A stretch of 64,000 bases of DNA, taken from the IMG/VR virus record IMGVR_UViG_3300007511_000003, positions 104,901 through 168,900 of that record. One strand, given 5' to 3'. Source of the DNA: a virus. Of the stretch, positions 1 through 64,000 are shown in pieces (position 1 is the first letter of the stretch; the number at the start of each line of letters is the position of its first letter). The notes under the pieces were generated by a model, which was given only the letters and a program-made list of their open reading frames with translations, ran no database searches and was not told the DNA's origin. The translations under genes and the position numbers were made by a program.

Positions 1-157
1 TGAGTTCCTTGGACAGAGGAGACCCTGGAGTTTTGGTCATCGTCAAGGCATCTTCGACCATCGTGTATAATTTGTCGATGATTTTCAGGGCAGGGTCTGC
101 GGTACCTGCCTGTTGGCATTGTCTGAGGCGTGCCACCGCTTGTCGTGTCGTGGTCAT
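1..157 (-). CDS. Hypothetical protein, N-terminal part (runs off the left edge)
   Basis: The reading frame starts with ATG at 157, preceded by AAGGAAG at a good ribosome-binding distance, and stays open for 52 codons to the window edge. The visible part starts MTTTRQAVARLRQCQQAG and looks helical and polar. It is the downstream member of the left operon, 16 bp after the stop of the preceding gene. No family was recognised. The ribosome-binding site and the operon position are the evidence that it is a gene. Confidence 0.6.
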   Translation of the reverse strand, partial: MTTTRQAVARLRQCQQAGTADPALKIIDKLYTMVEDALTMTKTPGSPLSKEL

Positions 158-173
158 TTCGTCTTCCTTTGGG

Positions 174-608
174 TTACAGGGATTTGTAAACCAAGTCATC
201 CAATTCACGGATAACCTGGTGGGTAGAAGAGCGTAAACACCGCAGGGTATCTTGTGGTGTACCCTGCTTATAAAGCAAGTTGGCTAGGCCCCGGGCTTTG
301 CTTCTCTTTTCTAACCAACGTTGGCACAATTCTTGGGCAGTAGTAAGGGCCTTTAAAGCATGAAGAATATATAACCGCCCTGCGAGTTCCTGGACATCGT
401 AGTAATCCAGGCTAGATACCCCATCAAACAAGGTAAGAACCTGAAGAACATCTTGTGGGTATTGTTGGTCAGACTGGGCTACAAAATCATCAAGATCAAA
501 GTCTGAGCCAGACCCAGACCGAGTGGGCTCCAAGGCGTCAAAACTTGCGTTAACCGAGGAGCGGCCCATTCTTTTCAGGCGAGTTAAGGCTTGTTTGTGG
601 GTGCTCAT
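174..608 (-). CDS. Hypothetical protein, 144 aa
   Basis: Soluble, mostly helical protein with a basic N-terminus (MSTHKQALTRLKRMG), an Asp/Ser-rich linker near residues 30-45 and a helical C-terminal half. It overlaps the preceding gene by an ATGA junction (stop near 605, start at 608), which suggests translational coupling. It lies in an unbroken - strand operon with the TopIB gene and shares its transcript. No family recognised; a structural or assembly role is possible only by context. Confidence 0.75.
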   Translation of the reverse strand: MSTHKQALTRLKRMGRSSVNASFDALEPTRSGSGSDFDLDDFVAQSDQQYPQDVLQVLTLFDGVSSLDYYDVQELAGRLYILHALKALTTAQELCQRWLEKRSKARGLANLLYKQGTPQDTLRCLRSSTHQVIRELDDLVYKSL

Positions 609-979
609 TCCATTTCCCCTTCAGCCTCAGGCTCTTCTCCGTGGGTTTGTTGGAGACGCAGGAACAGGTCGATCCCGAAAGTATCGAGGTCCGACGTCAA
701 CTTAGTGACCTGCCGAGCTGCAACAGATGCCCGTTTCTTGAATGCGATGAGTGCCTGTATCACCTCATCACTATACTCAAGTTCGCGGGCCACATCCAGG
801 ATCGTCCACAATACCTGGTCGGAGATCACCCCTTGTAGAGGTTCCAGTTGGTCTACGATTTTCTTTTCTTGGGGTCCCAGACCACCCAGCTTCTTCCGGT
901 CGAAGCCTGCCAAAACAGGCTCCCTACCGGTAAAGCGAAGGCGTCCGAGAGCCTGTTGGTGTGCAAGCTCACGTTTCAT
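605..979 (-). CDS. Hypothetical protein, 124 aa
   Basis: Helical protein with a basic N-terminus and an acidic C-terminal tail (EEPEAEGEME). Its start codon overlaps the stop of the 979-1899 gene, and its stop overlaps the next start, so it sits in a chain of coupled genes. No motif or membrane segment is visible and the function is unknown. Confidence 0.75.
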   Translation of the reverse strand: MKRELAHQQALGRLRFTGREPVLAGFDRKKLGGLGPQEKKIVDQLEPLQGVISDQVLWTILDVARELEYSDEVIQALIAFKKRASVAARQVTKLTSDLDTFGIDLFLRLQQTHGEEPEAEGEME

Positions 980-1899
980 CAGACGACTCCATGGGTACGC
1001 ATCAGTTGTTCGAGGTTGCTGTAGTAGCTGGGATCCTGTTGGTATAGGTCGGCGTAGTACTGCTTGAGGTCGGTCTCCGTCAAGTCCTCTGGGTCTTCGA
1101 CCGTGATGGGCTTGATTTCGTCCGCAACCTCTTGTTTCTTGGCCCAGGCTTTCAACTTCTCCTCGGGGATGTAGGTAGGTCGTGCCTTGGCCGTCACCTG
1201 CATTTTGGGTTCGCTGTCACCCAAGGAAGCCACCTCCACGATCAGGTCAGGGTGCGTGGCCACAGCCTCTTCGTCCCGCACCGCAATCAGCACGTCGCCG
1301 GAGTCCGTGCAGGAGGTTAGGACGTAACCGAACTTGACAATGCCCTCGGCTGGATCGACAAACCCAACGTAGGACCTCTCAGGGCTGGCAATACGTGCGA
1401 TCTCCTGAATCTGTGGAACACCTACCCGACGGGTGCGGGCATGGGCCAGCAACTCAGACAGGTCTTCGTCTTGGTCACGGCACAGGAACTTCTGACCACC
1501 GCTTGTCTTGACGTTCCACAAGCTTTGGTCTTTGGCATCCATCAGGATATTGGATGCCATCACCCGCATGTCCTTGACACGCTCATCGGTGTAGGGTTCA
1601 ACCACACGGTTGGGAACAACGAAACCCGAAAGGATTGGCCGGTTACCTCGGATGTTTACCAACTGGCGGAAAGAGTCAGGTACGATCACGGCCTTACCGT
1701 CAAAGGCGTTGTTGATAGCCGCCTGGATGGCTTTCCGGTCAGAGGTAGGGGACGACAGGCCAACGATAACTTGGCCCACTTGACCCTCCGCCAACACATT
1801 GAATTCATGGACGGTTGCAAGCAGACGGCGGCTGTTACGCTTCTGCAATTTCTTGGCAACCCGCGCGGGGTCAAAGTAACGACTACGATTGGCGTTCAT
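979..1899 (-). CDS. Hypothetical protein, 306 aa
   Basis: Begins MNANRSRYFDPARV with a basic helix of about 30 residues. A mixed alpha/beta middle follows (VGQVIVGLSSPTSDRK, GKAVIVPDSFRQLV), then an acidic C-terminal region rich in Asp, Glu and Tyr. There is no signal peptide or membrane segment. A TTGTAAATA box lies 32-40 bp upstream of the start, so this gene probably heads the distal part of the operon. It was not recognised as a known enzyme; a virion-associated protein is one possibility. Confidence 0.75.
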   Translation of the reverse strand: MNANRSRYFDPARVAKKLQKRNSRRLLATVHEFNVLAEGQVGQVIVGLSSPTSDRKAIQAAINNAFDGKAVIVPDSFRQLVNIRGNRPILSGFVVPNRVVEPYTDERVKDMRVMASNILMDAKDQSLWNVKTSGGQKFLCRDQDEDLSELLAHARTRRVGVPQIQEIARIASPERSYVGFVDPAEGIVKFGYVLTSCTDSGDVLIAVRDEEAVATHPDLIVEVASLGDSEPKMQVTAKARPTYIPEEKLKAWAKKQEVADEIKPITVEDPEDLTETDLKQYYADLYQQDPSYYSNLEQLMRTHGVV

Positions 1900-1930
1900 T
1901 TACGCTCTCCTACTGGGGTGTTATGCCTTG

Positions 1931-1939
1931 TATTTACAA
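1931..1939 (-). promoter_or_regulatory. TTGTAAATA promoter-like box
   Basis: The - strand reads TTGTAAATA, 32-40 bp upstream of the ATG at 1899 and pointing at it. The same 9-mer occurs at similar distance before at least six other genes here. It resembles the T4 late promoter TATAAATA. No -35 partner is seen. Confidence 0.55.
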
Positions 1940-1946
1940 GACGGGT

Positions 1947-2426
1947 TCATTGGTCAGGCAGAGCCTGGACTTCCTTGATGACACCGGCCACCATCTTTTC
2001 CTGAGCCATCATGACACTCGCCCACATTTTTTCCAGTTTGCGGAACTTGGCGTTCATCACGTGACCCTTTTTGATTAACGGATTGATCACGGCTTTAAAG
2101 GGCTTGAGACGCCACTGCTCTGCCAACCACTGCTGTACTTTCTTGGCATCAAGGGATCTAGACACAGATACCACGATAAACGCCTTCCCGGGCTTGGCTC
2201 CGGAGTACGGAGCGGCACCACTACCATCCAGCTTTAACTCGAGGGCTTCTTCCATTTCATCGGTATCAATCACCAGGTAATGCCCGTCAACGTCATACGT
2301 TTCACCGTCAACGATCTCCATCAACAGGTCGATACGTCGTAACATACCACGAAACTTGCGGACCAGCTCTTTGAAATGCTGGTTTTCTTCTGGGCCGAGG
2401 TCGGCCAACACACGTAGTTTCCTCAT
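1947..2426 (-). CDS. Hypothetical protein, 159 aa, MRKLRVLA N-terminus
   Basis: The start at 2426 is preferred over an upstream one because it overlaps the previous stop by ATGA and gives the N-terminus MRKLRVLADLGPEE. That N-terminus resembles the MKELRVLANVE of the TopIB protein two genes upstream. The middle contains beta-rich segments (AFIVVSVSRSLDAKKV) and a basic helical C-terminus. No known domain was recognised. The recurring N-terminal motif may mark a shared binding or packaging determinant, which is inference. Confidence 0.75.
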   Translation of the reverse strand: MRKLRVLADLGPEENQHFKELVRKFRGMLRRIDLLMEIVDGETYDVDGHYLVIDTDEMEEALELKLDGSGAAPYSGAKPGKAFIVVSVSRSLDAKKVQQWLAEQWRLKPFKAVINPLIKKGHVMNAKFRKLEKMWASVMMAQEKMVAGVIKEVQALPDQ

Positions 2427-3571
2427 CGCCCTACTGCCCTCCCGGCTTGACTGACCAGACTCATCTGGACACCGCATACTCCAACCCGGCTGGCGTTGGC
2501 GCCTGCGTTCTCAGACCCATCCCCTCCGATAATGCCCTTCTTACGAGCCTGCCGTTTAAAACGCTCTGCATTCTCTTGGAGGTAGGACTCAGCGTTTGAT
2601 AGTTGACTTTCAAGGTACCCTGTAACATCGGTGGACAGACTGATGGCTTGCCCTCCAAAGTCAAAGCTTTTCTCGCCTTCAGCCAGGTACTGACTACGGA
2701 GGGCCACTGCCTTGGCGGCTGTGATCCAGAAATGAGCAATAGGTCCTTTGGCCCGTGTCATGGAAAAGGTAGTGACCTGATCCAGAGTGTTAAAATAATC
2801 AGCCCCGCTCTTAAGGAACGACATCATGTCAACCATCGTATACTGGGCTTCTTCCAGGCCAGTATCCGTGTGGAGCCTGTTAATCCAATCACCGAGTTCC
2901 TTCTGAGCCTGCAAAATAGATGGAGTGGTCACAAATAGACGGCCAAGTTCCTGTTGGGGAACTCGATCGACTCTGTAGTTCCATATAACTGAGTATGGAA
3001 CGAGGGAAGGGACCAACTTATTGGTCACTAGGTCAACGGCATCAACAAAGCGGTACTTGCCATTATCCCCGGCAGAGGAACGGATTACCTGCTTGGAGTA
3101 AAGGGAGACGTTATCTTCGTTGAACACCGTGACAGAAGCGGTTGGAATACGACCACCAATAGGAAGGATACAAATCAGCTCAGCAGATCCCATGCCATAT
3201 ATCTCCACGGCATCCATAGGACCAAAGGGATCAGTAACAGGTGGATAAACCAGGAAAGACTCAAAATAATGTAGGTCTTCTTCACCGTCAAAGTCAAAAA
3301 TCCACTTAACTTGGTATTCGGTACCATAGTCGTCGGCTTCGAGGTTATCAGGTAAAGAGAAGTAAGCGGTCGCAGTGGTACGTCGGGTCATGACCTCCAC
3401 GTGTGGGGCAAACCCGCGGGCATACTCAACACCGTCTGGGTCTTGGAGGATCCAAGTCACTACGACGTGTTCTACCTCTTCCAACGGTTCTGGAATCTGG
3501 ACGACAGCCCGCGCGGTTACTTGATGTCCTACCACCGCTTTGAGAATAGCCTCGATGGTATCGTGACTCAC
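2423..3571 (-). CDS. Hypothetical protein with Ig-like N-terminal half, 382 aa
   Basis: The first roughly 200 residues are beta-rich with alternating hydrophobics (VTARAVVQIPEPLEEVEH, VVVTWILQDPDGVEYARG), the look of two Ig-like or carbohydrate-binding type domains. The rest is helical, ending in a basic segment with Gly-rich turns. It overlaps both neighbours by ATGA. No catalytic motif was seen. An exposed virion or adhesion protein would fit the fold, but this is inference. Confidence 0.7.
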   Translation of the reverse strand: MSHDTIEAILKAVVGHQVTARAVVQIPEPLEEVEHVVVTWILQDPDGVEYARGFAPHVEVMTRRTTATAYFSLPDNLEADDYGTEYQVKWIFDFDGEEDLHYFESFLVYPPVTDPFGPMDAVEIYGMGSAELICILPIGGRIPTASVTVFNEDNVSLYSKQVIRSSAGDNGKYRFVDAVDLVTNKLVPSLVPYSVIWNYRVDRVPQQELGRLFVTTPSILQAQKELGDWINRLHTDTGLEEAQYTMVDMMSFLKSGADYFNTLDQVTTFSMTRAKGPIAHFWITAAKAVALRSQYLAEGEKSFDFGGQAISLSTDVTGYLESQLSNAESYLQENAERFKRQARKKGIIGGDGSENAGANASRVGVCGVQMSLVSQAGRAVGR

Positions 3572-5136
3572 AATTCGGCTCCTTCAAAAGCACGTTGCAT
3601 ACTGCTAACCGAACTCATCATACGCAACAAGGGTTGTGGTGTGCGAACACCAATCGACCGGAAATGCTGAATCATGATCGATGGGTCAATGTAGTTTTGT
3701 ATGGCCGTGTCTGGAGTGAGCTTATCCCCACTGTAATGGCCCAACGCCTTTGCTACCTTCATCAGCAACAAACGAAATTCTTGTAGGGCCTCCTTTTGGG
3801 AAGGCGGGACCCCTTGTCTATGGTACCTGCTACCCTTCAATACCTGTTCCGCCAAAAGAGTACCGCGGAGGGTGCGTAACTTGTGGATGGTAACAGGACT
3901 TCCGATCCCTTTGAAATAAGCGTTCACCACGGTAGCAGAGACATGGGCTCCTGATGGTCCGCGAAACACCAAGTCATCTGGTTCCAGACCTTCTGTCAGG
4001 ATCTTGAGCAAAGCCATTACCTTGCGGCTCCATTTGGTGTCCGGAATAATAGCATGCTTATGAGAAATACCGTCCTTGCCCTTATAATGCAGTACCGCAG
4101 TGTTTCCCTTAAGCTGGATATGTTTGGCCCTCAGCGTGGACAAACCATAGGTACTCTGTCCTTTGGTCGAAGAACCAGGGGTCCCTATACGACCCTGTGT
4201 AAGGTAAGCAATTTCCACCAGCAAAGCCGGAATCTGCTTCTTGGAGCCATCCGACATCAGGTCACGGCGCCATTTCTTGAGAAGGGCTTCGATACCTTTG
4301 ACCAGCTTAGCCACCTTGGCAAACTTTTCCTTGGTACGGGCCTTGTGGTACTTTTCGGTATAGTAATACTTGAACTTGGTCCCTTTTGGAGGCTGACCTT
4401 TAAACACCCAAGTGTCATCAGATTTGGGGTCATACTTAGGGTTCATTTCGATCGTACCAGCAGGAACCCCATTAATCTTTTGTCGTGCCTTGGTATACAG
4501 GCCACCGTCTTCCCCAACAAATCCGGTAAACCCCTCTGGTATCTTGACCGCCACCCCTTCTTGGGACGCAGCGGTCCTTACATCAGAGGCATCCAAGATT
4601 GGTTTACCGCTACTCCGAATGTGGTTAAGTAACCACTCTTTTGGTGTGCTCGGTGGGTCCTCATGGACAAAAAGCTTATTGATATGGGGGTCTTTCAATA
4701 CACCTATGTTCTTATGAAACCGCTTGTAGGCGGCAGGGCTAGGCTTGGCAGACAGGACGGAAAAGTCTTTCAGGAGAGCAAAATATTCCTCTGGAATTGA
4801 GTCCTCAGTGGCTCCGTATATATTAGGAAATTTGACCTTCAGGATGGAACCCAAAGCGAGTAGGGCCTTGCTTTCATCCGAGGCGGTGCCACCCTGCTCT
4901 AGCTTATCTACAACCTTGCGTAGAGGCGGGACTTTGATACCGAATTGGGTGAGGAAGTCCTCAGCTTGGGCAAAGAGCTGGTTCAAACGTACCCTTTGCT
5001 GGACCTGTAAGGGCCTTCCAGACTTGACAGAATAGATGATATATGCAAGGGTGCGAAAGAAGGAAAGGACGGCTTCAGGGGTTAAATCCACCTGTAACGC
5101 GATCTCTACATTGGCAAGAACCCGCAACTCTTTCAT
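3568..5136 (-). CDS. DNA topoisomerase type IB-like protein, 522 aa
   Basis: Relaxes supercoils through a 3'-phosphotyrosine intermediate. All five catalytic positions of the TopIB family are visible: Arg316 in YLTQGRIGTPG, followed by YGLSTLRAKHI as in eukaryotic Top1; Lys354 in YKGKDGISH (compare GKDSIRY in Top1); Arg421 in HKLRTLRGT; His467 in AKALGH; and Tyr482 in NYIDP. The first roughly 230 residues are an unassigned N-terminal extension starting MKELRVLANVE. A tyrosine recombinase shares the fold, but the GKD strand, the LRAKHI segment and the LGH...NYIDP ending favour TopIB. The gene lies in an operon of unknown proteins, away from the two type II topoisomerase genes at 16.7 and 21.4 kb. 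The start gives an overlap with the upstream gene. Confidence 0.85.
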   Translation of the reverse strand: MKELRVLANVEIALQVDLTPEAVLSFFRTLAYIIYSVKSGRPLQVQQRVRLNQLFAQAEDFLTQFGIKVPPLRKVVDKLEQGGTASDESKALLALGSILKVKFPNIYGATEDSIPEEYFALLKDFSVLSAKPSPAAYKRFHKNIGVLKDPHINKLFVHEDPPSTPKEWLLNHIRSSGKPILDASDVRTAASQEGVAVKIPEGFTGFVGEDGGLYTKARQKINGVPAGTIEMNPKYDPKSDDTWVFKGQPPKGTKFKYYYTEKYHKARTKEKFAKVAKLVKGIEALLKKWRRDLMSDGSKKQIPALLVEIAYLTQGRIGTPGSSTKGQSTYGLSTLRAKHIQLKGNTAVLHYKGKDGISHKHAIIPDTKWSRKVMALLKILTEGLEPDDLVFRGPSGAHVSATVVNAYFKGIGSPVTIHKLRTLRGTLLAEQVLKGSRYHRQGVPPSQKEALQEFRLLLMKVAKALGHYSGDKLTPDTAIQNYIDPSIMIQHFRSIGVRTPQPLLRMMSSVSSMQRAFEGAEL

Positions 5137-5903
5137 GGCATGTGCTCCAACATTTGTACCTTGGATGAAACGAGGAGGTTCTCTTCAGCCAACAAGGAAG
5201 GGAGGAGGGAGAGACCTTCACGGAGGGAAGTAAATTGCTTGGCACCGGAATGGGTGCTCAGTGGTGTAAATGATGGGGACAGTGAAAGGGAAAATTGAAA
5301 ACCAGATTTTGTTTGTGTGCCAGATACGATGACATGGAAGGAGTCGTAGGTAAAACCTTCTGGGTCCGTTACTCCTGCCAACTCAAGTACCGAAGTGAAA
5401 AGAGGGGAATCATTTTCAGCAGACACGTGACTATGTATACGGTGATGGTCAAACCTGCCTGAAAGAAGGCGCCGACTCCGTTTATGGATGCCTTTTGCCA
5501 CTGCTCTTACTTTCGTAGGCATTACCTTCAACGTAGCTTTTTCTGTGCAGGCCCTTATAGTAAGGAGTTCAGCACGGACCAAAGCTTGGAGTTCCTCGAT
5601 CTCCCCGAAGACCTTGCCTAGCTTGTTTTCGTTATGGAACTGGTATGTTAACTGTGCCTTTAGGGCACCCAAGGTATCCAATTTGGTTCCATAGACTTGC
5701 AAGGCTTCAAGATGCCGGTCCAACGTCAACAGGGAGGGCCCTACCTCATCCTCTTGTAGTTGGTCGAAAGCAGCAGAGAGTTTGTTTACCCGGGAACGCA
5801 CACCACGTAAGTAACGAGAAACGTCGGGCAGACTGCGAAACTTGGGTTCCCCATTTCGACTTAGGATGCGTATTTCCTTCAGCAATTTCTGTTGGACACT
5901 CAA
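5133..5903 (-). CDS. Hypothetical protein, 256 aa
   Basis: Helical and basic N-terminal two thirds (MSVQQKLLKEIRILSRNGEP, again with a xEIRILS-like motif near the start). The C-terminal part is more beta-rich and Ser-rich (FQFSLSLSPSFTPLSTH). Its stop overlaps the TopIB start by ATGA, so the two are translationally coupled. No family recognised. Confidence 0.7.
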   Translation of the reverse strand: MSVQQKLLKEIRILSRNGEPKFRSLPDVSRYLRGVRSRVNKLSAAFDQLQEDEVGPSLLTLDRHLEALQVYGTKLDTLGALKAQLTYQFHNENKLGKVFGEIEELQALVRAELLTIRACTEKATLKVMPTKVRAVAKGIHKRSRRLLSGRFDHHRIHSHVSAENDSPLFTSVLELAGVTDPEGFTYDSFHVIVSGTQTKSGFQFSLSLSPSFTPLSTHSGAKQFTSLREGLSLLPSLLAEENLLVSSKVQMLEHMP

Positions 5904-5906
5904 CGG

Positions 5907-7076
5907 TCAAATCCTCTCAATAGGGTTACCAGCTTTCATCGCTTTGTTACCTCCGTGTGGTAACATGGTGCCCAACTCAAATTCTTTTAATGGAAAGGCG
6001 TTACACTCGTGCCCGTAAACATGACCGCGGGCATCCATCAATGGGTCAGAATCTGTGGTACGCCAATATCGGCTATATACGTGGTCAAACAACATGGACA
6101 GCTTGGGTACCTCAGCCACCAGGGAGGGTAAAACAATAGTGCCCGTTGCAAGTCCTTCCAACAGGATGATGTCCTGCAGGTCCTGAATCTTGGAGAAGTC
6201 CGCCAGTAACATTTCACTGGACAGACGGAATTGCAGTTCAATGTGAGTAATCTTGGCACCACGGACAGGAAACTCCAGCTTCAGGAGGCTTTTCACACCT
6301 GTGGCAAAGGCCAGGATAGACTCTGGGGAACATCCACCCTCACCGCCCAACAATACGTTGTTGACAGACAGGGGTAAAAACACCTGTTGCTGGTTATCAA
6401 AGATGCGGATAGATTCGACCGCTACCGCGTTCTTGGGTACCATTATATTAAACAGTACAAACGCGCCTTCTCGTTCCGCCATCAGCTTATTGGGTGCCGA
6501 GGTATGGTCAATGGAAACGCCCTCTGCATCTTTAAAATTAGAGGGCGTGAGCACTGTGCGAGAACCTCGAAAAACGTTGTACCCGCCAATATAAGAGGTA
6601 CCAAAGCAAACGGGACACGAGGTCCCAGAAAAGCCAAATGGGTTGGTGGATGGTGTGGACATGGACTCATCTATTTCCCCGAGATCCACGATTTCTTCGT
6701 CGGCTGTCAATGAATCAGGTGTACGCTTGTTCTCTCCGGTACGCATACGAATGTTGGTTGTGTTGGTCAATGTCGACCGGTCAGCATGAGCACTGTCGGC
6801 AGGCGTCATCGTAACAGGGGATCCGCTCAACAAGGTGTCCATCACTTCTGGTTTCATGGATCCATCAGAAGCCAAGGTATCGTTATAAGTGCAGGTACAA
6901 CGATAACCATTGGTGAGAGGTAGGTACAAGGTTACAGGGTGCGGGTTCACCAAAAACGCATTGTTGAACTCATGCTGGGCTACTTCAGAGGTACGCTCCA
7001 ACACACGATCTGCCACCTCTTTCACCCTGTGATTCTTGGGCTTTCTCTGGCGCCCTCTTTGACGAACAACTGGCAT
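5907..7076 (-). CDS. Hypothetical protein with a four-cysteine zinc site, 389 aa
   Basis: The ATG at 7076 is chosen because GAGGG stands 6 nt before it; an in-frame codon 45 nt upstream has no such site. A basic N-terminus (MPVVRQRGRQRKPKNHRVK) is followed by RCTCTYN and later SCPVCFGTSYIGGYN, together giving a probable Cys4 zinc site, then a long beta-rich C-terminal region. Proteins with the CPxCxGTxYxGGY pattern occur among phage virion proteins, so a structural role is plausible. It is the first gene of the left operon. Confidence 0.7.
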   Translation of the reverse strand: MPVVRQRGRQRKPKNHRVKEVADRVLERTSEVAQHEFNNAFLVNPHPVTLYLPLTNGYRCTCTYNDTLASDGSMKPEVMDTLLSGSPVTMTPADSAHADRSTLTNTTNIRMRTGENKRTPDSLTADEEIVDLGEIDESMSTPSTNPFGFSGTSCPVCFGTSYIGGYNVFRGSRTVLTPSNFKDAEGVSIDHTSAPNKLMAEREGAFVLFNIMVPKNAVAVESIRIFDNQQQVFLPLSVNNVLLGGEGGCSPESILAFATGVKSLLKLEFPVRGAKITHIELQFRLSSEMLLADFSKIQDLQDIILLEGLATGTIVLPSLVAEVPKLSMLFDHVYSRYWRTTDSDPLMDARGHVYGHECNAFPLKEFELGTMLPHGGNKAMKAGNPIERI

Positions 7077-7135
7077 GAAAATCCCTCGTATAATCCAGAA
7101 AAAGTGCTGGTATCGGCCCAAACGCCCTTAGTTCC

Positions 7136-7145
7136 CTGTAAATTA
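7136..7145 (+). promoter_or_regulatory. CTGTAAATTA promoter-like box
   Basis: A near-match on the + strand to the TTGTAAATA box, about 23 bp upstream of the RuvC-like start at 7168. It is the only promoter-like element seen for this small rightward operon. Confidence 0.35.
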
Positions 7146-7167
7146 AGAGAGTACAAGGCGTACCTAA

Positions 7168-7818
7168 ATGAAATTATTGACAGACGGGACAGATATAGTG
7201 GAAAAAGGAAGGATAAGGGTCATAGGGCATGACCCAGGATCACGTAATTATGCCTACTCAGTGGTGGATGCTCGTGTGTGGGGGCACCTATTCCAGTACA
7301 AGGTACGCAAGTGTGGCATCATAGAAAAGGCAATACCTGCCCTTAAAGATGACCTCAAGGAGGGTACCGTTCAATTTATTAAAGAGGTAGATGGTATAAT
7401 AGGAGACTTTAAACCTGTCAACTATTTCATCGCAGAGCGGTTCGTGAGTAGGGGGCTGCGTGGAGATATTGGGGAACGTGCCAATATCATGCTAGGCATC
7501 GCGCTAGCACTCACCACCAGAAAAAAGGTAGGTGTGGTGGAGACCCCCATGATTACCGCCTCCACCTGGAAGAACAGGACGAAAAAGATTTTGGACCTAA
7601 AAGAGTTATACAAGCAATGTCGGGTGCCACCACATGAGGTAGACGCTACGTTAATTGCCTTGTTTATAGCGTGCCAGCATTTTAAAATTAAACCCTATTC
7701 CTTCTTCAAGTCGGTAAAACATGTCCGAAAGTTTGTAGACAGGGTGGAGTCGGCTACAACCAGCAAACACCGCAACATACGACCAAAAAAATCTTTTGAC
7801 CAATGTTTTGTCCATTAA
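7168..7818 (+). CDS. RuvC-like Holliday junction resolvase, 216 aa
   Basis: RNase H-fold nuclease expected to cleave four-way or branched DNA during recombination and packaging. The N-terminal strand has the RuvC signature VIGHDPGSRNYAYSVV with Asp22. A second acidic residue is in FIAERFVSRG (Glu90). The C-terminal catalytic pair is in PPHEVDATLIALF (His156, Asp159), matching the HxxDA pattern of RuvC and its phage relatives. The protein is somewhat longer than RuvC (about 170 aa), with a basic C-terminal tail. It heads a three-gene + strand operon between two - strand blocks. Confidence 0.8.
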   Translation: MKLLTDGTDIVEKGRIRVIGHDPGSRNYAYSVVDARVWGHLFQYKVRKCGIIEKAIPALKDDLKEGTVQFIKEVDGIIGDFKPVNYFIAERFVSRGLRGDIGERANIMLGIALALTTRKKVGVVETPMITASTWKNRTKKILDLKELYKQCRVPPHEVDATLIALFIACQHFKIKPYSFFKSVKHVRKFVDRVESATTSKHRNIRPKKSFDQCFVH

Positions 7819-8267
7819 TAGGGAACCGGTTGGCAGAGTGCCAACCATCATGTATGTGGCAATCCAACTCTGGGTGCCTGCACTCGGAGGACGAGATACC
7901 AGATAAAATTCTGGCCAAGGCTAAGGGAATACCAGTACAAGAGGTAAAAAGGAGGAGGGAGGAGGGTGTGCGCAAAATCCACATCCTGATCATGTTACAC
8001 CATTACCTAGAATACACGGCTAACAGGGCGGGACCCGCCCTGAACCCCTTGCAAGAGAGTTTACATATAAGGTATCCGTACAACCTACCAGACATTAAGG
8101 GGAAGCTAGGGTACGTCCTACCCGCAACCAACAAAAATTTATTTAGGTCCTTTTTAAATGATACGAAGGCCCGACGAAGGTTTCCATTAAAAACCGTATT
8201 ACACCTATCTGCCAAGGAGTTACACCGACTCCGACGCCACCACAAGGAGAACGAAACTGATGGATAA
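7803..8267 (+). CDS. Hypothetical protein, Cys-rich N-terminus, 154 aa
   Basis: Overlaps the end of the RuvC-like gene by 16 nt. The first 25 residues contain four cysteines (positions 3, 13, 17, 25) that could bind zinc. The remainder is strongly basic and helical (VQEVKRRREEGVRKI), ending in a His/Arg-rich tail. An in-frame ATG at 7854, just after the hairpin at 7828-7846, is an alternative start that would lose most of the cysteines. No family recognised; nucleic-acid binding is plausible from composition. Confidence 0.6.
   Translation: MFCPLIGNRLAECQPSCMWQSNSGCLHSEDEIPDKILAKAKGIPVQEVKRRREEGVRKIHILIMLHHYLEYTANRAGPALNPLQESLHIRYPYNLPDIKGKLGYVLPATNKNLFRSFLNDTKARRRFPLKTVLHLSAKELHRLRRHHKENETDG
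7828..7846. repeat. Perfect 8-bp hairpin inside the start of the 7803 gene
   Basis: GGTTGGCA, loop GAG, TGCCAACC. A perfect inverted repeat directly after the overlap between two genes. It could slow ribosomes, process the mRNA or partially terminate, although no T-run follows. Confidence 0.5.
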
Positions 8268-8907
8268 CGACCAAGCAATGCGCCCGAGTGAAGTTACCAG
8301 ACTGGATTTCCACGAGTTGGAAAAGGCCAGCATTGGTCCTGTATGGGTATTCAACAACACCAAGGGTACCAAACGTAGTGACATCATGTTCAGTAGTGCC
8401 CGACCCAATGGCACGGGTACCGACACAGTGAAAATACCTGTTACGTTCCTACCAATCGATCTCACCACCCAGGTCCCTCGTGAACAACTTATGACAGGCG
8501 CCGAGTTTCGGCGAGCGGTATCCGGGGGGCTTCTCAAAGTGGTGTCAGATACGGACGCCCGCGGTTACATGCGGTCGCTAGATCGGGAAAGCATCTCAGA
8601 AGAAAAACGGCGGCTGCGTGATCTGGATGCCACCAGTGCTATCCAGAGCCAGTCTACCAGCATGGGACATTCTGCGGCGGAAGCCGTGGTGAGAAACAGT
8701 TTGGACGTGGATGGAGTATCACCGGCTGTAGTAAGCTTGATGGCAAGCGTGGGGGAAGACTCCCACCAATCCCAACTTAACAACACCTTGAGGTCCATGG
8801 CAGAGAGTCTGACCGATACGGATTGGGATCACATCATGAGTGAAGCCCGTCGAAACAAGTTGAAGAAGACCCTCCAGTATGCGAAGAAGGAAAAAGAGCA
8901 GAGGTAA
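8260..8907 (+). CDS. Hypothetical protein, 215 aa
   Basis: Last gene of the rightward operon, with its start overlapping the previous stop. The N-terminal half is beta-rich (IGPVWVFNNTKG, KIPVTFLPIDLTTQ) and the C-terminal half helical with a basic tail (RRNKLKKTLQYAKKEKEQR). No enzyme motif was seen. A strong terminator follows within 30 bp. The function is unknown; the composition would suit a small virion or tail-associated protein. Confidence 0.7.
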   Translation: MDNDQAMRPSEVTRLDFHELEKASIGPVWVFNNTKGTKRSDIMFSSARPNGTGTDTVKIPVTFLPIDLTTQVPREQLMTGAEFRRAVSGGLLKVVSDTDARGYMRSLDRESISEEKRRLRDLDATSAIQSQSTSMGHSAAEAVVRNSLDVDGVSPAVVSLMASVGEDSHQSQLNNTLRSMAESLTDTDWDHIMSEARRNKLKKTLQYAKKEKEQR

Positions 8908-8936
8908 CACGCCCGTCACCTTTGCTGGTCCTGTGA

Positions 8937-8975
8937 GGGTCCAGGTCGGGTTTTAAGCCTGCCTGGACCCTTTTT
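8937..8975 (+). terminator. Rho-independent terminator
   Basis: Stem GGGTCCAGG / CCTGGACCC (8937-8945 and 8962-8970) followed by TTTTT. It ends the rightward operon and faces the convergent - strand gene at 9017. Confidence 0.85.
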
Positions 8976-9016
8976 ATCATGTGTGAGCTAAAAGTAGTGG
9001 AGAGGACCAGAGGAGG

Positions 9017-10126
9017 TCAGGAAAGGCGAACGCGGAGTTCTTGGAGGAAGGCAAGGCCCGTACGTTGTGGAACGTCCAGGGAACGAAGACAGTACCGGAT
9101 GTAGCGGTGTAGGCGCCCGCAACCCAACAAACGTTCAAAGTATTGTTCGTTGGTTACACCTTTACGTACCATCTTCTTTTCTTGTAGCCAGTCTGTGAAC
9201 CGGGCATCATGAGTACCCGTAAGGAGTTCCAGGAACCTACGCTTTTTCCCACCGTACCCAGCCAGCAAGGATCTGGCGGTTAAAGCATCTTCGATTGTGA
9301 AAGCTCGATCACGGAAACTCTGTTGGGAACCTGTCAACGTCGATACCAAAAAGTCATCCGATTCCACCACGCGGAGGCTATCCCGTAACATATCCAATGA
9401 CACCTTGAGGCTGGAGAAAGTACCATCATCATTCCGGATGAGGTTATTCCTGCTCTTGGATGTATGCTTGAGGATCAGGTTCACACCATGGTTGTGGATA
9501 CTGCGTTTGGCAATGTTCGTGCTGTGAAGCCGACTGTCCACACAGGGGTACATCAACAACAGACTTTGGATACCCCTAAGCAACAAGTCCATCACAAGGT
9601 CTTCAAGGTCAATGCCATAGGACCGGGCCAGAAACCGCATTTTCTTGGTAACAAATTTTCGGGTATATATGTCCACCTCTTTTACCACCCGCTCTGTAGC
9701 GGCGTTAATGCCTCGTAGGGGCAAGGCCTTGTAGCGGTCTGTATAGGGGGGTAATGCCCGTCGAAGGTCCTTCGACCGTTTGAGATATCGGGCAAGCTCA
9801 GTGTCACGGCTTTTGACTTCAAATTCCTGGGAGGTCCTGGTGGCTTGCTGACGTGTCCAGTAGGCATTATGGACGTAGCTGTAGTATAACCAGGTTTTAA
9901 TATTTTTTAAGATGTACCCTTGTACCCCCAACTCTGCCCTAAATTCCCTGACGCTGATACCTTCACCAAGGAGGTCCTCCAACCGTCGGGTAAGCTCTCG
10001 GCTCTTAATACCCCTGAACAGGTAGAGCAGAACGGCGGTAACTGCCCTACGTTGCCAGCTTAGGGGTATCCTTAAATAACTTGGGAAGTGGTGTATTAAC
10101 ATCAACTCGATGGTGTTTCGGCCCAT
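9017..10126 (-). CDS. Putative sigma factor-like protein, 369 aa
   Basis: The central region (about residues 145-235) has the pattern of sigma-70 region 2: a helix ending YTRKFVTKKMRFLARSYG, then IDLEDLVMDLLLRGIQSLLL (compare DLEDLxQxGxxGL), then DSRLHSTNIAKRSIHNHGVN where sigma factors have the FSTYAxxxIRxxI segment. The C-terminal third is helical and basic and could carry the promoter-recognition helices. The likeness is at pattern level only and diverged. If correct, this would direct host or phage RNA polymerase to phage promoters such as the recurrent TTGTAAATA box. The alternative is an unrelated helical DNA-binding protein. Confidence 0.45.
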   Translation of the reverse strand: MGRNTIELMLIHHFPSYLRIPLSWQRRAVTAVLLYLFRGIKSRELTRRLEDLLGEGISVREFRAELGVQGYILKNIKTWLYYSYVHNAYWTRQQATRTSQEFEVKSRDTELARYLKRSKDLRRALPPYTDRYKALPLRGINAATERVVKEVDIYTRKFVTKKMRFLARSYGIDLEDLVMDLLLRGIQSLLLMYPCVDSRLHSTNIAKRSIHNHGVNLILKHTSKSRNNLIRNDDGTFSSLKVSLDMLRDSLRVVESDDFLVSTLTGSQQSFRDRAFTIEDALTARSLLAGYGGKKRRFLELLTGTHDARFTDWLQEKKMVRKGVTNEQYFERLLGCGRLHRYIRYCLRSLDVPQRTGLAFLQELRVRLS

Positions 10127-10137
10127 TTGTCATCCCC

Positions 10138-10917
10138 TCACTTTTCGTCAAATTCGATGCTAACGGTAGCCCCTGTTTCATGGTCCCGGACCTTCATCGT
10201 GTCCCGTCTGCTGCGGGAACCGCGTTTCTTTTTTGGCTTTTTCCCTTGAGCCAAAGATTCCAAGTCTGAGGTACAAGCATCAATGGTGGGTGCTTCGTAA
10301 CTATCCAGGTCTGACTTCTTTCGGATGACGGGCATACGCTTTTTGGTCAAAAGGTGGGAACGTAGATCTTTGGGCGTTTGGATTTTCCCTTCTTCCGTCA
10401 AACGTTCCGATAGGGCTGTAAACCGACTCTTGGACAGGACTGAGGCAATCGGAAGGGTTAAGAAAACCAACTTTTTGCGGTAACGTTTGGAACGGAGTGA
10501 GCTGGCAACATGGAGGTACTTGAGGTCCTTGGTGGCCCCAATGACACGCCCCTGAAACCAACAGTCGAGGTAGGATATACGGGGAGCCGACAAGTTCATA
10601 AAAATGGGCTGGCCAAATTTGTAACCCGTCTTTTGGACGGTGGCAGCGTACTTGAACAAGTAGGCCAATATGCGGAGTTGGCTGGGTTTGAGGTCCTTGG
10701 CGATTATCGCGATTTGCTCGATCGCGTCTTCCTGGACCGTCACCAGCTTGTAGGTATCTGGGGTAAAATCGTCACAGGCAGAAGCAAAGGACTGAACCCC
10801 GAGGTCCTTACACTTTTTATCATAAACAGCGGGCCCTCTCTTATGATGGAGGCATTCCCCGCACTTCATACCCAAACTTAGCTTCCCTGACTTGGAAGGC
10901 GTCCCTTTCTTCAACAT
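10138..10917 (-). CDS. Hypothetical zinc-binding protein, 259 aa
   Basis: N-terminal cysteine cluster MKCGECLHHKRG followed by two more cysteines within 30 residues, a probable zinc knuckle. A helical core follows, then a Lys/Arg-rich segment (KKPKKKRGSRSRRD) and a short beta-like C-terminus (GATVSIEFDEK). It lies 11 bp upstream of the sigma-like gene on the same strand, so the two are probably co-transcribed. The zinc site and basic tail suggest nucleic-acid or polymerase binding, perhaps as a partner of the sigma-like protein; that link is inference. Confidence 0.65.
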   Translation of the reverse strand: MLKKGTPSKSGKLSLGMKCGECLHHKRGPAVYDKKCKDLGVQSFASACDDFTPDTYKLVTVQEDAIEQIAIIAKDLKPSQLRILAYLFKYAATVQKTGYKFGQPIFMNLSAPRISYLDCWFQGRVIGATKDLKYLHVASSLRSKRYRKKLVFLTLPIASVLSKSRFTALSERLTEEGKIQTPKDLRSHLLTKKRMPVIRKKSDLDSYEAPTIDACTSDLESLAQGKKPKKKRGSRSRRDTMKVRDHETGATVSIEFDEK

Positions 10918-10928
10918 AAGGATTCCCC

Positions 10929-10964
10929 GGTTGGTAGGTGAGCGTTATACGCTCACGGTTGGTA
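10929..10964. repeat. Palindrome flanked by direct repeats
   Basis: GTGAGCGT, loop TAT, ACGCTCAC (10938-10956), with GGTTGGTAG on both sides as a direct repeat. It lies between the HNH gene and the zinc-protein start. It may terminate HNH transcription or act as an operator for the zinc-protein/sigma operon. Confidence 0.5.
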
Positions 10965-10972
10965 GTTGGTAT

Positions 10973-11467
10973 CTAGTGCCCTATGTGCCTCATATATACC
11001 ACTTTAATTCCCTCTTTCACCACTTGGTCCTGCGTTAACCCTAGACCCTTCGCTGATAGTTTTAACATACGATGGGTTGCAGCGTCAAGCGTTGTCATGT
11101 ATTTCACGGGTCGGTGGTCGGAACCCTTTGATATTTCGTTCGCTTTGGAGATGACAGAAGCCAGATAAACCGCTTGGTCTACCTGGCCGGAACCCTTCCA
11201 TTTGGAACAGAGTTGGGTGATATACTGGGTACCATACTTGACATACTGGGGAATGCGTATCTGGTGGGTGTTATAATGACAAATCCCGCACAGGGTTACA
11301 GTAGGACCGGTTTCCCCTCCGCAATGCCGAGGTACCACATGGTGTTCTTCCAAGCCATCTTTGTCTTGGCAAATCCAACAGTGGTCCAACTTCAATGTAC
11401 GCTTAATTTCCAAACGTTGTGCCCTTGTTAATACTTTAACTTGATGGAGCCGTGCGGGTTTGCCCAT
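10973..11467 (-). CDS. HNH endonuclease, 164 aa
   Basis: HNH nuclease with structural zinc: CWIC (Cys30, Cys33), EEHHVVPRHCGG (catalytic His near 42-43), then LCGICHYNTH (Cys60, Cys63, His68). It is followed by a helical C-terminal region. The ATG at 11467 is used because a consensus sigma-70 promoter lies only 19-47 bp upstream, so the longer frame would start outside the transcript. Free-standing HNH genes beside tRNAs and intron-like RNA are commonly homing endonucleases. Here it lies about 0.6 kb from the interrupted GAC RNA and could be the mobility enzyme of that insertion; that link is inference. Confidence 0.85.
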   Translation of the reverse strand: MGKPARLHQVKVLTRAQRLEIKRTLKLDHCWICQDKDGLEEHHVVPRHCGGETGPTVTLCGICHYNTHQIRIPQYVKYGTQYITQLCSKWKGSGQVDQAVYLASVISKANEISKGSDHRPVKYMTTLDAATHRMLKLSAKGLGLTQDQVVKEGIKVVYMRHIGH

Positions 11468-11485
11468 ACCCAACACTACGACACC

Positions 11486-11514
11486 ATTGTAACATATACC
11501 AACAGAAGAGTCAA
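11486..11514 (-). promoter_or_regulatory. Sigma-70 type promoter for the HNH gene
   Basis: - strand: TTGACT (11509-11514), 17 nt, TACAAT (11486-11491). The predicted transcript starts about 12 nt before the ATG at 11467, so the leader is very short. Confidence 0.75.
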
Positions 11515-11529
11515 GTAAAATTTCATGAC

Positions 11530-11693
11530 TCGAAAAACCCAAGGATTTCAATGTCTTGCCATAGAAGAGCCCAGATGGAGGCAGGCAACGTTGGGCATGG
11601 ACGTTAGGCGGCACTCGGAGACCGGGGAGATCACACTATACACCTGGGCCCTTCTATGGCAAGGCAGGCCCACCTACTTGGGACCCTGCCCTC
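11530..11693 (-). ncRNA. Candidate structured RNA with a 20-bp helix
   Basis: There is no coding frame. On the - strand, a first hairpin (GGCAGG...CCTGCC enclosing CCCA/TGGG) is followed by a 20-bp helix between 11644-11663 and 11555-11574 around a 69-nt loop, then a T-run near 11532-11536. The single non-Watson-Crick pair in the long helix is G-U on the - strand but would be A-C on the + strand, which points to a - strand RNA. A TTGTAAATA box lies just upstream at 11700-11708. No known RNA family was recognised. Confidence 0.5.
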
Positions 11694-11699
11694 ATGGTT

Positions 11700-11708
11700 T
11701 ATTTACAA
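11700..11708 (-). promoter_or_regulatory. TTGTAAATA promoter-like box before the candidate RNA
   Basis: The exact 9-mer on the - strand lies directly upstream of the structured RNA candidate and downstream of the tRNA island, so it could give the RNA its own transcript. Confidence 0.5.
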
Positions 11709-11734
11709 GAAATTATTATAAACTGAGCCAAAAA

Positions 11735-11822
11735 TGGAGCCAGGAACAGGATTCGAACCTGCGTTGGGTTTTCGCCGTCGGCTTACAAAGCCGCTCCTCT
11801 CGGCCGCTGGAGGGACCCTGGC
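11735..11822 (-). tRNA. tRNA with anticodon TGT (Thr) but class II shape
   Basis: Acceptor GCCAGGG/TCCTGGC, a TTCGAAT loop closed by GCAGG/CCTGT, and an encoded CCA give a clear tRNA of 88 nt. A 7-nt loop TTTGTAA implies anticodon TGT (11785-11787), i.e. tRNA-Thr, on a stem with four pairs plus a G-A mismatch. However, the D-loop (AGCGGCC) and an about 15-nt variable region are those of class II tRNAs such as Tyr, Leu or Ser. Reading GTA (Tyr) would need a loop that does not pair. The identity is therefore uncertain. Confidence 0.7.
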
Positions 11823-11845
11823 AAATCAAGATTAGACTAGAGATA

Positions 11846-11919
11846 TGGACCTGCGTTTGGGTAGAACCAACAACCTAAGGCTTAACAGGCCCTCACTTTA
11901 CCAACCAAACTACTGTGGA
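11846..11919 (-). tRNA. tRNA-Asn(GTT)-like gene with unpaired acceptor
   Basis: The anticodon arm AGGGC-CTGTTAA-GCCTT reads GTT (Asn), the D-arm contains TTGGTA, and the length with CCA is 74 nt. The T-loop is TTCTACC, with T where a purine is normal. The 5' strand TCCACAG does not pair with the 3' strand (about three of seven positions). The 3' end shares the string ACCTGCGTT-GGG (+ strand) with the tRNA at 11735, suggesting recombination between the two. It may be a pseudogene or need repair. Confidence 0.5.
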
Positions 11920-11926
11920 TTAAGAT

Positions 11927-12033
11927 GGCACGTAGTAGGAATCGAACCTACGATTCTCGCTTAAACGGTTGATCAGTCCGCTATCGGCGAGCACAGACTC
12001 TGCCTGCGCGTTTACCACTCCGCCATACGTGCC
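11927..12033 (-). tRNA. Oversized tRNA-like gene, anticodon unclear
   Basis: An eight-pair acceptor GGCACGTA/TACGTGCC and a perfect T-arm (GTAGG-TTCGATT-CCTAC) show tRNA ancestry, and the D-arm TGGCGGAGTGGTAAACGC is Leu/Ser-like. The middle is about 20 nt too long (107 nt in total) and no 7-nt loop has the universal T33. The best fit is CGCAG-GCAGAGT-CTGTG, plus a very long variable arm closed by CTCGC/GCGAG. No CCA is encoded. It is a tRNA-like RNA or a tRNA with an insertion. Confidence 0.5.
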
Positions 12034-12043
12034 ACAAAGAAAA

Positions 12044-12296
12044 TATGGTGTGCTATTACGCCAAAGAGGAGTTCACCCTTACCATCTCTGGGGTGGCTTA
12101 CTACTTCACCAAGTGGCGCCCGTCGCCTATCCCTCATAGCAGGTGGTCCTGCAGAGCTCTTTATTTGGATGCCGCCACCCAAACGTTAGCCTAGAGGTTT
12201 CCCTGGTTCATGCCCTTGCAATCCAGGTACGTACTACAACTAACGGCCTTTGCCTCACTCTTTAAAGGATGGCTGCTTCTAAGCCAACCTCCCATA
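12044..12296 (-). ncRNA. 23S rRNA GTPase-associated-centre mimic, interrupted
   Basis: The - strand from 12296 reads TATGG, then a GAC sequence through TTGGCTTAGAAGCAGCCATC and TTTAAAGAGT (12257). It resumes at 12061 with GCGTAATAGCACA and closes with CCATA (12044). Joining the two parts gives exactly 58 nt, the size of the classical L11/thiostrepton-binding domain (E. coli 1051-1108), with a 48-nt interior differing from E. coli at five positions. A1067 and A1095 are retained. Changes are compensated: U1058-A1080 to G-C, A1090-U1101 to U-A, and all five closing pairs changed yet paired. The rest of 23S rRNA is absent. It is expected to be transcribed with the tRNAs and could bind ribosomal protein L11 or L10/L12-dependent factors; the function is inference. 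Confidence 0.85.
12062..12256 (-). other. 195-nt insertion in the GAC RNA, possible group I-like intron
   Basis: Non-coding. The upstream exon ends in U and the insertion ends in G, as in group I introns, and excision restores a perfect GAC register. Visible pairings are CGTTAG/CTAACG, CCTGG/CCAGG, GGGTGGC/GCCACCC and a GCAGG-ACCA-CCTGC hairpin. CAGGGAAACC and GAAGTAGTAA resemble strings in the small Azoarcus tRNA intron as I recall it. A guide GCTCT that could pair with the exon end AGAGT lies mid-insertion, which is unusually far in. A full P3-P7 core was not established, so splicing is unproven. Confidence 0.5.
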
Positions 12297-12302
12297 CCTT
12301 AT

Positions 12303-12308
12303 AGTATA
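12303..12308 (-). promoter_or_regulatory. -10-like TATACT before the GAC RNA
   Basis: TATACT on the - strand would place transcription start within a few bases of the first GAC helix strand (12296). No good -35 is found at 17 nt. It lies directly after the stop codon of the 12310 gene. Confidence 0.35.
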
Positions 12309-12309
12309 T

Positions 12310-12681
12310 TCAATACCACGTTCGATGTTGTTCAAATACCCATTCACGACCATCGTCAGCTTCACCGATACTCCACTTAATGTCCTCCGGAATCTCTATG
12401 ACCTTCAGGTCAGGGGCCAAATCCTGGTGTTGGTTGAATGCTTCCAAGAGAGCAGGGTCATCACGCGGTATATCAAACACTGGGCAAAATCGTTCACCAT
12501 CCTTGGTGTAGTTAAAGGATGCATGTGGTTCGTCTTCATGGGCCTGGTCTTTATAAGATTGGACATACACTCCGTCCAGTTCCCACTGGAGATCAACACC
12601 AGTAGCCTGTGCCCAGGCCATCACAATTTTGTGTGGAAGGGAAAACCCACCGATTTCTTTGTTAATGAGTATATGCCTCAC
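12310..12681 (-). CDS. Hypothetical protein, 123 aa
   Basis: Conserved-looking small phage protein. The last 30 residues (KVIEIPEDIKWSIGEADDGR, then EWVFEQHRTWY) match a pattern I know from many phage hypothetical proteins, in which an IPDD-W-I-E segment is followed by G-EWV-E-HRTW. The N-terminus is MRHILINKEIGGFSLPHKIV. There is no catalytic or metal motif. It sits between tRNA-Gln and the GAC RNA on the same strand and may share their transcript. Function unknown. Confidence 0.75.
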   Translation of the reverse strand: MRHILINKEIGGFSLPHKIVMAWAQATGVDLQWELDGVYVQSYKDQAHEDEPHASFNYTKDGERFCPVFDIPRDDPALLEAFNQHQDLAPDLKVIEIPEDIKWSIGEADDGREWVFEQHRTWY

Positions 12682-12708
12682 GAGTAACTACCTTAAGTAC
12701 TGGTTGAT

Positions 12709-12785
12709 TGGCTGGCCCTCCTGGATTCGAACCAGGGATACACAGAATCAAAATCTGTTGCCTTACCAAACTTGGCTAAGGGCCA
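12709..12785 (-). tRNA. tRNA-Gln(TTG)
   Basis: Complete cloverleaf of 77 nt: acceptor TGGCCCT/AGGGCCA, D-arm GCC...GGC, anticodon arm ACAGA-TTTTGAT-TCTGT (anticodon TTG), T-arm CCTGG-TTCGAAT-CCAGG, then encoded GCCA. It is the most regular tRNA in the island, together with tRNA-Ala. Confidence 0.95.
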
Positions 12786-12964
12786 ATCGAATACCACAGG
12801 CTGGGCGTTACTCCAGCTACACGGTTTCTCACCAGGAATATAACCGGGATCACCTGGTAATTCGCACGAGCTACACTGGCATCAGGCCCTTATCCCTTGC
12901 CATTTGGGCAATATCCCTCCTGTCACCAGGAGGCCCCCGTTTACCGCGGGGCGGTACAACGCAA
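12786..12964 (-). other. Structured non-coding stretch upstream of tRNA-Gln
   Basis: 180 nt without a credible gene but with consecutive hairpins on the - strand: CCCCG/CGGGG around CGGTAAA, CCTCCT/AGGAGG around GGTGAC, TTGCC/GGCAA around CAAAT, ACCAGG/CCTGGT and GCTGG/CCAGC. It may be another non-coding RNA or a tRNA leader. No known family was recognised. Confidence 0.4.
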
Positions 12965-13213
12965 TTATGCCACTCCTCTATATATTATTATTATATAGAG
13001 ATGTGTCCTGTTTCCCCGCCCGATCAGGTGACGGGCCTGACGCTCGGTGCCGACACGCCAGTCTTGTTCTTGAGCGAGTTTGGCAAAGGCAAGGGCCAAT
13101 AGGTTGCGATCATAATAGGCGGCCTCCAATGCTTGCCCCTCCGCTCGCAACTTAACCACTTCTGCCTTTCGCAGTTCCTCAGCATGAGCGCCTGATAATT
13201 GGACATTACACAT
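12965..13213 (-). CDS. Hypothetical protein, 82 aa
   Basis: Starts at 13213 with an AGGA site 7 nt upstream. Helical and charged (AEELRKAEVVKLRAEGQALE), with a conserved-looking DRNLLALAFAKLAQEQ stretch typical of small phage proteins of unknown role. The last residues are encoded by an AT-rich hairpin (12976-13000) and read THLYIIIIYRGVA. No known function. Confidence 0.65.
   Translation of the reverse strand: MCNVQLSGAHAEELRKAEVVKLRAEGQALEAAYYDRNLLALAFAKLAQEQDWRVGTERQARHLIGRGNRTHLYIIIIYRGVA
12976..13000. terminator. AT-rich hairpin at the gene end
   Basis: CTCTATATA, 7-nt loop, TATATAGAG: a perfect 9-bp inverted repeat overlapping the 3' end of the 82-aa gene. It is a likely transcription end or processing site between the small genes and the RNA stretch. 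Confidence 0.5.
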
Positions 13214-13222
13214 GGTCAGTTC

Positions 13223-13411
13223 CTAATCAACAATAGTAAAATCAAAGGCCCCATAATCCAAGATCACGCTTTTACCTGGAGGAACATGTGTCAGAACAAA
13301 CTGTTCAAAGGTAGGGTCGTTTCCTTTTAAACGGAGAAACCGTTCATCCTTTGGCATTCCTTCCCACTGCTCCTTAACCATCTTTTCCAGTTCGTCATAG
13401 GTTAACTTCAT
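13223..13411 (-). CDS. Hypothetical protein, 62 aa
   Basis: Small acidic protein (MKLTYDELEKMVKEQW...). Its ATG overlaps the TGA of the 59-aa zinc protein upstream (ATGA), so the two are coupled. The next gene starts 10 bp downstream. No motif; function unknown. Confidence 0.65.
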   Translation of the reverse strand: MKLTYDELEKMVKEQWEGMPKDERFLRLKGNDPTFEQFVLTHVPPGKSVILDYGAFDFTIVD

Positions 13412-13587
13412 GATAGTGACCCTAAGTTACCACCCCAAGTATTTTTGATCACATGGCCACGCCACATGTGAAGACCCTCCTCCGTGGCGTGGCACCTTTT
13501 GCAAATACAGGCCCCTGCATAAAACCTATATATCTCGTTGTCTTCCTTGGGCTGGTGGCAACAAACACAATTCAGAGTTTCTTCCAT
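13408..13587 (-). CDS. Small zinc-ribbon protein, 59 aa
   Basis: Found by direct reading. ATG at 13587, stop TGA at 13408-13410 overlapping the next start as ATGA. It begins MEETLNCVCCHQPKEDNE and continues AGACICKRCHATEEG, giving CxCC...CxCxxC with two likely zinc half-sites. The ATGA overlap and cysteine pattern support a real gene. Small zinc ribbons of this type in phages often bind host or phage transcription or translation proteins; no specific partner can be named. Confidence 0.7.
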   Translation of the reverse strand: MEETLNCVCCHQPKEDNEIYRFYAGACICKRCHATEEGLHMWRGHVIKNTWGGNLGSLS

Positions 13588-13606
13588 GGAACCATGCCTT
13601 TAAGTT

Positions 13607-13682
13607 TGGTGGAGACGGACGGAATCGAACCGCCGACATCCTGCTTGCAAAGCAGGCGCTCTCCCAACTGAGCTACGCCCCC
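13607..13682 (-). tRNA. tRNA-Ala(TGC)
   Basis: Complete 76-nt tRNA: acceptor GGGGGCG/CGTCTCC with two G-U pairs, D-arm TAGCTCAGTTGGGAGAGC, anticodon loop TTTGCAA (TGC), T-loop TTCGATT, discriminator A, encoded CCA. It is very close to bacterial tRNA-Ala. Confidence 0.95.
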
Positions 13683-13693
13683 ACGAGATAAAA

Positions 13694-14233
13694 TTACTTC
13701 TTTTGGAAAACCAACATCAAAGCCCCAAGGATCGATGCAAGACCAGCAAAAAGTTGACCGGGCAAAGGGTTAGTGTTGTTCGGAGTCTGCGCCAGCTGGA
13801 CCGCCGCCACCCGAAGCTGGTTCAGAAACATTGGGTTGGTCAAATCCATGGCCCCGCTTTGCTGAGGAATCTGGGCAGGAGCAGAGGGACCACCCCCAAC
13901 CACAGGAAACACCTGCTTCTCCTCAGGGTTCACAGCAACCTTCTGATCAACCAGGAACCCCTGTCCCGCTGTCAGGTGCTGCTTGAGCTGGTCAATGGTC
14001 CACAACATTCCTGCGTGGTCGGGTGGGGCCGGAGGGGGGCGGCGGAGGTTACGTGGTTTGAACCCTTGTTCCAAGGCAGACATGTACAGGACCTCAACAC
14101 CATTCTGGCGGGTGTACAGGCTGACGTTGAACACTGTGTTATCCGCTACTCCATAGATACGTACCTGTTGGCCTGGGGTAAATTTACGAAGCTGCTCCAA
14201 ATCAGCTGGTTTGTGGACTTCGATTACACTCAT
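13694..14233 (-). CDS. Hypothetical protein with C-terminal membrane segment, 179 aa
   Basis: The N-terminal region (MSVIEVHKPADLEQLRKF) is followed by short beta strands, a Pro-rich linker (RRPPPAPPDHAG) and a Gln/Asn-rich region. The last 23 residues are a single hydrophobic helix ending in charge (LFAGLASILGALMLVFQKK), a tail-anchor-like membrane segment. It lies between tRNA-Ala and tRNA-Ser on the same strand. A membrane-tethered or envelope-interacting role is suggested by topology only. Confidence 0.7.
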   Translation of the reverse strand: MSVIEVHKPADLEQLRKFTPGQQVRIYGVADNTVFNVSLYTRQNGVEVLYMSALEQGFKPRNLRRPPPAPPDHAGMLWTIDQLKQHLTAGQGFLVDQKVAVNPEEKQVFPVVGGGPSAPAQIPQQSGAMDLTNPMFLNQLRVAAVQLAQTPNNTNPLPGQLFAGLASILGALMLVFQKK

Positions 14234-14312
14234 CTCGGCTCCTTTGTTCTACTGTTCCCACTGAACATGATCTAACCTCTGATAACCCAAAACCACCTCG
14301 GCTCTCAATAAT

Positions 14313-14400
14313 TGGTAGGGCTGGAGGGAGTTGAACCCACGGTAGGTCGCCCTACGTCGGTTTTCAAGACCGGTACCTTTAACCACTCGGCCACCCTTCC
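14313..14400 (-). tRNA. tRNA-Ser(TGA) with anomalous acceptor
   Basis: The D-arm TGGCCGAGTGGTTAAAGG, the anticodon arm ACCGGTCTTGAAAACCG (TGA) and a class II variable arm are those of bacterial tRNA-Ser. With the normal 5' end GGAAGGG the 3' strand CAGCCCT hardly pairs. Shifting to AGGGTGG pairs six of seven but removes positions 8-9 and leaves discriminator A instead of the Ser G. CCA is encoded. It may be a chimera or need correction. Confidence 0.7.
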
Positions 14401-14406
14401 ACAAAC

Positions 14407-14661
14407 CTACAAGGATTCCTCTAGGCAGGAGAACTCTGTGTGCCCGCAGTTTGGACATACGTCATCCTCCAGCTCTTCTGTTGTAAACTCTTGATTACAC
14501 TGCAGGCACTCACAAAGCTTACCGTAAGTGGTAGTTTCCCCTTCTGGTTCCGCGGTCCAATGGAGTTCATCGTTCCCACAGTTAGGGCAAGCATCACTGT
14601 ATAATTTATCAGGTGGACCTTCCCAACAACAATCCGGACACTCACAAACTCGATCACTCAT
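14407..14661 (-). CDS. Double zinc-ribbon protein, 84 aa
   Basis: The start at 14661 has GGAGTG just upstream. Two similar halves each carry CxxC...CPNCG: VCECPDCCWEG with ACPNCGND, then LCECLQCNQEF with VCPNCGHTE, so two rubredoxin-like zinc ribbons. The intervening stretch is acidic. The duplication suggests binding to protein or nucleic acid. It overlaps the end of the 14654 gene. No specific family name can be assigned. Confidence 0.75.
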   Translation of the reverse strand: MSDRVCECPDCCWEGPPDKLYSDACPNCGNDELHWTAEPEGETTTYGKLCECLQCNQEFTTEELEDDVCPNCGHTEFSCLEESL

Positions 14662-14956
14662 CCCACACTCCAATTATTCCTTGGTAGGCATCTGGTGGTG
14701 GTCCATGGCCAGGTCGTGGTCTCCAACGTAACGATGCCTTAATTTGGCCCGACTTTTCAGAACACCAGTAAGCTTCAACGGTACCACTTACGTTCAAAGG
14801 TGAGCCTATGCCCACCCTGTATACTGGTGTTGTGGTTGTTAACGAGAACTTTGCGAGGACTTCGTTGTTATGGAGGACCTCCACCTGACAGGTTTTGGAC
14901 TCCAGATAACGTTCCCAACGAACCTTGATAGGACCTAAGATTATCATTTCGCTCAT
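14654..14956 (-). CDS. Hypothetical protein, 100 aa
   Basis: Beta-rich small protein (IILGPIKVRWERYLESKTCQ..., TTTTPVYRVGIGSPLNVSG) with a Pro/Gly-rich C-terminus. GAGGAG precedes the ATG. It overlaps the double zinc-ribbon gene downstream. No motif was recognised; the strand pattern would suit a single beta-sandwich domain. Confidence 0.65.
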   Translation of the reverse strand: MSEMIILGPIKVRWERYLESKTCQVEVLHNNEVLAKFSLTTTTPVYRVGIGSPLNVSGTVEAYWCSEKSGQIKASLRWRPRPGHGPPPDAYQGIIGVWDE

Positions 14957-15052
14957 TGCGGCTCCTCAGAGGGCCACCCAAGCACTTTAGGTCCTTGAGA
15001 GTCCAAAGATATGTCCAAAGATAAAAACCCGACAGAAGTCCTCTGAGGGCGT

Positions 15053-15436
15053 TTATGAGGTAAAGGGTATTGACGGGGCTTTAGGTCCCAGTTTGAAGAA
15101 CTGCTGGTTCCCGTCTTTGTAATCCTCTGTCAACCATCCCTTATCCAACCACTTGCGGATGGTCTTCCACTGAGCACCTTTTGACCTATACACCACCCGT
15201 TCACCCTCCCGTACTTCATTTGTGACCTTACCTTTATCATCGGTTGAGGTGTAAGGTACCTTCTTGACCACACGTTCGATGACCACAGAGACACGGCCGC
15301 GAGCGGCAGCCCGCAACACTCGCAACTGACGACGATCAGCGATACCAGGAGGGAGTGGTTGTTTCTTATTTAACCTTCCGTCAATGCCGGAGGGTTGACG
15401 GGAAGTCTTCTCTTGTTTCGGTTTCTTGGCACTCAT
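15053..15436 (-). CDS. Hypothetical protein, possible winged-helix C-terminus, 127 aa
   Basis: The start at 15436 (MSAKKPKQEKTSRQ) is preferred to the longer frame because that would overlap the upstream gene and encode an unlikely hydrophobic N-terminus. A Lys-rich disordered N-terminus is followed by a basic helix (RRQLRVLRAAARGRVSVVIE) and, near the end, WKTIRKWLDKGWLTEDYKDG, which looks like the recognition helix and wing of a small winged-helix domain. A DNA-binding role is plausible. The region 14957-15052 upstream of the next gene holds only a short TCCAAAGATA direct repeat. Confidence 0.65.
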   Translation of the reverse strand: MSAKKPKQEKTSRQPSGIDGRLNKKQPLPPGIADRRQLRVLRAAARGRVSVVIERVVKKVPYTSTDDKGKVTNEVREGERVVYRSKGAQWKTIRKWLDKGWLTEDYKDGNQQFFKLGPKAPSIPFTS

Positions 15437-15483
15437 TTCAACGTCCCTTTGGGTACCCAGCCAACTAAGCCGGTTCGTTAAAG

Positions 15484-16455
15484 TTAAAAACCTAAGCCCC
15501 AACCGCGTATCTTCATGGAGCGATCAGTGCCCACCATATGGTTATATTGTGATTCTGGAATCAACCAAATATAGGAGAACCCTGTGCCCTCATGAGTGGC
15601 AGTGGTTTCTGAGGGCACGAATGAAAATCCAAGCCGTTCCGTCAATAAGTGCTGGATACGCTTCAGATAGTTTAATGGAGTAAGCCCACGCTTCTTTAGG
15701 TAACGTTGGTTAATCCCAACGACTGGTTGGCCCTTCAGGATCACGTAGGTTTCCATCACTCGAATATCAAAGCCTGCCTGTGCCAAGTCTTCTCGGTTAA
15801 TGAAGCCTTCAAACACAGGGGCTACCGGCAATTTCAGTACCTGAAATTTTTTCCTGCTCGTTTTTACGTTAGGCAAAAGGTCCTTAAAATGTTGTACCTC
15901 CGCCAACACACCTTTAGCTTGTTCCATGGTACGAGTGGCTTTTCGGTCGGACTCTGCTTGGTTGGGATCGTTCGTATCTACCACCACCGTCTCACGGGCC
16001 TTGGCTTGTTCCATGGCGGCATTAAGTCCATCATTCCATTCCATGGATCTAGAAAGCCCCTCCTTTAATTTAACAGGAGCAGAGCCTACTCGTTCATCCT
16101 CAAGAGCTACCGCGACCCTCAGTAAATCGTGCAACCGGGATCCGACCTGGGCTTTGACACTACGGAGGTCATCTACTTCCAAGTCACCCTCTTCCAAAGC
16201 CTCCAGCGCACTCTCCACAGCGTTGTGACAGTAATCAATGCCTTCCCGGATCTCCTTCAAAAACTGCGGCAGGCGTTTACTAGCACGGGAAGCTAAGGCT
16301 TCCCTGGCGGTTTTTAAAAATGTGACCAGCACTCCTAAGATATCTACACCTTCGGTCTCTGCCGTTTTACGGTTAAGACGACGGAGTTCCTTCTGGGCTT
16401 CCTGTAGGTGCAGGACCAGTGCCTCTTTCCGACTCTTGCTGATCCTCGTTGCCAT
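15484..16455 (-). CDS. Hypothetical coiled-coil-rich protein, 323 aa
   Basis: Starts MATRISKSRKEALVLHLQEA after AGGAGG. The first 200 residues are strongly helical and heptad-like (ALEALEEGDLEVDDLRSVKA and following). The C-terminal 120 residues are mixed alpha/beta (YVILKGQPVVGINQRYLKKR, FSYIWLIPESQYNHM). No catalytic motif was recognised. It follows the ClpX-type zinc-finger gene, with which it overlaps by about 80 nt in another frame. Confidence 0.7.
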   Translation of the reverse strand: MATRISKSRKEALVLHLQEAQKELRRLNRKTAETEGVDILGVLVTFLKTAREALASRASKRLPQFLKEIREGIDYCHNAVESALEALEEGDLEVDDLRSVKAQVGSRLHDLLRVAVALEDERVGSAPVKLKEGLSRSMEWNDGLNAAMEQAKARETVVVDTNDPNQAESDRKATRTMEQAKGVLAEVQHFKDLLPNVKTSRKKFQVLKLPVAPVFEGFINREDLAQAGFDIRVMETYVILKGQPVVGINQRYLKKRGLTPLNYLKRIQHLLTERLGFSFVPSETTATHEGTGFSYIWLIPESQYNHMVGTDRSMKIRGWGLGF

Positions 16456-16699
16456 GATTTTCCTCCTGATTGATTGTCGGGGTAGTACCCCTTGTTGGTT
16501 GGTGTTCTTGTGTTAATATCTCTTTACAGTCTGCCAAACAGTGGGAACAAATGCATACACGTTCTTCCTGTTTGGCGCCTTCTATGACCTGCATAGGGCC
16601 TAAAGCCACTTCCTTTGGAGGTCGTAACTCCATGCAAAAATGGCAACGAAAGGCACTCCATTTTAGTAACGACTTTTCTCCAGGAAGGATCTCTGTCAT
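16373..16699 (-). CDS. ClpX-type C4 zinc-finger protein without ATPase, 108 aa
   Basis: Residues 19-60 match the zinc-binding domain of ClpX, where the pattern is CSFCGK...GP...VYICDECVDLC: here FRCHFCMELRPPKEVALGP and VCICSHCLADCKEIL, with Cys19, Cys22, Cys51, Cys54 and the following DC. In ClpX this domain dimerises and binds substrates and adaptors such as SspB. Here it is free, followed only by a disordered acidic tail. A likely role is to interfere with or redirect host ClpXP, which is inference. Its start overlaps the stop of the GyrA-like gene (TAATG) and its tail overlaps the next gene. Confidence 0.75.
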   Translation of the reverse strand: MTEILPGEKSLLKWSAFRCHFCMELRPPKEVALGPMQVIEGAKQEERVCICSHCLADCKEILTQEHQPTRGTTPTINQEENHGNEDQQESERGTGPAPTGSPEGTPSS

Positions 16700-18165
16700 T
16701 ACACCGTCACCTTGGCAAACTCGCGAAGGTCCTCCACCATTTTTGGGCGTGGGTCTTTAAGGTGGTATCGCAGATCATCCCTCTGTTTATTCAAATTATT
16801 AATGCGGGCCTCAAGGTCCTCGATATTCCAGCGGTGTAACTGCAGGATCTTAAACCCCAATATCTGGTCAGCCTCTTCCAAGGTAATACCCTCGAGGTGC
16901 TTAACCAAGTAATTGGCAGGCTCCTCATCATCCAAGGACTTCAATACCGTGTCTTTATTCAGGGACGCCAGCAGACGTAGTTCCAAGTCCCGTATCTTTT
17001 TATCCAGCACTCGTATTAGGTACCGCAAGCTACGACGTTCCTGTTTGAGCCTCCAAGCCACCCAGTTTTTCAGTAACTTGGGGATCGAGGTCCTACGGAA
17101 CCGGGCCCTCATCTTCCCAGTACTGGCATCGAATGACCTACTGACAATGTTGACGCGGAAGTCTAGTTTGGAATCAAAGTAGGACACCACCTCTTGGGAT
17201 AACGTAACAAAGCGTGAAGCCGCGGTCTTCTTCAAGAATACCGTATACCTTGGACCCGTCTCTAGGGAAGTCTCATCGTCTACAGAGGCAACGTAGGACA
17301 GCTCTCGTACTTTGGCAACCACTTTTCCGATATTCAGATTGGGTGCGAATCCGGTAAACGTGAGGGAAAGCTGGTGTTGGTTTACGTGATGGGGCGAGCT
17401 GAACCACACCCCACCTGTGCCCTGTTCGTAGAAAGCCCTTAGGTCTGCCAGACCTTCTTTGTCCAGGATGGCTTCCCCACCATATTTATACCGGAATTTC
17501 AGATGTTTAACACACTCGGCAACACCCACTGGTTCATCGTCCAATAAACGTTGGACCAATGTGATGAGACCCTTGAGCTCATAACTTGGTATGTGGGCGG
17601 TACCGCCCATTGCGATCCCGAAAGTACCATTCACCAAGATATTGGGGACTAGGGAGGGCAGCACTACAGGCTCCACCGCCTTTCCATCATACGTGGGCAT
17701 CTCCTCAAGGGTAGGTACGTAGTCAGGGTGGAAGAGACCCTTGTCTGCATATTTGGTGAGGCGACCCTCTGTGTACCGCATAGCAGCGGGCCCGTCTGTT
17801 AGCGAACCCCAGTTACCTTTACCATCGATGAGGGGCGTACTGAGGTTTGCCATGGTGACAGCGGCCCCATAGATAGCACTGTCACCATGTGGGTGGAACT
17901 TACCCATTGTATCACCAACAATCCTGGCGGCTTTCAAAACCCCGGCGTTATGGGTAAGCCCTAACTTGTGCATCGCCCAAAGGATGCGACGTTGGACTGG
18001 CTTGAGTCCATCTCGGAAGTCGGCAATTGCCCGGTCCTCCAAGGTGTACTTTCCATAGTCCATCATCGCCCCTCGGGCGTACTCCAATAAACCTACCTCT
18101 GGAACATGGGCAACACTCGCAGGGGCTTGGAGCGCGGGGTTAACTTTTCGTGTTCGTCGGCTCAT
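16699..18165 (-). CDS. Type IIA DNA topoisomerase subunit A (GyrA/ParC, T4 gp52-like), 488 aa
   Basis: Breakage-reunion subunit of a phage type II topoisomerase. Visible signatures are DFRDGLKPVQRRILWAM, GDTMGKFHPHGDSAIY, and PAAMRYTEGRL with catalytic Tyr131. The winged-helix, tower and C-gate helices follow, but the protein ends near 488 residues, so the C-terminal beta-pinwheel that lets GyrA wrap DNA (full GyrA is about 875 aa) is missing. This predicts relaxation or decatenation like T4 gp52 rather than supercoiling. The partner subunit is encoded at 21380-23254. A consensus sigma-70 promoter lies about 50 bp upstream. Confidence 0.95.
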   Translation of the reverse strand: MSRRTRKVNPALQAPASVAHVPEVGLLEYARGAMMDYGKYTLEDRAIADFRDGLKPVQRRILWAMHKLGLTHNAGVLKAARIVGDTMGKFHPHGDSAIYGAAVTMANLSTPLIDGKGNWGSLTDGPAAMRYTEGRLTKYADKGLFHPDYVPTLEEMPTYDGKAVEPVVLPSLVPNILVNGTFGIAMGGTAHIPSYELKGLITLVQRLLDDEPVGVAECVKHLKFRYKYGGEAILDKEGLADLRAFYEQGTGGVWFSSPHHVNQHQLSLTFTGFAPNLNIGKVVAKVRELSYVASVDDETSLETGPRYTVFLKKTAASRFVTLSQEVVSYFDSKLDFRVNIVSRSFDASTGKMRARFRRTSIPKLLKNWVAWRLKQERRSLRYLIRVLDKKIRDLELRLLASLNKDTVLKSLDDEEPANYLVKHLEGITLEEADQILGFKILQLHRWNIEDLEARINNLNKQRDDLRYHLKDPRPKMVEDLREFAKVTV

Positions 18166-18214
18166 ATGTTATTTCCTTGGACCTTTCTACGTTGGACCAT
18201 TGTTTACCCCTATA

Positions 18215-18243
18215 AGTATAGCATCGGGCGAGCCCAATGTCAA
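18215..18243 (-). promoter_or_regulatory. Consensus sigma-70 promoter for the GyrA-like gene
   Basis: - strand: TTGACA (18238-18243), 17 nt, TATACT (18215-18220). It points at the ATG at 18165. The spacing is perfect and the -35 box exact. Confidence 0.8.
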
Positions 18244-18260
18244 GCGAGTGTTTTTGACCA

Positions 18261-18668
18261 CTATTGACAGATTGGCACCACGTTTGTCATGTTGTTTCCA
18301 CTACCTTCTGGGAGCGCAGAGGTTCCAGCAGGGATGATGCCGGTCATTGCCTGGATGTACTTGTCCTGGATATCCTTCTTGGGGAAGTAGGGCATGGTTT
18401 CCACCTGACTGAAGTGGAACCGCATGTCAGAGGTCGGCAACTTCATCTGGTTGGTGGGTTCCTGCATGTAGTATGAGATGGGTACGAATCCAATCTGGGC
18501 GACCTTGACGGGCTTTCCCGTGGCGGGATCCGTTTGATTCTGGATCGCCAGTTGCAACAGGACGGCATTGTCCAAGTAGATCATTTGCTGCTCTTGGTCA
18601 ATACGACACTGGCCCAGATACTCGCGGTTTGGTGACCGCATGACAACCATGATGGTACTTCTGTCCAT
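18261..18668 (-). CDS. Hypothetical protein, 135 aa
   Basis: The start at 18668 follows AAGGAG. Beta-rich N-terminal half (STIMVVMRSPNREYLGQCRI, MIYLDNAVLLQLAIQNQ), then a Met/Pro-rich segment. The pattern of short strands suggests a small Sm-like or OB-like domain, but no family was recognised. It directly follows queC with 12 bp between the genes, so they are probably co-transcribed. Confidence 0.65.
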   Translation of the reverse strand: MDRSTIMVVMRSPNREYLGQCRIDQEQQMIYLDNAVLLQLAIQNQTDPATGKPVKVAQIGFVPISYYMQEPTNQMKLPTSDMRFHFSQVETMPYFPKKDIQDKYIQAMTGIIPAGTSALPEGSGNNMTNVVPICQ

Positions 18669-18679
18669 TGTTCTGCTCC

Positions 18680-19381
18680 TTAACAAACATCAAAGTGGTT
18701 GAGGCGTTCCAGTAGGGGATCGGATAACCCAGCATCCGCAAAACCCTTGGCACGCAATAAGCAACTACGGCACTTGGTACATGGGGATTTACCCCCTTCA
18801 TAGCAAGTGGTGGTGAAGGCCAATAATTCCATACCACGCGGCAACGACTGAGCAAACTCTACCACCCCTTGCTTACCCCACTGCATTAGAGGAGTAAGTA
18901 CCTGGAAGTGGTAGTCCATTCCTTTCGTCAGAGCCTCGGCCATGGCATCCGCAAAGTCACGGCGAGCGTCTGGGTACCCGCCCAACCCCTGTTCAGATAT
19001 GCCAAACACCAGGTTAGGGCAATCCAAAGCATAGGCCCTGTTCGCGAGCAAAATGGAAAACAGGATGTTACGCCCTGGAACGAACGTAAGGTCCTTGCCA
19101 CCATCTGGGATCTCCGACGCGTCTTCGTATCGTTTGACTTCGTTCGCGCTGTTTACCAGTGGACTGGTGGACCGCAAGAGCTCATTCGGGACACTGATAA
19201 TATCCTGACGTATGCCAAGTTGGCGGCATATGGTCTGGGAAGCAAGCCGTTCCGCTTCCCATGTTTTGTGTCCATAGTTGAAGGTGATAGCGCGAACCTC
19301 GTCAAACTCTTGCTGGGCCCAAATCAGGGCAAGAGTCGAGTCGAGGCCTCCGGATAAACTGACAAGGGCTTTCGTTGTCAT
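18680..19381 (-). CDS. queC: QueC, 7-cyano-7-deazaguanine (preQ0) synthase, 233 aa
   Basis: ATP-dependent conversion of 7-carboxy-7-deazaguanine to preQ0. The PP-loop SLSGGLDST (residues 8-15) binds ATP. The C-terminal zinc site CYEGGKSPCTKCRSC has four cysteines (193, 201, 204, 207) as in bacterial QueC. The length is normal. In phages QueC commonly serves modification of guanines in DNA to 7-deazaguanine derivatives that protect against restriction. The insertion enzyme DpdA and the early enzymes FolE, QueD and QueE were not seen in this window, so they are elsewhere in the genome or supplied by the host. A TTGTAAATA-like box lies 36-44 bp upstream. Confidence 0.95.
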   Translation of the reverse strand: MTTKALVSLSGGLDSTLALIWAQQEFDEVRAITFNYGHKTWEAERLASQTICRQLGIRQDIISVPNELLRSTSPLVNSANEVKRYEDASEIPDGGKDLTFVPGRNILFSILLANRAYALDCPNLVFGISEQGLGGYPDARRDFADAMAEALTKGMDYHFQVLTPLMQWGKQGVVEFAQSLPRGMELLAFTTTCYEGGKSPCTKCRSCLLRAKGFADAGLSDPLLERLNHFDVC

Positions 19382-19416
19382 GGTAGGTTCCTTTCAATAA
19401 AATTATGGCTACCCTT

Positions 19417-19425
19417 TATTTACAT
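19417..19425 (-). promoter_or_regulatory. ATGTAAATA promoter-like box before queC
   Basis: One mismatch to TTGTAAATA on the - strand, 36-44 bp upstream of the queC start. A terminator hairpin lies immediately upstream of it. Confidence 0.5.
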
Positions 19426-19436
19426 TATACAAATCA

Positions 19437-19470
19437 AAAGGGCCAACGTCGTGTTTAACGTTGGCCCTTT
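19437..19470. terminator. Terminator hairpin between the 19507 gene and queC
   Basis: AAAGGGCCAACG / CGTTGGCCCTTT: 12 perfect base pairs around a 10-nt loop. With A- and T-tracts at both ends it can act in either direction. It ends the 19507 transcript just before the queC promoter box. Confidence 0.85.
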
Positions 19471-19506
19471 GTTGGAAATCCTATTGGGTTGTCAGGTTCC
19501 GAGGTG

Positions 19507-19743
19507 TTAACTGTCGTCACTTTCTGATCGGTCCATCATCTCTGTCAACAGGTCTTCAAAGTCATCACCCCCTGTAACCTGTTCTCCTCCGTCATTATCC
19601 CAGACCAGAAACGACACGCCAGCGTCATGGTCCTCGGGAAGTGGGTATAGGTTGACCCTGAAACTCCCGCCTGTTCCCTCAACTACCAATACATCCCTGT
19701 GGCCTGTGGGAGTTTCCTGGTTTCTGATTGCGTAAATAGCCAT
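19507..19743 (-). CDS. Hypothetical protein, 78 aa
   Basis: The start at 19743 follows GGAGGACA. Begins MAIYAIRNQETPTGHRDVLV; beta-rich with an acidic, Asp/Glu/Ser-rich C-terminus. It looks like a small single-domain protein. No family known. It is last in its transcript, before the 19437-19470 terminator. Confidence 0.6.
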   Translation of the reverse strand: MAIYAIRNQETPTGHRDVLVVEGTGGSFRVNLYPLPEDHDAGVSFLVWDNDGGEQVTGGDDFEDLLTEMMDRSESDDS

Positions 19744-19797
19744 CTTGTCCTCCTTGGCTTCCACCCTTGCTGGTCCTCATAGGGCCTCCTGCAGGTC

Positions 19798-20007
19798 CTA
19801 CATGTTTTCGGGTATATTTGGGTTACCCGGATCCCCTGTCCGATTGCGGGCGGGCTTCTCTTCGGTAGCACCTTGTAAACGTTGGTCCAACCACTCGATC
19901 TTTGCATCCAAGGAATTCGGGGACATTGCGTCATGAAAAAGTTTGGATAATGTTCCTCCGAAAACCCGAAGGGGTGTGGGTTGGAGTCCTTCATATACGA
20001 TCCTCAT
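19798..20007 (-). CDS. Hypothetical protein with tail derived from a neighbour repeat, 69 aa
   Basis: The start at 20007 follows GGAGG. The N-terminal 45 residues (MRIVYEGLQPTPLRVFGGTL...) are unassigned. The tail reads GATEEKPARNRTGDP, and GATEEKPAR also occurs twice in the alpha-CTD-like protein at 20080-20670. The DNA of the repeat is shared too (GGGCTTCTCTTCGGTAGCAC on the + strand), so the tail was probably copied from that gene. The gene may be real with a grafted tail, or decaying. Confidence 0.5.
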   Translation of the reverse strand: MRIVYEGLQPTPLRVFGGTLSKLFHDAMSPNSLDAKIEWLDQRLQGATEEKPARNRTGDPGNPNIPENM

Positions 20008-20030
20008 TTTGACCTCCACATTTTACCTTG

Positions 20031-20065
20031 GAGGGGTTGGGATCAAACTTATTTCCCAACCCCTC
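20031..20065 (-). terminator. Hairpin after the 20080 gene
   Basis: GAGGGGTTGGGA / TCCCAACCCCTC, 12 base pairs around an 11-nt loop, 15 bp past the stop of the alpha-CTD-like gene. No strong T-run follows. Confidence 0.65.
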
Positions 20066-20079
20066 GAGGGGCCACCATG

Positions 20080-20670
20080 TTACTTGGAGGCTTTGAAAGC
20101 GAGGCCGTGAGAGGCCAAAGCATCCTTGACAGCCCTAACCGACCGGCGACCCAAGCCTGAGATATCGCTCATCTCGGCATGGGTTTTGGCCTTGAGCTGG
20201 GAAACGGTCTTGATTCCAGACTTGGCCAGTGTCTCAACCACACGATCAGTCACACCCAGGTCTGCCACGTTCCGCGGGGCCTTGTCACCGGAAGCCTTGG
20301 TTTGGGTTCCCCGACGGGACTTGCGGGCGGGCTTCTCTTCGGTAGCACCTTCGGTGGCCTTGGCTTTCCGGCTCCGACGGCTGGACTTTTTGGTCGCCTC
20401 TTCCTTGGGTTGGCTGTCATCAGCGGTCTCCGCCTTGGCTTTCCGACGGGACTTGCGGGCGGGCTTCTCTTCGGTAGCACCTTCGGTGGCCTTGGCAGTG
20501 GGCTTGCGGACGCGAGTCTTTTTGCCTTCGGTCTGACGCTTTTTGAGCTCCTGCTCCCACTGCTCCGCGAAATCGAAAGCCTTGGCAGCAACGTTCTCAG
20601 TTTCACCAGACTCGATCAAAGCGGCCATGGCGAGGATGGAAACCTGGGTTTTGTTAGACTGACTGTTCAT
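20080..20670 (-). CDS. Alpha-CTD-like HhH protein with basic repeat linker, 196 aa
   Basis: Three parts. An N-terminal helical domain (about 1-45, MAALIESGETENVAAKAFDF) is also found in the neighbour at 20853. A Lys/Arg/Glu-rich linker carries two copies of EGATEEKPARKSRR. The C-terminal domain (about 140-196) resembles the RNA polymerase alpha-subunit C-terminal domain: VADLGVTDRVVETLAKSGIK, TVSQL, then ISGLGRRSVRAVKDALASHG, where alpha-CTD has LSxRxxNxLxxAGI-TVxEL and G(K/R)KSLxEIxxxL. Alpha-CTD binds UP-element DNA and activators, so this may bind DNA or RNA polymerase. A generic HhH DNA-binding domain is the alternative. A sigma-70 promoter lies about 100 bp upstream. Confidence 0.7.
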   Translation of the reverse strand: MNSQSNKTQVSILAMAALIESGETENVAAKAFDFAEQWEQELKKRQTEGKKTRVRKPTAKATEGATEEKPARKSRRKAKAETADDSQPKEEATKKSSRRSRKAKATEGATEEKPARKSRRGTQTKASGDKAPRNVADLGVTDRVVETLAKSGIKTVSQLKAKTHAEMSDISGLGRRSVRAVKDALASHGLAFKASK

Positions 20671-20769
20671 CGTTTTGTTCTCCTATGAAATGGTTGCGGG
20701 CAAAAACACGCCCTCTTTTTGGTCCTGCTCCTTGCTACCTGCTTCTCGTCATTCCTAACCTTCGCCTAC

Positions 20770-20798
20770 ATTGCAGCCTACCGGCCTCCTGGAGGCAA
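20770..20798 (-). promoter_or_regulatory. Sigma-70 type promoter with conserved downstream element
   Basis: - strand: TTGCCT (20793-20798), 17 nt, TGCAAT (20770-20775), then GTAGGCGAAGGTTAGG. The downstream element is shared with the promoters at 25909 and 33458. The AT-rich upstream region (ATACGAAAAAT...) is shared with 33458. Confidence 0.7.
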
Positions 20799-20852
20799 AT
20801 AAAAAAATGCGCGTGGTGGTGGATTTTTCGTATCTGGCTGGAAGGAGTACCT

Positions 20853-21254
20853 TTATCTTACCTTTAGCTTATGACGAATCCCCTTGTCATTTAACTTATC
20901 GATGATCCTCTGACGAGCGTGCTTACCCAGTCCTGTGATGGCTACGAAGTCCTCTTGGGAAAGCTTTGCCACCAGTGACCTGTCCAAACCAGCTTTCCGC
21001 AAGGCGTTGTCGATGCGAGTCCCAAGAGCATCACGCTTTTTCTTCGACTCTACTTTCTTGGGTTCAGCTTTGGGTTCTGTGGTCGATCGCCGGGAGGCGT
21101 TGGTCGGTTGGGTAGTGGTACTTCTCTCCACCCCTAGAAAAGCGTCTGCATATTTAAAAGCCTCTTGAGCCGCCTCTGTGTGGTGTTGGTGGCGACCCAC
21201 CTGTATGATGGCATTCAATGCTGCCAACGCTATATCTGATCTACGTTTATCCAT
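20853..21254 (-). CDS. Alpha-CTD-like HhH protein, second paralogue, 133 aa
   Basis: Same plan as the 20080 gene but shorter. The N-terminal helical domain SDIALAALNAIIQVGRHQHH is followed by a basic Ser/Thr/Lys linker (residues 50-75). A C-terminal helix-hairpin-helix domain reads TRIDNALRKAGLDRSLVAKL, then ITGLGKHARQRIIDKLNDKG. The shared two-domain design shows that the two genes are ancient duplicates. It may form mixed complexes with its partner. The start follows AAGGAG, and a TTGTAAATA-like box lies 46-54 bp upstream. Confidence 0.7.
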   Translation of the reverse strand: MDKRRSDIALAALNAIIQVGRHQHHTEAAQEAFKYADAFLGVERSTTTQPTNASRRSTTEPKAEPKKVESKKKRDALGTRIDNALRKAGLDRSLVAKLSQEDFVAITGLGKHARQRIIDKLNDKGIRHKLKVR

Positions 21255-21299
21255 TAGGTTCTCCTTGACAAAACAAGCAGGGGTATGAATCTTGCTTTT

Positions 21300-21308
21300 T
21301 ATTTACAG
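21300..21308 (-). promoter_or_regulatory. CTGTAAATA promoter-like box
   Basis: One mismatch to TTGTAAATA, 46-54 bp upstream of the ATG at 21254 and directed to it. The gyrB terminator lies just upstream. Confidence 0.5.
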
Positions 21309-21335
21309 CCCTAGCCCGATTCCAGAACAAGAAAA

Positions 21336-21359
21336 AGCCCTGTGAGGGCACACAGGGCT
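21336..21359 (-). terminator. Terminator of the GyrB-like gene
   Basis: - strand stem AGCCCTGTG / CACAGGGCT (6-nt loop) followed by a T-run, 20 bp past the gyrB-like stop. Confidence 0.85.
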
Positions 21360-21379
21360 TCGATTATTGGGAAGCGAGT

Positions 21380-23254
21380 TCAGATACCCAACAGTTCTCG
21401 GCGGTACGCTGGGTTGTCGGCCATCAAGAGGCGGAACTCAGCCATCTGTTTTTTGGAAGGAGCCCCAATCCTAACCATGCGTCGGGTTGATGGATCGAAA
21501 GCTAGAGGACGCAGGTCCTCTGGATCTATCTCTCCCCACCCTTTCAGGTAGGTTACTTGCTTCGGATCCATCTTTGGGCATTGCTTCCGAATCTCGTCTA
21601 CGGTATCCCCGAAATATTTTTTGCTCCTGTGGGTTCCTGCATACCTTGGACCCTGTATGGCGTAAATGAGCCCCCTGTCAAACATCCCTGGTAGGTACTG
21701 TGCAATGAGAGCAAGGATGAGGGTGTTAATATGTCCACCATCGTAGTCGGAGTCTGACAAGAGTATTAAGCGTCCAATACGAAGGTTACCAAGAGGGTCG
21801 GTGTGTCGAGGGTTGAAGCCTAGGACTTTGAGGATGTTCATCACCTCGTCGGATGTGAAGGCCCGGCCCTCCTTGGCCTTCATCACGTTCAAGATCTTAC
21901 CCTTTAGCGGGAGCACGCCTTGGAATTTACGGTGTCTGGCTTGTCGAGCGGATCCCCCGGCTGAGTCCCCTTCCACCAGATAACATTCCCGTTTATGTGC
22001 AGGGCACCCACGGGCAGCGTCAGTATACTTGGACGGGAGAACCGACCCACCTACCTTGGCATTCAGTTTCCTTAACGCCTGTTTATTAAGGGTGAACTCC
22101 TCACGAGCGGCCCGAATGTCTGCCGCTCGCTTACACCAAGCCCGCGCCAGTTTCTTGTTCTTGGTAAAGAACGCTGATAAAACCCCGGCCAGCACATCTT
22201 CAACAGGTTTCTTGGCTCTTGGATCCACCAGCTTCTCTTTTGTCTGCGAAGAGAATTGAGGTTCATCAAGTTTGGCATTCACCAACCCAATGATGCCATC
22301 CCGAAGATCCGGCCCCATGAAAGAATTGCGGCCCTTATATGGCATGAGGGCCTTTGTCAACGCCGCCCAGAGGGCTGTGACCTGGACACCCCCATCAGCG
22401 TTGAGGCTACTGTTGGTGTATGCTTCTACCTTCTCTCCATCATTATTGGTAAAAGAAAGCGCTACGTCAACGTTGGTGTCACGAACGACAAAATGTGGTC
22501 CCTGACTTTGGACCTTCAGTTTTTCGGCCCGAGCGAACAGATAATCTTCAAGGCCCCTCTTAAACCACCAGCTCTTCTTTGTGCCATTGAACGCCAGTTG
22601 GATGCGGAGTCCTTCATTGAGGTAGGCAGTAATCTCGGCCCACTCTTCAATCGGGGTTTTTGACAGCTTAGCCCGCTTATCAAAAATGGTAGGATCGTGC
22701 TCAAAACAGATAACCGTACCAGACTTTGGGCGTGGTACTCTGAAGGGTAGCCTGGGTGGTCCTCCACACGTTCCTACGGCATCCTGTTCCTCTCCTTGGG
22801 CAAAGGTAGTGGTCCACCATTTATGGTTCCTGAAGGTCCATACCTGCATGTACTGAGTAAGGGCGTTCACGACTGTCAAACCAACACCGTGAGTGCCCCT
22901 AGCATTTTTGTAGGCCTTGGCGTCAAACTTCCCTCCGGCATGAAGCTTGGTCAGGATCGTGGTCAGGGTGGAGGTTCCTGTCGAGCGATTTTTCTGGACT
23001 GGGATGCCTGCCCCGTTGTCAATCACCCAGACTCTCTTTTTGTCCACCAATATCATAATGCGATCGTTACGGCCGGCGGCTGCTTCATCCACCGAATTAT
23101 CCGCCACCTCTTTCAACAGCTGGAACAGGCCCTGGCTATTGGTAGGACCCAAATACATGCCGGGACGTTTCCGTATACCCTCGATGGTGCCCAAAGCTTG
23201 GATGTGGCTTTCATCATAGGCCTTGGTACCTCGGTTTCTTGTCGTTCGAGCCAC
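21380..23254 (-). CDS. Type IIA DNA topoisomerase subunit B (GyrB/ParE, T4 gp39-gp60-like), 624 aa
   Basis: ATPase and TOPRIM subunit. The GHKL ATPase shows LLKEVADNSVDEA with the catalytic Glu and Asn, VWVIDNGAGIPV, and TRGTHGVGLTVVNAL. The TOPRIM domain shows ECYLVEGDSAGGSARQ and LILLSDSDYDGGHINTLIL with the metal-binding acidic residues. The length (about 625) equals ParE and is much shorter than GyrB with its insert. Unlike T4, the whole subunit is in one gene. The start is taken as GTG at 23254 because AGGAG is 6 nt before it; an ATG two codons upstream would overlap the ribosome site. It works with the GyrA-like subunit at 16699. Two promoters and a leader hairpin lie upstream. Confidence 0.95.
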   Translation of the reverse strand: MARTTRNRGTKAYDESHIQALGTIEGIRKRPGMYLGPTNSQGLFQLLKEVADNSVDEAAAGRNDRIMILVDKKRVWVIDNGAGIPVQKNRSTGTSTLTTILTKLHAGGKFDAKAYKNARGTHGVGLTVVNALTQYMQVWTFRNHKWWTTTFAQGEEQDAVGTCGGPPRLPFRVPRPKSGTVICFEHDPTIFDKRAKLSKTPIEEWAEITAYLNEGLRIQLAFNGTKKSWWFKRGLEDYLFARAEKLKVQSQGPHFVVRDTNVDVALSFTNNDGEKVEAYTNSSLNADGGVQVTALWAALTKALMPYKGRNSFMGPDLRDGIIGLVNAKLDEPQFSSQTKEKLVDPRAKKPVEDVLAGVLSAFFTKNKKLARAWCKRAADIRAAREEFTLNKQALRKLNAKVGGSVLPSKYTDAARGCPAHKRECYLVEGDSAGGSARQARHRKFQGVLPLKGKILNVMKAKEGRAFTSDEVMNILKVLGFNPRHTDPLGNLRIGRLILLSDSDYDGGHINTLILALIAQYLPGMFDRGLIYAIQGPRYAGTHRSKKYFGDTVDEIRKQCPKMDPKQVTYLKGWGEIDPEDLRPLAFDPSTRRMVRIGAPSKKQMAEFRLLMADNPAYRRELLGI

Positions 23255-23289
23255 TGTCATCTCCTGGCTTGGGTTAATAATCCTTAGTC

Positions 23290-23298
23290 TATTTACAA
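23290..23298 (-). promoter_or_regulatory. TTGTAAATA promoter-like box before gyrB
   Basis: Exact match on the - strand, 36-44 bp upstream of the GTG start and downstream of the leader hairpin, so transcription from here escapes the hairpin. Confidence 0.55.
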
Positions 23299-23304
23299 CT
23301 CAAC

Positions 23305-23335
23305 AAAAAGGCGGCCTATCCCGAAGGATGCCGCC
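23305..23335 (-). terminator. Terminator-like hairpin in the gyrB leader
   Basis: - strand GGCGGC ATCC, TTCG tetraloop, GGAT, bulge AG, GCCGCC, then TTTTT. It lies between the sigma-70 promoter (23355-23383) and the gene, so most transcripts from that promoter should stop after about 40 nt unless antiterminated. Confidence 0.8.
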
Positions 23336-23354
23336 TCCAACACCCTTCATGGGT

Positions 23355-23383
23355 ATTGTAACATAATTTCTTGCGCCTGTCAA
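23355..23383 (-). promoter_or_regulatory. Consensus sigma-70 promoter upstream of gyrB
   Basis: - strand TTGACA (23378-23383), 17 nt, TACAAT (23355-23360). It is followed within about 20 bp by a strong terminator-like hairpin. Confidence 0.8.
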
Positions 23384-23410
23384 GACCACACATAGGTAGA
23401 GCCTCACCAT

Positions 23411-23701
23411 TTAATAAAACCCTCGGTGTGTGAACAGGACGGGGTTAAGGAACACCGAGGTACACTTATCACAAACACGAGCCGCTATCTCCCCCATCTT
23501 AAAGGTGTGGTACTTGCGACCCAAACATATAGGACAACGAAAATTGCTGGAGGCGTGCTTTTCATTGTAGGTGGACAACCTTTTCAACTCTCCCAAAGGT
23601 ATGCGGTTTAATTTTTCCGCCTCCACATCATAGATTCGATCGGCTTCCTGCCTTATTTCCCGTATGCCCAAGAGTCGTTCATTTTCGTCAGGGCCCGCCA
23701 T
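23411..23701 (-). CDS. Hypothetical zinc-binding protein, 96 aa
   Basis: Begins MAGPDENERLLGIREIRQEA; the ATG at 23701 has AAGGAG 9 nt before it, with a GTG at 23710 as alternative. The helical N-terminal half is followed by FRCPICLGRKYHTFKMGE and VCDKCTSVFLNP, a Cys4 zinc ribbon. The gene is coupled to the upstream gene (stop at 23707). Unknown function; a nucleic-acid or polymerase contact is typical for such ribbons. Confidence 0.7.
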   Translation of the reverse strand: MAGPDENERLLGIREIRQEADRIYDVEAEKLNRIPLGELKRLSTYNEKHASSNFRCPICLGRKYHTFKMGEIAARVCDKCTSVFLNPVLFTHRGFY

Positions 23702-23706
23702 GGGTG

Positions 23707-24291
23707 TCACTCCTTATCCAAAAGGAGCTTCACTATTTCAGATGTGGCCTTCACCGAAAAGAAAAAATTGACCTTTATGTTATGGTTCCGAGAACGTTTG
23801 TCTTCCATTTTTACTGTACTGGTTTGCTGTAGATCAACCGATACCTTTATACTGTCAGGTATCAGTGGTTGACCACCTAAGTGAAAGGGTGACAAGGACA
23901 CGCAAACCTGTAATTGTATCACCGCGTCATGGATTTTTTGATTAAGGGTGGTACGGAATATCTTGGATCCCTCCAGGCTGTCCAATGTCTTCCCAGCAAG
24001 GGCTTCTTCCAACATGGAACCCAGGTCCTCGATAACAGCGAATCGAATGGGTATTTTCCCTTTGCTGTATAGCTTGGTAACTCGGGCAACAGCCACCTCC
24101 GAATCTCCCTCAATAGGACGGCTCTTGCTGTCGAGTGCTATCTTCGGTCCTCCATCAGTAGTCCATTGAGGTACACAGAAAGGGCCTTTCGCTTTTGGAT
24201 GGGTACGAAAACTGGTAATAAGGAGTTGACGTTCCTGGAACCTTCCTGTGATCCAATCTGACATAAAAGTAAAGGCTGCTTGAACATTCAT
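23707..24291 (-). CDS. Hypothetical protein, 194 aa
   Basis: The start at 24291 (MNVQAAFTFMSDWITG) follows AAGGG; upstream in-frame codons would extend into the terminator hairpin. Mixed alpha/beta protein with basic stretches (KMEDKRSRNHNIKVNFFFSV) and a helical end. No motif was recognised. A recombination or DNA-metabolism role would suit the neighbourhood, but nothing in the sequence shows it. Confidence 0.65.
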   Translation of the reverse strand: MNVQAAFTFMSDWITGRFQERQLLITSFRTHPKAKGPFCVPQWTTDGGPKIALDSKSRPIEGDSEVAVARVTKLYSKGKIPIRFAVIEDLGSMLEEALAGKTLDSLEGSKIFRTTLNQKIHDAVIQLQVCVSLSPFHLGGQPLIPDSIKVSVDLQQTSTVKMEDKRSRNHNIKVNFFFSVKATSEIVKLLLDKE

Positions 24292-24312
24292 TGGTATACC
24301 CTTCTTAGTGAT

Positions 24313-24354
24313 AAGGGGACCCCTTAACCTATGTACAAACCTGGGGGTCCCCTT
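24313..24354 (-). terminator. Terminator after the 24396 gene
   Basis: AAGGGGACCCC / GGGGTCCCCTT, 11 perfect base pairs around a 20-nt loop, between the 24396 stop and the next start at 24291. Confidence 0.75.
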
Positions 24355-24395
24355 TATCTTTCCGCGTACGGTGATGAAAGACGCGCTTACAAACA

Positions 24396-24860
24396 TCAAG
24401 AGCCAGTGGGTTGCGGTTCCTCCTGGCTGGGGGTTTCCCCATCAACAAGGGAAATGTCCACCACCTTTTGGAGGCCCATCTGGAACACGCGTTCTGAAAC
24501 ACGAGGCCCCAGCTTTTTCAACTTCTGGCAAATTTTCCCCAACCGCGAGGGGTCGGCATCCAGGAGGGCCTCGACGAAGCCATCGCTGGCTTTGTCAAAA
24601 TCGGTACCCACATAACCCTCCGTTGTGGCCGCAGGACATTGGTGGTTCCCTTGTGAAAAATGGCATTCATCGTAGGTCTTTTCTTCATGATCGAAAAGGT
24701 ATTTGCACTGGGTACACTCCTTGCGGTACAATAACAAGGCATCCTTTTTGACCTGTTGCTGGGCGTTCTCTTGTGTGATGGCATCGGCCTCGGGTTCCGG
24801 CCGATCATCGACGTTTTCAGCTACCTCCTGAGGAGGGGTTTTTATTTCGGCATTAGGCAT
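24396..24860 (-). CDS. Hypothetical zinc-binding protein, 154 aa
   Basis: Acidic disordered N-terminus (about 1-38) followed by ECTQCKYLFDHEEK, TYDECHFSQGNHQCPA, which gives a Cys/His cluster likely to bind zinc, then a helical C-terminal part with a Pro/Gln tail. It lies downstream of the acidic 24944 gene, and terminators stand on both sides, so it is probably read through from that gene or weakly expressed. Function unknown. Confidence 0.65.
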   Translation of the reverse strand: MPNAEIKTPPQEVAENVDDRPEPEADAITQENAQQQVKKDALLLYRKECTQCKYLFDHEEKTYDECHFSQGNHQCPAATTEGYVGTDFDKASDGFVEALLDADPSRLGKICQKLKKLGPRVSERVFQMGLQKVVDISLVDGETPSQEEPQPTGS

Positions 24861-24888
24861 AACGTTTTTCCACCAAGGTGAGGGAAGA

Positions 24889-24917
24889 CGGGAGGGGTAA
24901 AACCGCTACCCCTCCCG
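24889..24917 (-). terminator. Terminator after the acidic low-complexity gene
   Basis: CGGGAGGGGTA / TACCCCTCCCG, 11 base pairs around a 7-nt loop, 27 bp past the stop of the 24944 gene. Confidence 0.75.
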
Positions 24918-24943
24918 ACAAATCAGTAAGACCCTGTTAAGGT

Positions 24944-25735
24944 CTACCAGTCACCGTGGCCGTCTTCACCCTCATCATCTTCACCTTCGTAGTCACCGTC
25001 TTCACCCTCATCTCCGTCGTAATCGGCCTCGGGTTCCGGTTCCTTCTTCTTGCGGCGGCTGGAAGTCGAAGCCTTGGAAGAACGACTCCGCTTGGGCTTC
25101 TCCTCCTCAGCAGGCTCTTCGTCACCCTCGTAGTCACCGTCTTCACCCTCATCTCCGTCGTAATCGGCCTCGGGTTCCGGCTCCTTCTTCTTACGACTCC
25201 GCTTGGGCTTCTCTTCCCCAGCGTCCTCTTCTTTGGACTTCCTGCTCCGACGGCTGGAGGAAGACTTCCGCCCCTCCCCGTCCTCTTCCATCACCACCGT
25301 GGTACCCTCGGCAGGAACCTGGATTTCGGAACCGTCTTCCAAGGTACAAAGGAATCCAGCTTCGGTGGCGGTAACTTCACTGGCCAAGAAGCTCTCGACC
25401 TGCACCGGCAGATCATTCCGCTTGATGACACCGGCATCGGCCTTGCCGTCAGCACCCGACATGGAGGCAATCACGCTGTTGTGGACCATCTGGTTGAGTA
25501 CCTTGCTCGACCCTGGCTTACTGTGACGGATGGTAGCAGCGTTCTCATCGGCGGAGGTAATGGTACCTGGTTGCCGACGATTGGCGCCAAGGGCCGTCAA
25601 ACCGATAGGGCTAACCGTGTTGACCTGCCACATCCCCTGGGCCCGTTGCCGACGGCTCGGGCGACGATTGCGGGAAGAGGTTTTGGAGGCAGTGGTTTTT
25701 TTGCTGCTGCTGGAACTGCTGGAACGTCGTGCCAT
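24944..25735 (-). CDS. Low-complexity protein with duplicated acidic tail, 263 aa
   Basis: Three parts. A basic Ser/Arg/Lys N-terminus of about 35 residues (MARRSSSSSSSKKTTAS) is followed by a folded beta-rich core (about 36-150). A charged tail then carries two copies of KKKEPEPEADYDGDEGEDGD separated by a Ser/Lys/Arg spacer. The tail DNA is duplicated as well, so it grew by recent tandem duplication. Such plus/minus-charged architecture suits a nucleic-acid-binding or phase-separating protein, but no family was recognised. It is transcribed from a consensus promoter about 175 bp upstream that shares its 5' leader with two other genes. Confidence 0.7.
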   Translation of the reverse strand: MARRSSSSSSSKKTTASKTSSRNRRPSRRQRAQGMWQVNTVSPIGLTALGANRRQPGTITSADENAATIRHSKPGSSKVLNQMVHNSVIASMSGADGKADAGVIKRNDLPVQVESFLASEVTATEAGFLCTLEDGSEIQVPAEGTTVVMEEDGEGRKSSSSRRSRKSKEEDAGEEKPKRSRKKKEPEPEADYDGDEGEDGDYEGDEEPAEEEKPKRSRSSKASTSSRRKKKEPEPEADYDGDEGEDGDYEGEDDEGEDGHGDW

Positions 25736-25908
25736 GGTTGGCTTCTCCTTTGAAAGTGGAATGAGCTTTCGGCTCTGTAAAACATCAACTGTAGTACTAC
25801 ATCGTGTGACTGTTCTTTGCTTTCCCTAAACTTACTGTTTAATGTTTATCTGTGTCGGCCCTCCTTATGTTCTCCTCGTTTACACCTGCTGCCCTAACGC
25901 TCGCCTAC

Positions 25909-25937
25909 ATTGTATCGAATCCTTGGGCGCCTGTCAA
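25909..25937 (-). promoter_or_regulatory. Consensus sigma-70 promoter with conserved downstream element
   Basis: - strand TTGACA (25932-25937), 17 nt, TACAAT (25909-25914), then GTAGGCGAGCGTTAGGG. The element after the -10 box matches those at 20770 and 33458. Confidence 0.85.
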
Positions 25938-26037
25938 GGAAAAAATCCTGCATCACATCCCTACGATTCTCAGCAAGTTAGGCACAACGCCTCGGCCCAA
26001 CAAACCATGCCTTGCAAAAATCCTTGCTTACACCTTC

Positions 26038-26046
26038 TATTTACAA
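26038..26046 (-). promoter_or_regulatory. TTGTAAATA promoter-like box
   Basis: Exact match on the - strand, 62 bp past the stop of the 26108 gene and about 300 bp before the 24944 gene, farther than usual. Confidence 0.4.
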
Positions 26047-26107
26047 CGTTGGGCTCAAATCTGGTCAGAAAGCCCTGGATTAAAAAATTTCATTGGATAA
26101 CACGACG

Positions 26108-26962
26108 TTAGGCACCCACAAAGAACCTAGGTACCAATTCACAACGAGATGGCAGAGAAGACCTCTCAAGGGAGTGGCCCTGTAACCGGTGCAAACGGCG
26201 CCCTCTTTGGCTCCAATACAGGAAGGGTGCAGCCAAGACCGGTGCTAGGTGCCTGTTAGAAGTCAGACACAAGTCCAAAATATGGGCTTCATTTTCACAA
26301 AACGTAACTATCGCCGCACCCTGCACTGTTGTTTGGGCTTTATCCAGCAACACCAGTATGCCTTGTTCTCTGATATGAATGTCCTTCAAAAGGACCTTTA
26401 AATAAGGCTGGGAAGTGTTACCCCGCTTGGTGTCCTCCAAGCGCCGTAAAGCATATACCTCTGTCAGGTCAAAATCTTGGATAAGTTGGGCACGGCTACG
26501 AGGACTCTCGGCTATGCGTAATCTACCAGAGTCTAACAGCTTTTGGGTCCTTGTATAAACAGAGGACCCAACATCCAACTCATGTATGTAGTGGCGGGCG
26601 GTCCCGGAGAACTGGAAGGTAGGTATGTTCATCCCTGATAATACCCTCTGTTCTTCCCTTGTCCAAAAAGGTGCTATGAATTTGCTTAAAAGTTCGAACC
26701 CATGCGGAGGCATTAGGCCGCGCATGTTAGACACCAAAGGGATGGATACATCTTGCACTACACCTATGGCTACGGTAAAAGGTTCCTGATCCAATAAATG
26801 ACTTAAACATTGGAGGCGCTCTAGTGACAGCATCAAATTGTGTAGCGTATCCACGGTCGGGGCATACCTGTGGTGGTTGGTACGTTCAATCCATGTATCC
26901 AGACCCCCCACTATAAGTGACCAATCCGCACGTATGGCTTCAGCACCAATAATAACGTTCAT
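26108..26962 (-). CDS. Hypothetical protein, 284 aa
   Basis: The start at 26962 (MNVIIGAEAIRADWSLIVGG) is preferred over one 54 nt upstream. The N-terminal two thirds are helical with scattered Trp/His. The C-terminal third (GILVLLDKAQTTVQGAAIVT, then ILDLCLTSN) has a strand pattern reminiscent of a GNAT acetyltransferase core, but the acetyl-CoA loop is not clear. It overlaps the ligase-like gene by 23 nt and is in its operon. Function not assigned. Confidence 0.65.
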   Translation of the reverse strand: MNVIIGAEAIRADWSLIVGGLDTWIERTNHHRYAPTVDTLHNLMLSLERLQCLSHLLDQEPFTVAIGVVQDVSIPLVSNMRGLMPPHGFELLSKFIAPFWTREEQRVLSGMNIPTFQFSGTARHYIHELDVGSSVYTRTQKLLDSGRLRIAESPRSRAQLIQDFDLTEVYALRRLEDTKRGNTSQPYLKVLLKDIHIREQGILVLLDKAQTTVQGAAIVTFCENEAHILDLCLTSNRHLAPVLAAPFLYWSQRGRRLHRLQGHSLERSSLPSRCELVPRFFVGA

Positions 26963-27668
26963 CAGTTTTCCAAATGTAATGTGAAGGACTCTGGTTTTTA
27001 TGGGTACGTAGGTCAACGCTATTGACCTCTAATACCAGACCAGACGTAGGATAGGGAAATTGTGGACTGTCAAGGCGCCCAAACACCTTTTGTAAACGGG
27101 CCTCCACTGTTGCGAGTGATAAGGTTCCTATGTCTCGACACAAGAAAGCAGGAGAGGCATGAGGTGTCAGGAAGGGTACACCCGCAAGTAAGTCTAACTC
27201 ACCTAGCCTGTTTATAAGTTCCTTTTCCGGTGTCCTGAGGCTATGAGCCGCGAACGCCAAATAGCGTGTCCTCCTCACCCAGATTTGCTCATCCTGTTGC
27301 GTCACGGTTGCATGTAGGGCACCTAAAGTAGCGAGTCCTAACGTTCCCTTGAACAAGTGTCTGTCTACGGTCAAGGTCCCAAATACGGATATCCTAGGTT
27401 CCTTAAACCCACCAAACACCTTACCCTTGGCAATCAACCGTTGTGGCAACAAAGGACCCAGACGTTCGGTAAAGCACGCTTCTTGTCCAAGGGAGTTCAT
27501 GTACACCACCCTATCAAGTTTGTATTTGTCGTAACGTACTTCCAGTGGGAGCCCTTGCAGGACAGGGCGCACTAACAGGTAACACTTACCCGTGCTCTTG
27601 GACTGTAAAGTGGAAAGAAAATTGTGGAGCCCTTCTCTTTTTTGTTGGTTTAAAGAAAACATGGACAC
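26940..27668 (-). CDS. NAD+-dependent DNA ligase-like adenylation domain, 242 aa
   Basis: The order of LigA nucleotidyltransferase motifs is visible: motif I as YKLDRVVYMNSLG (LigA: KxDGLAxSLxYxxG) with Lys50 in the AMP-accepting position; a strand PRISVFGTLTV where LigA has the RGE motif; FPYPTSGLVLEVNSVD for motif IV (LigA: IDGVVIKVN); and PSHYIWKTD for motif V (LigA: WAIAYKFP). The OB, zinc, HhH and BRCT domains of full LigA (about 670 aa) are absent. Motif I has Arg instead of Gly, and the motif III Glu is not obvious, so activity is doubtful. It could be half of a split ligase, as in phage T5, or a non-ligase nucleotidyltransferase. A TTGTAAATA box lies 46-54 bp upstream. Confidence 0.5.
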   Translation of the reverse strand: MSMFSLNQQKREGLHNFLSTLQSKSTGKCYLLVRPVLQGLPLEVRYDKYKLDRVVYMNSLGQEACFTERLGPLLPQRLIAKGKVFGGFKEPRISVFGTLTVDRHLFKGTLGLATLGALHATVTQQDEQIWVRRTRYLAFAAHSLRTPEKELINRLGELDLLAGVPFLTPHASPAFLCRDIGTLSLATVEARLQKVFGRLDSPQFPYPTSGLVLEVNSVDLRTHKNQSPSHYIWKTDERYYWC

Positions 27669-27713
27669 CTCGATAAAAATTTTTGGGTACCTAATGATAT
27701 GCGACCTACCGTC

Positions 27714-27722
27714 TATTTACAA
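27714..27722 (-). promoter_or_regulatory. TTGTAAATA promoter-like box before the ligase-like gene
   Basis: Exact match on the - strand, 46-54 bp upstream of the ATG at 27668 and directed at it. Confidence 0.55.
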
Positions 27723-28216
27723 GAAAATTTCCATTTTAGGGTTGGTCAAATCTTGATCTTATTTGGACAATTTTTCAATGAATTTGGTATGGCGTAAAAT
27801 GAGGTTGAAAACCAAAACGTATAGGGTATAAGAGAAACTTAGGGCACCACATAAAGGGAGGTGGGGCCTATGAAGGAAGGGCGGGTAGAAAGTTAAGATC
27901 CAAAATCGGTTCAAACTTGGAAAAGCGGGATTTCAGAATACCTCTTAATCCAGTATAAATACCGAAAGGATAAAGCGAATAGGTTGAAGGATTTTGGTCA
28001 AAAATCGTGATCCACAAGAAAATCTTTACCAAACCAAATCCTGCCTATCCAATTAATCCAAGGTAACGTCTGAGGTTAATGATAGGTAAAAAGCATATGG
28101 GTACCACCACTTGGGAGAACTATATAGAAGTAGCGAGTCGGGCCAGCGGGTATTGGTTTCTAACATTGGGACTGGATCTCACAAGGGACATGGATCTAAA
28201 GATATCCAAAAACCCT
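27723..28216. other. AT-rich non-coding tract
   Basis: About 500 bp of purine-biased, AT-rich sequence without a convincing gene, unusual in this tightly packed genome. It contains repeated GGTT/CAAA-type words (TTGGTCAAA, GGTTCAAAC, TTTTGGTCAAA) but no perfect long repeat. With the hairpins that follow it could be a replication origin or an RNA gene. Confidence 0.45.
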
Positions 28217-28300
28217 AGGGTATACCCTGTTACAGAAGGCGTCGCGGCGCGGAGCGCGTGCGCCTTCTGGTGGACTAAGGACCGTCCCCACTCATCCTAG
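28079..28300 (+). CDS. Doubtful small reading frame, 73 aa
   Basis: ATG at 28079 preceded by GAGG 4 nt away. It encodes MIGKKHMGTTTWENYIEVAS and then a hydrophobic stretch (GYWFLTLGLDL). The frame runs through the first hairpin and into the 25-bp inverted repeat, which argues against coding. Listed because of the ribosome site only. Confidence 0.25.
   Translation: MIGKKHMGTTTWENYIEVASRASGYWFLTLGLDLTRDMDLKISKNPRVYPVTEGVAARSACAFWWTKDRPHSS
28217..28269. repeat. Hairpin 1 of the 28.2-28.4 kb array
   Basis: The palindrome AGGGTATACCCT (28217-28228) is followed by CAGAAGGCG / CGCCTTCTG (28233-28241, 28261-28269) enclosing a very GC-rich loop with further CGCG pairing. Confidence 0.75.
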
Positions 28301-28370
28301 ACATGTAAAATTGGATACCACCTCTTCCTCCATTTGGTAGGTTCAATGTCTAGGATGAGTGGGGACGGTC
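28280..28370. repeat. Hairpin 2: perfect 25-bp inverted repeat
   Basis: Arms 28280-28304 and 28346-28370 are exact reverse complements over 25 bp (left arm begins GACCGTCCCCACTCATCC), around a 41-nt loop. It is the longest perfect inverted repeat noticed in the window. Confidence 0.95.
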
Positions 28371-28381
28371 AAGGATAGAAA

Positions 28382-28421
28382 GAGATGTAGGCTGTCGCTA
28401 CGCTCCAGGCGCCTACATCTC
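28382..28421. repeat. Hairpin 3 of the array
   Basis: GAGATGTAGGC / GCCTACATCTC, 11 perfect base pairs around an 18-nt loop, 12 bp after hairpin 2. Confidence 0.85.
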
Positions 28422-28425
28422 CCTC

Positions 28426-28444
28426 CAGTAGGGCGTAGCCCTGG
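28426..28444. repeat. Hairpin 4 of the array
   Basis: CCAG-T-AGGGC, loop GTA, GCCCT-GG: a short strong hairpin directly after hairpin 3. Confidence 0.65.
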
Positions 28445-28562
28445 TGTTTAGGTAAGGAAAGAAATTTAAGACCTCCTCCAGAATCGGAGTAATCACCACT
28501 GGGTCTGACTAATTTAAAATTGAAGATGGTTGATTTGCGGTGTACCGCCCTACTCTAATTTC

Positions 28563-28571
28563 TTGTAAATA
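28563..28571 (+). promoter_or_regulatory. TTGTAAATA promoter-like box before the polymerase gene
   Basis: Exact match on the + strand, 46-54 bp upstream of the ATG at 28617. A 13-nt direct repeat GAATGAGGATGGT (28578-28590, 28604-28616) follows, the second copy providing the ribosome site. Confidence 0.6.
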
Positions 28572-28616
28572 AATTGGGAATGAGGATGGTCACAATCAAC
28601 CGTGAATGAGGATGGT

Positions 28617-30122
28617 ATGAGATTGAAGGATCATGTATTTGAGCCGGCCCTGGCATCCTACCTAGAGGAGTTGGTTCCGATTCAATGGGATCAACGATTT
28701 TTTACCAATAGGGAGAGAAGCCAGATTAAGAGGTTCCTGTGTCACCTAGCCTACGAAGGCTTGTTTGGGTTAGGGAGATCTACGTTTAAGGTTTGGGTAC
28801 CTATTCCCTGGACCACCTTACATGTAGAAGCCAGAACCGTTACCCGTTCTTTTGGTACCGACAAAGGTTACGAGCTCCTGGAAAAGCTGGGTCTCATTGA
28901 AACCACCAATTATGATAGGCACCGTCGGTTGTGCCGCGAGTACCGACTCGCGTGGAAACACCTTAAGGCTCTTATCATTAGGATGGTTTCTTTATTTCAT
29001 CTGGACCACCATCCTTGGGGCCAGGACAGGCGGCAAGATCATATTTTATTGAAAGCGGTCCTCGGTAGGGTAGAAGGAAAGCGGTTACCTAGGAACAAGA
29101 TATCGGTACCACTTACCACCCACAGTCTACGCGTTATGAAAAACCGATACGTGGATTTTCCTGGACTGGTGACCCACATGTATCAGAGTTATAGAGATCG
29201 GGCAAAGAATGTTGGCGGCTCTTGGAACCGGTTTAAAGCCAACCTTCGGGTATGTTATTTTTTGTTGAGGCACCTCAAGCTGGATACAATAGGATGGTAT
29301 TACCGTCCGCGGTATAAGAGTGGTACGACCGGACGTATCCACGAAATAGGTGGTGGACTGCAAAACGCTCCTGTAGAAATGAAAGTTCGATCTCTCACCA
29401 CAGGGCAGGTCAATTACGACCTAGCGGCATCTCAACCAACAATATTGATTTCTGAATTTGAACAACACGGTATCGACACCCAATGGTTGGAGAACTATGT
29501 TGAGAATCCAAAGGCCAAGGAAAACGCCGCCCAGCGGTGTGGTATTTCTGTAGCTTGCTGGAAGACTATTTTTTGTGCCCTCCTGACAGGCGCCCGTCTT
29601 GTCAAACATCCTCAAAGCTCTATCATGCAAGAACTAGAGCACCATCTTGGAACATGGGATGCCGCCTGCGAGGCATTTGATCGGTTCCACTCTTACACAC
29701 AACCACTCCAAAAAGGTATCAAGGACTGGATCCAGGTTTTACTGGATACCCCTGCTGGTGTTCGCGGTGGTAAAAAATGGTGGCGTAACAAAATCGGTTT
29801 GAGGTTCGTACACCACCGAAATTGTGGCCAGCGTCTGATGGCGTTTATGGTACAGGGACAGGAGTCGGCTTTCATCCAAACATTGGTCATTGAACTGGCC
29901 AAGGTGGGAATTCCTGTTGTGGCCAATGAACACGATGGGTTTATTGCTGTCGGGGACCTGCCCTTGGGGGCCTGTCAACAAGCAGCAGAGAAGGTGGGTC
30001 AGGGAAGGTGGCGTTTTAAGATAGACGCTGTAGGGCCCTCAGAGGGCCAGGGGAGGTCTTTGGAACCATACCTGAGGGAAGTAGAAGCGGGGTACAAGAA
30101 ACAGCAAGGAAGGACCGTATAG
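28617..30122 (+). CDS. Family A DNA polymerase-like protein, 501 aa
   Basis: The palm motifs of Pol I-type polymerases are in order. Motif A is VNYDLAASQPTILISEF with Asp268 (compare DYSQIELR). Motif B-like is CWKTIFCALLTGARL with Lys316. Then MAFMVQGQESAFIQTLVIEL (compare PxQGTAADIIKxAM) and motif C ANEHDGFIAV with His-Asp440 (compare VHDE). The roughly 260 N-terminal residues are basic and not recognisable as a 3'-5' exonuclease. T7-like RNA polymerases share this fold, but the SQ and QG signatures favour DNA polymerase. The ATG at 28617 with GAGG is preferred over a GTG at 28602. The gene is the only + strand gene in a long - strand region and follows the hairpin array, so it may be a separately acquired unit. 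Confidence 0.7.
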   Translation: MRLKDHVFEPALASYLEELVPIQWDQRFFTNRERSQIKRFLCHLAYEGLFGLGRSTFKVWVPIPWTTLHVEARTVTRSFGTDKGYELLEKLGLIETTNYDRHRRLCREYRLAWKHLKALIIRMVSLFHLDHHPWGQDRRQDHILLKAVLGRVEGKRLPRNKISVPLTTHSLRVMKNRYVDFPGLVTHMYQSYRDRAKNVGGSWNRFKANLRVCYFLLRHLKLDTIGWYYRPRYKSGTTGRIHEIGGGLQNAPVEMKVRSLTTGQVNYDLAASQPTILISEFEQHGIDTQWLENYVENPKAKENAAQRCGISVACWKTIFCALLTGARLVKHPQSSIMQELEHHLGTWDAACEAFDRFHSYTQPLQKGIKDWIQVLLDTPAGVRGGKKWWRNKIGLRFVHHRNCGQRLMAFMVQGQESAFIQTLVIELAKVGIPVVANEHDGFIAVGDLPLGACQQAAEKVGQGRWRFKIDAVGPSEGQGRSLEPYLREVEAGYKKQQGRTV

Positions 30123-30126
30123 GCAG

Positions 30127-30167
30127 ATGGGGGCGGATCCCGGAGCCGATTCGGAACCCACCCCCAT
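30127..30167 (+). terminator. Hairpin after the polymerase gene
   Basis: ATGGGGG / CCCCCAT around a 27-nt loop that can pair further (GGATCC.../GGAACC). It lies between convergent genes. No T-run. Confidence 0.45.
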
Positions 30168-30224
30168 GGTGGAGAAGCAACGCCCGATGAGGCTATAATT
30201 ACCCTTCACGAACGTCACTATAAA

Positions 30225-30623
30225 TTAGTCAGAGCCTTGAGTTGGTTGGACAGTCAAATATTTGGCGGCATACTCAGGTGTGGAAAAAAGCCTGGTGACT
30301 CCCACTATGTCCCCAAAGTTATTCCTTACAGTGCTACCCCAACTGGTGTCAGGTGCGAACACGTCAGGGCGGCTTCTTATATGGGTGATGACCAGGCGAC
30401 TGACCAGGTATACAGTGCCCTCTTGAGGATCTGGAAGCCCCTCAATAAACTCCGGTTCGCTAAGGGGGTTCACAGGTACCGGAAGTCCCTCCACCAGTCG
30501 GAGGCTTTTCTTTTTGAACTTGATGCGGGCTATCTTTCCAGATGGTGGTATCTCGGTTATACCCGCTTTACCGATTAAACTGATCGGGTGTTTGGTCAAG
30601 TTGATCATTTTGGTGATTTCCAT
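30225..30623 (-). CDS. Conserved phage hypothetical protein, 132 aa
   Basis: Begins MEITKMINLTKHPISLIGKA, followed by EIPPSGKIARIKFKKK, EGLPDPQEGTVYLVSRLVIT, then RPDVFAPDTSW. I know this INLTPH ... PDPxxGTxYIVSxLV ... RxDVxxPD layout from many small phage and prophage proteins of unknown role. Beta-rich, no membrane segment. AAGGAC precedes the start. A P-loop kinase gene lies upstream on the same strand. Confidence 0.75.
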   Translation of the reverse strand: MEITKMINLTKHPISLIGKAGITEIPPSGKIARIKFKKKSLRLVEGLPVPVNPLSEPEFIEGLPDPQEGTVYLVSRLVITHIRSRPDVFAPDTSWGSTVRNNFGDIVGVTRLFSTPEYAAKYLTVQPTQGSD

Positions 30624-30660
30624 TTTTGTCCTTGCCGTGGTTGACTAATAAGCATGTAAC

Positions 30661-31140
30661 TCAACGACGGTCGGTTTTCCTTATTGGCCGCCACATGTCT
30701 TGAGGGTTATAGACTCCTGGTGGTATAGGGAACCAACGGTCCTTATATCGTTGGATGGTTTTCAAGGGGATCCCTTTTGTGTTGTGTCTCTGGCATCCCT
30801 CAGGGTCCCAAGCCCAGTCTGTAGTGGGTTCCATGATATGGACGGATGCTCGATGCTCATAAGCGATCTGGAAATAAGGTAGGAGCTCTTGGAGTCGAGT
30901 CAGGGTATTTGATACCACTCCCCCACCACGTTCCTCTAGTGCTCTTTTAATACCCTCCCTACACCACCTGTGTGCTGACCGTAGTTTCTTTGCGTCATGG
31001 GCATACCGGCCCGAGTTGGCGTCTACCATTAACATGTCCACTTCATAGTGGGACACGCCATATTCTCGGGCTACGTGCTGGGCCAGGGTGGTTTTCCCTG
31101 ACCCAGGCAGTCCCCTGACAATCCAGAGGTTGTTTGACAT
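30661..31140 (-). CDS. P-loop kinase-like protein, 159 aa
   Basis: A Walker A motif lies at the N-terminus (LWIVRGLPGSGKTTLAQHVA), followed by a YEVDMLMVD segment and a lid-like helical region. The layout matches small zeta-toxin/polynucleotide-kinase type P-loop kinases, which phosphorylate nucleotides, nucleic-acid ends or small molecules. The C-terminus (KTIQRYKDRWFPIPPGVYN) resembles the ends of AAA_33-type phage kinases. The substrate cannot be told from the sequence. The stop of the upstream zinc-ribbon gene overlaps its start. Confidence 0.75.
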   Translation of the reverse strand: MSNNLWIVRGLPGSGKTTLAQHVAREYGVSHYEVDMLMVDANSGRYAHDAKKLRSAHRWCREGIKRALEERGGGVVSNTLTRLQELLPYFQIAYEHRASVHIMEPTTDWAWDPEGCQRHNTKGIPLKTIQRYKDRWFPIPPGVYNPQDMWRPIRKTDRR

Positions 31141-32321
31141 TACTTACTCCAATCGTTGTTTACTTCGCGTTTCGTGTAACACTCCTCACAGAACGCTCTC
31201 TCAACCTCAGAGTTCTCATCCTTGTTGTCCGGAACACCCCATCCCTTCCGCCCCAGTTCTGCTGTGCAATCGGAACATTTCCGCTTCTCAGGCTCTCCCC
31301 AACATTCGTCACATAGGTCGTCCCCTCCGTCGATTTCCTCTTGAGACAGGCGCCCACCACAGTTGTCACAGAATCCCATCGACACTGTTTTGGTATCCTG
31401 GACCTCCACTGTTCCTTCCTCGAAGCCTTCCTGGTCTTTGTACAATATCTTCCGCCTTGCCTCGTACACTTCTGGGGAGACAAACGTGGCACCCTTGCGG
31501 TGTTTGACGAGTCCGCTGTAGCTGAATTTCAGGAACCGGAATAAGGCCAGCACATCCTCAGCCACTGCCTCCTTCCCTTCCGCTTTTAGTAATCCCTTGG
31601 CCTGTAATGCTTTAAGATGTACCAAGGTATCCCCTGTAGCGGCCCCCTCTATAAACGCCTCTCCGTTTATCCCCCAATTAAACAGAGTTGCCATAATATC
31701 AACTTTAAATTCCTCTCTACCCTTAACTGAAGTGTCATCAACTCGGATGATAGCCACACCTGGAATGTGGAACTTGGTTTTGTGGGTGGGTTCTCCATAA
31801 AGTTTTCGTTCCGTCATGGCCCTATAGAGGTCCCCTTGTGTCATCATGTAGCCATGCCAGTCAGAGAATGGGCGTAGGATCGGTTTCAGAGAGGGTTTTT
31901 TGTGTTGTTTAACCACATTTCTTGGTACTAGAAGGGGAAGGACGTATTCGGTTTTGGGCGGGCAGAAAGCTGGCTTGGTATCAGGAACCAAAAGTCTATC
32001 TTCCTCAGGAAGCGGTTCCTGTTTTTCAGGAATCTGTGGCGGTTGGACCTCAACGGGTAGAGGTTTTTTGGGCTCCTCTTTTTCTGTAGTGGGTACCACG
32101 CTCAATGGTGGTACTTGGGTGCGGAGTTGAGGGATAGCATCCAAATCGGGGAGTCGGTCCGCCATGTAGAGTTCCAACGAACGATACCCAAGCACATACC
32201 ATCCCTTGTGTTTGATGAAGTCCTGTAGGTTGGCGTTGAACCGAGACGCTTGTTCCACGTGCTCTTTGCTCCTGGCTTGAGCTTCGGCGAATGTTATTTC
32301 TTTTTGCGCGGGATTTATCAT
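31140..32321 (-). CDS. Hypothetical protein with C-terminal double zinc ribbon, 393 aa
   Basis: The ATG at 32321 follows AGGAGG at 9 nt. The N-terminal 60 residues are helical with GWYVLGYRSLELYMADRL, similar to the short helical repeats of phage anti-repressor or ParB-like proteins. A Pro-rich linker (KKPLPVEVQPPQIPEKQEP) follows, then an alpha/beta core. The C-terminus reads CDNCGGRLSQEE, LCDECWGE, KCSDCTAELG, AFCEECYTKR, i.e. two Cys4 zinc ribbons. A regulatory or nucleic-acid-binding role is likely from composition; no family name can be given. Confidence 0.7.
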   Translation of the reverse strand: MINPAQKEITFAEAQARSKEHVEQASRFNANLQDFIKHKGWYVLGYRSLELYMADRLPDLDAIPQLRTQVPPLSVVPTTEKEEPKKPLPVEVQPPQIPEKQEPLPEEDRLLVPDTKPAFCPPKTEYVLPLLVPRNVVKQHKKPSLKPILRPFSDWHGYMMTQGDLYRAMTERKLYGEPTHKTKFHIPGVAIIRVDDTSVKGREEFKVDIMATLFNWGINGEAFIEGAATGDTLVHLKALQAKGLLKAEGKEAVAEDVLALFRFLKFSYSGLVKHRKGATFVSPEVYEARRKILYKDQEGFEEGTVEVQDTKTVSMGFCDNCGGRLSQEEIDGGDDLCDECWGEPEKRKCSDCTAELGRKGWGVPDNKDENSEVERAFCEECYTKREVNNDWSK

Positions 32322-32477
32322 CACTATTGACCTCCTGCTGTTTTCTAGGGTCTTTTAATACAACTGTGGGTTCGTCTGGGGAGAGAATCGGAAGGAGGTC
32401 CTGTGGTGGGTGTTGCTGGGCGATCTTATCGCGGGGACCCTTCTCATGGATAATATCCTCAGGGAACGTTCAACATT

Positions 32478-32486
32478 TATTTACAA
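32478..32486 (-). promoter_or_regulatory. TTGTAAATA promoter-like box
   Basis: Exact match on the - strand, about 160 bp upstream of the 32321 start. The stretch between has no start codon for a separate gene. Confidence 0.45.
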
Positions 32487-32545
32487 GCTCTCGGGCGGCG
32501 GCCCAGGAAACCTGGGAACACCACCCTCAAGAGCCCTTTGTTTGG

Positions 32546-33379
32546 TTATGCGGGCATTGCCACCTGACCGTTGTTGATTAACATGGCCATCTGGCTGTCC
32601 GTAAGCTTCAGTTCAACAGCTTCCCGGTCTTCGGGGTTCATCATGGCCATCATGGCTTGGGTGAGGAATTTGGTTCCACCCTCAACCGCTTTCTTCGCCC
32701 GACGTTTGGCCACTGCCTTGATCTGGGCCAGCCTCTCTTTGGTAGCTGCCGGGTTTTTCTTGGTCTCGACTTTTTCGGCCATGGCTACCGCTTCCTGGGC
32801 TCCCGCTTTCTTGGCCGCTCTGCGGGCCTTGCGGGTGGCTTTCTTTTTGGTCTCGACTTCCACTTTATTGTCGGCGGTCCTGGCGAGCCTGAACATACCC
32901 TGCTCTTCCATCAACCGGACGGTACCTTCGATGTGCTTGCAAACGCCGGGGATATGCTCGGGATTGCGGGGCTTGCCTGTGCCTTTGGGCTTCTCATACT
33001 TAAATGCTGGGCCCGTCATCTGCTCGGTCTCTTTCAGGGTGGGTGCCCAAGTAAATTTGAAATCCTGGCAAGAACACCGAACCTGCGGAGTCGAGCGGGT
33101 CGTGATCGGGCGGATGAAAACTGGGCGGTTTTTGCGGCCTCTCTTATAGACCGCGGCTTCGACCGAATAACGCCGGCTCTTGGTCTCGGTCATCAGTACC
33201 TTGTCAAAAACCATCTGGACTTCGTAGTTTTCACCGGTTCCTTCGACTCGGGCAACGATGCGGGCCCTGGTGCTGTCCTTGGGATTAATCTGAACTTTTT
33301 GAATCGTGACCTTGTTGGTCGGGATGTGGTTGACTTTGCGAAGTTTTTCGCCGCTTGCGATCAATGCTTGGATATTCAT
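32546..33379 (-). CDS. SWIM zinc-finger protein with Lys/Ala-rich tail, 277 aa
   Basis: A SWIM-type CxC...CxH zinc site is visible: PQVRCSCQDFKFTW at about 97-110 and PGVCKHIEGTVRLM at about 144-157. The N-terminal region is beta-rich (RARIVARVEGTGENYEVQMV). The second half is a Lys/Ala/Arg-rich helical tail (KKKATRKARRAAKKAG), likely disordered and nucleic-acid-binding. SWIM domains bind DNA or protein. Related long phage proteins have been annotated only as hypothetical. It has its own sigma-70 promoter about 80-110 bp upstream with the shared downstream element, like the two other charged low-complexity genes. Confidence 0.75.
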   Translation of the reverse strand: MNIQALIASGEKLRKVNHIPTNKVTIQKVQINPKDSTRARIVARVEGTGENYEVQMVFDKVLMTETKSRRYSVEAAVYKRGRKNRPVFIRPITTRSTPQVRCSCQDFKFTWAPTLKETEQMTGPAFKYEKPKGTGKPRNPEHIPGVCKHIEGTVRLMEEQGMFRLARTADNKVEVETKKKATRKARRAAKKAGAQEAVAMAEKVETKKNPAATKERLAQIKAVAKRRAKKAVEGGTKFLTQAMMAMMNPEDREAVELKLTDSQMAMLINNGQVAMPA

Positions 33380-33457
33380 CTGTTTACCGCTCCTACGTTT
33401 GGGTTGTGGCCTATGGCATCCTGCCTGCCCCTGCTCTCTTCCCTAATCTTCACCTAC

Positions 33458-33486
33458 ATTGTATATGAACCCTCCGGTGCCGTCAA
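33458..33486 (-). promoter_or_regulatory. Sigma-70 promoter with conserved downstream element
   Basis: - strand TTGACG (33481-33486), 17 nt, TACAAT (33458-33463), then GTAGGTGAAGATTAGGG. Upstream, the stretch ATACGAAAAAT...CCTCCACGTGCAT closely matches that at 20803-20830. Confidence 0.85.
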
Positions 33487-33685
33487 GATAAAAATGCACG
33501 TGGAGGCGCATTTTTCGTATCCGTTTGGTTTGGCACCTGTTTTTGACGCGCATTCCACGCTATACAGCTCTCCCAATTTTTTCATCCCTGGAAAATTTTC
33601 GGTCCTGGGCCTTAAATCGAGGTCAAATTTTTGCACAATCTAATTTTATCCCAAGTCAGCTTGGCTCCTTCGGCGGTGCCCAAGT

Positions 33686-33694
33686 CTGTAAGTA
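33686..33694 (+). promoter_or_regulatory. CTGTAAGTA weak promoter-like box for the virion module
   Basis: Two mismatches to TTGTAAATA on the + strand, 54-62 bp upstream of the first virion gene, a distance slightly above the usual range. Listed because a promoter must exist here. Confidence 0.3.
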
Positions 33695-33747
33695 TGCAAA
33701 GGGTCCTAGTACACATTTGAAACACACATGCGTGTAAGGAGAAACAC

Positions 33748-35133
33748 ATGAAGAAACGTCGGAAAAAGGTCACGGCGGGTGAAAGCCTCCATGGCCAGAA
33801 TCTTGTTTCTTCGGTCGTGGTTGCCTCCGAGGCCGCGGTGCCAACAGGACTGAAAGTTACGGCGCACAAGTGCCGTGGGTGTGACACTACTTTCGCAACC
33901 AACGCAGACATCAAACCATTTTGCGTACATTGCGGGAGTGATAGTGTGATTACTGTCAATGACATGGGTGGCCGTAAGGTCGAGTCCATGGCAGACGAGA
34001 GTAAACTGTCAAGTGTCCAATGCCCAGGGTGCCAAAACCGTAACATTCTGTCCGACACCACTGCCAAAGCCTTGGAAGGTTATATGGCTTGCGTGGTGTG
34101 CTCTCACGACATCCTTTTTGAAACCGTTGCTGAGGATGATGAGCCACCCGCCGCCGAAGATCCCATGGTCGATGACACAGACCAACCAACTGAAGATCCC
34201 GCTCTCGAAGGTGACACCGCTGATGGTGAATCCGACATTGGTGGGGATGATGTAGGTGGTGAGCCCGAAGAAGAAGACGAGGTTTTGATGAACTTGTCTG
34301 AGCTCGCTTTGGCTTCCGCCCCTGATAGAAAGGTCGTTTTCGTCCGTGCAGGTAAGAGTTCCATCTGCGCCTACGTCGGAGACGTGTCCATTGCTCGACT
34401 GAAACAAGCCGATGCTGGTGACAACGAGGATCTATTCCAAGAGCAAGCTTTCCTCAAGTCAATCCGTCAATCCATGGCGACAGCTGGTTTGGACAAAACG
34501 CTTGACGATTTTGGTTTTACCAAAACTCAGGTGGCTTTGTCCGGCTCTCACCTCCGTAAGTTCAAGATCTCTGAAGCGGTTACTGCCGAACGGGAGATCA
34601 TCCGCAAGGAAATGGCAGATTCCCAGGCGGTGTTGCAACAGTGCCTCCAGATTGCTGCTGCTGGCTTGAATAAAGGCTTTTTCAAAGATCGTGTTCATGT
34701 CCTGAAAGCCAAGTTGTATGAGTCACTGGTTGAAGCCGGCATGAAGAGTCCCAACGTGGTGATTGATCAAGTCTTTTCTGCCCATTCGGATGAGTACAAC
34801 ACCACGCTGTTGGCGTTAGCTACCGAGTTGTTGGGTAAATCCGAGGACGTTCGTAACGAACTTGCGGACACCATCCAAGGTACCAACTACCAATTGGCGG
34901 AGGATGAACCAACCGAAGACGACGAACTGGAGTTGGAAGAAGAGTTCACCGAGGATGACCTGGAGGATGCCCCTCTGGAGTCACGATTGGAGGCCTCTTT
35001 GCGCCCATCTCGCCCAAGGCGTTTGAATGGTAAAGCAGCCGTTCATTCCCATACGGGTGAACCACCCCGGTCCGTTGCGGATATCCGTCATCACGTTACC
35101 AGTCAGGCGGGCCAGAACCTGTTTAGCCGGTAA
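33748..35133 (+). CDS. Prohead core/scaffold-like protein with two zinc ribbons, 461 aa
   Basis: First gene of the virion module, with AAGGAG before ATG. Residues 40-70 (HKCRGCDTTFATNAD, FCVHCGSD) and 90-125 (VQCPGCQNRN, MACVVCSHD) form two Cys4 zinc ribbons. A long Asp/Glu-rich stretch follows (about 130-180), then a helical region (220-380), another acidic stretch and a basic end. Acidic helical proteins encoded just before the capsid protein are usually internal scaffold or core proteins. The zinc ribbons are unusual for that role. A protease domain was not recognised. Confidence 0.5.
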   Translation: MKKRRKKVTAGESLHGQNLVSSVVVASEAAVPTGLKVTAHKCRGCDTTFATNADIKPFCVHCGSDSVITVNDMGGRKVESMADESKLSSVQCPGCQNRNILSDTTAKALEGYMACVVCSHDILFETVAEDDEPPAAEDPMVDDTDQPTEDPALEGDTADGESDIGGDDVGGEPEEEDEVLMNLSELALASAPDRKVVFVRAGKSSICAYVGDVSIARLKQADAGDNEDLFQEQAFLKSIRQSMATAGLDKTLDDFGFTKTQVALSGSHLRKFKISEAVTAEREIIRKEMADSQAVLQQCLQIAAAGLNKGFFKDRVHVLKAKLYESLVEAGMKSPNVVIDQVFSAHSDEYNTTLLALATELLGKSEDVRNELADTIQGTNYQLAEDEPTEDDELELEEEFTEDDLEDAPLESRLEASLRPSRPRRLNGKAAVHSHTGEPPRSVADIRHHVTSQAGQNLFSR

Positions 35134-35170
35134 TAGGGCCACTCAAAACTGTTTATAAGGAGTTTCAACC

Positions 35171-35833
35171 ATGTTGCAACTGGACAAAAGTCGTTTTCGT
35201 GACAGTGTTGAGCGGCCCGTGGCAGATGGATATTCCATCACTGCCGAAGGGCAAGCTCTCATTGGCGAACTGATGGATGGCGTTTTCGGCGTCCGTCCAT
35301 CAACCGGGGCGGCTGACGAAGTTTTCGCCGGCGTCTCTATCGCTCAAACCATCAATGTCGAGCTGATGCCTGAAGTGGCCGATGTCGTGCTCGATGCCAA
35401 CAAAAAAGCCATGCTCCCGCATGAACCGGTTGCCGGTTCAATCCGTGTGCTGGATGCTGCTGGCACCACTATCGCTCCTGCCAATTATACCATCACAGGG
35501 AAAGAAATCGAAGTTCCTGGCGGGGCAGAGGGTGACGCAGTTCAGGTGCGGTCCAAGTATGTTCCCAACGTTCAGGAAGCCAAATTGCTGCAAGGCGATG
35601 AAGCTCCCGGTGGAACAGCCGCAGCTTTCATGTCCTCAGTGGGTACCATTACCGAGGGCGATGTTTACACCACCGAGTATGATACGGCTGCGGATTGGAG
35701 TGGAACCAATCCCGAGGTCAAACTCGGTCCCGGAGGACTGTTCACCACGGCCGGAAGCGGTACTGCTGTGAACGGTTTCGTCATTCAGGTTCCCACGGCG
35801 GCAGACCCCACGCTGGGCCTGGTACTTCGGTAA
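35171..35833 (+). CDS. Putative head decoration or capsid-associated protein, 220 aa
   Basis: Lies between the scaffold-like and major capsid genes. Begins MLQLDKSRFRDSVERPVADG. The centre has an Ig-like beta pattern (GSIRVLDAAGTTIAPANYTI, GKEIEVPGGAEGDAVQVRSK) and the end is Gly/Thr-rich. Position and beta-rich sequence suggest a capsid decoration or accessory head protein. Its codons are more GC-rich at third positions than in the left operon, as in the capsid gene. Confidence 0.5.
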   Translation: MLQLDKSRFRDSVERPVADGYSITAEGQALIGELMDGVFGVRPSTGAADEVFAGVSIAQTINVELMPEVADVVLDANKKAMLPHEPVAGSIRVLDAAGTTIAPANYTITGKEIEVPGGAEGDAVQVRSKYVPNVQEAKLLQGDEAPGGTAAAFMSSVGTITEGDVYTTEYDTAADWSGTNPEVKLGPGGLFTTAGSGTAVNGFVIQVPTAADPTLGLVLR

Positions 35834-35867
35834 TCGGGTTCCACACCAAGGAGAATGGAGATAAACT

Positions 35868-36983
35868 ATGCGTAAGCGTAAAAACAATCCTTACAGTGGG
35901 GTCCAGTTTCAACATGCTGGTGCCTCACAGCAGGTTCTGGCAACAGACTTGCGTCTTCCCGGTACCACTGAGCGTTTTGTTGGACAAGACGGTCATGTGA
36001 ATGCTGGTTCCAACCAAGAGCTGGCTCGGAAAGTTGCAGAGCTGGCCAAGTATATCGAGACCAGCGGTCGCGATGTGGTGACCGAATCTGAAGCCCAACA
36101 GCGGCAAGAGCTGGCGGCCGCCCATCGTGAGATGGTATTGGCAGCTTTTGAAGACCGCGCGGAATTGGCGTCTCTCGGTGAAGTATTGGCCGAAGAGATT
36201 TACATGACCAGCAACCGCGAAGGCTTTATGCGGCGCTTCATGCTTCGCCAAGACCTGGGGCAAGGCCAAATTCCACAGATTGACGTGGATCAAAAGAACG
36301 TCGTGGCCATCGTTTCGACCTCGCCGGTCAAAATCGAAACCCAGTTGGTACGTGACTCCGTCCTGTACCCACCAGAGTTTTACATTTCCAGCCGGCCCTT
36401 CATCGAGCAGCGTGACATCGCCCGCTCCAACACCGACATCCTCGAGAAGAAGTATCTCGAAGCCCTTGAGGGTGTCATGGTAGAAGAGGACCGGGTGTGG
36501 TTGCGTCTAGCCAATGCCACCGTCAACGTCGTCAACACCATGAGCACTGTTGTCGGTACTATGACTCCAGCGGCTTTGGGTGCCATGTCCAACCAGGTTA
36601 CTCGGTGGGGTATCCCTGCCTTGTACTGGCTTATCGCCAATGACATCTGGCAGGATGTGGTGGCCGACGAAGGTTTTCAAACCATCATCGACCAGGTGAG
36701 CAAGTTTGAATTGCTCAAGACCGGGAAACTCGGTACCATCTTGGGCATGGAGGTCATCTCCGACGCCTTCCGTCATCCGCAACACAAGGTTTTGTCTCGC
36801 GGTGAGATGTACATTATCGGGGATGCAACCAACCATGGTCAGTACACTGATCGTGGTGGTGTGGATTCCAAGCCCATCGACGAAACCCATGAGAAGGTTC
36901 CTGGGCGCGGTTGGGTCATGACCGAACTGATGAGCATGGCTATCGCCAACGCTCGCTCCGTCGCCAAAGGCGAGCGTGAGTAA
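35868..36983 (+). CDS. Major capsid protein, 371 aa
   Basis: Recognised by position (after a scaffold-like gene, before neck and sheath genes), strong ribosome site, high-expression codon bias and an HK97-like layout. A basic N-terminal arm carries helices (ELARKVAELAKYIETSG); then come an E-loop-like region, a P-domain spine helix (SNTDILEKKYLEALEGVMVE), and an A-domain with LLKTGKLGTILGMEVISDAF and EMYIIGDATNHGQYTDRGGV. The length fits phage capsid proteins after or without processing. It polymerises into the icosahedral shell. Confidence 0.75.
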   Translation: MRKRKNNPYSGVQFQHAGASQQVLATDLRLPGTTERFVGQDGHVNAGSNQELARKVAELAKYIETSGRDVVTESEAQQRQELAAAHREMVLAAFEDRAELASLGEVLAEEIYMTSNREGFMRRFMLRQDLGQGQIPQIDVDQKNVVAIVSTSPVKIETQLVRDSVLYPPEFYISSRPFIEQRDIARSNTDILEKKYLEALEGVMVEEDRVWLRLANATVNVVNTMSTVVGTMTPAALGAMSNQVTRWGIPALYWLIANDIWQDVVADEGFQTIIDQVSKFELLKTGKLGTILGMEVISDAFRHPQHKVLSRGEMYIIGDATNHGQYTDRGGVDSKPIDETHEKVPGRGWVMTELMSMAIANARSVAKGERE

Positions 36984-37010
36984 CCCTTGAGAATGTGAAC
37001 GGAGATAACC

Positions 37011-37469
37011 ATGCGATTCAAAGCGTATAGTCGTGAACTCGACCATGTGATTGCTGCCCTTGGATTCATCCGGAAGGGACAATCCAAACTGGCTCGCAAG
37101 CATCTGCTTGCAGCCGCCAAATCCAAGAAAACTGGCGCCCTGCTGGCTTCTTTGGGTCAGGCCAACCAACAGGCTTTGGCCCGTGCCACTGCCCACACCA
37201 AACGCCGTGTCCAAGCCGAGGACGATCTGGGTCTGGATGACCTGGACCTCGAAATGGAGGAAGATCTTGAACTCGATCCGGAAATGGACGACATGGATAT
37301 GGCCGGCGATGATGAAGGAATGGAGGAAGAGGACGTTGGTGAGGATGAGGAAATGGACCTCGAAGAGGATTCCACTGCCTTGACCGCCAGCGCCAAACGC
37401 CGTTTGTCTCGTGCCCAGGCCAATGCCAAGGCTTTGCATCAGAAGCGGCGCCAACAGCGTCAAAAGTAA
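37011..37469 (+). CDS. Acidic head-associated protein, 152 aa
   Basis: Basic helical first half (MRFKAYSRELDHVIAALGFI), a very acidic Met/Asp/Glu stretch (about 70-120) and a basic C-terminal tail (RRLSRAQANAKALHQKRRQQ). Alternating charge blocks and the position after the capsid gene suggest an internal or assembly protein. No family recognised. Confidence 0.6.
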   Translation: MRFKAYSRELDHVIAALGFIRKGQSKLARKHLLAAAKSKKTGALLASLGQANQQALARATAHTKRRVQAEDDLGLDDLDLEMEEDLELDPEMDDMDMAGDDEGMEEEDVGEDEEMDLEEDSTALTASAKRRLSRAQANAKALHQKRRQQRQK

Positions 37470-37522
37470 AACCTTAGGTGGGTGGGGTCCCTTGCGGCTC
37501 CACCCGCTTGTAGGTCCTTATA

Positions 37523-38149
37523 ATGACCGAAGAGACAACCACCAAGATACAACCACTATCCTACTATGTGTTTGCTGGTCTCCAGCAAATGATAGCTCAG
37601 GACTTTGCTGTGAAACCACCCATCTTTTCCACAGCAGAGAACGTACAAGAGTTGTTGAGAACAGGTGTTAAACCCGAGTATCCCTTTTGTTACCTGCGTT
37701 TGGTAACAATGGGTGTATCAACCAAAAGTGATGATGGTAAGTCTCGGAACCCACATGAGATGGCACGTCTGGGTATGATGAATAGGTTTAATACTGACCG
37801 ATCAGAAGCCCAAATCACAGCAGCCATTCCTACTACCTATGCCATCGAACTCCATTTTATTACCGATAATTTCAACCAGGTGATGACATTTAACACCAGG
37901 TGGACGTTTGCTCATATTAGAAACCGTTTAGACTTCAAGCTTGGGTACATGGACTTTGACTACGATATTGGTATCGAGTTGGATCCGTCTTTAACCGTAC
38001 CCACCCAGGAAGGGGACCTTTCATCCCCAGGGCCTTTTGAATTCGTTGGCAACCTCTCAGTGCGTGGATATCTCATTAACGATGACCCACGAGACATCCG
38101 GGACGTGCCATTGGTTAAACACCTCAATTTACGGTTGCAAACGACATGA
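37523..38149 (+). CDS. Putative neck/tail completion protein, 208 aa
   Basis: Between head and tail genes. Alpha/beta protein beginning MTEETTTKIQPLSYYVFAGL, with a long beta-rich centre (TYAIELHFITDNFNQVMTFN, FKLGYMDFDYDIGIELDPSL). The strand content and location fit the tail terminator or neck proteins of myoviruses, which join the tube and sheath to the head. No specific family match can be claimed. It overlaps the next start by 4 nt. Confidence 0.5.
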   Translation: MTEETTTKIQPLSYYVFAGLQQMIAQDFAVKPPIFSTAENVQELLRTGVKPEYPFCYLRLVTMGVSTKSDDGKSRNPHEMARLGMMNRFNTDRSEAQITAAIPTTYAIELHFITDNFNQVMTFNTRWTFAHIRNRLDFKLGYMDFDYDIGIELDPSLTVPTQEGDLSSPGPFEFVGNLSVRGYLINDDPRDIRDVPLVKHLNLRLQTT

Positions 38150-38493
38150 GTACTATTGTTTTAAGGCTTGATGCCTACCTATCAAAGGGTTCTGGTGCCC
38201 GACGATATCTTACCAAGGGTAGGCTGGCTGTAGAGGTGGCAGGCGAAGCCGACTGCCGGTGCATAACCATTGACAAAGACAGTGGGTACATTCTGGATCC
38301 CTCTGTCAACAGCAATAAGGTTACTGCACTCGTTGCGTCCGCTCCTCTTGAAGTTGAGGTCACCAGAGCCCCAGACCAGACCTTCAACTTCACCCTTGTA
38401 GGACTCTTTGTATTTCCAGACACCCTCCAGACCGTTCGATTGGTCAATACTGACACAAAGAACAAAGTGGAGGTAGAGTTAATCCACGGATAA
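38146..38493 (+). CDS. Hypothetical protein, 115 aa
   Basis: Beta-rich small protein (STIVLRLDAYLSKGSGARRY, TFNFTLVGLFVFPDTLQTVR) coupled to the neck-like gene by ATGA. Likely a virion or assembly component by location. No motif recognised. Confidence 0.6.
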   Translation: MSTIVLRLDAYLSKGSGARRYLTKGRLAVEVAGEADCRCITIDKDSGYILDPSVNSNKVTALVASAPLEVEVTRAPDQTFNFTLVGLFVFPDTLQTVRLVNTDTKNKVEVELIHG

Positions 38494-38511
38494 CGTTGAA
38501 GGAGACGTTTC

Positions 38512-38724
38512 ATGACCGACGAAAGTCCTGTTCCTGCTCAGGAGCAAAAGGTTGTTATCGTGAGTCGGCGTGATCATCCGGTGCGGGTAAAGTTAAAGCC
38601 TGCACCTGGCGACCCGGAGAAAGGGAATTACATTATGATCCCTCCTCGTGGTCGCTCCCGGAAGATCGCCCAATCCCGGCTCGATGTGGTTCCACCTACT
38701 GTAGTTGCCGTTCCGGCAACTTAA
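38512..38724 (+). CDS. Hypothetical protein, 70 aa
   Basis: Small basic beta-rich protein (QKVVIVSRRDHPVRVKLKPA, MIPPRGRSRKIAQSRLDVVP) immediately before the sheath gene. GGAGA precedes the ATG. The position suggests a tail accessory or chaperone role; nothing in the sequence specifies it. Confidence 0.6.
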   Translation: MTDESPVPAQEQKVVIVSRRDHPVRVKLKPAPGDPEKGNYIMIPPRGRSRKIAQSRLDVVPPTVVAVPAT

Positions 38725-38738
38725 AGGAGATTTAAGGC

Positions 38739-40310
38739 ATGGGTGTAGCCACTGGTGTTCCAAAGGTCAATATTCGGGAGATCGACCTTACCACAAAAGT
38801 ACCGTCATTCCCTGGCGTGTACGGTGGTATTATTATTCCCGGCGCCAAGAAAGGTCCTGTGAGTGACCCGTACTTGTGCGCTTCTGAGACTCAGTTCTTG
38901 CAGGTGTTTACACCTGACGAGCGGATTGAAGTCGGTTACGACTTGGCTTACTACTCAGCTATTGCGTTCCTGGCAAAGTCCAACAAACTCTGGGTCATCC
39001 GCGCTGCCATTAATTCGCTGTACGGCGGTGTTGCAATTTTGGAGTCTGGTGGTGGTTCCGCCATCCCTGTGACTGCCGGTATTGAAGACCCTGAAGCCTA
39101 TGCTTTTGGTGGTAATGAGTGTCTGCTCATTACAGGCGCTAGCCAAGGCGACTGGGCAAATGACCTGTATGTTGAGGTCCTTGACAATGACGAGAAGGAA
39201 CCCGGCTCTTTTCGTATCAACGTCATCAAAAATGGTGTCGAAGTCGAGCGGTTTGTCTGTAGCCGGACTGCTGGTACAAAAGATGGTTATGGTCGCAACA
39301 TCTACGTTGAGGACGTGACCCGTGCCAGCCGGTATATCTCTGTCGTTGACAACATTGCCATCGATCCAGAGGTTTTGCCAGAGTTCACCACAACCCCTGT
39401 TCAAATGGCGTCTGGTGACGATGGCGACCCTGTTACCGACAACGAGATGATCTTGAACCTCGACAAGTTCAGTAACAAGAACAATGCTCCAATGACGCTG
39501 CTCATGGATGGTGGCCGGGCAACTGAAGGCTACCAATTGGCACTTATCCAGCTGTGCGAAGCCCGCAAGGATTGTATCACCATCTTGTCGGTTCCGTTCG
39601 AAGCTGAGGATAGCGCGGATTACGTCAACGAGATCATCGACTATCGTGACAACCAACTCAATGCCAGTTCCAGCTATGCGGCGATGTACAGCCCGCATGT
39701 GCTGATCGAGGACAAGTTCAACGATCGTCAGATCTACGTCAGCCCGGATGGTTACGTCGGTGGTATCATTTCGGAAACCGCTGCCAACTATGAAATCTGG
39801 TATCCGCCTGCTGGTGCCCGTCGTGGTACTTTGTTGGTGCTGGATGTTCGGCGTCGGTTCCTTGAAGGTGAGATGGACCTCTTGTTTGACAAGGGTATCA
39901 ACCCAATTCGTTTCCGTCCTGGTCAGGGTATTGCGGTTTGGGGTGACAAGACTTTGTTGGGTCGTCCGTCCAACCTCGATCAGTTGTCAACTCGGTTGCT
40001 GTTGATCGTTCTGGAGCCTGCCATCGCAGAAGCGTTGGAAGACTTCGAGTTTGAACTCAATGATGTGGCGTCTCGTGCCCTTGTTGAATCCATGATCAAC
40101 AGTTACATGGAAGGCATCAAGGCGCGGCGTGGTGTCTACGGCTTCATGACCGTGTGTAACGAGGACAACAACACGCCAGAGGACATTGGCAACGACCGCA
40201 TGAACGTTGACTTGTTCGTGAAGCCCATCCGTGGTATCCGGTACATCGAGTTCACCACCATTATCACTCGGACGAGCATGGACTTCAAGCTCGCCCAACA
40301 GTCGATTTAA
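38739..40310 (+). CDS. Tail sheath protein, 523 aa
   Basis: Contractile sheath subunit. The N-terminus VPKVNIREIDLTTKVPSFPG is typical of myovirus sheaths. The middle contains an inserted beta domain, and the C-terminal half has the conserved sheath core: YSAIAFLAKSNKLWVIRAA early; later GINPIRFRPGQGIAVWGDKT, LLLIVLEPAIAEALEDFEFE, then RGIRYIEFTTIITRTSMDF at the end. It is followed directly by the tube gene. It polymerises around the tube and contracts on infection. Confidence 0.95.
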   Translation: MGVATGVPKVNIREIDLTTKVPSFPGVYGGIIIPGAKKGPVSDPYLCASETQFLQVFTPDERIEVGYDLAYYSAIAFLAKSNKLWVIRAAINSLYGGVAILESGGGSAIPVTAGIEDPEAYAFGGNECLLITGASQGDWANDLYVEVLDNDEKEPGSFRINVIKNGVEVERFVCSRTAGTKDGYGRNIYVEDVTRASRYISVVDNIAIDPEVLPEFTTTPVQMASGDDGDPVTDNEMILNLDKFSNKNNAPMTLLMDGGRATEGYQLALIQLCEARKDCITILSVPFEAEDSADYVNEIIDYRDNQLNASSSYAAMYSPHVLIEDKFNDRQIYVSPDGYVGGIISETAANYEIWYPPAGARRGTLLVLDVRRRFLEGEMDLLFDKGINPIRFRPGQGIAVWGDKTLLGRPSNLDQLSTRLLLIVLEPAIAEALEDFEFELNDVASRALVESMINSYMEGIKARRGVYGFMTVCNEDNNTPEDIGNDRMNVDLFVKPIRGIRYIEFTTIITRTSMDFKLAQQSI

Positions 40311-40325
40311 AGGAGGTAGCACGAT

Positions 40326-40928
40326 ATGCCGCGACCAACTATTGAGAACATTCGGGGCTTGCCTGATTTTGCTCCGATGTACAAATGGAATGTGGAGATT
40401 TCGACACCGCCAAAGTCGGTTCCCACTCCACCAACCTTGAACTTCCAATGCCTGTCCTCTGAAATCCCCAAGATGGATGATGGCCAAGACATTGAGATCA
40501 AAATCCGTGGTCACAACATCCAACAGCCAGGTATCTATGACTATACCCACAGCCTGACCCTGAAGTTTGTTGAGACCATCGACAACGTGATGAACATCTG
40601 GTTCCAGAAATGGCGGGAAGCCGTCTGGCAGACAGGAACCGGTATCCAGGAGATGCGTAAGGATACAGAAGCGGTTCTTAACCTGTTCCGCCTCAATCGG
40701 CAAGATGAACCGATCTGGCGTTATGAGGTAATCGGTTGCTTCCTCAAAGGGTACGACCCTTCCGGTGGTGAACTGGATGGTGAAAACTCGGAGATCCTGC
40801 GGCCCGAACTGATCTTGACCTACCACTATTTTAAGGACTATCCAATGTCCGGTGGTGGTGGTCGTGTCTCAGGTACTTCTGCCTCCACGGCAAGCGCACA
40901 ATCCGGATCACAGGCGGCTGGAGCGTAA
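40326..40928 (+). CDS. Tail tube protein, 200 aa
   Basis: Inner tube subunit, gp19-like. After PRPTIENIRGLPDFAPMYKW come the strands typical of the tube fold (YKWNVEISTPPKSVPTPPTL, IEIKIRGHNIQQP), then the helix-containing segment MNIWFQKWREAVWQTGTG and the strand YEVIGCFLKGYDPSGGE. A Gly/Ser/Ala tail ends it. It follows the sheath gene after 15 bp and is followed by a strong terminator, consistent with a high-copy protein. Confidence 0.9.
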   Translation: MPRPTIENIRGLPDFAPMYKWNVEISTPPKSVPTPPTLNFQCLSSEIPKMDDGQDIEIKIRGHNIQQPGIYDYTHSLTLKFVETIDNVMNIWFQKWREAVWQTGTGIQEMRKDTEAVLNLFRLNRQDEPIWRYEVIGCFLKGYDPSGGELDGENSEILRPELILTYHYFKDYPMSGGGGRVSGTSASTASAQSGSQAAGA

Positions 40929-40960
40929 AAGCTCCTCGCATCACAGTAGTACCCCGAGAA

Positions 40961-40998
40961 GGGCCAGCGAGGCACCAACCTGGCTGGCCCTTTTTTTT
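40961..40998 (+). terminator. Strong terminator after the tube gene
   Basis: GGGCCAGC / GCTGGCCC (40961-40968, 40983-40990) followed by eight T. It separates the high-level sheath and tube genes from the baseplate genes. Confidence 0.9.
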
Positions 40999-41014
40999 GT
41001 TTAAGGAGTATGGT

Positions 41015-41605
41015 ATGGCATTGTTTTTAAAGCATATCGAACAAGTCCGGTCTATTGACTGGGGAAAGGCCTACTTATGGGATATCCTACTCCCTGACGC
41101 TCCTCCACCCTTTCATAAGTGGTTCCCCGCCACTGACGTGGAGGAACCCCTGTTCAATGTCGAGTCATTTAACTTCGACAGTTCCATGGGTGTGCATAAA
41201 ATTCCATTAAGGAACGGTGGTGCCCCTGTGATGAAGATCACGTTTCTGGACAATGACCGCCACGCCCTCTCCGACTTTTTTGAGGAATGGGTAGATGATC
41301 AAGTCCTCCCAAAGGACCGGACAACTGTAAATTGGGTAGAGAGTGCTGTCAAATCCATCATGATCGCTAAGTATGATCATACCCACAGTAACATCAAGAC
41401 CGTTAATTACTGGGTGTACCCAGAAGGGGAACTTGGGTTCCACGGTTCCGGTGAATCCTCCTCGGAGCCTTTGGTGCTTGATTTCGTTATTGTGGGTAAG
41501 GGTAAGCAAAAAGGTAGTGTGGGTGGAGTAGCCCCACAAATGTCCACGAGCCTTTCCAGTCTCATTCCAAATATCCCGAATGTCAGTGGACTTTTTTTAA
41601 CGTAG
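41015..41605 (+). CDS. Tail-tube-like baseplate or hub protein, 196 aa
   Basis: The start at 41015 (MALFLKHIEQVRSIDWGKAY) has AAGGAG upstream. The strand pattern resembles the tube protein: KAYLWDILLPDAPPPFHKW, FNVESFNFDSSMGVHKIPLR, ITFLDNDRHALSDFFEEWVD, and IKTVNYWVYPEGELGFHGS. Tube-fold paralogues at this position in T4-type phages form the tube base (gp48/gp54-like) or the hub. Exact equivalence is not clear. Confidence 0.5.
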   Translation: MALFLKHIEQVRSIDWGKAYLWDILLPDAPPPFHKWFPATDVEEPLFNVESFNFDSSMGVHKIPLRNGGAPVMKITFLDNDRHALSDFFEEWVDDQVLPKDRTTVNWVESAVKSIMIAKYDHTHSNIKTVNYWVYPEGELGFHGSGESSSEPLVLDFVIVGKGKQKGSVGGVAPQMSTSLSSLIPNIPNVSGLFLT

Positions 41606-41638
41606 AGCCGATAACAAAATAGGAGAAGGAGAGCCGAT

Positions 41639-42628
41639 ATGACAACACCGGAACAAAAGGCAGGTACTTTTGTACCACCTATGGGACCTGGAGTCCCTGG
41701 GGTATCCCCTGCCGCCGCGAGCACAGGGAACGATCCTAACGTGGCTATACCTAGCAGTCCCAAGGTAAAGCCAACTACTGTAACCGAAACTCCGTCAGAT
41801 CCTCACAAGGATCGGTTTCCGACGAGTGCTCTCAACAAACCGGAGGACCTTCCGTCCCAAGGTAAAGCCTATGATAAAGGATACACTATTACCTACCGGC
41901 CGTATTCCTTTGGAGAGATAAAAAAGTTCGGTCAATCCACTGGTATGTCTACCCATGACAAACTCCAGTTTTTGGCTAAAGGAGTAGAGACCTCTTTTGA
42001 CGGCGCACTGAAGATGACCTTACAGGACTTCCTGTATGTGTGTTTCTTGCGAAAGTTATCCACGATGGGTGCCCAGCAATTTTTGTTGGACCTGGTGTGC
42101 CCACACTGTAAGCAAAAGCAGACCAAAACCTTACAGTTTGACGATATCGCGTTTGACGAGATCCAGGCCCCTGCCCTGCCCGCTATCGTTACCGTGGGTG
42201 GTCAAGAGCTTCACATCTCTCCGATTACGCTGGAGGGGTATCTAAAGGCTCTCAAGGATGGATACGCTGAACGTGAATTCCAACGTGGTACTGATGGTCA
42301 GGTGTTGACAGACCAGGAAGGGGAGCCATTACGCGAACCCGATGATGAGGTTGCGTTGATGGCACTCCAAGTAACGAACAAACCTTTTGACGAGGCGTAT
42401 ACCCTCATTGAGAGCGCGGTTGGGGAAGAGTCCTGGGTACTGCAGAGCCTGGACAATTATTTCTTTCATGGTGTGAAACCCCACGAAACAGCCTGCTCGA
42501 AGAAAACATGCGGAGGTAAGATGAGTGTTCGTATTGATGCAAAAGAAACACTCATCTATCCTTTTCGTGAAGGGGAGGACGCTATTCGAGATCGCGTTCA
42601 GTTTGGGGTACCGAATGCAGGGCCTTGA
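41639..42628 (+). CDS. Baseplate hub protein, T4 gp26-like, 329 aa
   Basis: Disordered Pro-rich N-terminus (about 1-75), then TITYRPYSFGEIKKFGQSTG, VCFLRKLSTMGAQQFLLDLV, CPHCKQKQTKTL and, near the end, HETACSKKTCGGKMSVRIDA. The four-cysteine site and the segment order resemble T4 gp26-family baseplate hub subunits, which lie just before the tape-measure gene as here. A short coupled gene overlaps its end. Confidence 0.55.
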   Translation: MTTPEQKAGTFVPPMGPGVPGVSPAAASTGNDPNVAIPSSPKVKPTTVTETPSDPHKDRFPTSALNKPEDLPSQGKAYDKGYTITYRPYSFGEIKKFGQSTGMSTHDKLQFLAKGVETSFDGALKMTLQDFLYVCFLRKLSTMGAQQFLLDLVCPHCKQKQTKTLQFDDIAFDEIQAPALPAIVTVGGQELHISPITLEGYLKALKDGYAEREFQRGTDGQVLTDQEGEPLREPDDEVALMALQVTNKPFDEAYTLIESAVGEESWVLQSLDNYFFHGVKPHETACSKKTCGGKMSVRIDAKETLIYPFREGEDAIRDRVQFGVPNAGP

Positions 42629-42728
42629 CATAACTGGATTGGATAACTTGGACTACGGTGAGGTCCTGTTCTATGCTCAGCGTTTGGCCAAGCAAATGAA
42701 GGAAGAGAGGAAGCATCTCGGTGGCTGA
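42615..42728 (+). CDS. Small gp51-like hub assembly protein, 37 aa
   Basis: ATG at 42615 overlaps the end of the gp26-like gene, and the frame ends inside the start of the tape-measure gene. MQGLDITGLDNLDYGEVLFY then AQRLAKQMKEERKHLGG forms one helix. Similar tiny proteins sit between hub and tape-measure genes in T4-type phages (compare gp51). No -1 slippery site is seen and the frame is +1 relative to the previous gene, so independent initiation is preferred to frameshifting. Confidence 0.6.
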   Translation: MQGLDITGLDNLDYGEVLFYAQRLAKQMKEERKHLGG

Positions 42729-45700
42729 TTTTCCTACCCTTGGTGGTGTGAGCGACAGCATCAGTAATGCCCTTGGAGGAGTCTTTGGGGAATCCTTCGG
42801 GGGTATCTTTGTTCCGGAGGCAGAAAAACTCCACCGACAACTCACCTCTGTAGTAGCCCGTCTAAAGACTACTGAAAAGTTTATCCAGGTTGATGCCGAA
42901 GCCAAGCTGACCTTAGAGCAAGAGTTGGCTACCGCTCGAGAGGACGACAACCAAGAACAAATCGACCTGTTAACTCGTCAGATGGAGGCGATGGAGCGCC
43001 TCCAAGAACTGATGGAGGACCAGGATGCTCAGTCCTACCAAGAGAAAGTCTTGGACCGCGAAGCCCTAAACGCGGAACAAGCAGCCGCCCTTATCACTCA
43101 CATGCGGCAGGTTTCAGAGAACATGGACGTTCTCCAAGATCGTATGGAAGGAAGCGGGGCCGACATCGTTGGGGCTTACCGTGATACCATCATGGACCAA
43201 CGTGTTGACAACGCCCACCGCATGACTATGCTTCAGGAACTTGTGTCGAATGTCAAAGAAACCGGCAAGTCTCCGGAAGTAGTAGCACAACTTGAACGAC
43301 TCTCACGCCAAAGCAACCTTACCGAAGCACAACTTGCTACTGTTGGGTCCACACTTGACGGGTACCAGAAACACCTCCAGGAGCTAGGGGGTATCCGGGA
43401 TCTGCAAGAACAGACACAAGCTTTGCTGGATAACCAAGATGTTGACGCAGGTGTACGACAACAACAGCTAGAACAATTTATTTCTCACTTATCAACTTTT
43501 GACGATTTTGGGTCTGAGGTCGCTTCTCTGCGGGATGCCACCAAAGATGGTGCCGATCTAAACAGAGAACAGTTGGAAGAAGTTCGGCGTGTGATGGACC
43601 GGGTATCCGATAAAACTACAGAGGCAAAAACCCTCCACAGTTTACGGGAACTCAATACCAACTTTGACCGCGCCATCATGACCAACGAGCAACTGTCAGA
43701 AGGTCTGACAGAGAATAAGCTCCAAGAAAAATTTAAGGCGAACCCCAGTTTGGTTGCTGAAGGCCGGGAGATGGCAAATACCGGCATGAGCTTGCTCTTG
43801 TCCCAGATCAGCCCCGCCCTCGGAATGGTTGATCAGGCCTTCGGAGGAGCCCTGTCCTCGATGTTAGAGGCCCTGCTTGCCTCTGCTGTAGGTAAGATCG
43901 GATCCGTCGTGGCAGCCCCTTTCAGGGGCATGGCTAACATGGTTACAAGTACGGTTAGCGGTATCTTGAGTCCTGTAAGGGATACTGCCACTGGGGCCTT
44001 CAGTTCCTTGACGGCTGGTGTCACTAATCGTGTAGGCATGGCCATGACGGCTATGAAAGATAAGCTCGCCCGTGGTGTTGGTTCTATGGTGGGTCACGTA
44101 CAAAATGGCTTAGGTAGCCTAGCCAACAGTCCGATGGTGACCTCGGCTTTCGATAGTATTAAAAACCTGGGCAACAAAGGTATGCTCAAGTTTGGGGAGA
44201 TGGTAGGACATGTCCAAGGGTTTGCCTCCAAAGGTATGACGGCTTTGGGTGGCCTTACTTCTCGCGTCACTTCCTCAATAGGGTCTCTCGTATCTTCGGG
44301 TACCGCCTCCCTATCAGGAATGGCTGGTCAAGCACGTACAACCTTCGGTTCCTTAACCTCCTCTGTTACGTCCACACTTGGAGGACTTGCAGCCAAAGGT
44401 AAAGCGAGTTTGGCAGGTCTTGCATCTTCTGGACGTGGTTCTCTTGGTCGCCTTGCTTCAAAAGGTGTTGCGTCTCTCTCAGGTCTAGCCTCAAAAGGCT
44501 TGGACCTTCTAGGTTCCTTAAAAGACAAAATGGGTGAACCAGCACTTCCAGGGGGAGGTGGTCCTCTTCGTAAGATCGGCAAAATGTTTGGGCCCGTTGG
44601 TAAGCTTTTAAGTAAAGCGGCCCCGCTTTTAAGTAAAGCGGCACCCATTGCTATGGCAGGCATGGCACTTGTTGACGGTGTTTCTGCCATCAGCAGATCT
44701 GCTGATATCTTTGGAAAAGCAGAAGGCGAAAAAACCTCCCTTGGTGAAGATATCTCCGCCGGTCTTGGTGGTGCCCTATCAGGTTTTACTATGGGGTTTA
44801 TCGGGGAAGATACGCTCGCCAAGGGTATTCATGGGGTTGGCTCTGCTGTTAGCGATGCCGTATCTGGTATTGGGAATGTCCTTACCTTTGGCCTTTTCAG
44901 TGACGATGATGGGGGTAAGGAGGATAAAAAGAAGAAAGAAAAAGAGGTACCGAAGGTAGAGCCTAAGTACGTGGAACCACCATCCCTTCTCAATCGTATG
45001 TCTTTCGGATTATTTGGGGATGACGGTACTACCGAGGAAGAAGCGAAGGCCGCCAAGAGAAAGGCTATTATTCCGGCTCAGGTAGATGGTGTGGCACCAG
45101 AGGAACAAAAAGCTCTGGTGGACACCCACATGCAGTCCTACATTTCAGATGCTGAAGTACCTGCTGGGGTAGCCGGAGACCAGTTTAAAACAAACCAGCT
45201 GGTATACGCCGAGCGATCTAATTGGGTATCTGAAGCCGAATCCGCCGACCTGCAACCTAACTTGATGGCTAAACGAAACTTTCGAGCTCAGATGACCAGC
45301 AAGGTACATGGTCAATGGGCACCTGAACAACAAACACAAGAATCGGAGGTAGCACAAGCGGAAGCCAAGGCAGTAGCAACGGTTCCAGCCGGAGCGGAAG
45401 AAGCCCCATCTATCTTGGACAAGGTGCTTGATGTCGCATCCATGGTATCCCCAATAGGTATCATAGGGAAAGGAATATCCGGCTTATTTGGAAAGGAAGA
45501 CCCTGCTGTTGTTGATCAAGCAGTACTAGGAGCCGAAGCACAAGAACAATCCTTGTTGTCTAAGGTAGGCAGTGCCGTGGCCTCCCTTACTCCATTCGGA
45601 TTAATCTCCAAAGGGCTAGGCGCCATCTTTGGGGATGACTCAGCCCCTGATCCGGTGGCCGCTGAAGCTGTAGCCCAGAGATCAGCCTCTGAGGCGTCGG

Positions 45701-48402
45701 CCTCTGCTAGTTCCTTGTTAGATAAAACTTGGGACGTAGTAAAATCTGTTTCTCCGATAGGATTTATTTCTAGTGCCCTTGGTGGTCTCTTTGGTGATGA
45801 TACTACCCCTGTTGATTCTGCTGTAGCGGGTGCCCAGGCAAAAGAGGCTTCTCTGTTATCTAAGGTAGGGGACGCGGTATCCTCGATTAATCCCTTTGGT
45901 TTGATTTCCAAAGGGCTAGGCGCCATCTTTGGTGATGACTCAGCCCCAACGCCAGATGAAACCAAGGCCGCCGTTCAAAGTGCCGCTGATAGGGCAATGT
46001 CGGCAGGGCAATCCTTGCTGACCGCCACTAAAAATATTGTAGACTCAGTACCTATCTTGAGTACTATTTCGTCAGGAATCTCCAGTTTATTTGGAGGAGA
46101 CGCCTCCGTGGCGTCTCCTGTTGGAGTAGCCCCTGGTGCTACGGTGCCCCCTCAGACTATTGAACAACACATGGACCAATGGGTGGCTTCTGCCGCGGTC
46201 CCTAACTCTGTTGTACAAGCCTCTGAGAATACTCATTACTCTTTTGTTGAAGCCCAGCGGGTACAATGGGTACAAGAGGTAACGTCTGCTATTAGTGCCC
46301 CTTCTGGCGAAGACCTGCAGATGTTTAGGCTCAAGTTCCTGAAACGTTTGCGGGACCTCAAAACAGATTGGATGAAAGGACGTGAATCAGAGGCTCGCTC
46401 TTTGGCGGCGGAAGTTTCTGCTCCTGTGGAGAGTGGTTTCCTCGCAGGGCTAGGAAACCTTTGGGATTCTGTAGCATCAACTGCTCAGAACGTGATACAA
46501 GTCGTGGCCCCGAAAGTACAGGCCGCAATCCCTGCTATTACGGCGGCCACTCAAAAAGGACTGGAGTCGGTGGCTCCTGGTGTGTCTCAAAAGATACAGT
46601 CTTTCACAGGAATCGACCAATCTACGATTAAAGGTACCGGGGGTACCCCTCCAGTGCCATCCGGTGCTATCACTTCCCCATCGTATGCCATGCCTCCAAC
46701 TACCATGGGAGGACCGGGCGCAGCCTCTGGTGGGCAGTCGATACCTACTGGTTCCGCAGGGTCCGTGCGGGCTCCGCAGGAAGCGACTCGGGCAGTACAA
46801 GAGCAAAAGATAGGAGATGCTACTCCTAAAGGTCCTACGGCCCAAGGAAGTACAAGACCTGTCGTGGCCTCGGCTCCGAGAATAACGGCTCCAACACCAC
46901 CTAGTACAACGACAAGGGTTGGGCCTGCCCCTGCTAAAGGTGGTGGAGGTTCGCCCGCACCGCCTAAGCCCCCAAAACCAGCGACACCCACAATCAAACT
47001 TCCATCGGGGCCTGTTCCGCCTTCCCCTGCTACTATGGCGGCAGCAGTAGGTCCTGCAAAACCAAAAGAAGGAGGTCTTTGGGGTGCCTTGAAGTCTGGT
47101 GCCTCTGCGGTGGCATCTGGGATCGGTTCGCTGTTCTTCGGAACAGCGGAAGCGGCGTCGGCTCCCACGACCAAGGGGTCTGCCCCTGCCCCTGGAAGTG
47201 CTGGTTCACCCACCAGCCAAGCACTTCCCGTGGTTGAGCCCGCCGCTATAACTACACCCGCACCTACTGCGTCTTCTACAGTCGTTCCTTCTGGTACTCC
47301 TATCCAACCTCCCGCGAGATCCACAAAACCGAAAGGTCAAGTTACAGGTGGGATGGCCGGTGTAAAGGCCATGATTAAACAGCACGAGGGCCTACGTCTT
47401 AACGTGTACAACGATAGTGTTGGTCTACCAACAATTGGGTACGGCCACCTCTTGCGCCCACACGAGAAACATCTAAGGTCCATCTCAATGCCCCAAGCGG
47501 ATGCCATGTTCGAGACGGACTTTACCCATCATAAAAAAGCCGCAGAACGGATTCCTGCTTTCCCCCAGATGAGTGAAGCTGGTCAGGGCGGACTTATTGA
47601 CCTAACATTCAACATGGGGCCTGCTTGGTACAAGAAGTGGCCTAACATGATGAGCCAACTCAAGAACGAAGATTACGAGGGCGCAGCCAATAATCTACTG
47701 GACTCAAAGTACGCTCGACAGGTACATGGACGTGCCAACACTGTGGCATCCTTGATACGGGCAGGGGGTGACGGATCCCCATCGGCAGATTCAGGTCCTC
47801 CTCCCGAGACATCAGCTGCTATTGGTGAATCGGTATCTGCAGCTGTGCCCACAGGGGGTCCTCCAGCGGGATCTGGTGGCGGAGGGGCGCCAACATCGCC
47901 TCAGGTCCCTGAAGTGCCTGGAGCGGCCTCTCCAAGGGCAGGAGGTGGTGCTATCCCGACAGGCGGAGCCATCATAAACGGTTCGACAGTTCCTGCAGGG
48001 CTTGGCCTTCCTTCTGTCCGCAGTGGTACCCAAGGTGAATCTCCTGGCTCTCGGGCAGGGTTCCCTTCCGTTCGTCGTGGTCGTAGGGGAGGTAAAGCGG
48101 CTCCCGCCCGTGGAAGAATTCGTGAACGCCAACGACCTTCCGTAGTATCGGGTGTGACCCAACCAGCACCGAATCCGTCTGCTGTGTTGGCAGAAGCAAC
48201 ATCCGCCAATAATTTACTTATGAGTGAACCCCGGGCCAAAAAAGAGGCCCGTGTTGCTTCGGGTGGTCCACCTCGTGGTGGAGGTGGTGCGGCTCCTGCT
48301 CCAACTGATGCTCGCGGTGGCAAAGGTGGGGGTGGTTCACCAGAAAAGAAAACATCCATCGACGACCCCTTGTTGATGCTGGCTTCTATGGAGTTATTTT
48401 AA
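42721..48402 (+). CDS. Tail tape measure protein with internal lysozyme domain, 1893 aa
   Basis: GTG start at 42721. Residues 1-350 are coiled coil. A hydrophobic Gly/Ala-rich region follows (about 370-480, IGSVVAAPFRGMANMVTSTV). Then come many short GLASKG-type repeats and, between about 900 and 1150, repeated PFGLISKGLGAIFGDDSAP units. A Pro/Gly/Ala-rich linker leads to a T4-type lysozyme (GH24) at about 1545-1680 with KQHEGL (Glu1556), YND (Asp1565) and LPTIGYGH (Thr1571), spaced as in T4 lysozyme. A disordered basic tail ends the protein. It sets tail length and probably cuts peptidoglycan during DNA entry. It is the usual size for a long tail. Confidence 0.9.
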   Translation: MADFPTLGGVSDSISNALGGVFGESFGGIFVPEAEKLHRQLTSVVARLKTTEKFIQVDAEAKLTLEQELATAREDDNQEQIDLLTRQMEAMERLQELMEDQDAQSYQEKVLDREALNAEQAAALITHMRQVSENMDVLQDRMEGSGADIVGAYRDTIMDQRVDNAHRMTMLQELVSNVKETGKSPEVVAQLERLSRQSNLTEAQLATVGSTLDGYQKHLQELGGIRDLQEQTQALLDNQDVDAGVRQQQLEQFISHLSTFDDFGSEVASLRDATKDGADLNREQLEEVRRVMDRVSDKTTEAKTLHSLRELNTNFDRAIMTNEQLSEGLTENKLQEKFKANPSLVAEGREMANTGMSLLLSQISPALGMVDQAFGGALSSMLEALLASAVGKIGSVVAAPFRGMANMVTSTVSGILSPVRDTATGAFSSLTAGVTNRVGMAMTAMKDKLARGVGSMVGHVQNGLGSLANSPMVTSAFDSIKNLGNKGMLKFGEMVGHVQGFASKGMTALGGLTSRVTSSIGSLVSSGTASLSGMAGQARTTFGSLTSSVTSTLGGLAAKGKASLAGLASSGRGSLGRLASKGVASLSGLASKGLDLLGSLKDKMGEPALPGGGGPLRKIGKMFGPVGKLLSKAAPLLSKAAPIAMAGMALVDGVSAISRSADIFGKAEGEKTSLGEDISAGLGGALSGFTMGFIGEDTLAKGIHGVGSAVSDAVSGIGNVLTFGLFSDDDGGKEDKKKKEKEVPKVEPKYVEPPSLLNRMSFGLFGDDGTTEEEAKAAKRKAIIPAQVDGVAPEEQKALVDTHMQSYISDAEVPAGVAGDQFKTNQLVYAERSNWVSEAESADLQPNLMAKRNFRAQMTSKVHGQWAPEQQTQESEVAQAEAKAVATVPAGAEEAPSILDKVLDVASMVSPIGIIGKGISGLFGKEDPAVVDQAVLGAEAQEQSLLSKVGSAVASLTPFGLISKGLGAIFGDDSAPDPVAAEAVAQRSASEASASASSLLDKTWDVVKSVSPIGFISSALGGLFGDDTTPVDSAVAGAQAKEASLLSKVGDAVSSINPFGLISKGLGAIFGDDSAPTPDETKAAVQSAADRAMSAGQSLLTATKNIVDSVPILSTISSGISSLFGGDASVASPVGVAPGATVPPQTIEQHMDQWVASAAVPNSVVQASENTHYSFVEAQRVQWVQEVTSAISAPSGEDLQMFRLKFLKRLRDLKTDWMKGRESEARSLAAEVSAPVESGFLAGLGNLWDSVASTAQNVIQVVAPKVQAAIPAITAATQKGLESVAPGVSQKIQSFTGIDQSTIKGTGGTPPVPSGAITSPSYAMPPTTMGGPGAASGGQSIPTGSAGSVRAPQEATRAVQEQKIGDATPKGPTAQGSTRPVVASAPRITAPTPPSTTTRVGPAPAKGGGGSPAPPKPPKPATPTIKLPSGPVPPSPATMAAAVGPAKPKEGGLWGALKSGASAVASGIGSLFFGTAEAASAPTTKGSAPAPGSAGSPTSQALPVVEPAAITTPAPTASSTVVPSGTPIQPPARSTKPKGQVTGGMAGVKAMIKQHEGLRLNVYNDSVGLPTIGYGHLLRPHEKHLRSISMPQADAMFETDFTHHKKAAERIPAFPQMSEAGQGGLIDLTFNMGPAWYKKWPNMMSQLKNEDYEGAANNLLDSKYARQVHGRANTVASLIRAGGDGSPSADSGPPPETSAAIGESVSAAVPTGGPPAGSGGGGAPTSPQVPEVPGAASPRAGGGAIPTGGAIINGSTVPAGLGLPSVRSGTQGESPGSRAGFPSVRRGRRGGKAAPARGRIRERQRPSVVSGVTQPAPNPSAVLAEATSANNLLMSEPRAKKEARVASGGPPRGGGGAAPAPTDARGGKGGGGSPEKKTSIDDPLLMLASMELF

Positions 48403-49067
48403 TGCCCTCAGTTATAGCCATTGATGCAGTTCGGCAGGATCCGAATTCTCAAATCCGATTGACCTCTGAAGACGGTGCCGTCCCTTCGATCATTGGGTTT
48501 ATTACCGATGATATGCAGGTATCAGGTGCCGCTGAGTACAACGCTCCTTTTGAAACAGCGATGGCTAAGCAGAGCATACGATTAAACGCGCTCACCACCT
48601 TGGCCAACGACTGGTTCGGTGCTAAGATTCCACAGATGCAACTCAAGTCACGGGCTCATACTGTGAACATGTGGGTGTCCTCGCAACGTCCTAGCTTCCT
48701 GGTGTCTTTCTTATACCCGGCTCTTCGTGAAGGGGAAGACATTGTGGACAACGTAAAGTATCTGGTGGGTGCTACCTACCCGGATGCCGAAGATGGTGCC
48801 ATGACCACCTTGTTGGAAGCACCTAACGGCTACGCTGTAGGCGCTGGCGGGGCTCAAGACTTGACAACTGGTACCTCCCTGGCAGGTACTTGGATGTTGG
48901 AATATGGCCGGTGGTTCCGGGCAACCAACCTGGTCTTACGCTCTGCTTCTGCTACCATGTCCAAAGAGATTACTCCTTATTCCGGGCCTCTCTACGCCAA
49001 GATTGACGTGACGCTTGAACCCTACAGGTTGATTTCAGCAGAAGAATTCCATGACTACTTCCTGTAG
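48402..49067 (+). CDS. Baseplate protein, tube-cap-like, 221 aa
   Basis: Starts 1 nt into the previous stop. Beta-rich with VPSIIGFITDDMQVSGAAEY, FGAKIPQMQLKSRAHTVNMW and a C-terminal strand set (PLYAKIDVTLEPYRLISAEE). Tail-tube-like proteins after the tape measure form the tube initiator (T4 gp48/gp54). The likeness is by position and fold pattern only. Confidence 0.5.
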   Translation: MPSVIAIDAVRQDPNSQIRLTSEDGAVPSIIGFITDDMQVSGAAEYNAPFETAMAKQSIRLNALTTLANDWFGAKIPQMQLKSRAHTVNMWVSSQRPSFLVSFLYPALREGEDIVDNVKYLVGATYPDAEDGAMTTLLEAPNGYAVGAGGAQDLTTGTSLAGTWMLEYGRWFRATNLVLRSASATMSKEITPYSGPLYAKIDVTLEPYRLISAEEFHDYFL

Positions 49068-49075
49068 GAGCCTAC

Positions 49076-49465
49076 ATGTTTTTCTTTGATCCTGATGTTG
49101 AGTCTGCCGATCGTTATGACCTATCCAAGTTTATGGCCTGGCGCGAGGACACCTACGATTTCCTTGACAGCCTATTCCTAGAACAGTTACGGTTGATCCC
49201 CCATAGGGGAGAGTTCATCATTCAAAACGAGGAACGTAGGCCCGACCTGATTGCTTGGAAGGTGTACAGGGACGTTCGGTACTGGTGGCTTATTCTACAC
49301 TATAATGATATCCCTGACCATGAAGAGCTCTTGTCTGGCATGGTTCTCAAACTCCCCTCTATCTCGGATGTAGAAGACCTGTATTTCAGGCTCCGCGCTC
49401 TTGAACGGTCTGCCGAAAGGTCAGGGGCTGTTAACCTTCCAACACTTGTGGTGACAGCAGGATGA
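49076..49465 (+). CDS. Baseplate wedge protein, T4 gp53-like, 129 aa
   Basis: Contains RRPDLIAWKVYRDVRYWWLI followed by LHYNDIPDHEELLSGMVLKL and PS, the characteristic gp53/LysM-like signature (RPDLIAYxxYGxxxYWWLI...G..L..P). In T4 gp53 surrounds the hub and holds wedges together. Its stop overlaps the next gene start. Confidence 0.8.
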   Translation: MFFFDPDVESADRYDLSKFMAWREDTYDFLDSLFLEQLRLIPHRGEFIIQNEERRPDLIAWKVYRDVRYWWLILHYNDIPDHEELLSGMVLKLPSISDVEDLYFRLRALERSAERSGAVNLPTLVVTAG

Positions 49466-50589
49466 TAGGCGTTGATGGCCAATACTTACTTTCATTCTCT
49501 CTTGGGGGCTTAACGGATTTCCTCGAGGAAGAGGACATCATTGACTTTGTCCTCATCGAGGATGCAGGTAACATCCTACCTACCTTTGAACTTAAGGTCC
49601 TGATTCGTGATCAATCGGTGATCTCCAAGTTTAACGAAGGTAACGTCATGAGTCTTTCATTTGGTGCCACCAAGGACGCCATGATTGACACCAGGCTAGT
49701 TATCTTTCGGTCGAATGTAACTCGTGCTGGTAAAGGTTCCTACACGTTGGTCATTCGCGGTATGTATGATGCCATCCCTTACATCTCGGATCCCAAGCTC
49801 AAGACGCACGATGCCAAGTCAGCAGTGGAAACCATCCAGGCTGTAGTGGGTTCTCACTTCACGCCAGACATTGATCCTGGTACTTCCTCCGATAGCCAGC
49901 AATGGTGGCAGTTTAATACCTCGGATAAAAAATTTGTTTCCGACTGTTGGATGCGTACCGATTTTCCCAACTCCTTCCCCCTTATTGGTATCTCCAGTGA
50001 TGGTAAGTTTCGTATGCGGGATGCCAAGCAAGCGGCAGGTCAATCTCCCGCTTACACATTCTCCTACGACCCAAAAGGACCTAAAGAAATAGGCATCGAA
50101 GGCGACTATTTTGCGGACTCCAATACGGGGTTTATGAATCTCTGGAAGGGATATGGAGAAGACCGCTTGATCTACGACATTGAAGCCGGTACCTCTAGTA
50201 CCGTGTCAGAAGAAGCGGAGCCTGTACTAGCCCTATCTAGTAGCCTAAACCGAAAGTCTGGTATGGGTAAACGAGTAGGGCAGATCGCGTTCAACAGTGA
50301 AAACGTGCACAACAATTACTTCGCAGCACAGAACCGTAACCAAATGAACCTAGCGGTATTCAGCTCTGCTAAGGTAACGTTCTCTTTTAGCAGTGCATTA
50401 CTCCCGGTACGGGTACTAGACCTTATTATGTTCAAGGATGACAAACCAAACAAAGCAGAAGCCGCCGATCATTACACAGGTCTTTGGTTTGTTACCAAGG
50501 TAAGTCGATCGGCTGGAGCCAAGCAGTTTACCACCCTATTGGAGGTGTGTCGTGAGGGCTTCAGCGATACCCAAGGGAGCTTCAAATAA
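49462..50589 (+). CDS. Baseplate hub protein, gp27-like, 375 aa
   Basis: Begins MIGVDGQYLLSFSLGGLTDF. Tube-like beta domains are visible (NILPTFELKVLIRDQSVISK, YTLVIRGMYDAIPYISDPKL), then a YFADSNTGFMNLWKGYGEDR segment and a final beta domain (PVRVLDLIMFKDDKPNKAEA, TGLWFVTKVSRSAGAKQFTT). The order gp53, hub, spike with OB fold, PAAR matches the T4 hub gp27 and VgrG gp27-like regions. It forms the trimeric hub on which the spike sits. Confidence 0.7.
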   Translation: MIGVDGQYLLSFSLGGLTDFLEEEDIIDFVLIEDAGNILPTFELKVLIRDQSVISKFNEGNVMSLSFGATKDAMIDTRLVIFRSNVTRAGKGSYTLVIRGMYDAIPYISDPKLKTHDAKSAVETIQAVVGSHFTPDIDPGTSSDSQQWWQFNTSDKKFVSDCWMRTDFPNSFPLIGISSDGKFRMRDAKQAAGQSPAYTFSYDPKGPKEIGIEGDYFADSNTGFMNLWKGYGEDRLIYDIEAGTSSTVSEEAEPVLALSSSLNRKSGMGKRVGQIAFNSENVHNNYFAAQNRNQMNLAVFSSAKVTFSFSSALLPVRVLDLIMFKDDKPNKAEAADHYTGLWFVTKVSRSAGAKQFTTLLEVCREGFSDTQGSFK

Positions 50590-51341
50590 TGTCCATGTTC
50601 AAGATTGGAGAGCACATCAAAAAGCCGAACCTGTTATCGGTTCCCCACATGGGCACAGTGGTAGACAACATGGATCCGAAGAAGCTGGGTCGGGTGAAGT
50701 GTACGATTCCGACTATCATGGATGGCGCTCCAGATAAATTACCTTGGATCTATCCGATGGCGCCTATCGGGCTTGGTGGAAGCCTTGAGAGCTGCACCTT
50801 TTCTGTACCTGAGATGGACTCACGGTTGACCATAGTGTTTCCTTTCGATGACGTTCATGCTCCATTTTATATTGGATACTGGCGGTCTGAGAAGACACAA
50901 CCACATGAAACGTTTGATGAGAGCGAGGAAGGTGCCAAGTACCCAGAGATTTATGGGCACATCAACAGCAAAGGGGATTGGTTCCTGATTGCCAAGGACC
51001 AAGAATGGATGAAAGCCTACCACCATACTGGTACCTTTATTAAAGTAGACAAGTATGGTGACGTGTACATCGAGCAGGTTCGTGACATGTACATGGAAAA
51101 CGCTCGTGACATATTTATTGAGAATGGGCGAGACATCCAGATTGGGAATGGTCGGGATATTGTTCTGTCCAATGGGAATGACATCGACATTGTTAATGGT
51201 AACAACATCACCATTAACAACGGAACGGACATCAACATTGACACTGGTGGAAACGTCACGATTAACGTTGGAGGTAATGTCGATTTGACGGCTGGCGGTA
51301 ACGTGCGGGTGACCGCCGCCATGATTTTTCAAAATTCGTAG
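50589..51341 (+). CDS. Tail spike, gp5/VgrG-like OB fold plus beta-helix, 250 aa
   Basis: N-terminal OB-fold domain: GTVVDNMDPKKLGRVKCTIP, then PMAPIGLGGSLESC and VFPFDDVHAPFYIGYW. From about residue 155, repeats of the type GDVYIEQVRDMYMENARDIF, continuing IENGRDIQIGNGRDI, then TINNGTDINIDTGGNVTINV, build the triple-stranded beta-helix of the membrane-piercing needle. Unlike T4 gp5 there is no lysozyme insert; that activity is in the tape measure. The needle is capped by the PAAR protein encoded next. Confidence 0.9.
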   Translation: MSMFKIGEHIKKPNLLSVPHMGTVVDNMDPKKLGRVKCTIPTIMDGAPDKLPWIYPMAPIGLGGSLESCTFSVPEMDSRLTIVFPFDDVHAPFYIGYWRSEKTQPHETFDESEEGAKYPEIYGHINSKGDWFLIAKDQEWMKAYHHTGTFIKVDKYGDVYIEQVRDMYMENARDIFIENGRDIQIGNGRDIVLSNGNDIDIVNGNNITINNGTDINIDTGGNVTINVGGNVDLTAGGNVRVTAAMIFQNS

Positions 51342-51350
51342 GAGCCGGTA

Positions 51351-51656
51351 GTGCCAAATGATAGTCGTATTAGTGACATTGGGGTAGGGATTTGCTGTTG
51401 CCATTGTCCTGCCTGCTGTATTGGAATGTCAGGACATCTTATTACAGGGGCTTCCACCGTTATCTACGAGGGGATGCCGACCTCTCGGTTGACAGATATC
51501 GTGCTGGGCTTCTGTGGTCACACAGGTACAATGGTAACGAGTAGTACCACGGTTATAGTGGAGGGCTTGGGTACTGTTCGTATAGGGGACAATTTTGAGG
51601 GGTGCTTTACAGGTGTACTTGTGACAGGGGCCTCTACAATCATTTCGGGAGGGTAG
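51351..51656 (+). CDS. PAAR-repeat spike tip protein, 101 aa
   Basis: GTG start 10 bp after the spike gene. SDIGVGICCCHCPACCIGMS is followed by GHLITGASTVIYEGMPTSRL, TDIVLGFCGHTGTMV, then SSTTVIVEGLGTVRIGD and VLVTGASTIISGG: the PAAR fold with a metal-binding Cys/His set at the tip. It sharpens the spike and may carry Zn or Fe. The extra cysteine-rich N-terminal loop is unusual. Confidence 0.9.
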   Translation: MPNDSRISDIGVGICCCHCPACCIGMSGHLITGASTVIYEGMPTSRLTDIVLGFCGHTGTMVTSSTTVIVEGLGTVRIGDNFEGCFTGVLVTGASTIISGG

Positions 51657-51657
51657 T

Positions 51658-53058
51658 ATGTTACGCGGAGCCGATAACTGGGTTAACGCCCATGATTACT
51701 TAAAGAACCAGATTTTGATTTATAATTACCTGGATGAGGAGCAACGTCATAAGGTCATGATGAAGTTTTGGATCCTGGATGGTGTTATTTTAATAGAGGA
51801 TGGAGGCGAAGGTATAGACACGGATGTAATGTCTCCTATGAACCATGTGAAGAGCCTCCTGAATGAGTTAAAGTTCCTTGATCGGTACATTCGCACCAAG
51901 GATGGTCTCTTGCTTTTTGGTGAGGAACCGTTTGATCTGATGGTGTCCAAGCGTGAAGCAAACATGGCGAAATGGGTTACAGACCCTTACCTGCCTTCTT
52001 GTCAGATTGTGGTAGGGGACGACGGGCTCCCACGGGTTGTTGAAGGTTCTTGTCGGAATAAATACGACTACGAGATGCCCTTTAATAGCCGACCAACTTT
52101 ATTAACCTCTGAGCAGTTCGAAGAGTTATACCAATTGTTCAAGGTAAAGCAAGAGGCTGGTGAATTGTCTACTGCTTTTGATATCATGGTCAGCCTAACC
52201 GATTACAATTTGGACCAGGAGGCATTCTCCACAGAGACCGCCATTAATGGTTATGGGGTTAAAGAAGGAACCTTTGAAGAGTCGGCAGTCGCTGGTCAAA
52301 AGAAAGCCATGGGGATCGACTATAACGTGGTTCGCGAGATGCAAAGGATTCATGAGGAACTATGGCCCTACATACAAAATTTGAATCCGCCATCACCTAC
52401 GCCCCCACCCGCTGAGCTTATTGACACCGACGCCGAGCCAGACCCTGAAACTGGTGAACTACCAATGAAGCCTAACCCGCTCTCTTGGCCCTCCAGTGTC
52501 GTGGCTATCGCAGGGTTTCCACAGAATAGGGTACAAATCGAAGCTCTGGGAGGTGAAGGCCCTTCGCACAAAGGTATCATACCTGTTGGGGGTGGTTACC
52601 TTTTCCGCTTCCTAAACGTTGACGGTACTGTGAATACCACTATTCCCGACCCATCAGCGGAACCCCCAATTGATTATCTGGATGCTGGTATCCAATACGG
52701 GGATGTTGAGTGGGACGTCTCCAATTTTTCTTGGGTGCACTATTATATCGAAACAGACGATGATGAAGGTACAGAGGAATCCCACCTACATAAGTTAAGC
52801 AGTGGAGACTTTACAGGGTTCCCTCATGGGGCAGATACTCCTGGGGCAGGCACCCAAGAAAGGTTCCTCTCACTCGCCGAGCGTTGGGCTAATTTGAATG
52901 ATATACGAGAGAACCGTATACAACAGACAGGCACGCGTGTAACGGTGGAAAGTCAGTGGAAGATACTGTCTGACCATATACGCTATTTGGAGACCATTAA
53001 GGACCAGAAACAACAGTATGGTGACACCTTGAAGGAGATTTGTCCGGAGTTTACCTAA
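51658..53058 (+). CDS. Baseplate-associated hypothetical protein, 466 aa
   Basis: Between PAAR and gp25-like genes. The helical N-terminal half (MLRGADNWVNAHDYLKNQIL) is followed by a Pro-rich linker (NPPSPTPPPAELIDTDAEPD), then a beta-rich domain (VVAIAGFPQNRVQIEALGGE, GDVEWDVSNFSWVHYYIETD). No known wedge family was recognised. The linker and second domain suggest an exposed baseplate or fibre-network protein. Confidence 0.6.
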   Translation: MLRGADNWVNAHDYLKNQILIYNYLDEEQRHKVMMKFWILDGVILIEDGGEGIDTDVMSPMNHVKSLLNELKFLDRYIRTKDGLLLFGEEPFDLMVSKREANMAKWVTDPYLPSCQIVVGDDGLPRVVEGSCRNKYDYEMPFNSRPTLLTSEQFEELYQLFKVKQEAGELSTAFDIMVSLTDYNLDQEAFSTETAINGYGVKEGTFEESAVAGQKKAMGIDYNVVREMQRIHEELWPYIQNLNPPSPTPPPAELIDTDAEPDPETGELPMKPNPLSWPSSVVAIAGFPQNRVQIEALGGEGPSHKGIIPVGGGYLFRFLNVDGTVNTTIPDPSAEPPIDYLDAGIQYGDVEWDVSNFSWVHYYIETDDDEGTEESHLHKLSSGDFTGFPHGADTPGAGTQERFLSLAERWANLNDIRENRIQQTGTRVTVESQWKILSDHIRYLETIKDQKQQYGDTLKEICPEFT

Positions 53059-53453
53059 TGACCATATATTCTGACATGAACCAATATAAGTTTGGGCCGC
53101 AGATTAAGCCCATGCTTCATGACGTGGAGCCGGTTTACCAGTCTATTAATAATATTCTGGCGACTGATCCTGGCGAACGTCTCATGAATCCTGAGTTTGG
53201 ATCGCGTTTGCGCGACTTGTTAATGCAACCGATTGATGCCATTACTACGAGTGAAATCTATGCCGCTGTGGTTCAGGCAATCAAGCGTTGGGAGCCGAGG
53301 GTAATTTTAATTCATGCGAAGTCGAAGGTGGTGGCGTTCCCTGATGAAAATCGGTACGAGGTCCAACTCTATTTCAAAATCCGAGGCATTGAAGGCCAGG
53401 TGTTCGATTACATTGGGTCCGCAGTGAAGCTTGGGAAAACGGCGGTGTTTTAA
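53058..53453 (+). CDS. Baseplate wedge protein, gp25-like, 131 aa
   Basis: The ATG at 53058 overlaps the previous stop (TAATG). It matches the gp25/lysozyme-like baseplate family: YQSINNILATDPGERLMNPE, FGSRLRDLLMQPIDAITTSE, AIKRWEPRVILIHAKSKVVA. This family (including P2 gpW and T6SS TssE) nucleates sheath polymerisation and anchors the first sheath ring. Length is normal. Confidence 0.95.
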   Translation: MTIYSDMNQYKFGPQIKPMLHDVEPVYQSINNILATDPGERLMNPEFGSRLRDLLMQPIDAITTSEIYAAVVQAIKRWEPRVILIHAKSKVVAFPDENRYEVQLYFKIRGIEGQVFDYIGSAVKLGKTAVF

Positions 53454-55328
53454 ATGGCTATCAAGATAATCGATCCCAAACAGGCGTCCTATGCGAAGGT
53501 CTTCGAAGACCTCCAGAAGAATGTTGAGGCGCGTGTTGACTTCAATAGCTGGAAAGATTTCTACGAAAGCGGTAGTGGTGTTACCGTCACCCAGTTGTTG
53601 GCAGGTCTCGGTTCCTTTTTGTCCTACAACTCTCTGGCTTCACGCCGTGAGAGCGGTCTTTACACAGCCAAACTCCGCAGCTCTCTTTACAGCCTTTGCG
53701 ATACTCTAGGTTATCCCCCAAACCGAAAACTCTCCGCTCAACTCCGCCTACAGATGACTATCAACCAACCTCAGTTCTGGGACCGTACGATCCCTCTCGG
53801 GGTTCTAGGTGGTGTTTCTTTGTCCTTGATCGATAGTCATCATTTTACAGGTGGTGACCACCTCATTAACGTGGTATGTGGAGAGTGGGAAACCTTTACT
53901 TATACATCTGACACCAACAGGGCGTTCGCTGAGATCCAGTTTCCTGACCTGGATATTGACGCGATTGATAACCGGTTTATCGAGCTCTACATCAACGGCG
54001 AAAAGATCGAGCTTACCCTGTACCCGGAAGAGATGACGGAACAGAACGTCCTACTCAAAACAATGGCGGATAGGCTGTCCTTGGTCTTTGGGTTCCAAAA
54101 TCTGGGTCGCCAGCTTCTTAAGGGAGATAACATAGAGCTCAAGTATATCAGGGTCCACGGGGTCCCAACAACGGGCTATAACTTACCGAATGCCCAGCTG
54201 GATATCGAGGGTGTGGTTGCTCATGACATGCAGTTGATTGAGAACCTCGCTGCCCCTGACCCAATGATTAAGCTGACGCGGGTAGCCAGTGGTTACTTTG
54301 CCTCCAAACGTCGGATGGTTTCACGTGAGGATCACGAGTTCCTTATCATGAGCTATGAGGGCATCATATCTGCCAAGGTTAATCCCGGTTGGTGTCAGAT
54401 CGAGGATGGTGAAGGGAACATCACCAACTATTACGAGAAATATTTCTCACCCAAGGAATGCCGTGAAGCAGGAGGTAATTGGAAACGCCCTTTTGAGTGT
54501 TGTACCATCGAGATCGCTTATCTATACATTGATGAGCACATTATGCTGGATACCGAAGAGGACCACATCTTAACCTATTTGGATGAGTTCCGGATGCAAG
54601 GCGAAGAGATCATTTTTCGGGACCCAGAAGTTGTATTGGTAGACGCACAGGTCGTGATTGTGATGCAAGAGGGTACGGATACTGCAGGGTTTGATGATTA
54701 CATGCGGGATGCCCTTGAGAAGCAGATGTTTATCCTAGGGGGTAAGTTTTCGACGGCGGAGATTGTAGCGGCAGGTAATATGTTGGATGGTGTTATCAGA
54801 ACTTATTTGACCAAACCTATCGCGGACCGTCAACTCCCCTTCTGGAAGTACTTCAAGCTGCGTACGGTAGCTGTGACCTACACGACTGACCAAGCAGAAG
54901 TGCTTGAGTTTGGTTCCTCTCCTGATAGTGGTTACCAGCAGGATTGTGTTTACGGGGCTCTTTGCTTACACATTGCCAAAGGTGGTGAGGGTAACACTGG
55001 TGAGTTTGAGATCTGGGTTGACGGCCAGTTGTGGCGTACAGAGACGACCGACGTTCCTTACAACTCTACTGGTGAATGGGACTTCCTGTCACTCGAGGAA
55101 CTCTACCTCAGTTCCAACATCAACCACCAGGTTATGATTAAACCAGTCAATGCTAACAGCCATATCTTGGTGAACAAGATTGTGTATGATGCTCGTGGGT
55201 ATGAGGCTAAGACTGACGGCGCGGTAGGCGCCACCCAAGGCGCCGCCCATAGTGGGGCTGTTGAGTTTGATTCTTACGTCAAACTCAACCAGCATGGAAC
55301 CCTGACGTTTAACGTGATGCCAGAGTGA
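53454..55328 (+). CDS. Baseplate wedge protein, gp6/BaseplateJ-like, 624 aa
   Basis: Follows gp25 as in T4 and P2-type baseplates. The N-terminus KIIDPKQASYAKVFEDLQKN and YNSLASRRESGLYTAKLRSS (the early helical region) lead to LYSLCDTLGYPPNRKLSAQL and the beta-rich core typical of gp6/gpJ. A long middle insertion contains cysteines (GWCQIEDGEGN, KRPFECCTIE). The C-terminal 120 residues resemble a separate beta domain. gp6 dimers form the iris ring holding the wedges. Confidence 0.8.
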   Translation: MAIKIIDPKQASYAKVFEDLQKNVEARVDFNSWKDFYESGSGVTVTQLLAGLGSFLSYNSLASRRESGLYTAKLRSSLYSLCDTLGYPPNRKLSAQLRLQMTINQPQFWDRTIPLGVLGGVSLSLIDSHHFTGGDHLINVVCGEWETFTYTSDTNRAFAEIQFPDLDIDAIDNRFIELYINGEKIELTLYPEEMTEQNVLLKTMADRLSLVFGFQNLGRQLLKGDNIELKYIRVHGVPTTGYNLPNAQLDIEGVVAHDMQLIENLAAPDPMIKLTRVASGYFASKRRMVSREDHEFLIMSYEGIISAKVNPGWCQIEDGEGNITNYYEKYFSPKECREAGGNWKRPFECCTIEIAYLYIDEHIMLDTEEDHILTYLDEFRMQGEEIIFRDPEVVLVDAQVVIVMQEGTDTAGFDDYMRDALEKQMFILGGKFSTAEIVAAGNMLDGVIRTYLTKPIADRQLPFWKYFKLRTVAVTYTTDQAEVLEFGSSPDSGYQQDCVYGALCLHIAKGGEGNTGEFEIWVDGQLWRTETTDVPYNSTGEWDFLSLEELYLSSNINHQVMIKPVNANSHILVNKIVYDARGYEAKTDGAVGATQGAAHSGAVEFDSYVKLNQHGTLTFNVMPE

Positions 55329-55332
55329 CCTG

Positions 55333-58300
55333 ATGGTAACCAAAACTCCGCACTCGATGCGGATTTTTAACAAGTCAATTGCCAACGTAGAGGACTATTT
55401 TCCATACGAACTCCGCGGCGAACCCCTGTACCAAAAGGTTGCAGAGCTCTCCCAATGGATTGTCGAGGAGTTCCATGATAAAGACATCCGCAAGGTCCGT
55501 AACTTTTGGAACGCGGGCCATGAGGATTTCGATGCCTCTGCTGTCCTCAAGATGCTTGGTGGGGAGATCTACGACAAACATCTCTTTAATGAGACATCAA
55601 AGACGACCCTCACACACCTCATAAGCCGCCTTTACAACCTCAAGGGTACCTATAAGGGCCTTCGCTTGTTGCTGGGCTTGTTGGACCTTGACGGGACTGT
55701 GTACGAATGGTGGAAAATCAACCGTGACATTGAACGTCAACAAGGTGAGTGGGAAACCTGGATCGCCGACCCGTCTATCGGTGAAGACGGGATGGAACCC
55801 TGCACGGTTATCATTGATCTTGGTGTTGGTGACTGGGTTCTCGATGAAACCCTAGACGAACGCCTCGCACTCCTGATCCAGACCTTTTTGTGGGTATGCG
55901 TCAAGGTTGACGAGATTCGTTGGCTCAAGCCCATCATTGATCAGGTAGAGTCTAGTACCTTATTCAATTCTGAAATGGAGATTTATACCGCCGACCGGTA
56001 TAACGCTCTCCGCTTTTATTGCCCTAACGTTCCCATTGTTGGGATTGGTTGGGACACTCCCACTAAAGTCTATGATTGTCCAATTGTAGGTGAGTTCACC
56101 GTTCTCTCCATCACAGACCCAAATCGTGTGTTGGTATTGGCCGCCGACCACTATTACGAAGAAGAGTTACCTTTGTGGTACGGTATCGACCCAGATTGGG
56201 TATGGTATGTCGGTGAAGGCGGATACCTCATTCCGGGAGAGCATCGTGAATTTACCCTGACAGTCGGTGAATTTGTTGTTGGGGAAGGATACGACGTTAC
56301 TGTAGGGTTGGACTGGAGCCTACAGGTCCAACCGGATATTTGGGTTCCCGAATCCCCGGGAATCCAATACGTAGGTGAATGCCCTGGCTTTCCTGGGTTT
56401 CCAGTCGCTGGTTCCATTATTGAACGGATTGAACAAACTCACGAGGTGGAAACACCCTACCAGATTATTAATGAGTTTGTTGTTAGCCCAGAGAGGGTCG
56501 TTTCCGACCAGTATGTAGTCTGGGCGCCGTTACCCCTACCTTGGTCTGAGGAGTGCTGGCAATACGTAGGCACTTTTGATGTAGGTCCTGATGAGACGGT
56601 AGGTGTTAACTGGAGGCAGTATGAGTACTTCCCCTCAGGGATTCAGATTACCCACCAAGAGATTGGTCTGGCTGAGGATCATTTCATCAACGCCAGTATC
56701 CTGTCAGAGTTGGATTTTCCGACTATCATGGCTGTGGCTGAGGATTCAATCCCAGAAGATCTTGCCTACCAAGTGGATTGGGCGCAGTTTACAGGAGGTG
56801 ACTTGATCGCAGAGCGTTTCCTTGAGGTGGGGGACGCCGTTGCTAATCCAGTGGTGGGTGGTTTTAACGTCGGAGACTTTACCGAGGACTTCACAATCCT
56901 TGAGCGGCACTACAGCCGACAAAATGAGGATGGTACTTACTACTATCTAAACTGGTTGGAGATGCCCCTTCAAGAGGTAGAACTCTCCAATCGGGTGATC
57001 GTCTCGACCGACAATCTGGTAGGTCACTTCACAGTAGGTGCCTACGAAGTTGGATCCACCTTGATCGTTGGAGATTTCAAAGTAGGTGATTGGTCACACC
57101 ATGTCCTCCCAGCAGACGCCAATATATATGCCGCAATGGCGGACCTACAATCGCATACCGAACTAGGATTTGACAATGTTTCGCCAGACTTGAGACAGGA
57201 CCTTTTTGGTGACATTGAAACGTCCGCTGAAGAACTAGAGTCCGCGTTCCTGACATCGGTTGTCGGGGACTTTATTATTGGGGATGGAACACACCTTGCA
57301 GGGTACGGTTCACACCTTAGCCACATTGAGACAGTAGAAGGTGCGTTCTACGGTCCCTACTCTCGGTCGACTCCGAGTTGGACAGAAGCCAGCGGTGAAC
57401 ACCACCTGTACCGGGCTGGCGGCCAGCATACCATCGGATCCTTTGTTGTTGGTGGGGGGTACCAAGAACTTCTGCCGTGGTTCCAAGCTGATACTGAAAT
57501 TGATTGGGCGACCGTTATTCCGGTTGATGACCCCTACGAGGTGTTACTAGAAGAGCGGGCAGTTGATCATTGGTTGGACCTCGACAAGAATCGATTTGAC
57601 TTCTCTTATTTGGAGGACCTAGATCCTGTTCTAGTACGCGTAGGTGATCCGCTTGTCGGCGCTTTCGATGTCGGTCAAGTACTAGCTCGTCGTACTTCTG
57701 ACAAACATTGGTTTCACCACCATCATGACGTGGTTGAAGTTGGAGCCTTTCACGTAGGTGAGATTGATGTGGGACAGGTCCACGAACACAGGGACCTTGA
57801 GGGGCCGTGGCCTGTAGTCGGCGTCTCCCACCTCAGGCAACCGGAACAAGAGGTGGGCTTTGTTGGTCACTACTCTGCTAACCCAGAGGCCACTGTAGGC
57901 GCTTTCATTGTAGGGGCTCATGCGGTAGGAAGCCTTACGGTCGGGGACTTCATCGTTGGTAACTCTAACTACCACGTGTTGCCAGATTCCGTCCACTATG
58001 TTACCTCCAACCTGACTCTCTCCCAAGAGGTAGAATCTTTTGCCGGGACCATAGATTCAGATGATAGTTGGGGCCAACAACAGGTTGAAACAGAGATCTG
58101 GACAAACCTTCAACTAATCGTCGGGCAGTTTGTTGTTGGTGCCGAGGTTGTTCGTGGTTGGGGTTCTTCTCTGCATACGCTGGAAGATGAAGTCCTTGCT
58201 TCTGCTTATGATGTGTCCCAGCCCTACGTCGAAGCAGAAGCCCAGTCAGTTCCCAACCTGGTAGGTACCATCGTTATTGGGCAGTTCGTTGTCGGTCCTT

Positions 58301-61300
58301 CGATTAACCTTGAGTGGTTTGGCCACGATGAAGTAGACTCAATTACCACGAACGTGCCCAGTGATGACCTCCTGGGGTTTGCTCCTACCCTCGAGGACCT
58401 TGCAAGTGACCTTAGGGCTCAAGACCCCCTAAGGTTTGTCCTAGGTGCCCTCGAGGGATTGGTAAGCAGCGCCCCTGTTCAGGTGAATGACTTTGAGGTC
58501 GGTGGCTTTACAGTAGGCGAACAGTACCAAGGTACTACAGACGGGCATTTTTACAAGGAAGCCCTGGAATTTCCCTTGGTAGGGTCCTTTGATGTAGGGG
58601 CCACTGTTATCGAACCCTTCGTTCAAACTCGGTTGTATGGCCCACTATTAGTTGGGGAATTTGACGTTGGGTCCACTGAGATCGGCTCTGACGTTGAGGC
58701 CTCCCGTCTTTACGGTCCGACGGTTAATCCTGTCGCTATTGGTCATTTCCGTGTACCAGAACAGGAAGCTTATTTCGAGCAAAGGTTTAACCTGAGTCCT
58801 TCTTTGCTGGTCGGGGAGTTTACCGTAACGTCCCATGAGGTAGGGGGCTTAACAGTAGGGTCCTTCATTGTTGGAGGTGCCGACCATCATGTGATCGAAC
58901 ACCAGGACTTCATCTTTGACCTCACGGGTGTTGGTCTCCAAGAAGCCCTAACATCGACTGTTGAACTGGGAACCGACCAATTAGAGGTCGGAGACAGCCA
59001 GACTTCGATTGATACCCCTTACTCTGAAATCGTCGGAAAATTTGTCGTTGGCGCCGCCACTGTTAGCGGGATGGCGGACACTCTTGATAGTTCAACAACA
59101 GGTTCCTACTTTGAGAGTGCCTATGTTCCAACGTTTGACAACCAAGTGGATCCACATGAGTTCGTTCCTAATTATGTGGGGGCCTTCCTCGTCGGTGAGT
59201 TTACGGTAGGCTTCAAGACAGATTGGACCCGGTTATCAGAAGAAGTTGGGGTCGAAACGTCGGTATCTGCCACAGATGAATTGGATACCTTGTCGGCTGT
59301 TGAGACTTGGACGGATCCCTATAACTTGGACCCGATGCGTTTCGACTGGAGTGTTCTCGAAGACCCCGAAGTCGAACACCATCCTACTCTTGTTGGACAA
59401 TTTATAATAGGTGCCCATACCCTAGGAAATCTGCAAGAGCGTCACACCGCTACTGACGGGCATTGGGTAGGGGACGTTGCTCGCTTGGTCGAAGTTGGTG
59501 AGTTGCTTGTAGGAGCTTTTGACGTAGGACAATCTTTGGTTGTCCCTACTTTACATCCCGTTGGTTCTGACCCATTAGGTATCAGCCACTTACGGGCCCC
59601 TCACCAAGAACACTCGATGGTCGAAGAATTCCAGTTGAATGCTGGGGTTATCGTCGGTCGGTTTAACGTTGACTTGGTGGCTGTAGACGAATCGTTGGTT
59701 GTTGGGGCTTTCAACGTTAGTGGGGCAGAGGCTAACGTACTACCACACAAGAACTACATCACAGACCAAATAGGCGTCCAGGAAGTATCTAACATAGAAC
59801 AACCAGTTGGGGTTGGCCAAGAATTCGACCATCAATTGACGGTTGCTTATGAAGACAGCCAAATGGCGTTTGTCGGGTCCTTCCTTGTGGGAGAGGCCAA
59901 TATATTTGGTCACACATCGGTTCAAGAAGCGGTTATCGAGGAAGGGTTCAGCGACACTGTTACACCTCATGTCGTAGTGGTTGGTCCTCGATTAGTCGGT
60001 ACCTTTAACGTTGGTGCGGACTCGGACTGGGTGGGTGCTGACGTTCATGTGGTCTATGAAGAACCTATGACCTCAGATGATACGTTTAATGCCCTCCAGA
60101 GGTCCTACCTCGCGAGTTCCCTGGATGGACTACCCTTAGATCGTTTTGACTTCTCGGGCCTGCCTAACACCTCTCAGGCCCCTTTGCAGGTGAACGGATT
60201 TATTGTTGATGATGGAACGGTGGTTGGCCAGCAGTTAGCTCAAGCGTCAGACGGTCATTATACAAGGACCGAATTCCTGTCCGAGGGTATCCCACATCTT
60301 GAATCCACCGTTTATCCACTGCTGGTTGGCGATTTCACGGTTGGGGTAGCAGATGCCATAGGCGACCAGATTGCGGTTGATGAAGAGGTAGATAGTTATC
60401 AGTTCGAGAAAGTGCTAGAAGGGCCCGCTGGAGGTCTTCCAGGCGTGTCCCATCTGACGTTCGGGGACCAAGACGTTGCCTATCAAGAAACTTGTGATGT
60501 TAATCCACGTGCCACCGTTGGGTCTTTTGTGGTCGGCTCTAACTTGGTCGGTTCTTTGGTCGTTAATGAATTCCTGGTGGGTGCTGCCGACTACTATGTA
60601 ATGAGCGATGAGGATTGGACCGCCTCTGATCAGATCACTCACCTGGAACAAGGCGAAGCCTTCGATGACACCGCTCCTCCGATGGATTCTGCTTTTACCA
60701 CAGGAACGCAAGGTACCTCGGTTACAACTCCGGTGACCCAGACCGTAGGATCTTTCATCGTTGGACAGGACATCGTTCGAGGACATACCTGCCAGTTAGA
60801 CATTCACCAGGAATTGGGGGACGCGATCTTCCACGATGAATATAACACTTCAATATTGGTCGGAGACTATCCTGTCGGGGCTTTTGTTGTCGGGCACCAA
60901 AATACCGATTTTCTCTCTGACATAAGGCAAGCGGTTGGCTTTGACCAACAGGTGGCTTCTGATGACAACCACCATGTGATGGCCGAAACGTCTTTGGAAT
61001 CTACCCATGTAGGACTCCAGGAACTACCCCTACAGCTTTTGTCGGACCTACATACCATCGAGATCCCACAAATGGTTGGGCAGTTTGTTGTAGGTTCAGA
61101 ATCTATGGTGGGTGCCCAGCAAGTAACAGGAACATCTGACGGTCACCACATGGTGCCACGGCTGGAGGTTCTTGAAGTCGGGGCTTTTACAGTCGGTTTT
61201 GTGTTGGTAGGATCCTATGAAGTACACGAAGAGTTGGTGCGTCCCTCAGATATAGGGGCCTCTCACTTGTCTAGCCCTTACCAGGATGTTGAACTCTCAG

Positions 61301-62652
61301 ACACGGTCAAGGTTAACTGTCCATTGGTTGTGGGTAACTTTAATATCTTCAGCCTGCCTGTAAGTGAAGACCTGATAGTAGACCGGTTCTTTGTAGGTGC
61401 TGCCACACATTACATCCAAGAGGACAAACCCTATGTCACTGACTGGTCCCAAGCCCTGGTAGAAGATTTTGACGTGGCAGGAAACCCTATAGGTGCCGAG
61501 GTAGTGATCCTTGGGTATCGCGAGGCTACCATTGAAAACAACCTTTACGATAACTCAGGGGATGCTACGTCAGGGTTGGTTGAGAGCGTTTACATGGAAG
61601 GGCGTTTTGAATTTGACCTTCCCATGACTATCGAGGATCAAATCCTGGTAGATGATGATTACTTAGAGGAGATGTTGGTAGCCATCCAGGACCAGCAAAC
61701 CCTTTCGGATTCCTTGGACATTATCGAACTAGACGGTACTCGCACTACAACCTTGCCGGGTAACCAGATTCAGTCTGGGCATACCGATCAAGTGGTAACA
61801 GGCGCTTCCTTTGGTTTCGAGTCCACAGTGGCTATGGAGGAGGGACCCTACCCTGTTATAGGGACTTTCATTGTAGGGGATGGTACCGTAATATCAGGGG
61901 CTGAGAGTCGGCTGCAACTTGAGTATGAAGCCGACGATCTTATGTTCGCAGACCCATATGTTCTCGAAGTGTTGGTTGGTAACTGTGTTGTTGGAGCCTT
62001 TGAAGTCCAGCCCCATGACACCGACCACATTAATTTTGGAACGAATCAAGACTTGACCACTAACGTGAACCATGCCGACCAGGTAGGTGTACAAGAGTTG
62101 CTTGGGGTTCATAACGTGTTTGAGAAGCAAGTACAAACAGCGGACCTCCAAAGCATAGAACACCTGCTGGTAACCCAGAGGGTATACGAGGTTGGAGAGT
62201 TCGTAGTAGGTCTTGCTATTTCCGTAGGTCAAATGGTGCGAGTGGACCCGCGTACTTCAGATGGCCATTATGTTCAACCAACGTCTATGGTCCTTACCGT
62301 GGGCGAATTCATCGTAAACGAAAGGAGCGTAGGCGAAACTTGGACTGAAGACGTTTTGACGGGCCCACTTGATGTGTTGGGTGTGAGCCATGTAGTGGAA
62401 ACTGTTGATACAGGTCTGGTCTCTCTGTATGGTCAGACAGGCACTGTTGTTGGCGGTTTTATTGTGGATGTGACTGAGGTCGGATCTTCGTTGTTGGTTG
62501 ATGGGTTTGTTGTTGGGGCCTCCCCTACCTATGTGACAGCGGATCAGCCGGAAGGCTCCGATTTCGCAGGTGTAAAGATTGAGGAGTATGACGTGCAAGG
62601 TGCGCTCATATCAACTGAGTACAGAAATTTGAGTTTGGGCATCCCTGCCTAA
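55333..62652 (+). CDS. Giant VGxFxVG-repeat tail protein with gpI/gp7-like N-terminus, 2439 aa
   Basis: The first roughly 240 residues (YEGSE-free region beginning MVTKTPHSMRIFNKSIANVE) resemble a wedge protein following gp6, like P2 gpI: WIVEEFHDKDIRKVRNFWN, LKGTYKGLRLLLGLLDLDG, WVCVKVDEIRWLKPII. From about residue 265 to the end, dozens of short strands of the type VGEFTVG, VGAFDVG, VGSFIVG recur. A larger unit of about 270-375 residues recurs about six times, each with a GVSHL-like motif (near residues 830, 1134, 1416, 1704, 1975, 2350), a pair of VG strands, then HHVL/HYVM and usually SDGHY. No cysteine-rich or catalytic site was seen. It is probably a long fibrous baseplate or fibre protein. 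Confidence 0.75.
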   Translation: MVTKTPHSMRIFNKSIANVEDYFPYELRGEPLYQKVAELSQWIVEEFHDKDIRKVRNFWNAGHEDFDASAVLKMLGGEIYDKHLFNETSKTTLTHLISRLYNLKGTYKGLRLLLGLLDLDGTVYEWWKINRDIERQQGEWETWIADPSIGEDGMEPCTVIIDLGVGDWVLDETLDERLALLIQTFLWVCVKVDEIRWLKPIIDQVESSTLFNSEMEIYTADRYNALRFYCPNVPIVGIGWDTPTKVYDCPIVGEFTVLSITDPNRVLVLAADHYYEEELPLWYGIDPDWVWYVGEGGYLIPGEHREFTLTVGEFVVGEGYDVTVGLDWSLQVQPDIWVPESPGIQYVGECPGFPGFPVAGSIIERIEQTHEVETPYQIINEFVVSPERVVSDQYVVWAPLPLPWSEECWQYVGTFDVGPDETVGVNWRQYEYFPSGIQITHQEIGLAEDHFINASILSELDFPTIMAVAEDSIPEDLAYQVDWAQFTGGDLIAERFLEVGDAVANPVVGGFNVGDFTEDFTILERHYSRQNEDGTYYYLNWLEMPLQEVELSNRVIVSTDNLVGHFTVGAYEVGSTLIVGDFKVGDWSHHVLPADANIYAAMADLQSHTELGFDNVSPDLRQDLFGDIETSAEELESAFLTSVVGDFIIGDGTHLAGYGSHLSHIETVEGAFYGPYSRSTPSWTEASGEHHLYRAGGQHTIGSFVVGGGYQELLPWFQADTEIDWATVIPVDDPYEVLLEERAVDHWLDLDKNRFDFSYLEDLDPVLVRVGDPLVGAFDVGQVLARRTSDKHWFHHHHDVVEVGAFHVGEIDVGQVHEHRDLEGPWPVVGVSHLRQPEQEVGFVGHYSANPEATVGAFIVGAHAVGSLTVGDFIVGNSNYHVLPDSVHYVTSNLTLSQEVESFAGTIDSDDSWGQQQVETEIWTNLQLIVGQFVVGAEVVRGWGSSLHTLEDEVLASAYDVSQPYVEAEAQSVPNLVGTIVIGQFVVGPSINLEWFGHDEVDSITTNVPSDDLLGFAPTLEDLASDLRAQDPLRFVLGALEGLVSSAPVQVNDFEVGGFTVGEQYQGTTDGHFYKEALEFPLVGSFDVGATVIEPFVQTRLYGPLLVGEFDVGSTEIGSDVEASRLYGPTVNPVAIGHFRVPEQEAYFEQRFNLSPSLLVGEFTVTSHEVGGLTVGSFIVGGADHHVIEHQDFIFDLTGVGLQEALTSTVELGTDQLEVGDSQTSIDTPYSEIVGKFVVGAATVSGMADTLDSSTTGSYFESAYVPTFDNQVDPHEFVPNYVGAFLVGEFTVGFKTDWTRLSEEVGVETSVSATDELDTLSAVETWTDPYNLDPMRFDWSVLEDPEVEHHPTLVGQFIIGAHTLGNLQERHTATDGHWVGDVARLVEVGELLVGAFDVGQSLVVPTLHPVGSDPLGISHLRAPHQEHSMVEEFQLNAGVIVGRFNVDLVAVDESLVVGAFNVSGAEANVLPHKNYITDQIGVQEVSNIEQPVGVGQEFDHQLTVAYEDSQMAFVGSFLVGEANIFGHTSVQEAVIEEGFSDTVTPHVVVVGPRLVGTFNVGADSDWVGADVHVVYEEPMTSDDTFNALQRSYLASSLDGLPLDRFDFSGLPNTSQAPLQVNGFIVDDGTVVGQQLAQASDGHYTRTEFLSEGIPHLESTVYPLLVGDFTVGVADAIGDQIAVDEEVDSYQFEKVLEGPAGGLPGVSHLTFGDQDVAYQETCDVNPRATVGSFVVGSNLVGSLVVNEFLVGAADYYVMSDEDWTASDQITHLEQGEAFDDTAPPMDSAFTTGTQGTSVTTPVTQTVGSFIVGQDIVRGHTCQLDIHQELGDAIFHDEYNTSILVGDYPVGAFVVGHQNTDFLSDIRQAVGFDQQVASDDNHHVMAETSLESTHVGLQELPLQLLSDLHTIEIPQMVGQFVVGSESMVGAQQVTGTSDGHHMVPRLEVLEVGAFTVGFVLVGSYEVHEELVRPSDIGASHLSSPYQDVELSDTVKVNCPLVVGNFNIFSLPVSEDLIVDRFFVGAATHYIQEDKPYVTDWSQALVEDFDVAGNPIGAEVVILGYREATIENNLYDNSGDATSGLVESVYMEGRFEFDLPMTIEDQILVDDDYLEEMLVAIQDQQTLSDSLDIIELDGTRTTTLPGNQIQSGHTDQVVTGASFGFESTVAMEEGPYPVIGTFIVGDGTVISGAESRLQLEYEADDLMFADPYVLEVLVGNCVVGAFEVQPHDTDHINFGTNQDLTTNVNHADQVGVQELLGVHNVFEKQVQTADLQSIEHLLVTQRVYEVGEFVVGLAISVGQMVRVDPRTSDGHYVQPTSMVLTVGEFIVNERSVGETWTEDVLTGPLDVLGVSHVVETVDTGLVSLYGQTGTVVGGFIVDVTEVGSSLLVDGFVVGASPTYVTADQPEGSDFAGVKIEEYDVQGALISTEYRNLSLGIPA

Positions 62653-62729
62653 GTTAGGGATTTTTCCCTACGCTAATTTTACTCAACTGTGCTTTAGGGA
62701 TAACCTACGGACCAAATGAGGATTTGGAC

Positions 62730-63302
62730 ATGAGATTGCGTGATAACATACGAACAGGAATGGAGATGGGAATGAACCAAGCGATTGTGTTGGACGACAC
62801 TATCCAGGTTCGCGGTGCCGTCCGTGCAATGTTCTGGGACTACGAGAGCCCTGACAGTGATCGGATCGTGGGCCAGGGTATCTGTCATGAAAAGACCAAC
62901 CTGATTGTGAACCTGGCCCGGAAGGCGCTGGCACACCTCGTTGCTGAGGGTGAAGGCGTGTACGTGGTCAACACGTTCAAATTGGGTACTCAAGGTCACA
63001 GCGGTACGGATATTTTGACCCCAGTGGATCCGACCGTGACTGACACCGGGCTGATTGATGGAGCACCTTTTTCCAAGGCCATCACAACCCTTGAATACTT
63101 GCCGGTAGGCAATGAAACATCAGTGAAGTTCACGATCCCCGTGGAAAAGGCAGAGGCGAACGGTGGTGGCGGTGGATCCGTCGCATATACCGAGGCCGGG
63201 TTGTTTTCGACAAACGGGAACCTCTTTGCGCGGGAGACCTTTCCTGCGATCGTGAAAAACGCCAATCGCAAGGTTACCTTTGAGTGGACCTTGCTGTTTT
63301 AA
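62730..63302 (+). CDS. Tail fibre/baseplate-associated protein, 190 aa
   Basis: The ATG at 62730 is preferred to a TTG two codons earlier. Starts MRLRDNIRTGMEMGMNQAIV. The C-terminal strand set AYTEAGLFSTNGNLFARETF then PAIVKNANRKVTFEWTLLF is a pattern seen in many phage tail proteins near fibre genes. The centre has a Gly-run loop (GGGGGS). Probably a fibre-attachment or structural protein. Confidence 0.65.
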   Translation: MRLRDNIRTGMEMGMNQAIVLDDTIQVRGAVRAMFWDYESPDSDRIVGQGICHEKTNLIVNLARKALAHLVAEGEGVYVVNTFKLGTQGHSGTDILTPVDPTVTDTGLIDGAPFSKAITTLEYLPVGNETSVKFTIPVEKAEANGGGGGSVAYTEAGLFSTNGNLFARETFPAIVKNANRKVTFEWTLLF

Positions 63303-63396
63303 CAAAGGAACCGTCCACTTTCAGGGTTATCGCTAGGTTTGTCCAAATCCTCGTTACTCCGGAGTAGACACCGCCAACTAATAGGAGATCCAACGA

Positions 63397-64000
63397 ATGT
63401 CTGTTTTTACAGTGAACCCTCAGTGGGTCATGAACGGGGAGCCAGCCTCTGGTTCACCTGACGGTGTAACCCCGTCTGGTAACCTCAACCGGGCTGTTAA
63501 CCTTGTCAATGAGAACACCAAATACCTCAAAGACCGCCTGGATGTGTCTGTCGAAGAGAACGGTGACCTGAAAGCCAGTAAGGTCCTCGAACACCTCGAC
63601 GAAACCACCGGCATTACCAACGCCAAGGTTGCGACCGGCGCCGCCATTGCCGAGGCCAAATTGGCTCTGTCTATCACAGGGCAGAACCGAGTTGGCGGCG
63701 GAACCTTCTCCGCACTCTCCGAGGTCGCCACCGATCTGCAAACCGTCTACGACCAGATCGGTCTGAGCGTGATGGGTCGGGAAGAGTTCGAGATGATCGC
63801 CGCCCAAGCCCGTGAGCAATACGCCGGCTCCGGTTTCATCGAATGGGGGAAACATCACTCGTCCGCCAGCCACCCCCCGATGGGGGAAGGTCTCTGGTCC
63901 TGGGGCTCCGGCACCCTCACCCAGCAACTCTACCTGGGACGTAGCGTATCATCCTTCGGCGGCGAGAGCCGAGCCGAGTTCCCAGTCCTCAACGTCAACG
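63397..64000 (+). CDS. Tail fibre or virion protein, N-terminal part (runs off the right edge)
   Basis: ATG at 63397 after AGGAG. The frame stays open for 201 codons to the window end. Begins MSVFTVNPQWVMNGEPASGS. A helical/coiled region (LNRAVNLVNENTKYLKDRLD, GRVGGGTFSALSEVATDLQT-like) is followed by FIEWGKHHSSASHPPMGEGL and a Gly/Ser beta-rich part. The trimeric-fibre style and the position after the tail genes support a fibre or appendage protein. Confidence 0.65.
   Translation, partial: MSVFTVNPQWVMNGEPASGSPDGVTPSGNLNRAVNLVNENTKYLKDRLDVSVEENGDLKASKVLEHLDETTGITNAKVATGAAIAEAKLALSITGQNRVGGGTFSALSEVATDLQTVYDQIGLSVMGREEFEMIAAQAREQYAGSGFIEWGKHHSSASHPPMGEGLWSWGSGTLTQQLYLGRSVSSFGGESRAEFPVLNVN

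Follow-up and report, generated by a model that had tools for sequence, protein, structure and literature searches.

What is the role of a long, hairpin-rich non-coding tract in front of a polymerase gene in a large tailed phage, and do the tract and the gene belong together? The question is raised by a locus of the window, a stretch of 64,000 nucleotides corresponding to positions 104901-168900 of a 168.9-kb virus record (IMG/VR record IMGVR_UViG_3300007511_000003). The original prediction had described this locus as a self-contained unit, which might be a phage replication origin with its polymerase, a mobile element, or a retron-like or defence-type system. Coordinates below are those of the window unless a locus is named.

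The non-coding tract and its hairpins

The end of a - strand ORF (27668) and the start of a + strand ORF (28602) were separated by 933 bp, and the sole ORF of at least 70 aa in this interval (28079-28300) had a neutral codon score of -0.01 per codon, as compared with +0.064 per codon for the polymerase gene. The predicted non-coding tract of 930 bp was thus confirmed, but its length was less exceptional than had been claimed, because tracts of about 1 kb without a called gene were found elsewhere in the record with a crude gene caller. The features of the tract were the following:

27669-28601, no strand: non-coding tract (leader) 5' of the polymerase gene, with no ORF showing coding bias
28217-28228, no strand: 12-bp perfect palindrome AGGGTATACCCT within a GGGTATA repeat, read off the sequence
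28233-28269, no strand: hairpin 1, 16 bp with a 3-nt loop, GC-rich, -26 kcal/mol (folding)
28280-28370, no strand: hairpin 2, 25-bp perfect stem with a 41-nt loop, -55 kcal/mol (folding, record-wide stem scan)
28382-28421, no strand: hairpin 3, 11 bp plus 3 bp, -22 kcal/mol (folding)
28426-28446, no strand: hairpin 4, 3-nt GTA loop, -11.5 kcal/mol (folding)
28508-28616, + strand: three imperfect direct repeats (...GAATGAGGATGGT), family D1 of the repeat search

RNA folding of 28200-28601 gave a z of -7.9 against dinucleotide shuffles, a stability due to the four hairpins. With a score of 64, hairpin 2 was the top stem of the entire 168.9-kb record, where the runner-up scored 49, and the best stem in five shuffled genomes scored 35. 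The tract had been said to end in four strong hairpins; all four were present, but they stopped about 155 bp before the gene. None of them was followed by a T-run and they were therefore ruled out as intrinsic terminators.

AGGGTATA was present three times in the tract, and the copies of the direct repeat (28508-28530, 28568-28590 and 28594-28616) adjoin the start codon, where they could be an operator or iterons. Across the relatives, k-mer enrichment picked out nothing but short A-rich words and some weak repeats confined to single phages, with no significant iteron array. The tract DNA gave only a 38-bp chance match when compared with phages, and identical copies of tract and gene were found in two further contigs of the same virus.

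A divergent family A polymerase as the gene product

The gene following the tract, its predicted N-terminal domain and its motifs are located as follows:

28602-30122, + strand: gene of a family A polymerase that lacks an exonuclease, 506 aa if started at GTG and 501 aa if started at ATG 28617, from motifs and fold
28707-28952, + strand: residues 36-117 (approximately), predicted alpha-beta-alpha-alpha-beta-beta unit, putative winged-helix-like DNA-binding domain (from predicted topology, low to moderate confidence)
29334-29375, + strand: residues 245-258, GRIHEIGGGLQNAP region, corresponding to GRLSS..NLQNIP of Pol I (R668); R245 and Q254 unchanged across 18 homologues
29415-29447, + strand: residues 272-282, YDLAASQPTIL, motif A with catalytic D273 (invariant in 18 homologues) and Q278 at the Pol I E710 position
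29562-29591, + strand: residues 321-330, KTIFCALLTG, motif B, K321 (Pol I K758) invariant in 18 homologues
29853-29867, + strand: residues 418-422, QGQES, counterpart of QGTAAD (Q849) in Pol I, from the alignment of homologues
29928-29942, + strand: residues 443-447, EHDGF, motif C (HDG as against HDE in Pol I), in which D445 is the catalytic residue; H444, D445 and G446 invariant in 18 homologues

ATG 28617, which is preceded by GAGG, may be the better start codon. The protein had no family match in Pfam, NCBIfam or PADLOC, and PF00476 gave no match at E<=1 to nine members of the family; the only groups recovered, phrog_30690 (E 1.4e-8) and phrog_34692 (E 2.6e-4), are both of unknown function. 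Alignment of the homologues nevertheless revealed the ordered signatures GR..(E.GGG)xQN, D-[LMIV]-x-x-[SC]-[QH], K-x3-[YLC]-x3-[FYTMN]-[GS], QG.E[AS] and HDG, from which single members depart slightly. We take these to be R668/LQNIP, motif A (D705), motif B (K758), Q849/QGTAAD and motif C (H881-D882) of Pol I. At the site that matches the steric gate E710 of Pol I, as counted from the catalytic Asp, all aligned members had Gln or His.

AlphaFold2 modelling, in which 14 sequences were allowed, gave a model of the window protein of moderate confidence (pLDDT 58 overall, mostly 63-94 in the core, residues 275-430) and a model of an IMG/VR relative (L016) with a pLDDT of 81. Foldseek found 122 matches to the window model in the PDB at E<=0.001, the best 50 of which were all family A DNA polymerases (top E 7e-8), while the relative matched Pol theta, Taq, Bst and phiVC8 DpoZ and, further down, mitochondrial and T7 RNA polymerases. 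Over the models, the best PDB matches were Taq, Bst, Klenow and Pol theta; a profile search of PDB sequences gave chance matches only. A 3'-5' exonuclease domain was absent from both the sequence and the model. The motif alignment and the fold search thus bore out the original assignment of Pol I palm motifs A, B and C without a recognisable exonuclease domain, and the structure prediction and family A search that had been suggested placed family A DNA polymerases first. The protein is also, as had been stated, not a reverse transcriptase by motif, since it has a family A palm and matches no reverse transcriptase family.

The gene product is therefore almost certainly a divergent family A polymerase, presumably a catalytically active one, with intact catalytic residues in its modelled palm and fingers core. 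In both models an alpha-beta-alpha-alpha-beta-beta order precedes the core, which suggests that an N-terminal domain of winged-helix topology replaces the usual front half.

The main PolA of the same phage

Elsewhere, the record encodes a 690-aa polymerase matching PF00476 (E 1.3e-37, L038:5462-7534) and, about 1 kb from it, an exonuclease matching PF01612 (L038:8550-9944); the pair occupies G000:C1:85462-89944 (L038:5462-9944) on the - strand. The exonuclease ORF ends in an N-intein (GEF/CIHPESWVV...) and the polymerase ORF begins with a C-intein (...VLVHN/C), the two halves facing each other. Judging from these sequences, the main PolA looks split by a natural split intein, and it is apparently an ordinary exo+ PolA joined by protein splicing in trans. 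Because the phage has this separate exonuclease and polymerase, 28602-30122 does not code for the replicative PolA, and an assignment of its product to the ordinary replicative PolAs with a normal exonuclease can be discarded. A separate Klenow-like polymerase has also been described in the phage group that includes Dickeya AD1 (PMC7412058).

Relatives and genomic position

Homologues were detected by tblastn in 39 phage records, mostly Alexandra-type giant phages of Erwinia and Dickeya, plus Yersinia fHe-Yen9-02 and Vibrio GR7B. Additional ones were found in Vibrio GR11A, in Microcystis phages and on plasmids of Polaromonas, Calothrix and Synechocystis; the relatives in Alexandra-type phages, Vibrio phages, Microcystis phages and plasmids are all without an assigned function. 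Pattern scans of genome contigs, and scans of viral contigs using the plasmid or Vibrio proteins, found no relative, and a viral-contig scan with the major capsid protein returned only contigs of the same virus, hence no closely related phage for comparison of the hairpins.

The polymerase gene lies where a - strand block, containing two topo II subunits, a QueC-like gene and others, meets a + strand structural block with the major capsid, tail sheath and baseplate wedge genes. It is the sole clear + strand gene between 9.0 and 33.4 kb, which agrees with the original description of a 24-kb - strand block containing no other + strand gene. The homologue of GR7B was located at the same topo II/strand-switch/capsid junction, with collinear flanking genes on both sides, and the strand switch was also found within a few kb of the homologue in AD1, Alexandra, Yen9-02, SNUABM_25 and JA11. 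In the tree the window protein grouped with the Calothrix plasmid protein (90/86, long branches) and not with that of GR7B, so that it is synteny, and not the tree, that points to a common origin of the GR7B copy and that of the window. The record as a whole is a distant relative of GR7B and GR11A, with the topo II, QueC-like, capsid, sheath and baseplate genes in matching blocks (window 16699-23260 and 33748-55328).

The cumulative GC skew had its minimum at about 25-27 kb of the window. This is weak evidence for an origin, because gene orientation changes there too and the skew of GR7B has the opposite sign. In both GR7B and GR11A the gene directly after the homologue encodes RNase HI, an enzyme of the type that removes RNA primers.

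Upstream regions of the relatives

Most of the giant phages had leaders of 400-1050 bp; in AD1 and JA11 these were partly masked by annotated starts that are too late. The starts annotated for AD1_214 and JA11_200 lie about 450-560 bp too far downstream, and the open frames reach full-length N-termini. The leaders of SNUABM_25, AD1, JA11 and GR7B were more structured than shuffles (z -3.9 to -5.2), and their top stems were short and terminator-like. Only about 40 bp separated the preceding gene from the polymerase homologue in the Polaromonas plasmids pW9NP1 and pH8NP1, and about 150 bp preceded it in the Microcystis phages. Relatives with the polymerase and without the hairpins, which the original prediction had named as a refutation, therefore exist, and the idea that hairpins and gene move together among phages did not hold.

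RNAalifold detected no covariation in the leaders of 11 relatives (covariation term -0.17 kcal/mol), Rfam gave no match in the tract or in the loci of six relatives, and the leaders of GR7B and GR11A had only terminators in common. This lack of covariation and of shared sequence, together with the near-leaderless homologues, does not support a polymerase that copies an RNA template of its own. The results would be compatible with regulatory or origin DNA of fast sequence turnover.

Alexandra-type leaders (L006, L009, L010, L020 and L026) had in common a block AAATTTACAYGGTTT..., then GCCTAAAG, and, close to the start codon, ATTCTGTAAAG; these elements surround some 100 bp of hypervariable sequence. 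A resemblance of GGAAAGTCC in these leaders to RNase P RNA was dropped after the Rfam search, the element being a terminator-like stem.

Possible functions of the polymerase and the tract

The reading that we prefer, with a probability of about 45%, is that of a second, DNA-binding PolA acting at or near a phage origin, the tract being regulatory or origin DNA. The N-terminal domain would bind DNA of the adjacent non-coding tract, where the polymerase would regulate its own gene and extend or lay down primers, and any role of the hairpins would be as extruded or single-stranded DNA structures at an origin. The site lies at the junction at which the replication/metabolism and structural gene blocks diverge, and a divergent junction of gene blocks is a typical position for a bidirectional origin. 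Against an origin stand the unconserved leaders of GR7B and GR11A, the lack of a significant iteron array across the relatives, the missing long leader in the Microcystis phages and Polaromonas plasmids, and the replication genes that these two plasmids have of their own. Among the options listed in the original prediction, a replication origin with its polymerase still fares best. If the polymerase does bind the junction beside its gene, it would mark an origin in phages of a class in which most origins have yet to be mapped, and would be a compact DNA-binding polymerase and a candidate for priming.

The main alternative, and quite a possible one, is that the enzyme is an accessory repair or translesion polymerase. 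The tract would then be no origin, but just a long leader with a regulatory role or a stretch that is structured by chance. The phage already has an exo+ PolA, the leaders and hairpins are not conserved, and the homologues on plasmids are accessory genes beside the plasmids' own rep gene (of RepA_C type in pW9NP1 and pH8NP1). Exonuclease-less second PolAs would suit lesion bypass, and a repair role has been proposed for divPolA2 (PMC11348598). The divergent-junction position in several giant phages, the winged-helix-like domain, which suggests site-specific binding, and the location of the genome's strongest hairpin just upstream of the gene all argue against repair.

T7 RNA polymerase evolved from the same fold, and the RNA polymerase of phage N4 recognises hairpins in single-stranded DNA. 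An RNA polymerase or primase derived from PolA, which would use the tract to make transcripts or primers and might recognise hairpins in single-stranded DNA, would agree with the mitochondrial and T7 RNA polymerases among the Foldseek matches, the Gln or His in place of Glu at the E710 position, the small hairpins with 3-nt loops and the RNase HI gene next to both Vibrio homologues. We regard it as unlikely, since the leading fold matches are DNA polymerases, the core carries signatures of Pol I (LQN, QG.E) and not those of T7 RNA polymerase, and the hairpins are not kept in relatives. A more speculative form, which we rate as similarly unlikely, is an origin-specific initiator whose winged-helix domain docks on the hairpin origin beside the gene and whose palm, with Gln or His replacing the Glu steric gate, primes de novo, so that no separate primase is needed. 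Such an enzyme would be to Pol I what N4-type hairpin recognition is to RNA polymerases, or a parallel to plasmid Rep-polymerase fusions.

A replication-origin or repair enzyme is more likely than a retron-like or mobile system. The patchy occurrence of the gene, in giant phages, in cyanophages and on small plasmids, and the tree that joins the window protein to that of a Calothrix plasmid and not to GR7B, would suit a selfish element in which polymerase and structured DNA travel as a cassette between phages and plasmids. We consider this very improbable, and a self-contained mobile unit is not supported: the GR7B homologue occupies the same junction, collinear on both sides, the position is fixed in Alexandra-type phages, the upstream tracts do not move with the gene, and neither terminal repeats nor an integrase was seen. 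Still less probable is a retron-like or other ncRNA-templated system of defence or counter-defence, which the structured non-coding stretch followed by a polymerase gene recalls, because there are no reverse transcriptase motifs, no PADLOC or Rfam match and no covarying or conserved ncRNA in the leaders of the 11 relatives, and leaderless homologues exist.

Comparison with other Pol I-related enzymes

Two kinds of divergent second PolA, divPolA1 and divPolA2, were described from phages in a 2024 survey (PMC11348598). Neither exonuclease nor thumb is present in divPolA2, which comes from barbaviruses and ICP1 (phrog_4756); its N-terminal domain is unrelated, and the survey proposed that it acts in repair or as an RNA polymerase. 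Six divPolA2 proteins were taken for comparison, and phrog_4756 was checked on one of them. Like divPolA2, the window polymerase is an extra PolA beside a regular polymerase that keeps the palm motifs, lacks the 3'-5' exonuclease and carries an unrelated N-terminal globular domain; the folds of both families match DNA polymerases as well as mitochondrial RNA polymerases, and both have a GGR.(F/Y)...Q.(L)P element ahead of motif A and share the motif A context. In contrast, they belong to different PHROGs, gave no tblastn cross-matches in either direction and reached a probability of only 5% in the profile comparison (hhalign), though the right motifs were aligned. In the divPolA2 example the E710 position is occupied by Glu and HDG is missing, whereas the window polymerase has Gln and HDG, and divPolA2 neighbourhoods are variable while the window gene sits at a fixed junction.

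As in the Flavobacterium phage immuto group, where divPolA1 is tied to replication genes in phages of 155-190 kb, there is a second, exonuclease-deficient PolA; by description, divPolA1 is set apart by an inactivated exonuclease domain and a truncated thumb, which it retains. Ordinary phage PolAs (PF00476) share the order of the core motifs and the fold, but the window polymerase has no PF00476 match, no exonuclease domain, a different N-terminal half and HDG in place of HDE. TV-Pol, the Pol I-related polymerase of virophages and transpovirons, which are mobile elements, is fused to an SF3 helicase (PMC3671162); a BFVD fold search matched the replication protein of the Zamilon virophage, but the window polymerase has no helicase.

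The window polymerase thus looks like a further, distinct group beside divPolA1 and divPolA2, its nearest known kind, and by analogy it would work as an accessory PolA of the divPolA type. What seems to be a third, unannotated group would be added to the few second PolAs of large phages, with members in giant phages of enterobacteria, in Vibrio phages and cyanophages and on small plasmids.

Other genes of the window

Convergent with the polymerase gene, a 132-aa protein is encoded at 30225-30623 on the - strand. It matched PADLOC Unk_01 (PDLC01138, E 1.7e-13), a small protein sometimes fused to CARF, as well as phrog_21731 and phrog_30542. A tRNA cluster at 11735-14397 on the - strand contained Thr, Gln and Ala tRNAs according to ARAGORN, with two more tRNA-like Rfam matches at 11927-12032 and 14316-14397.
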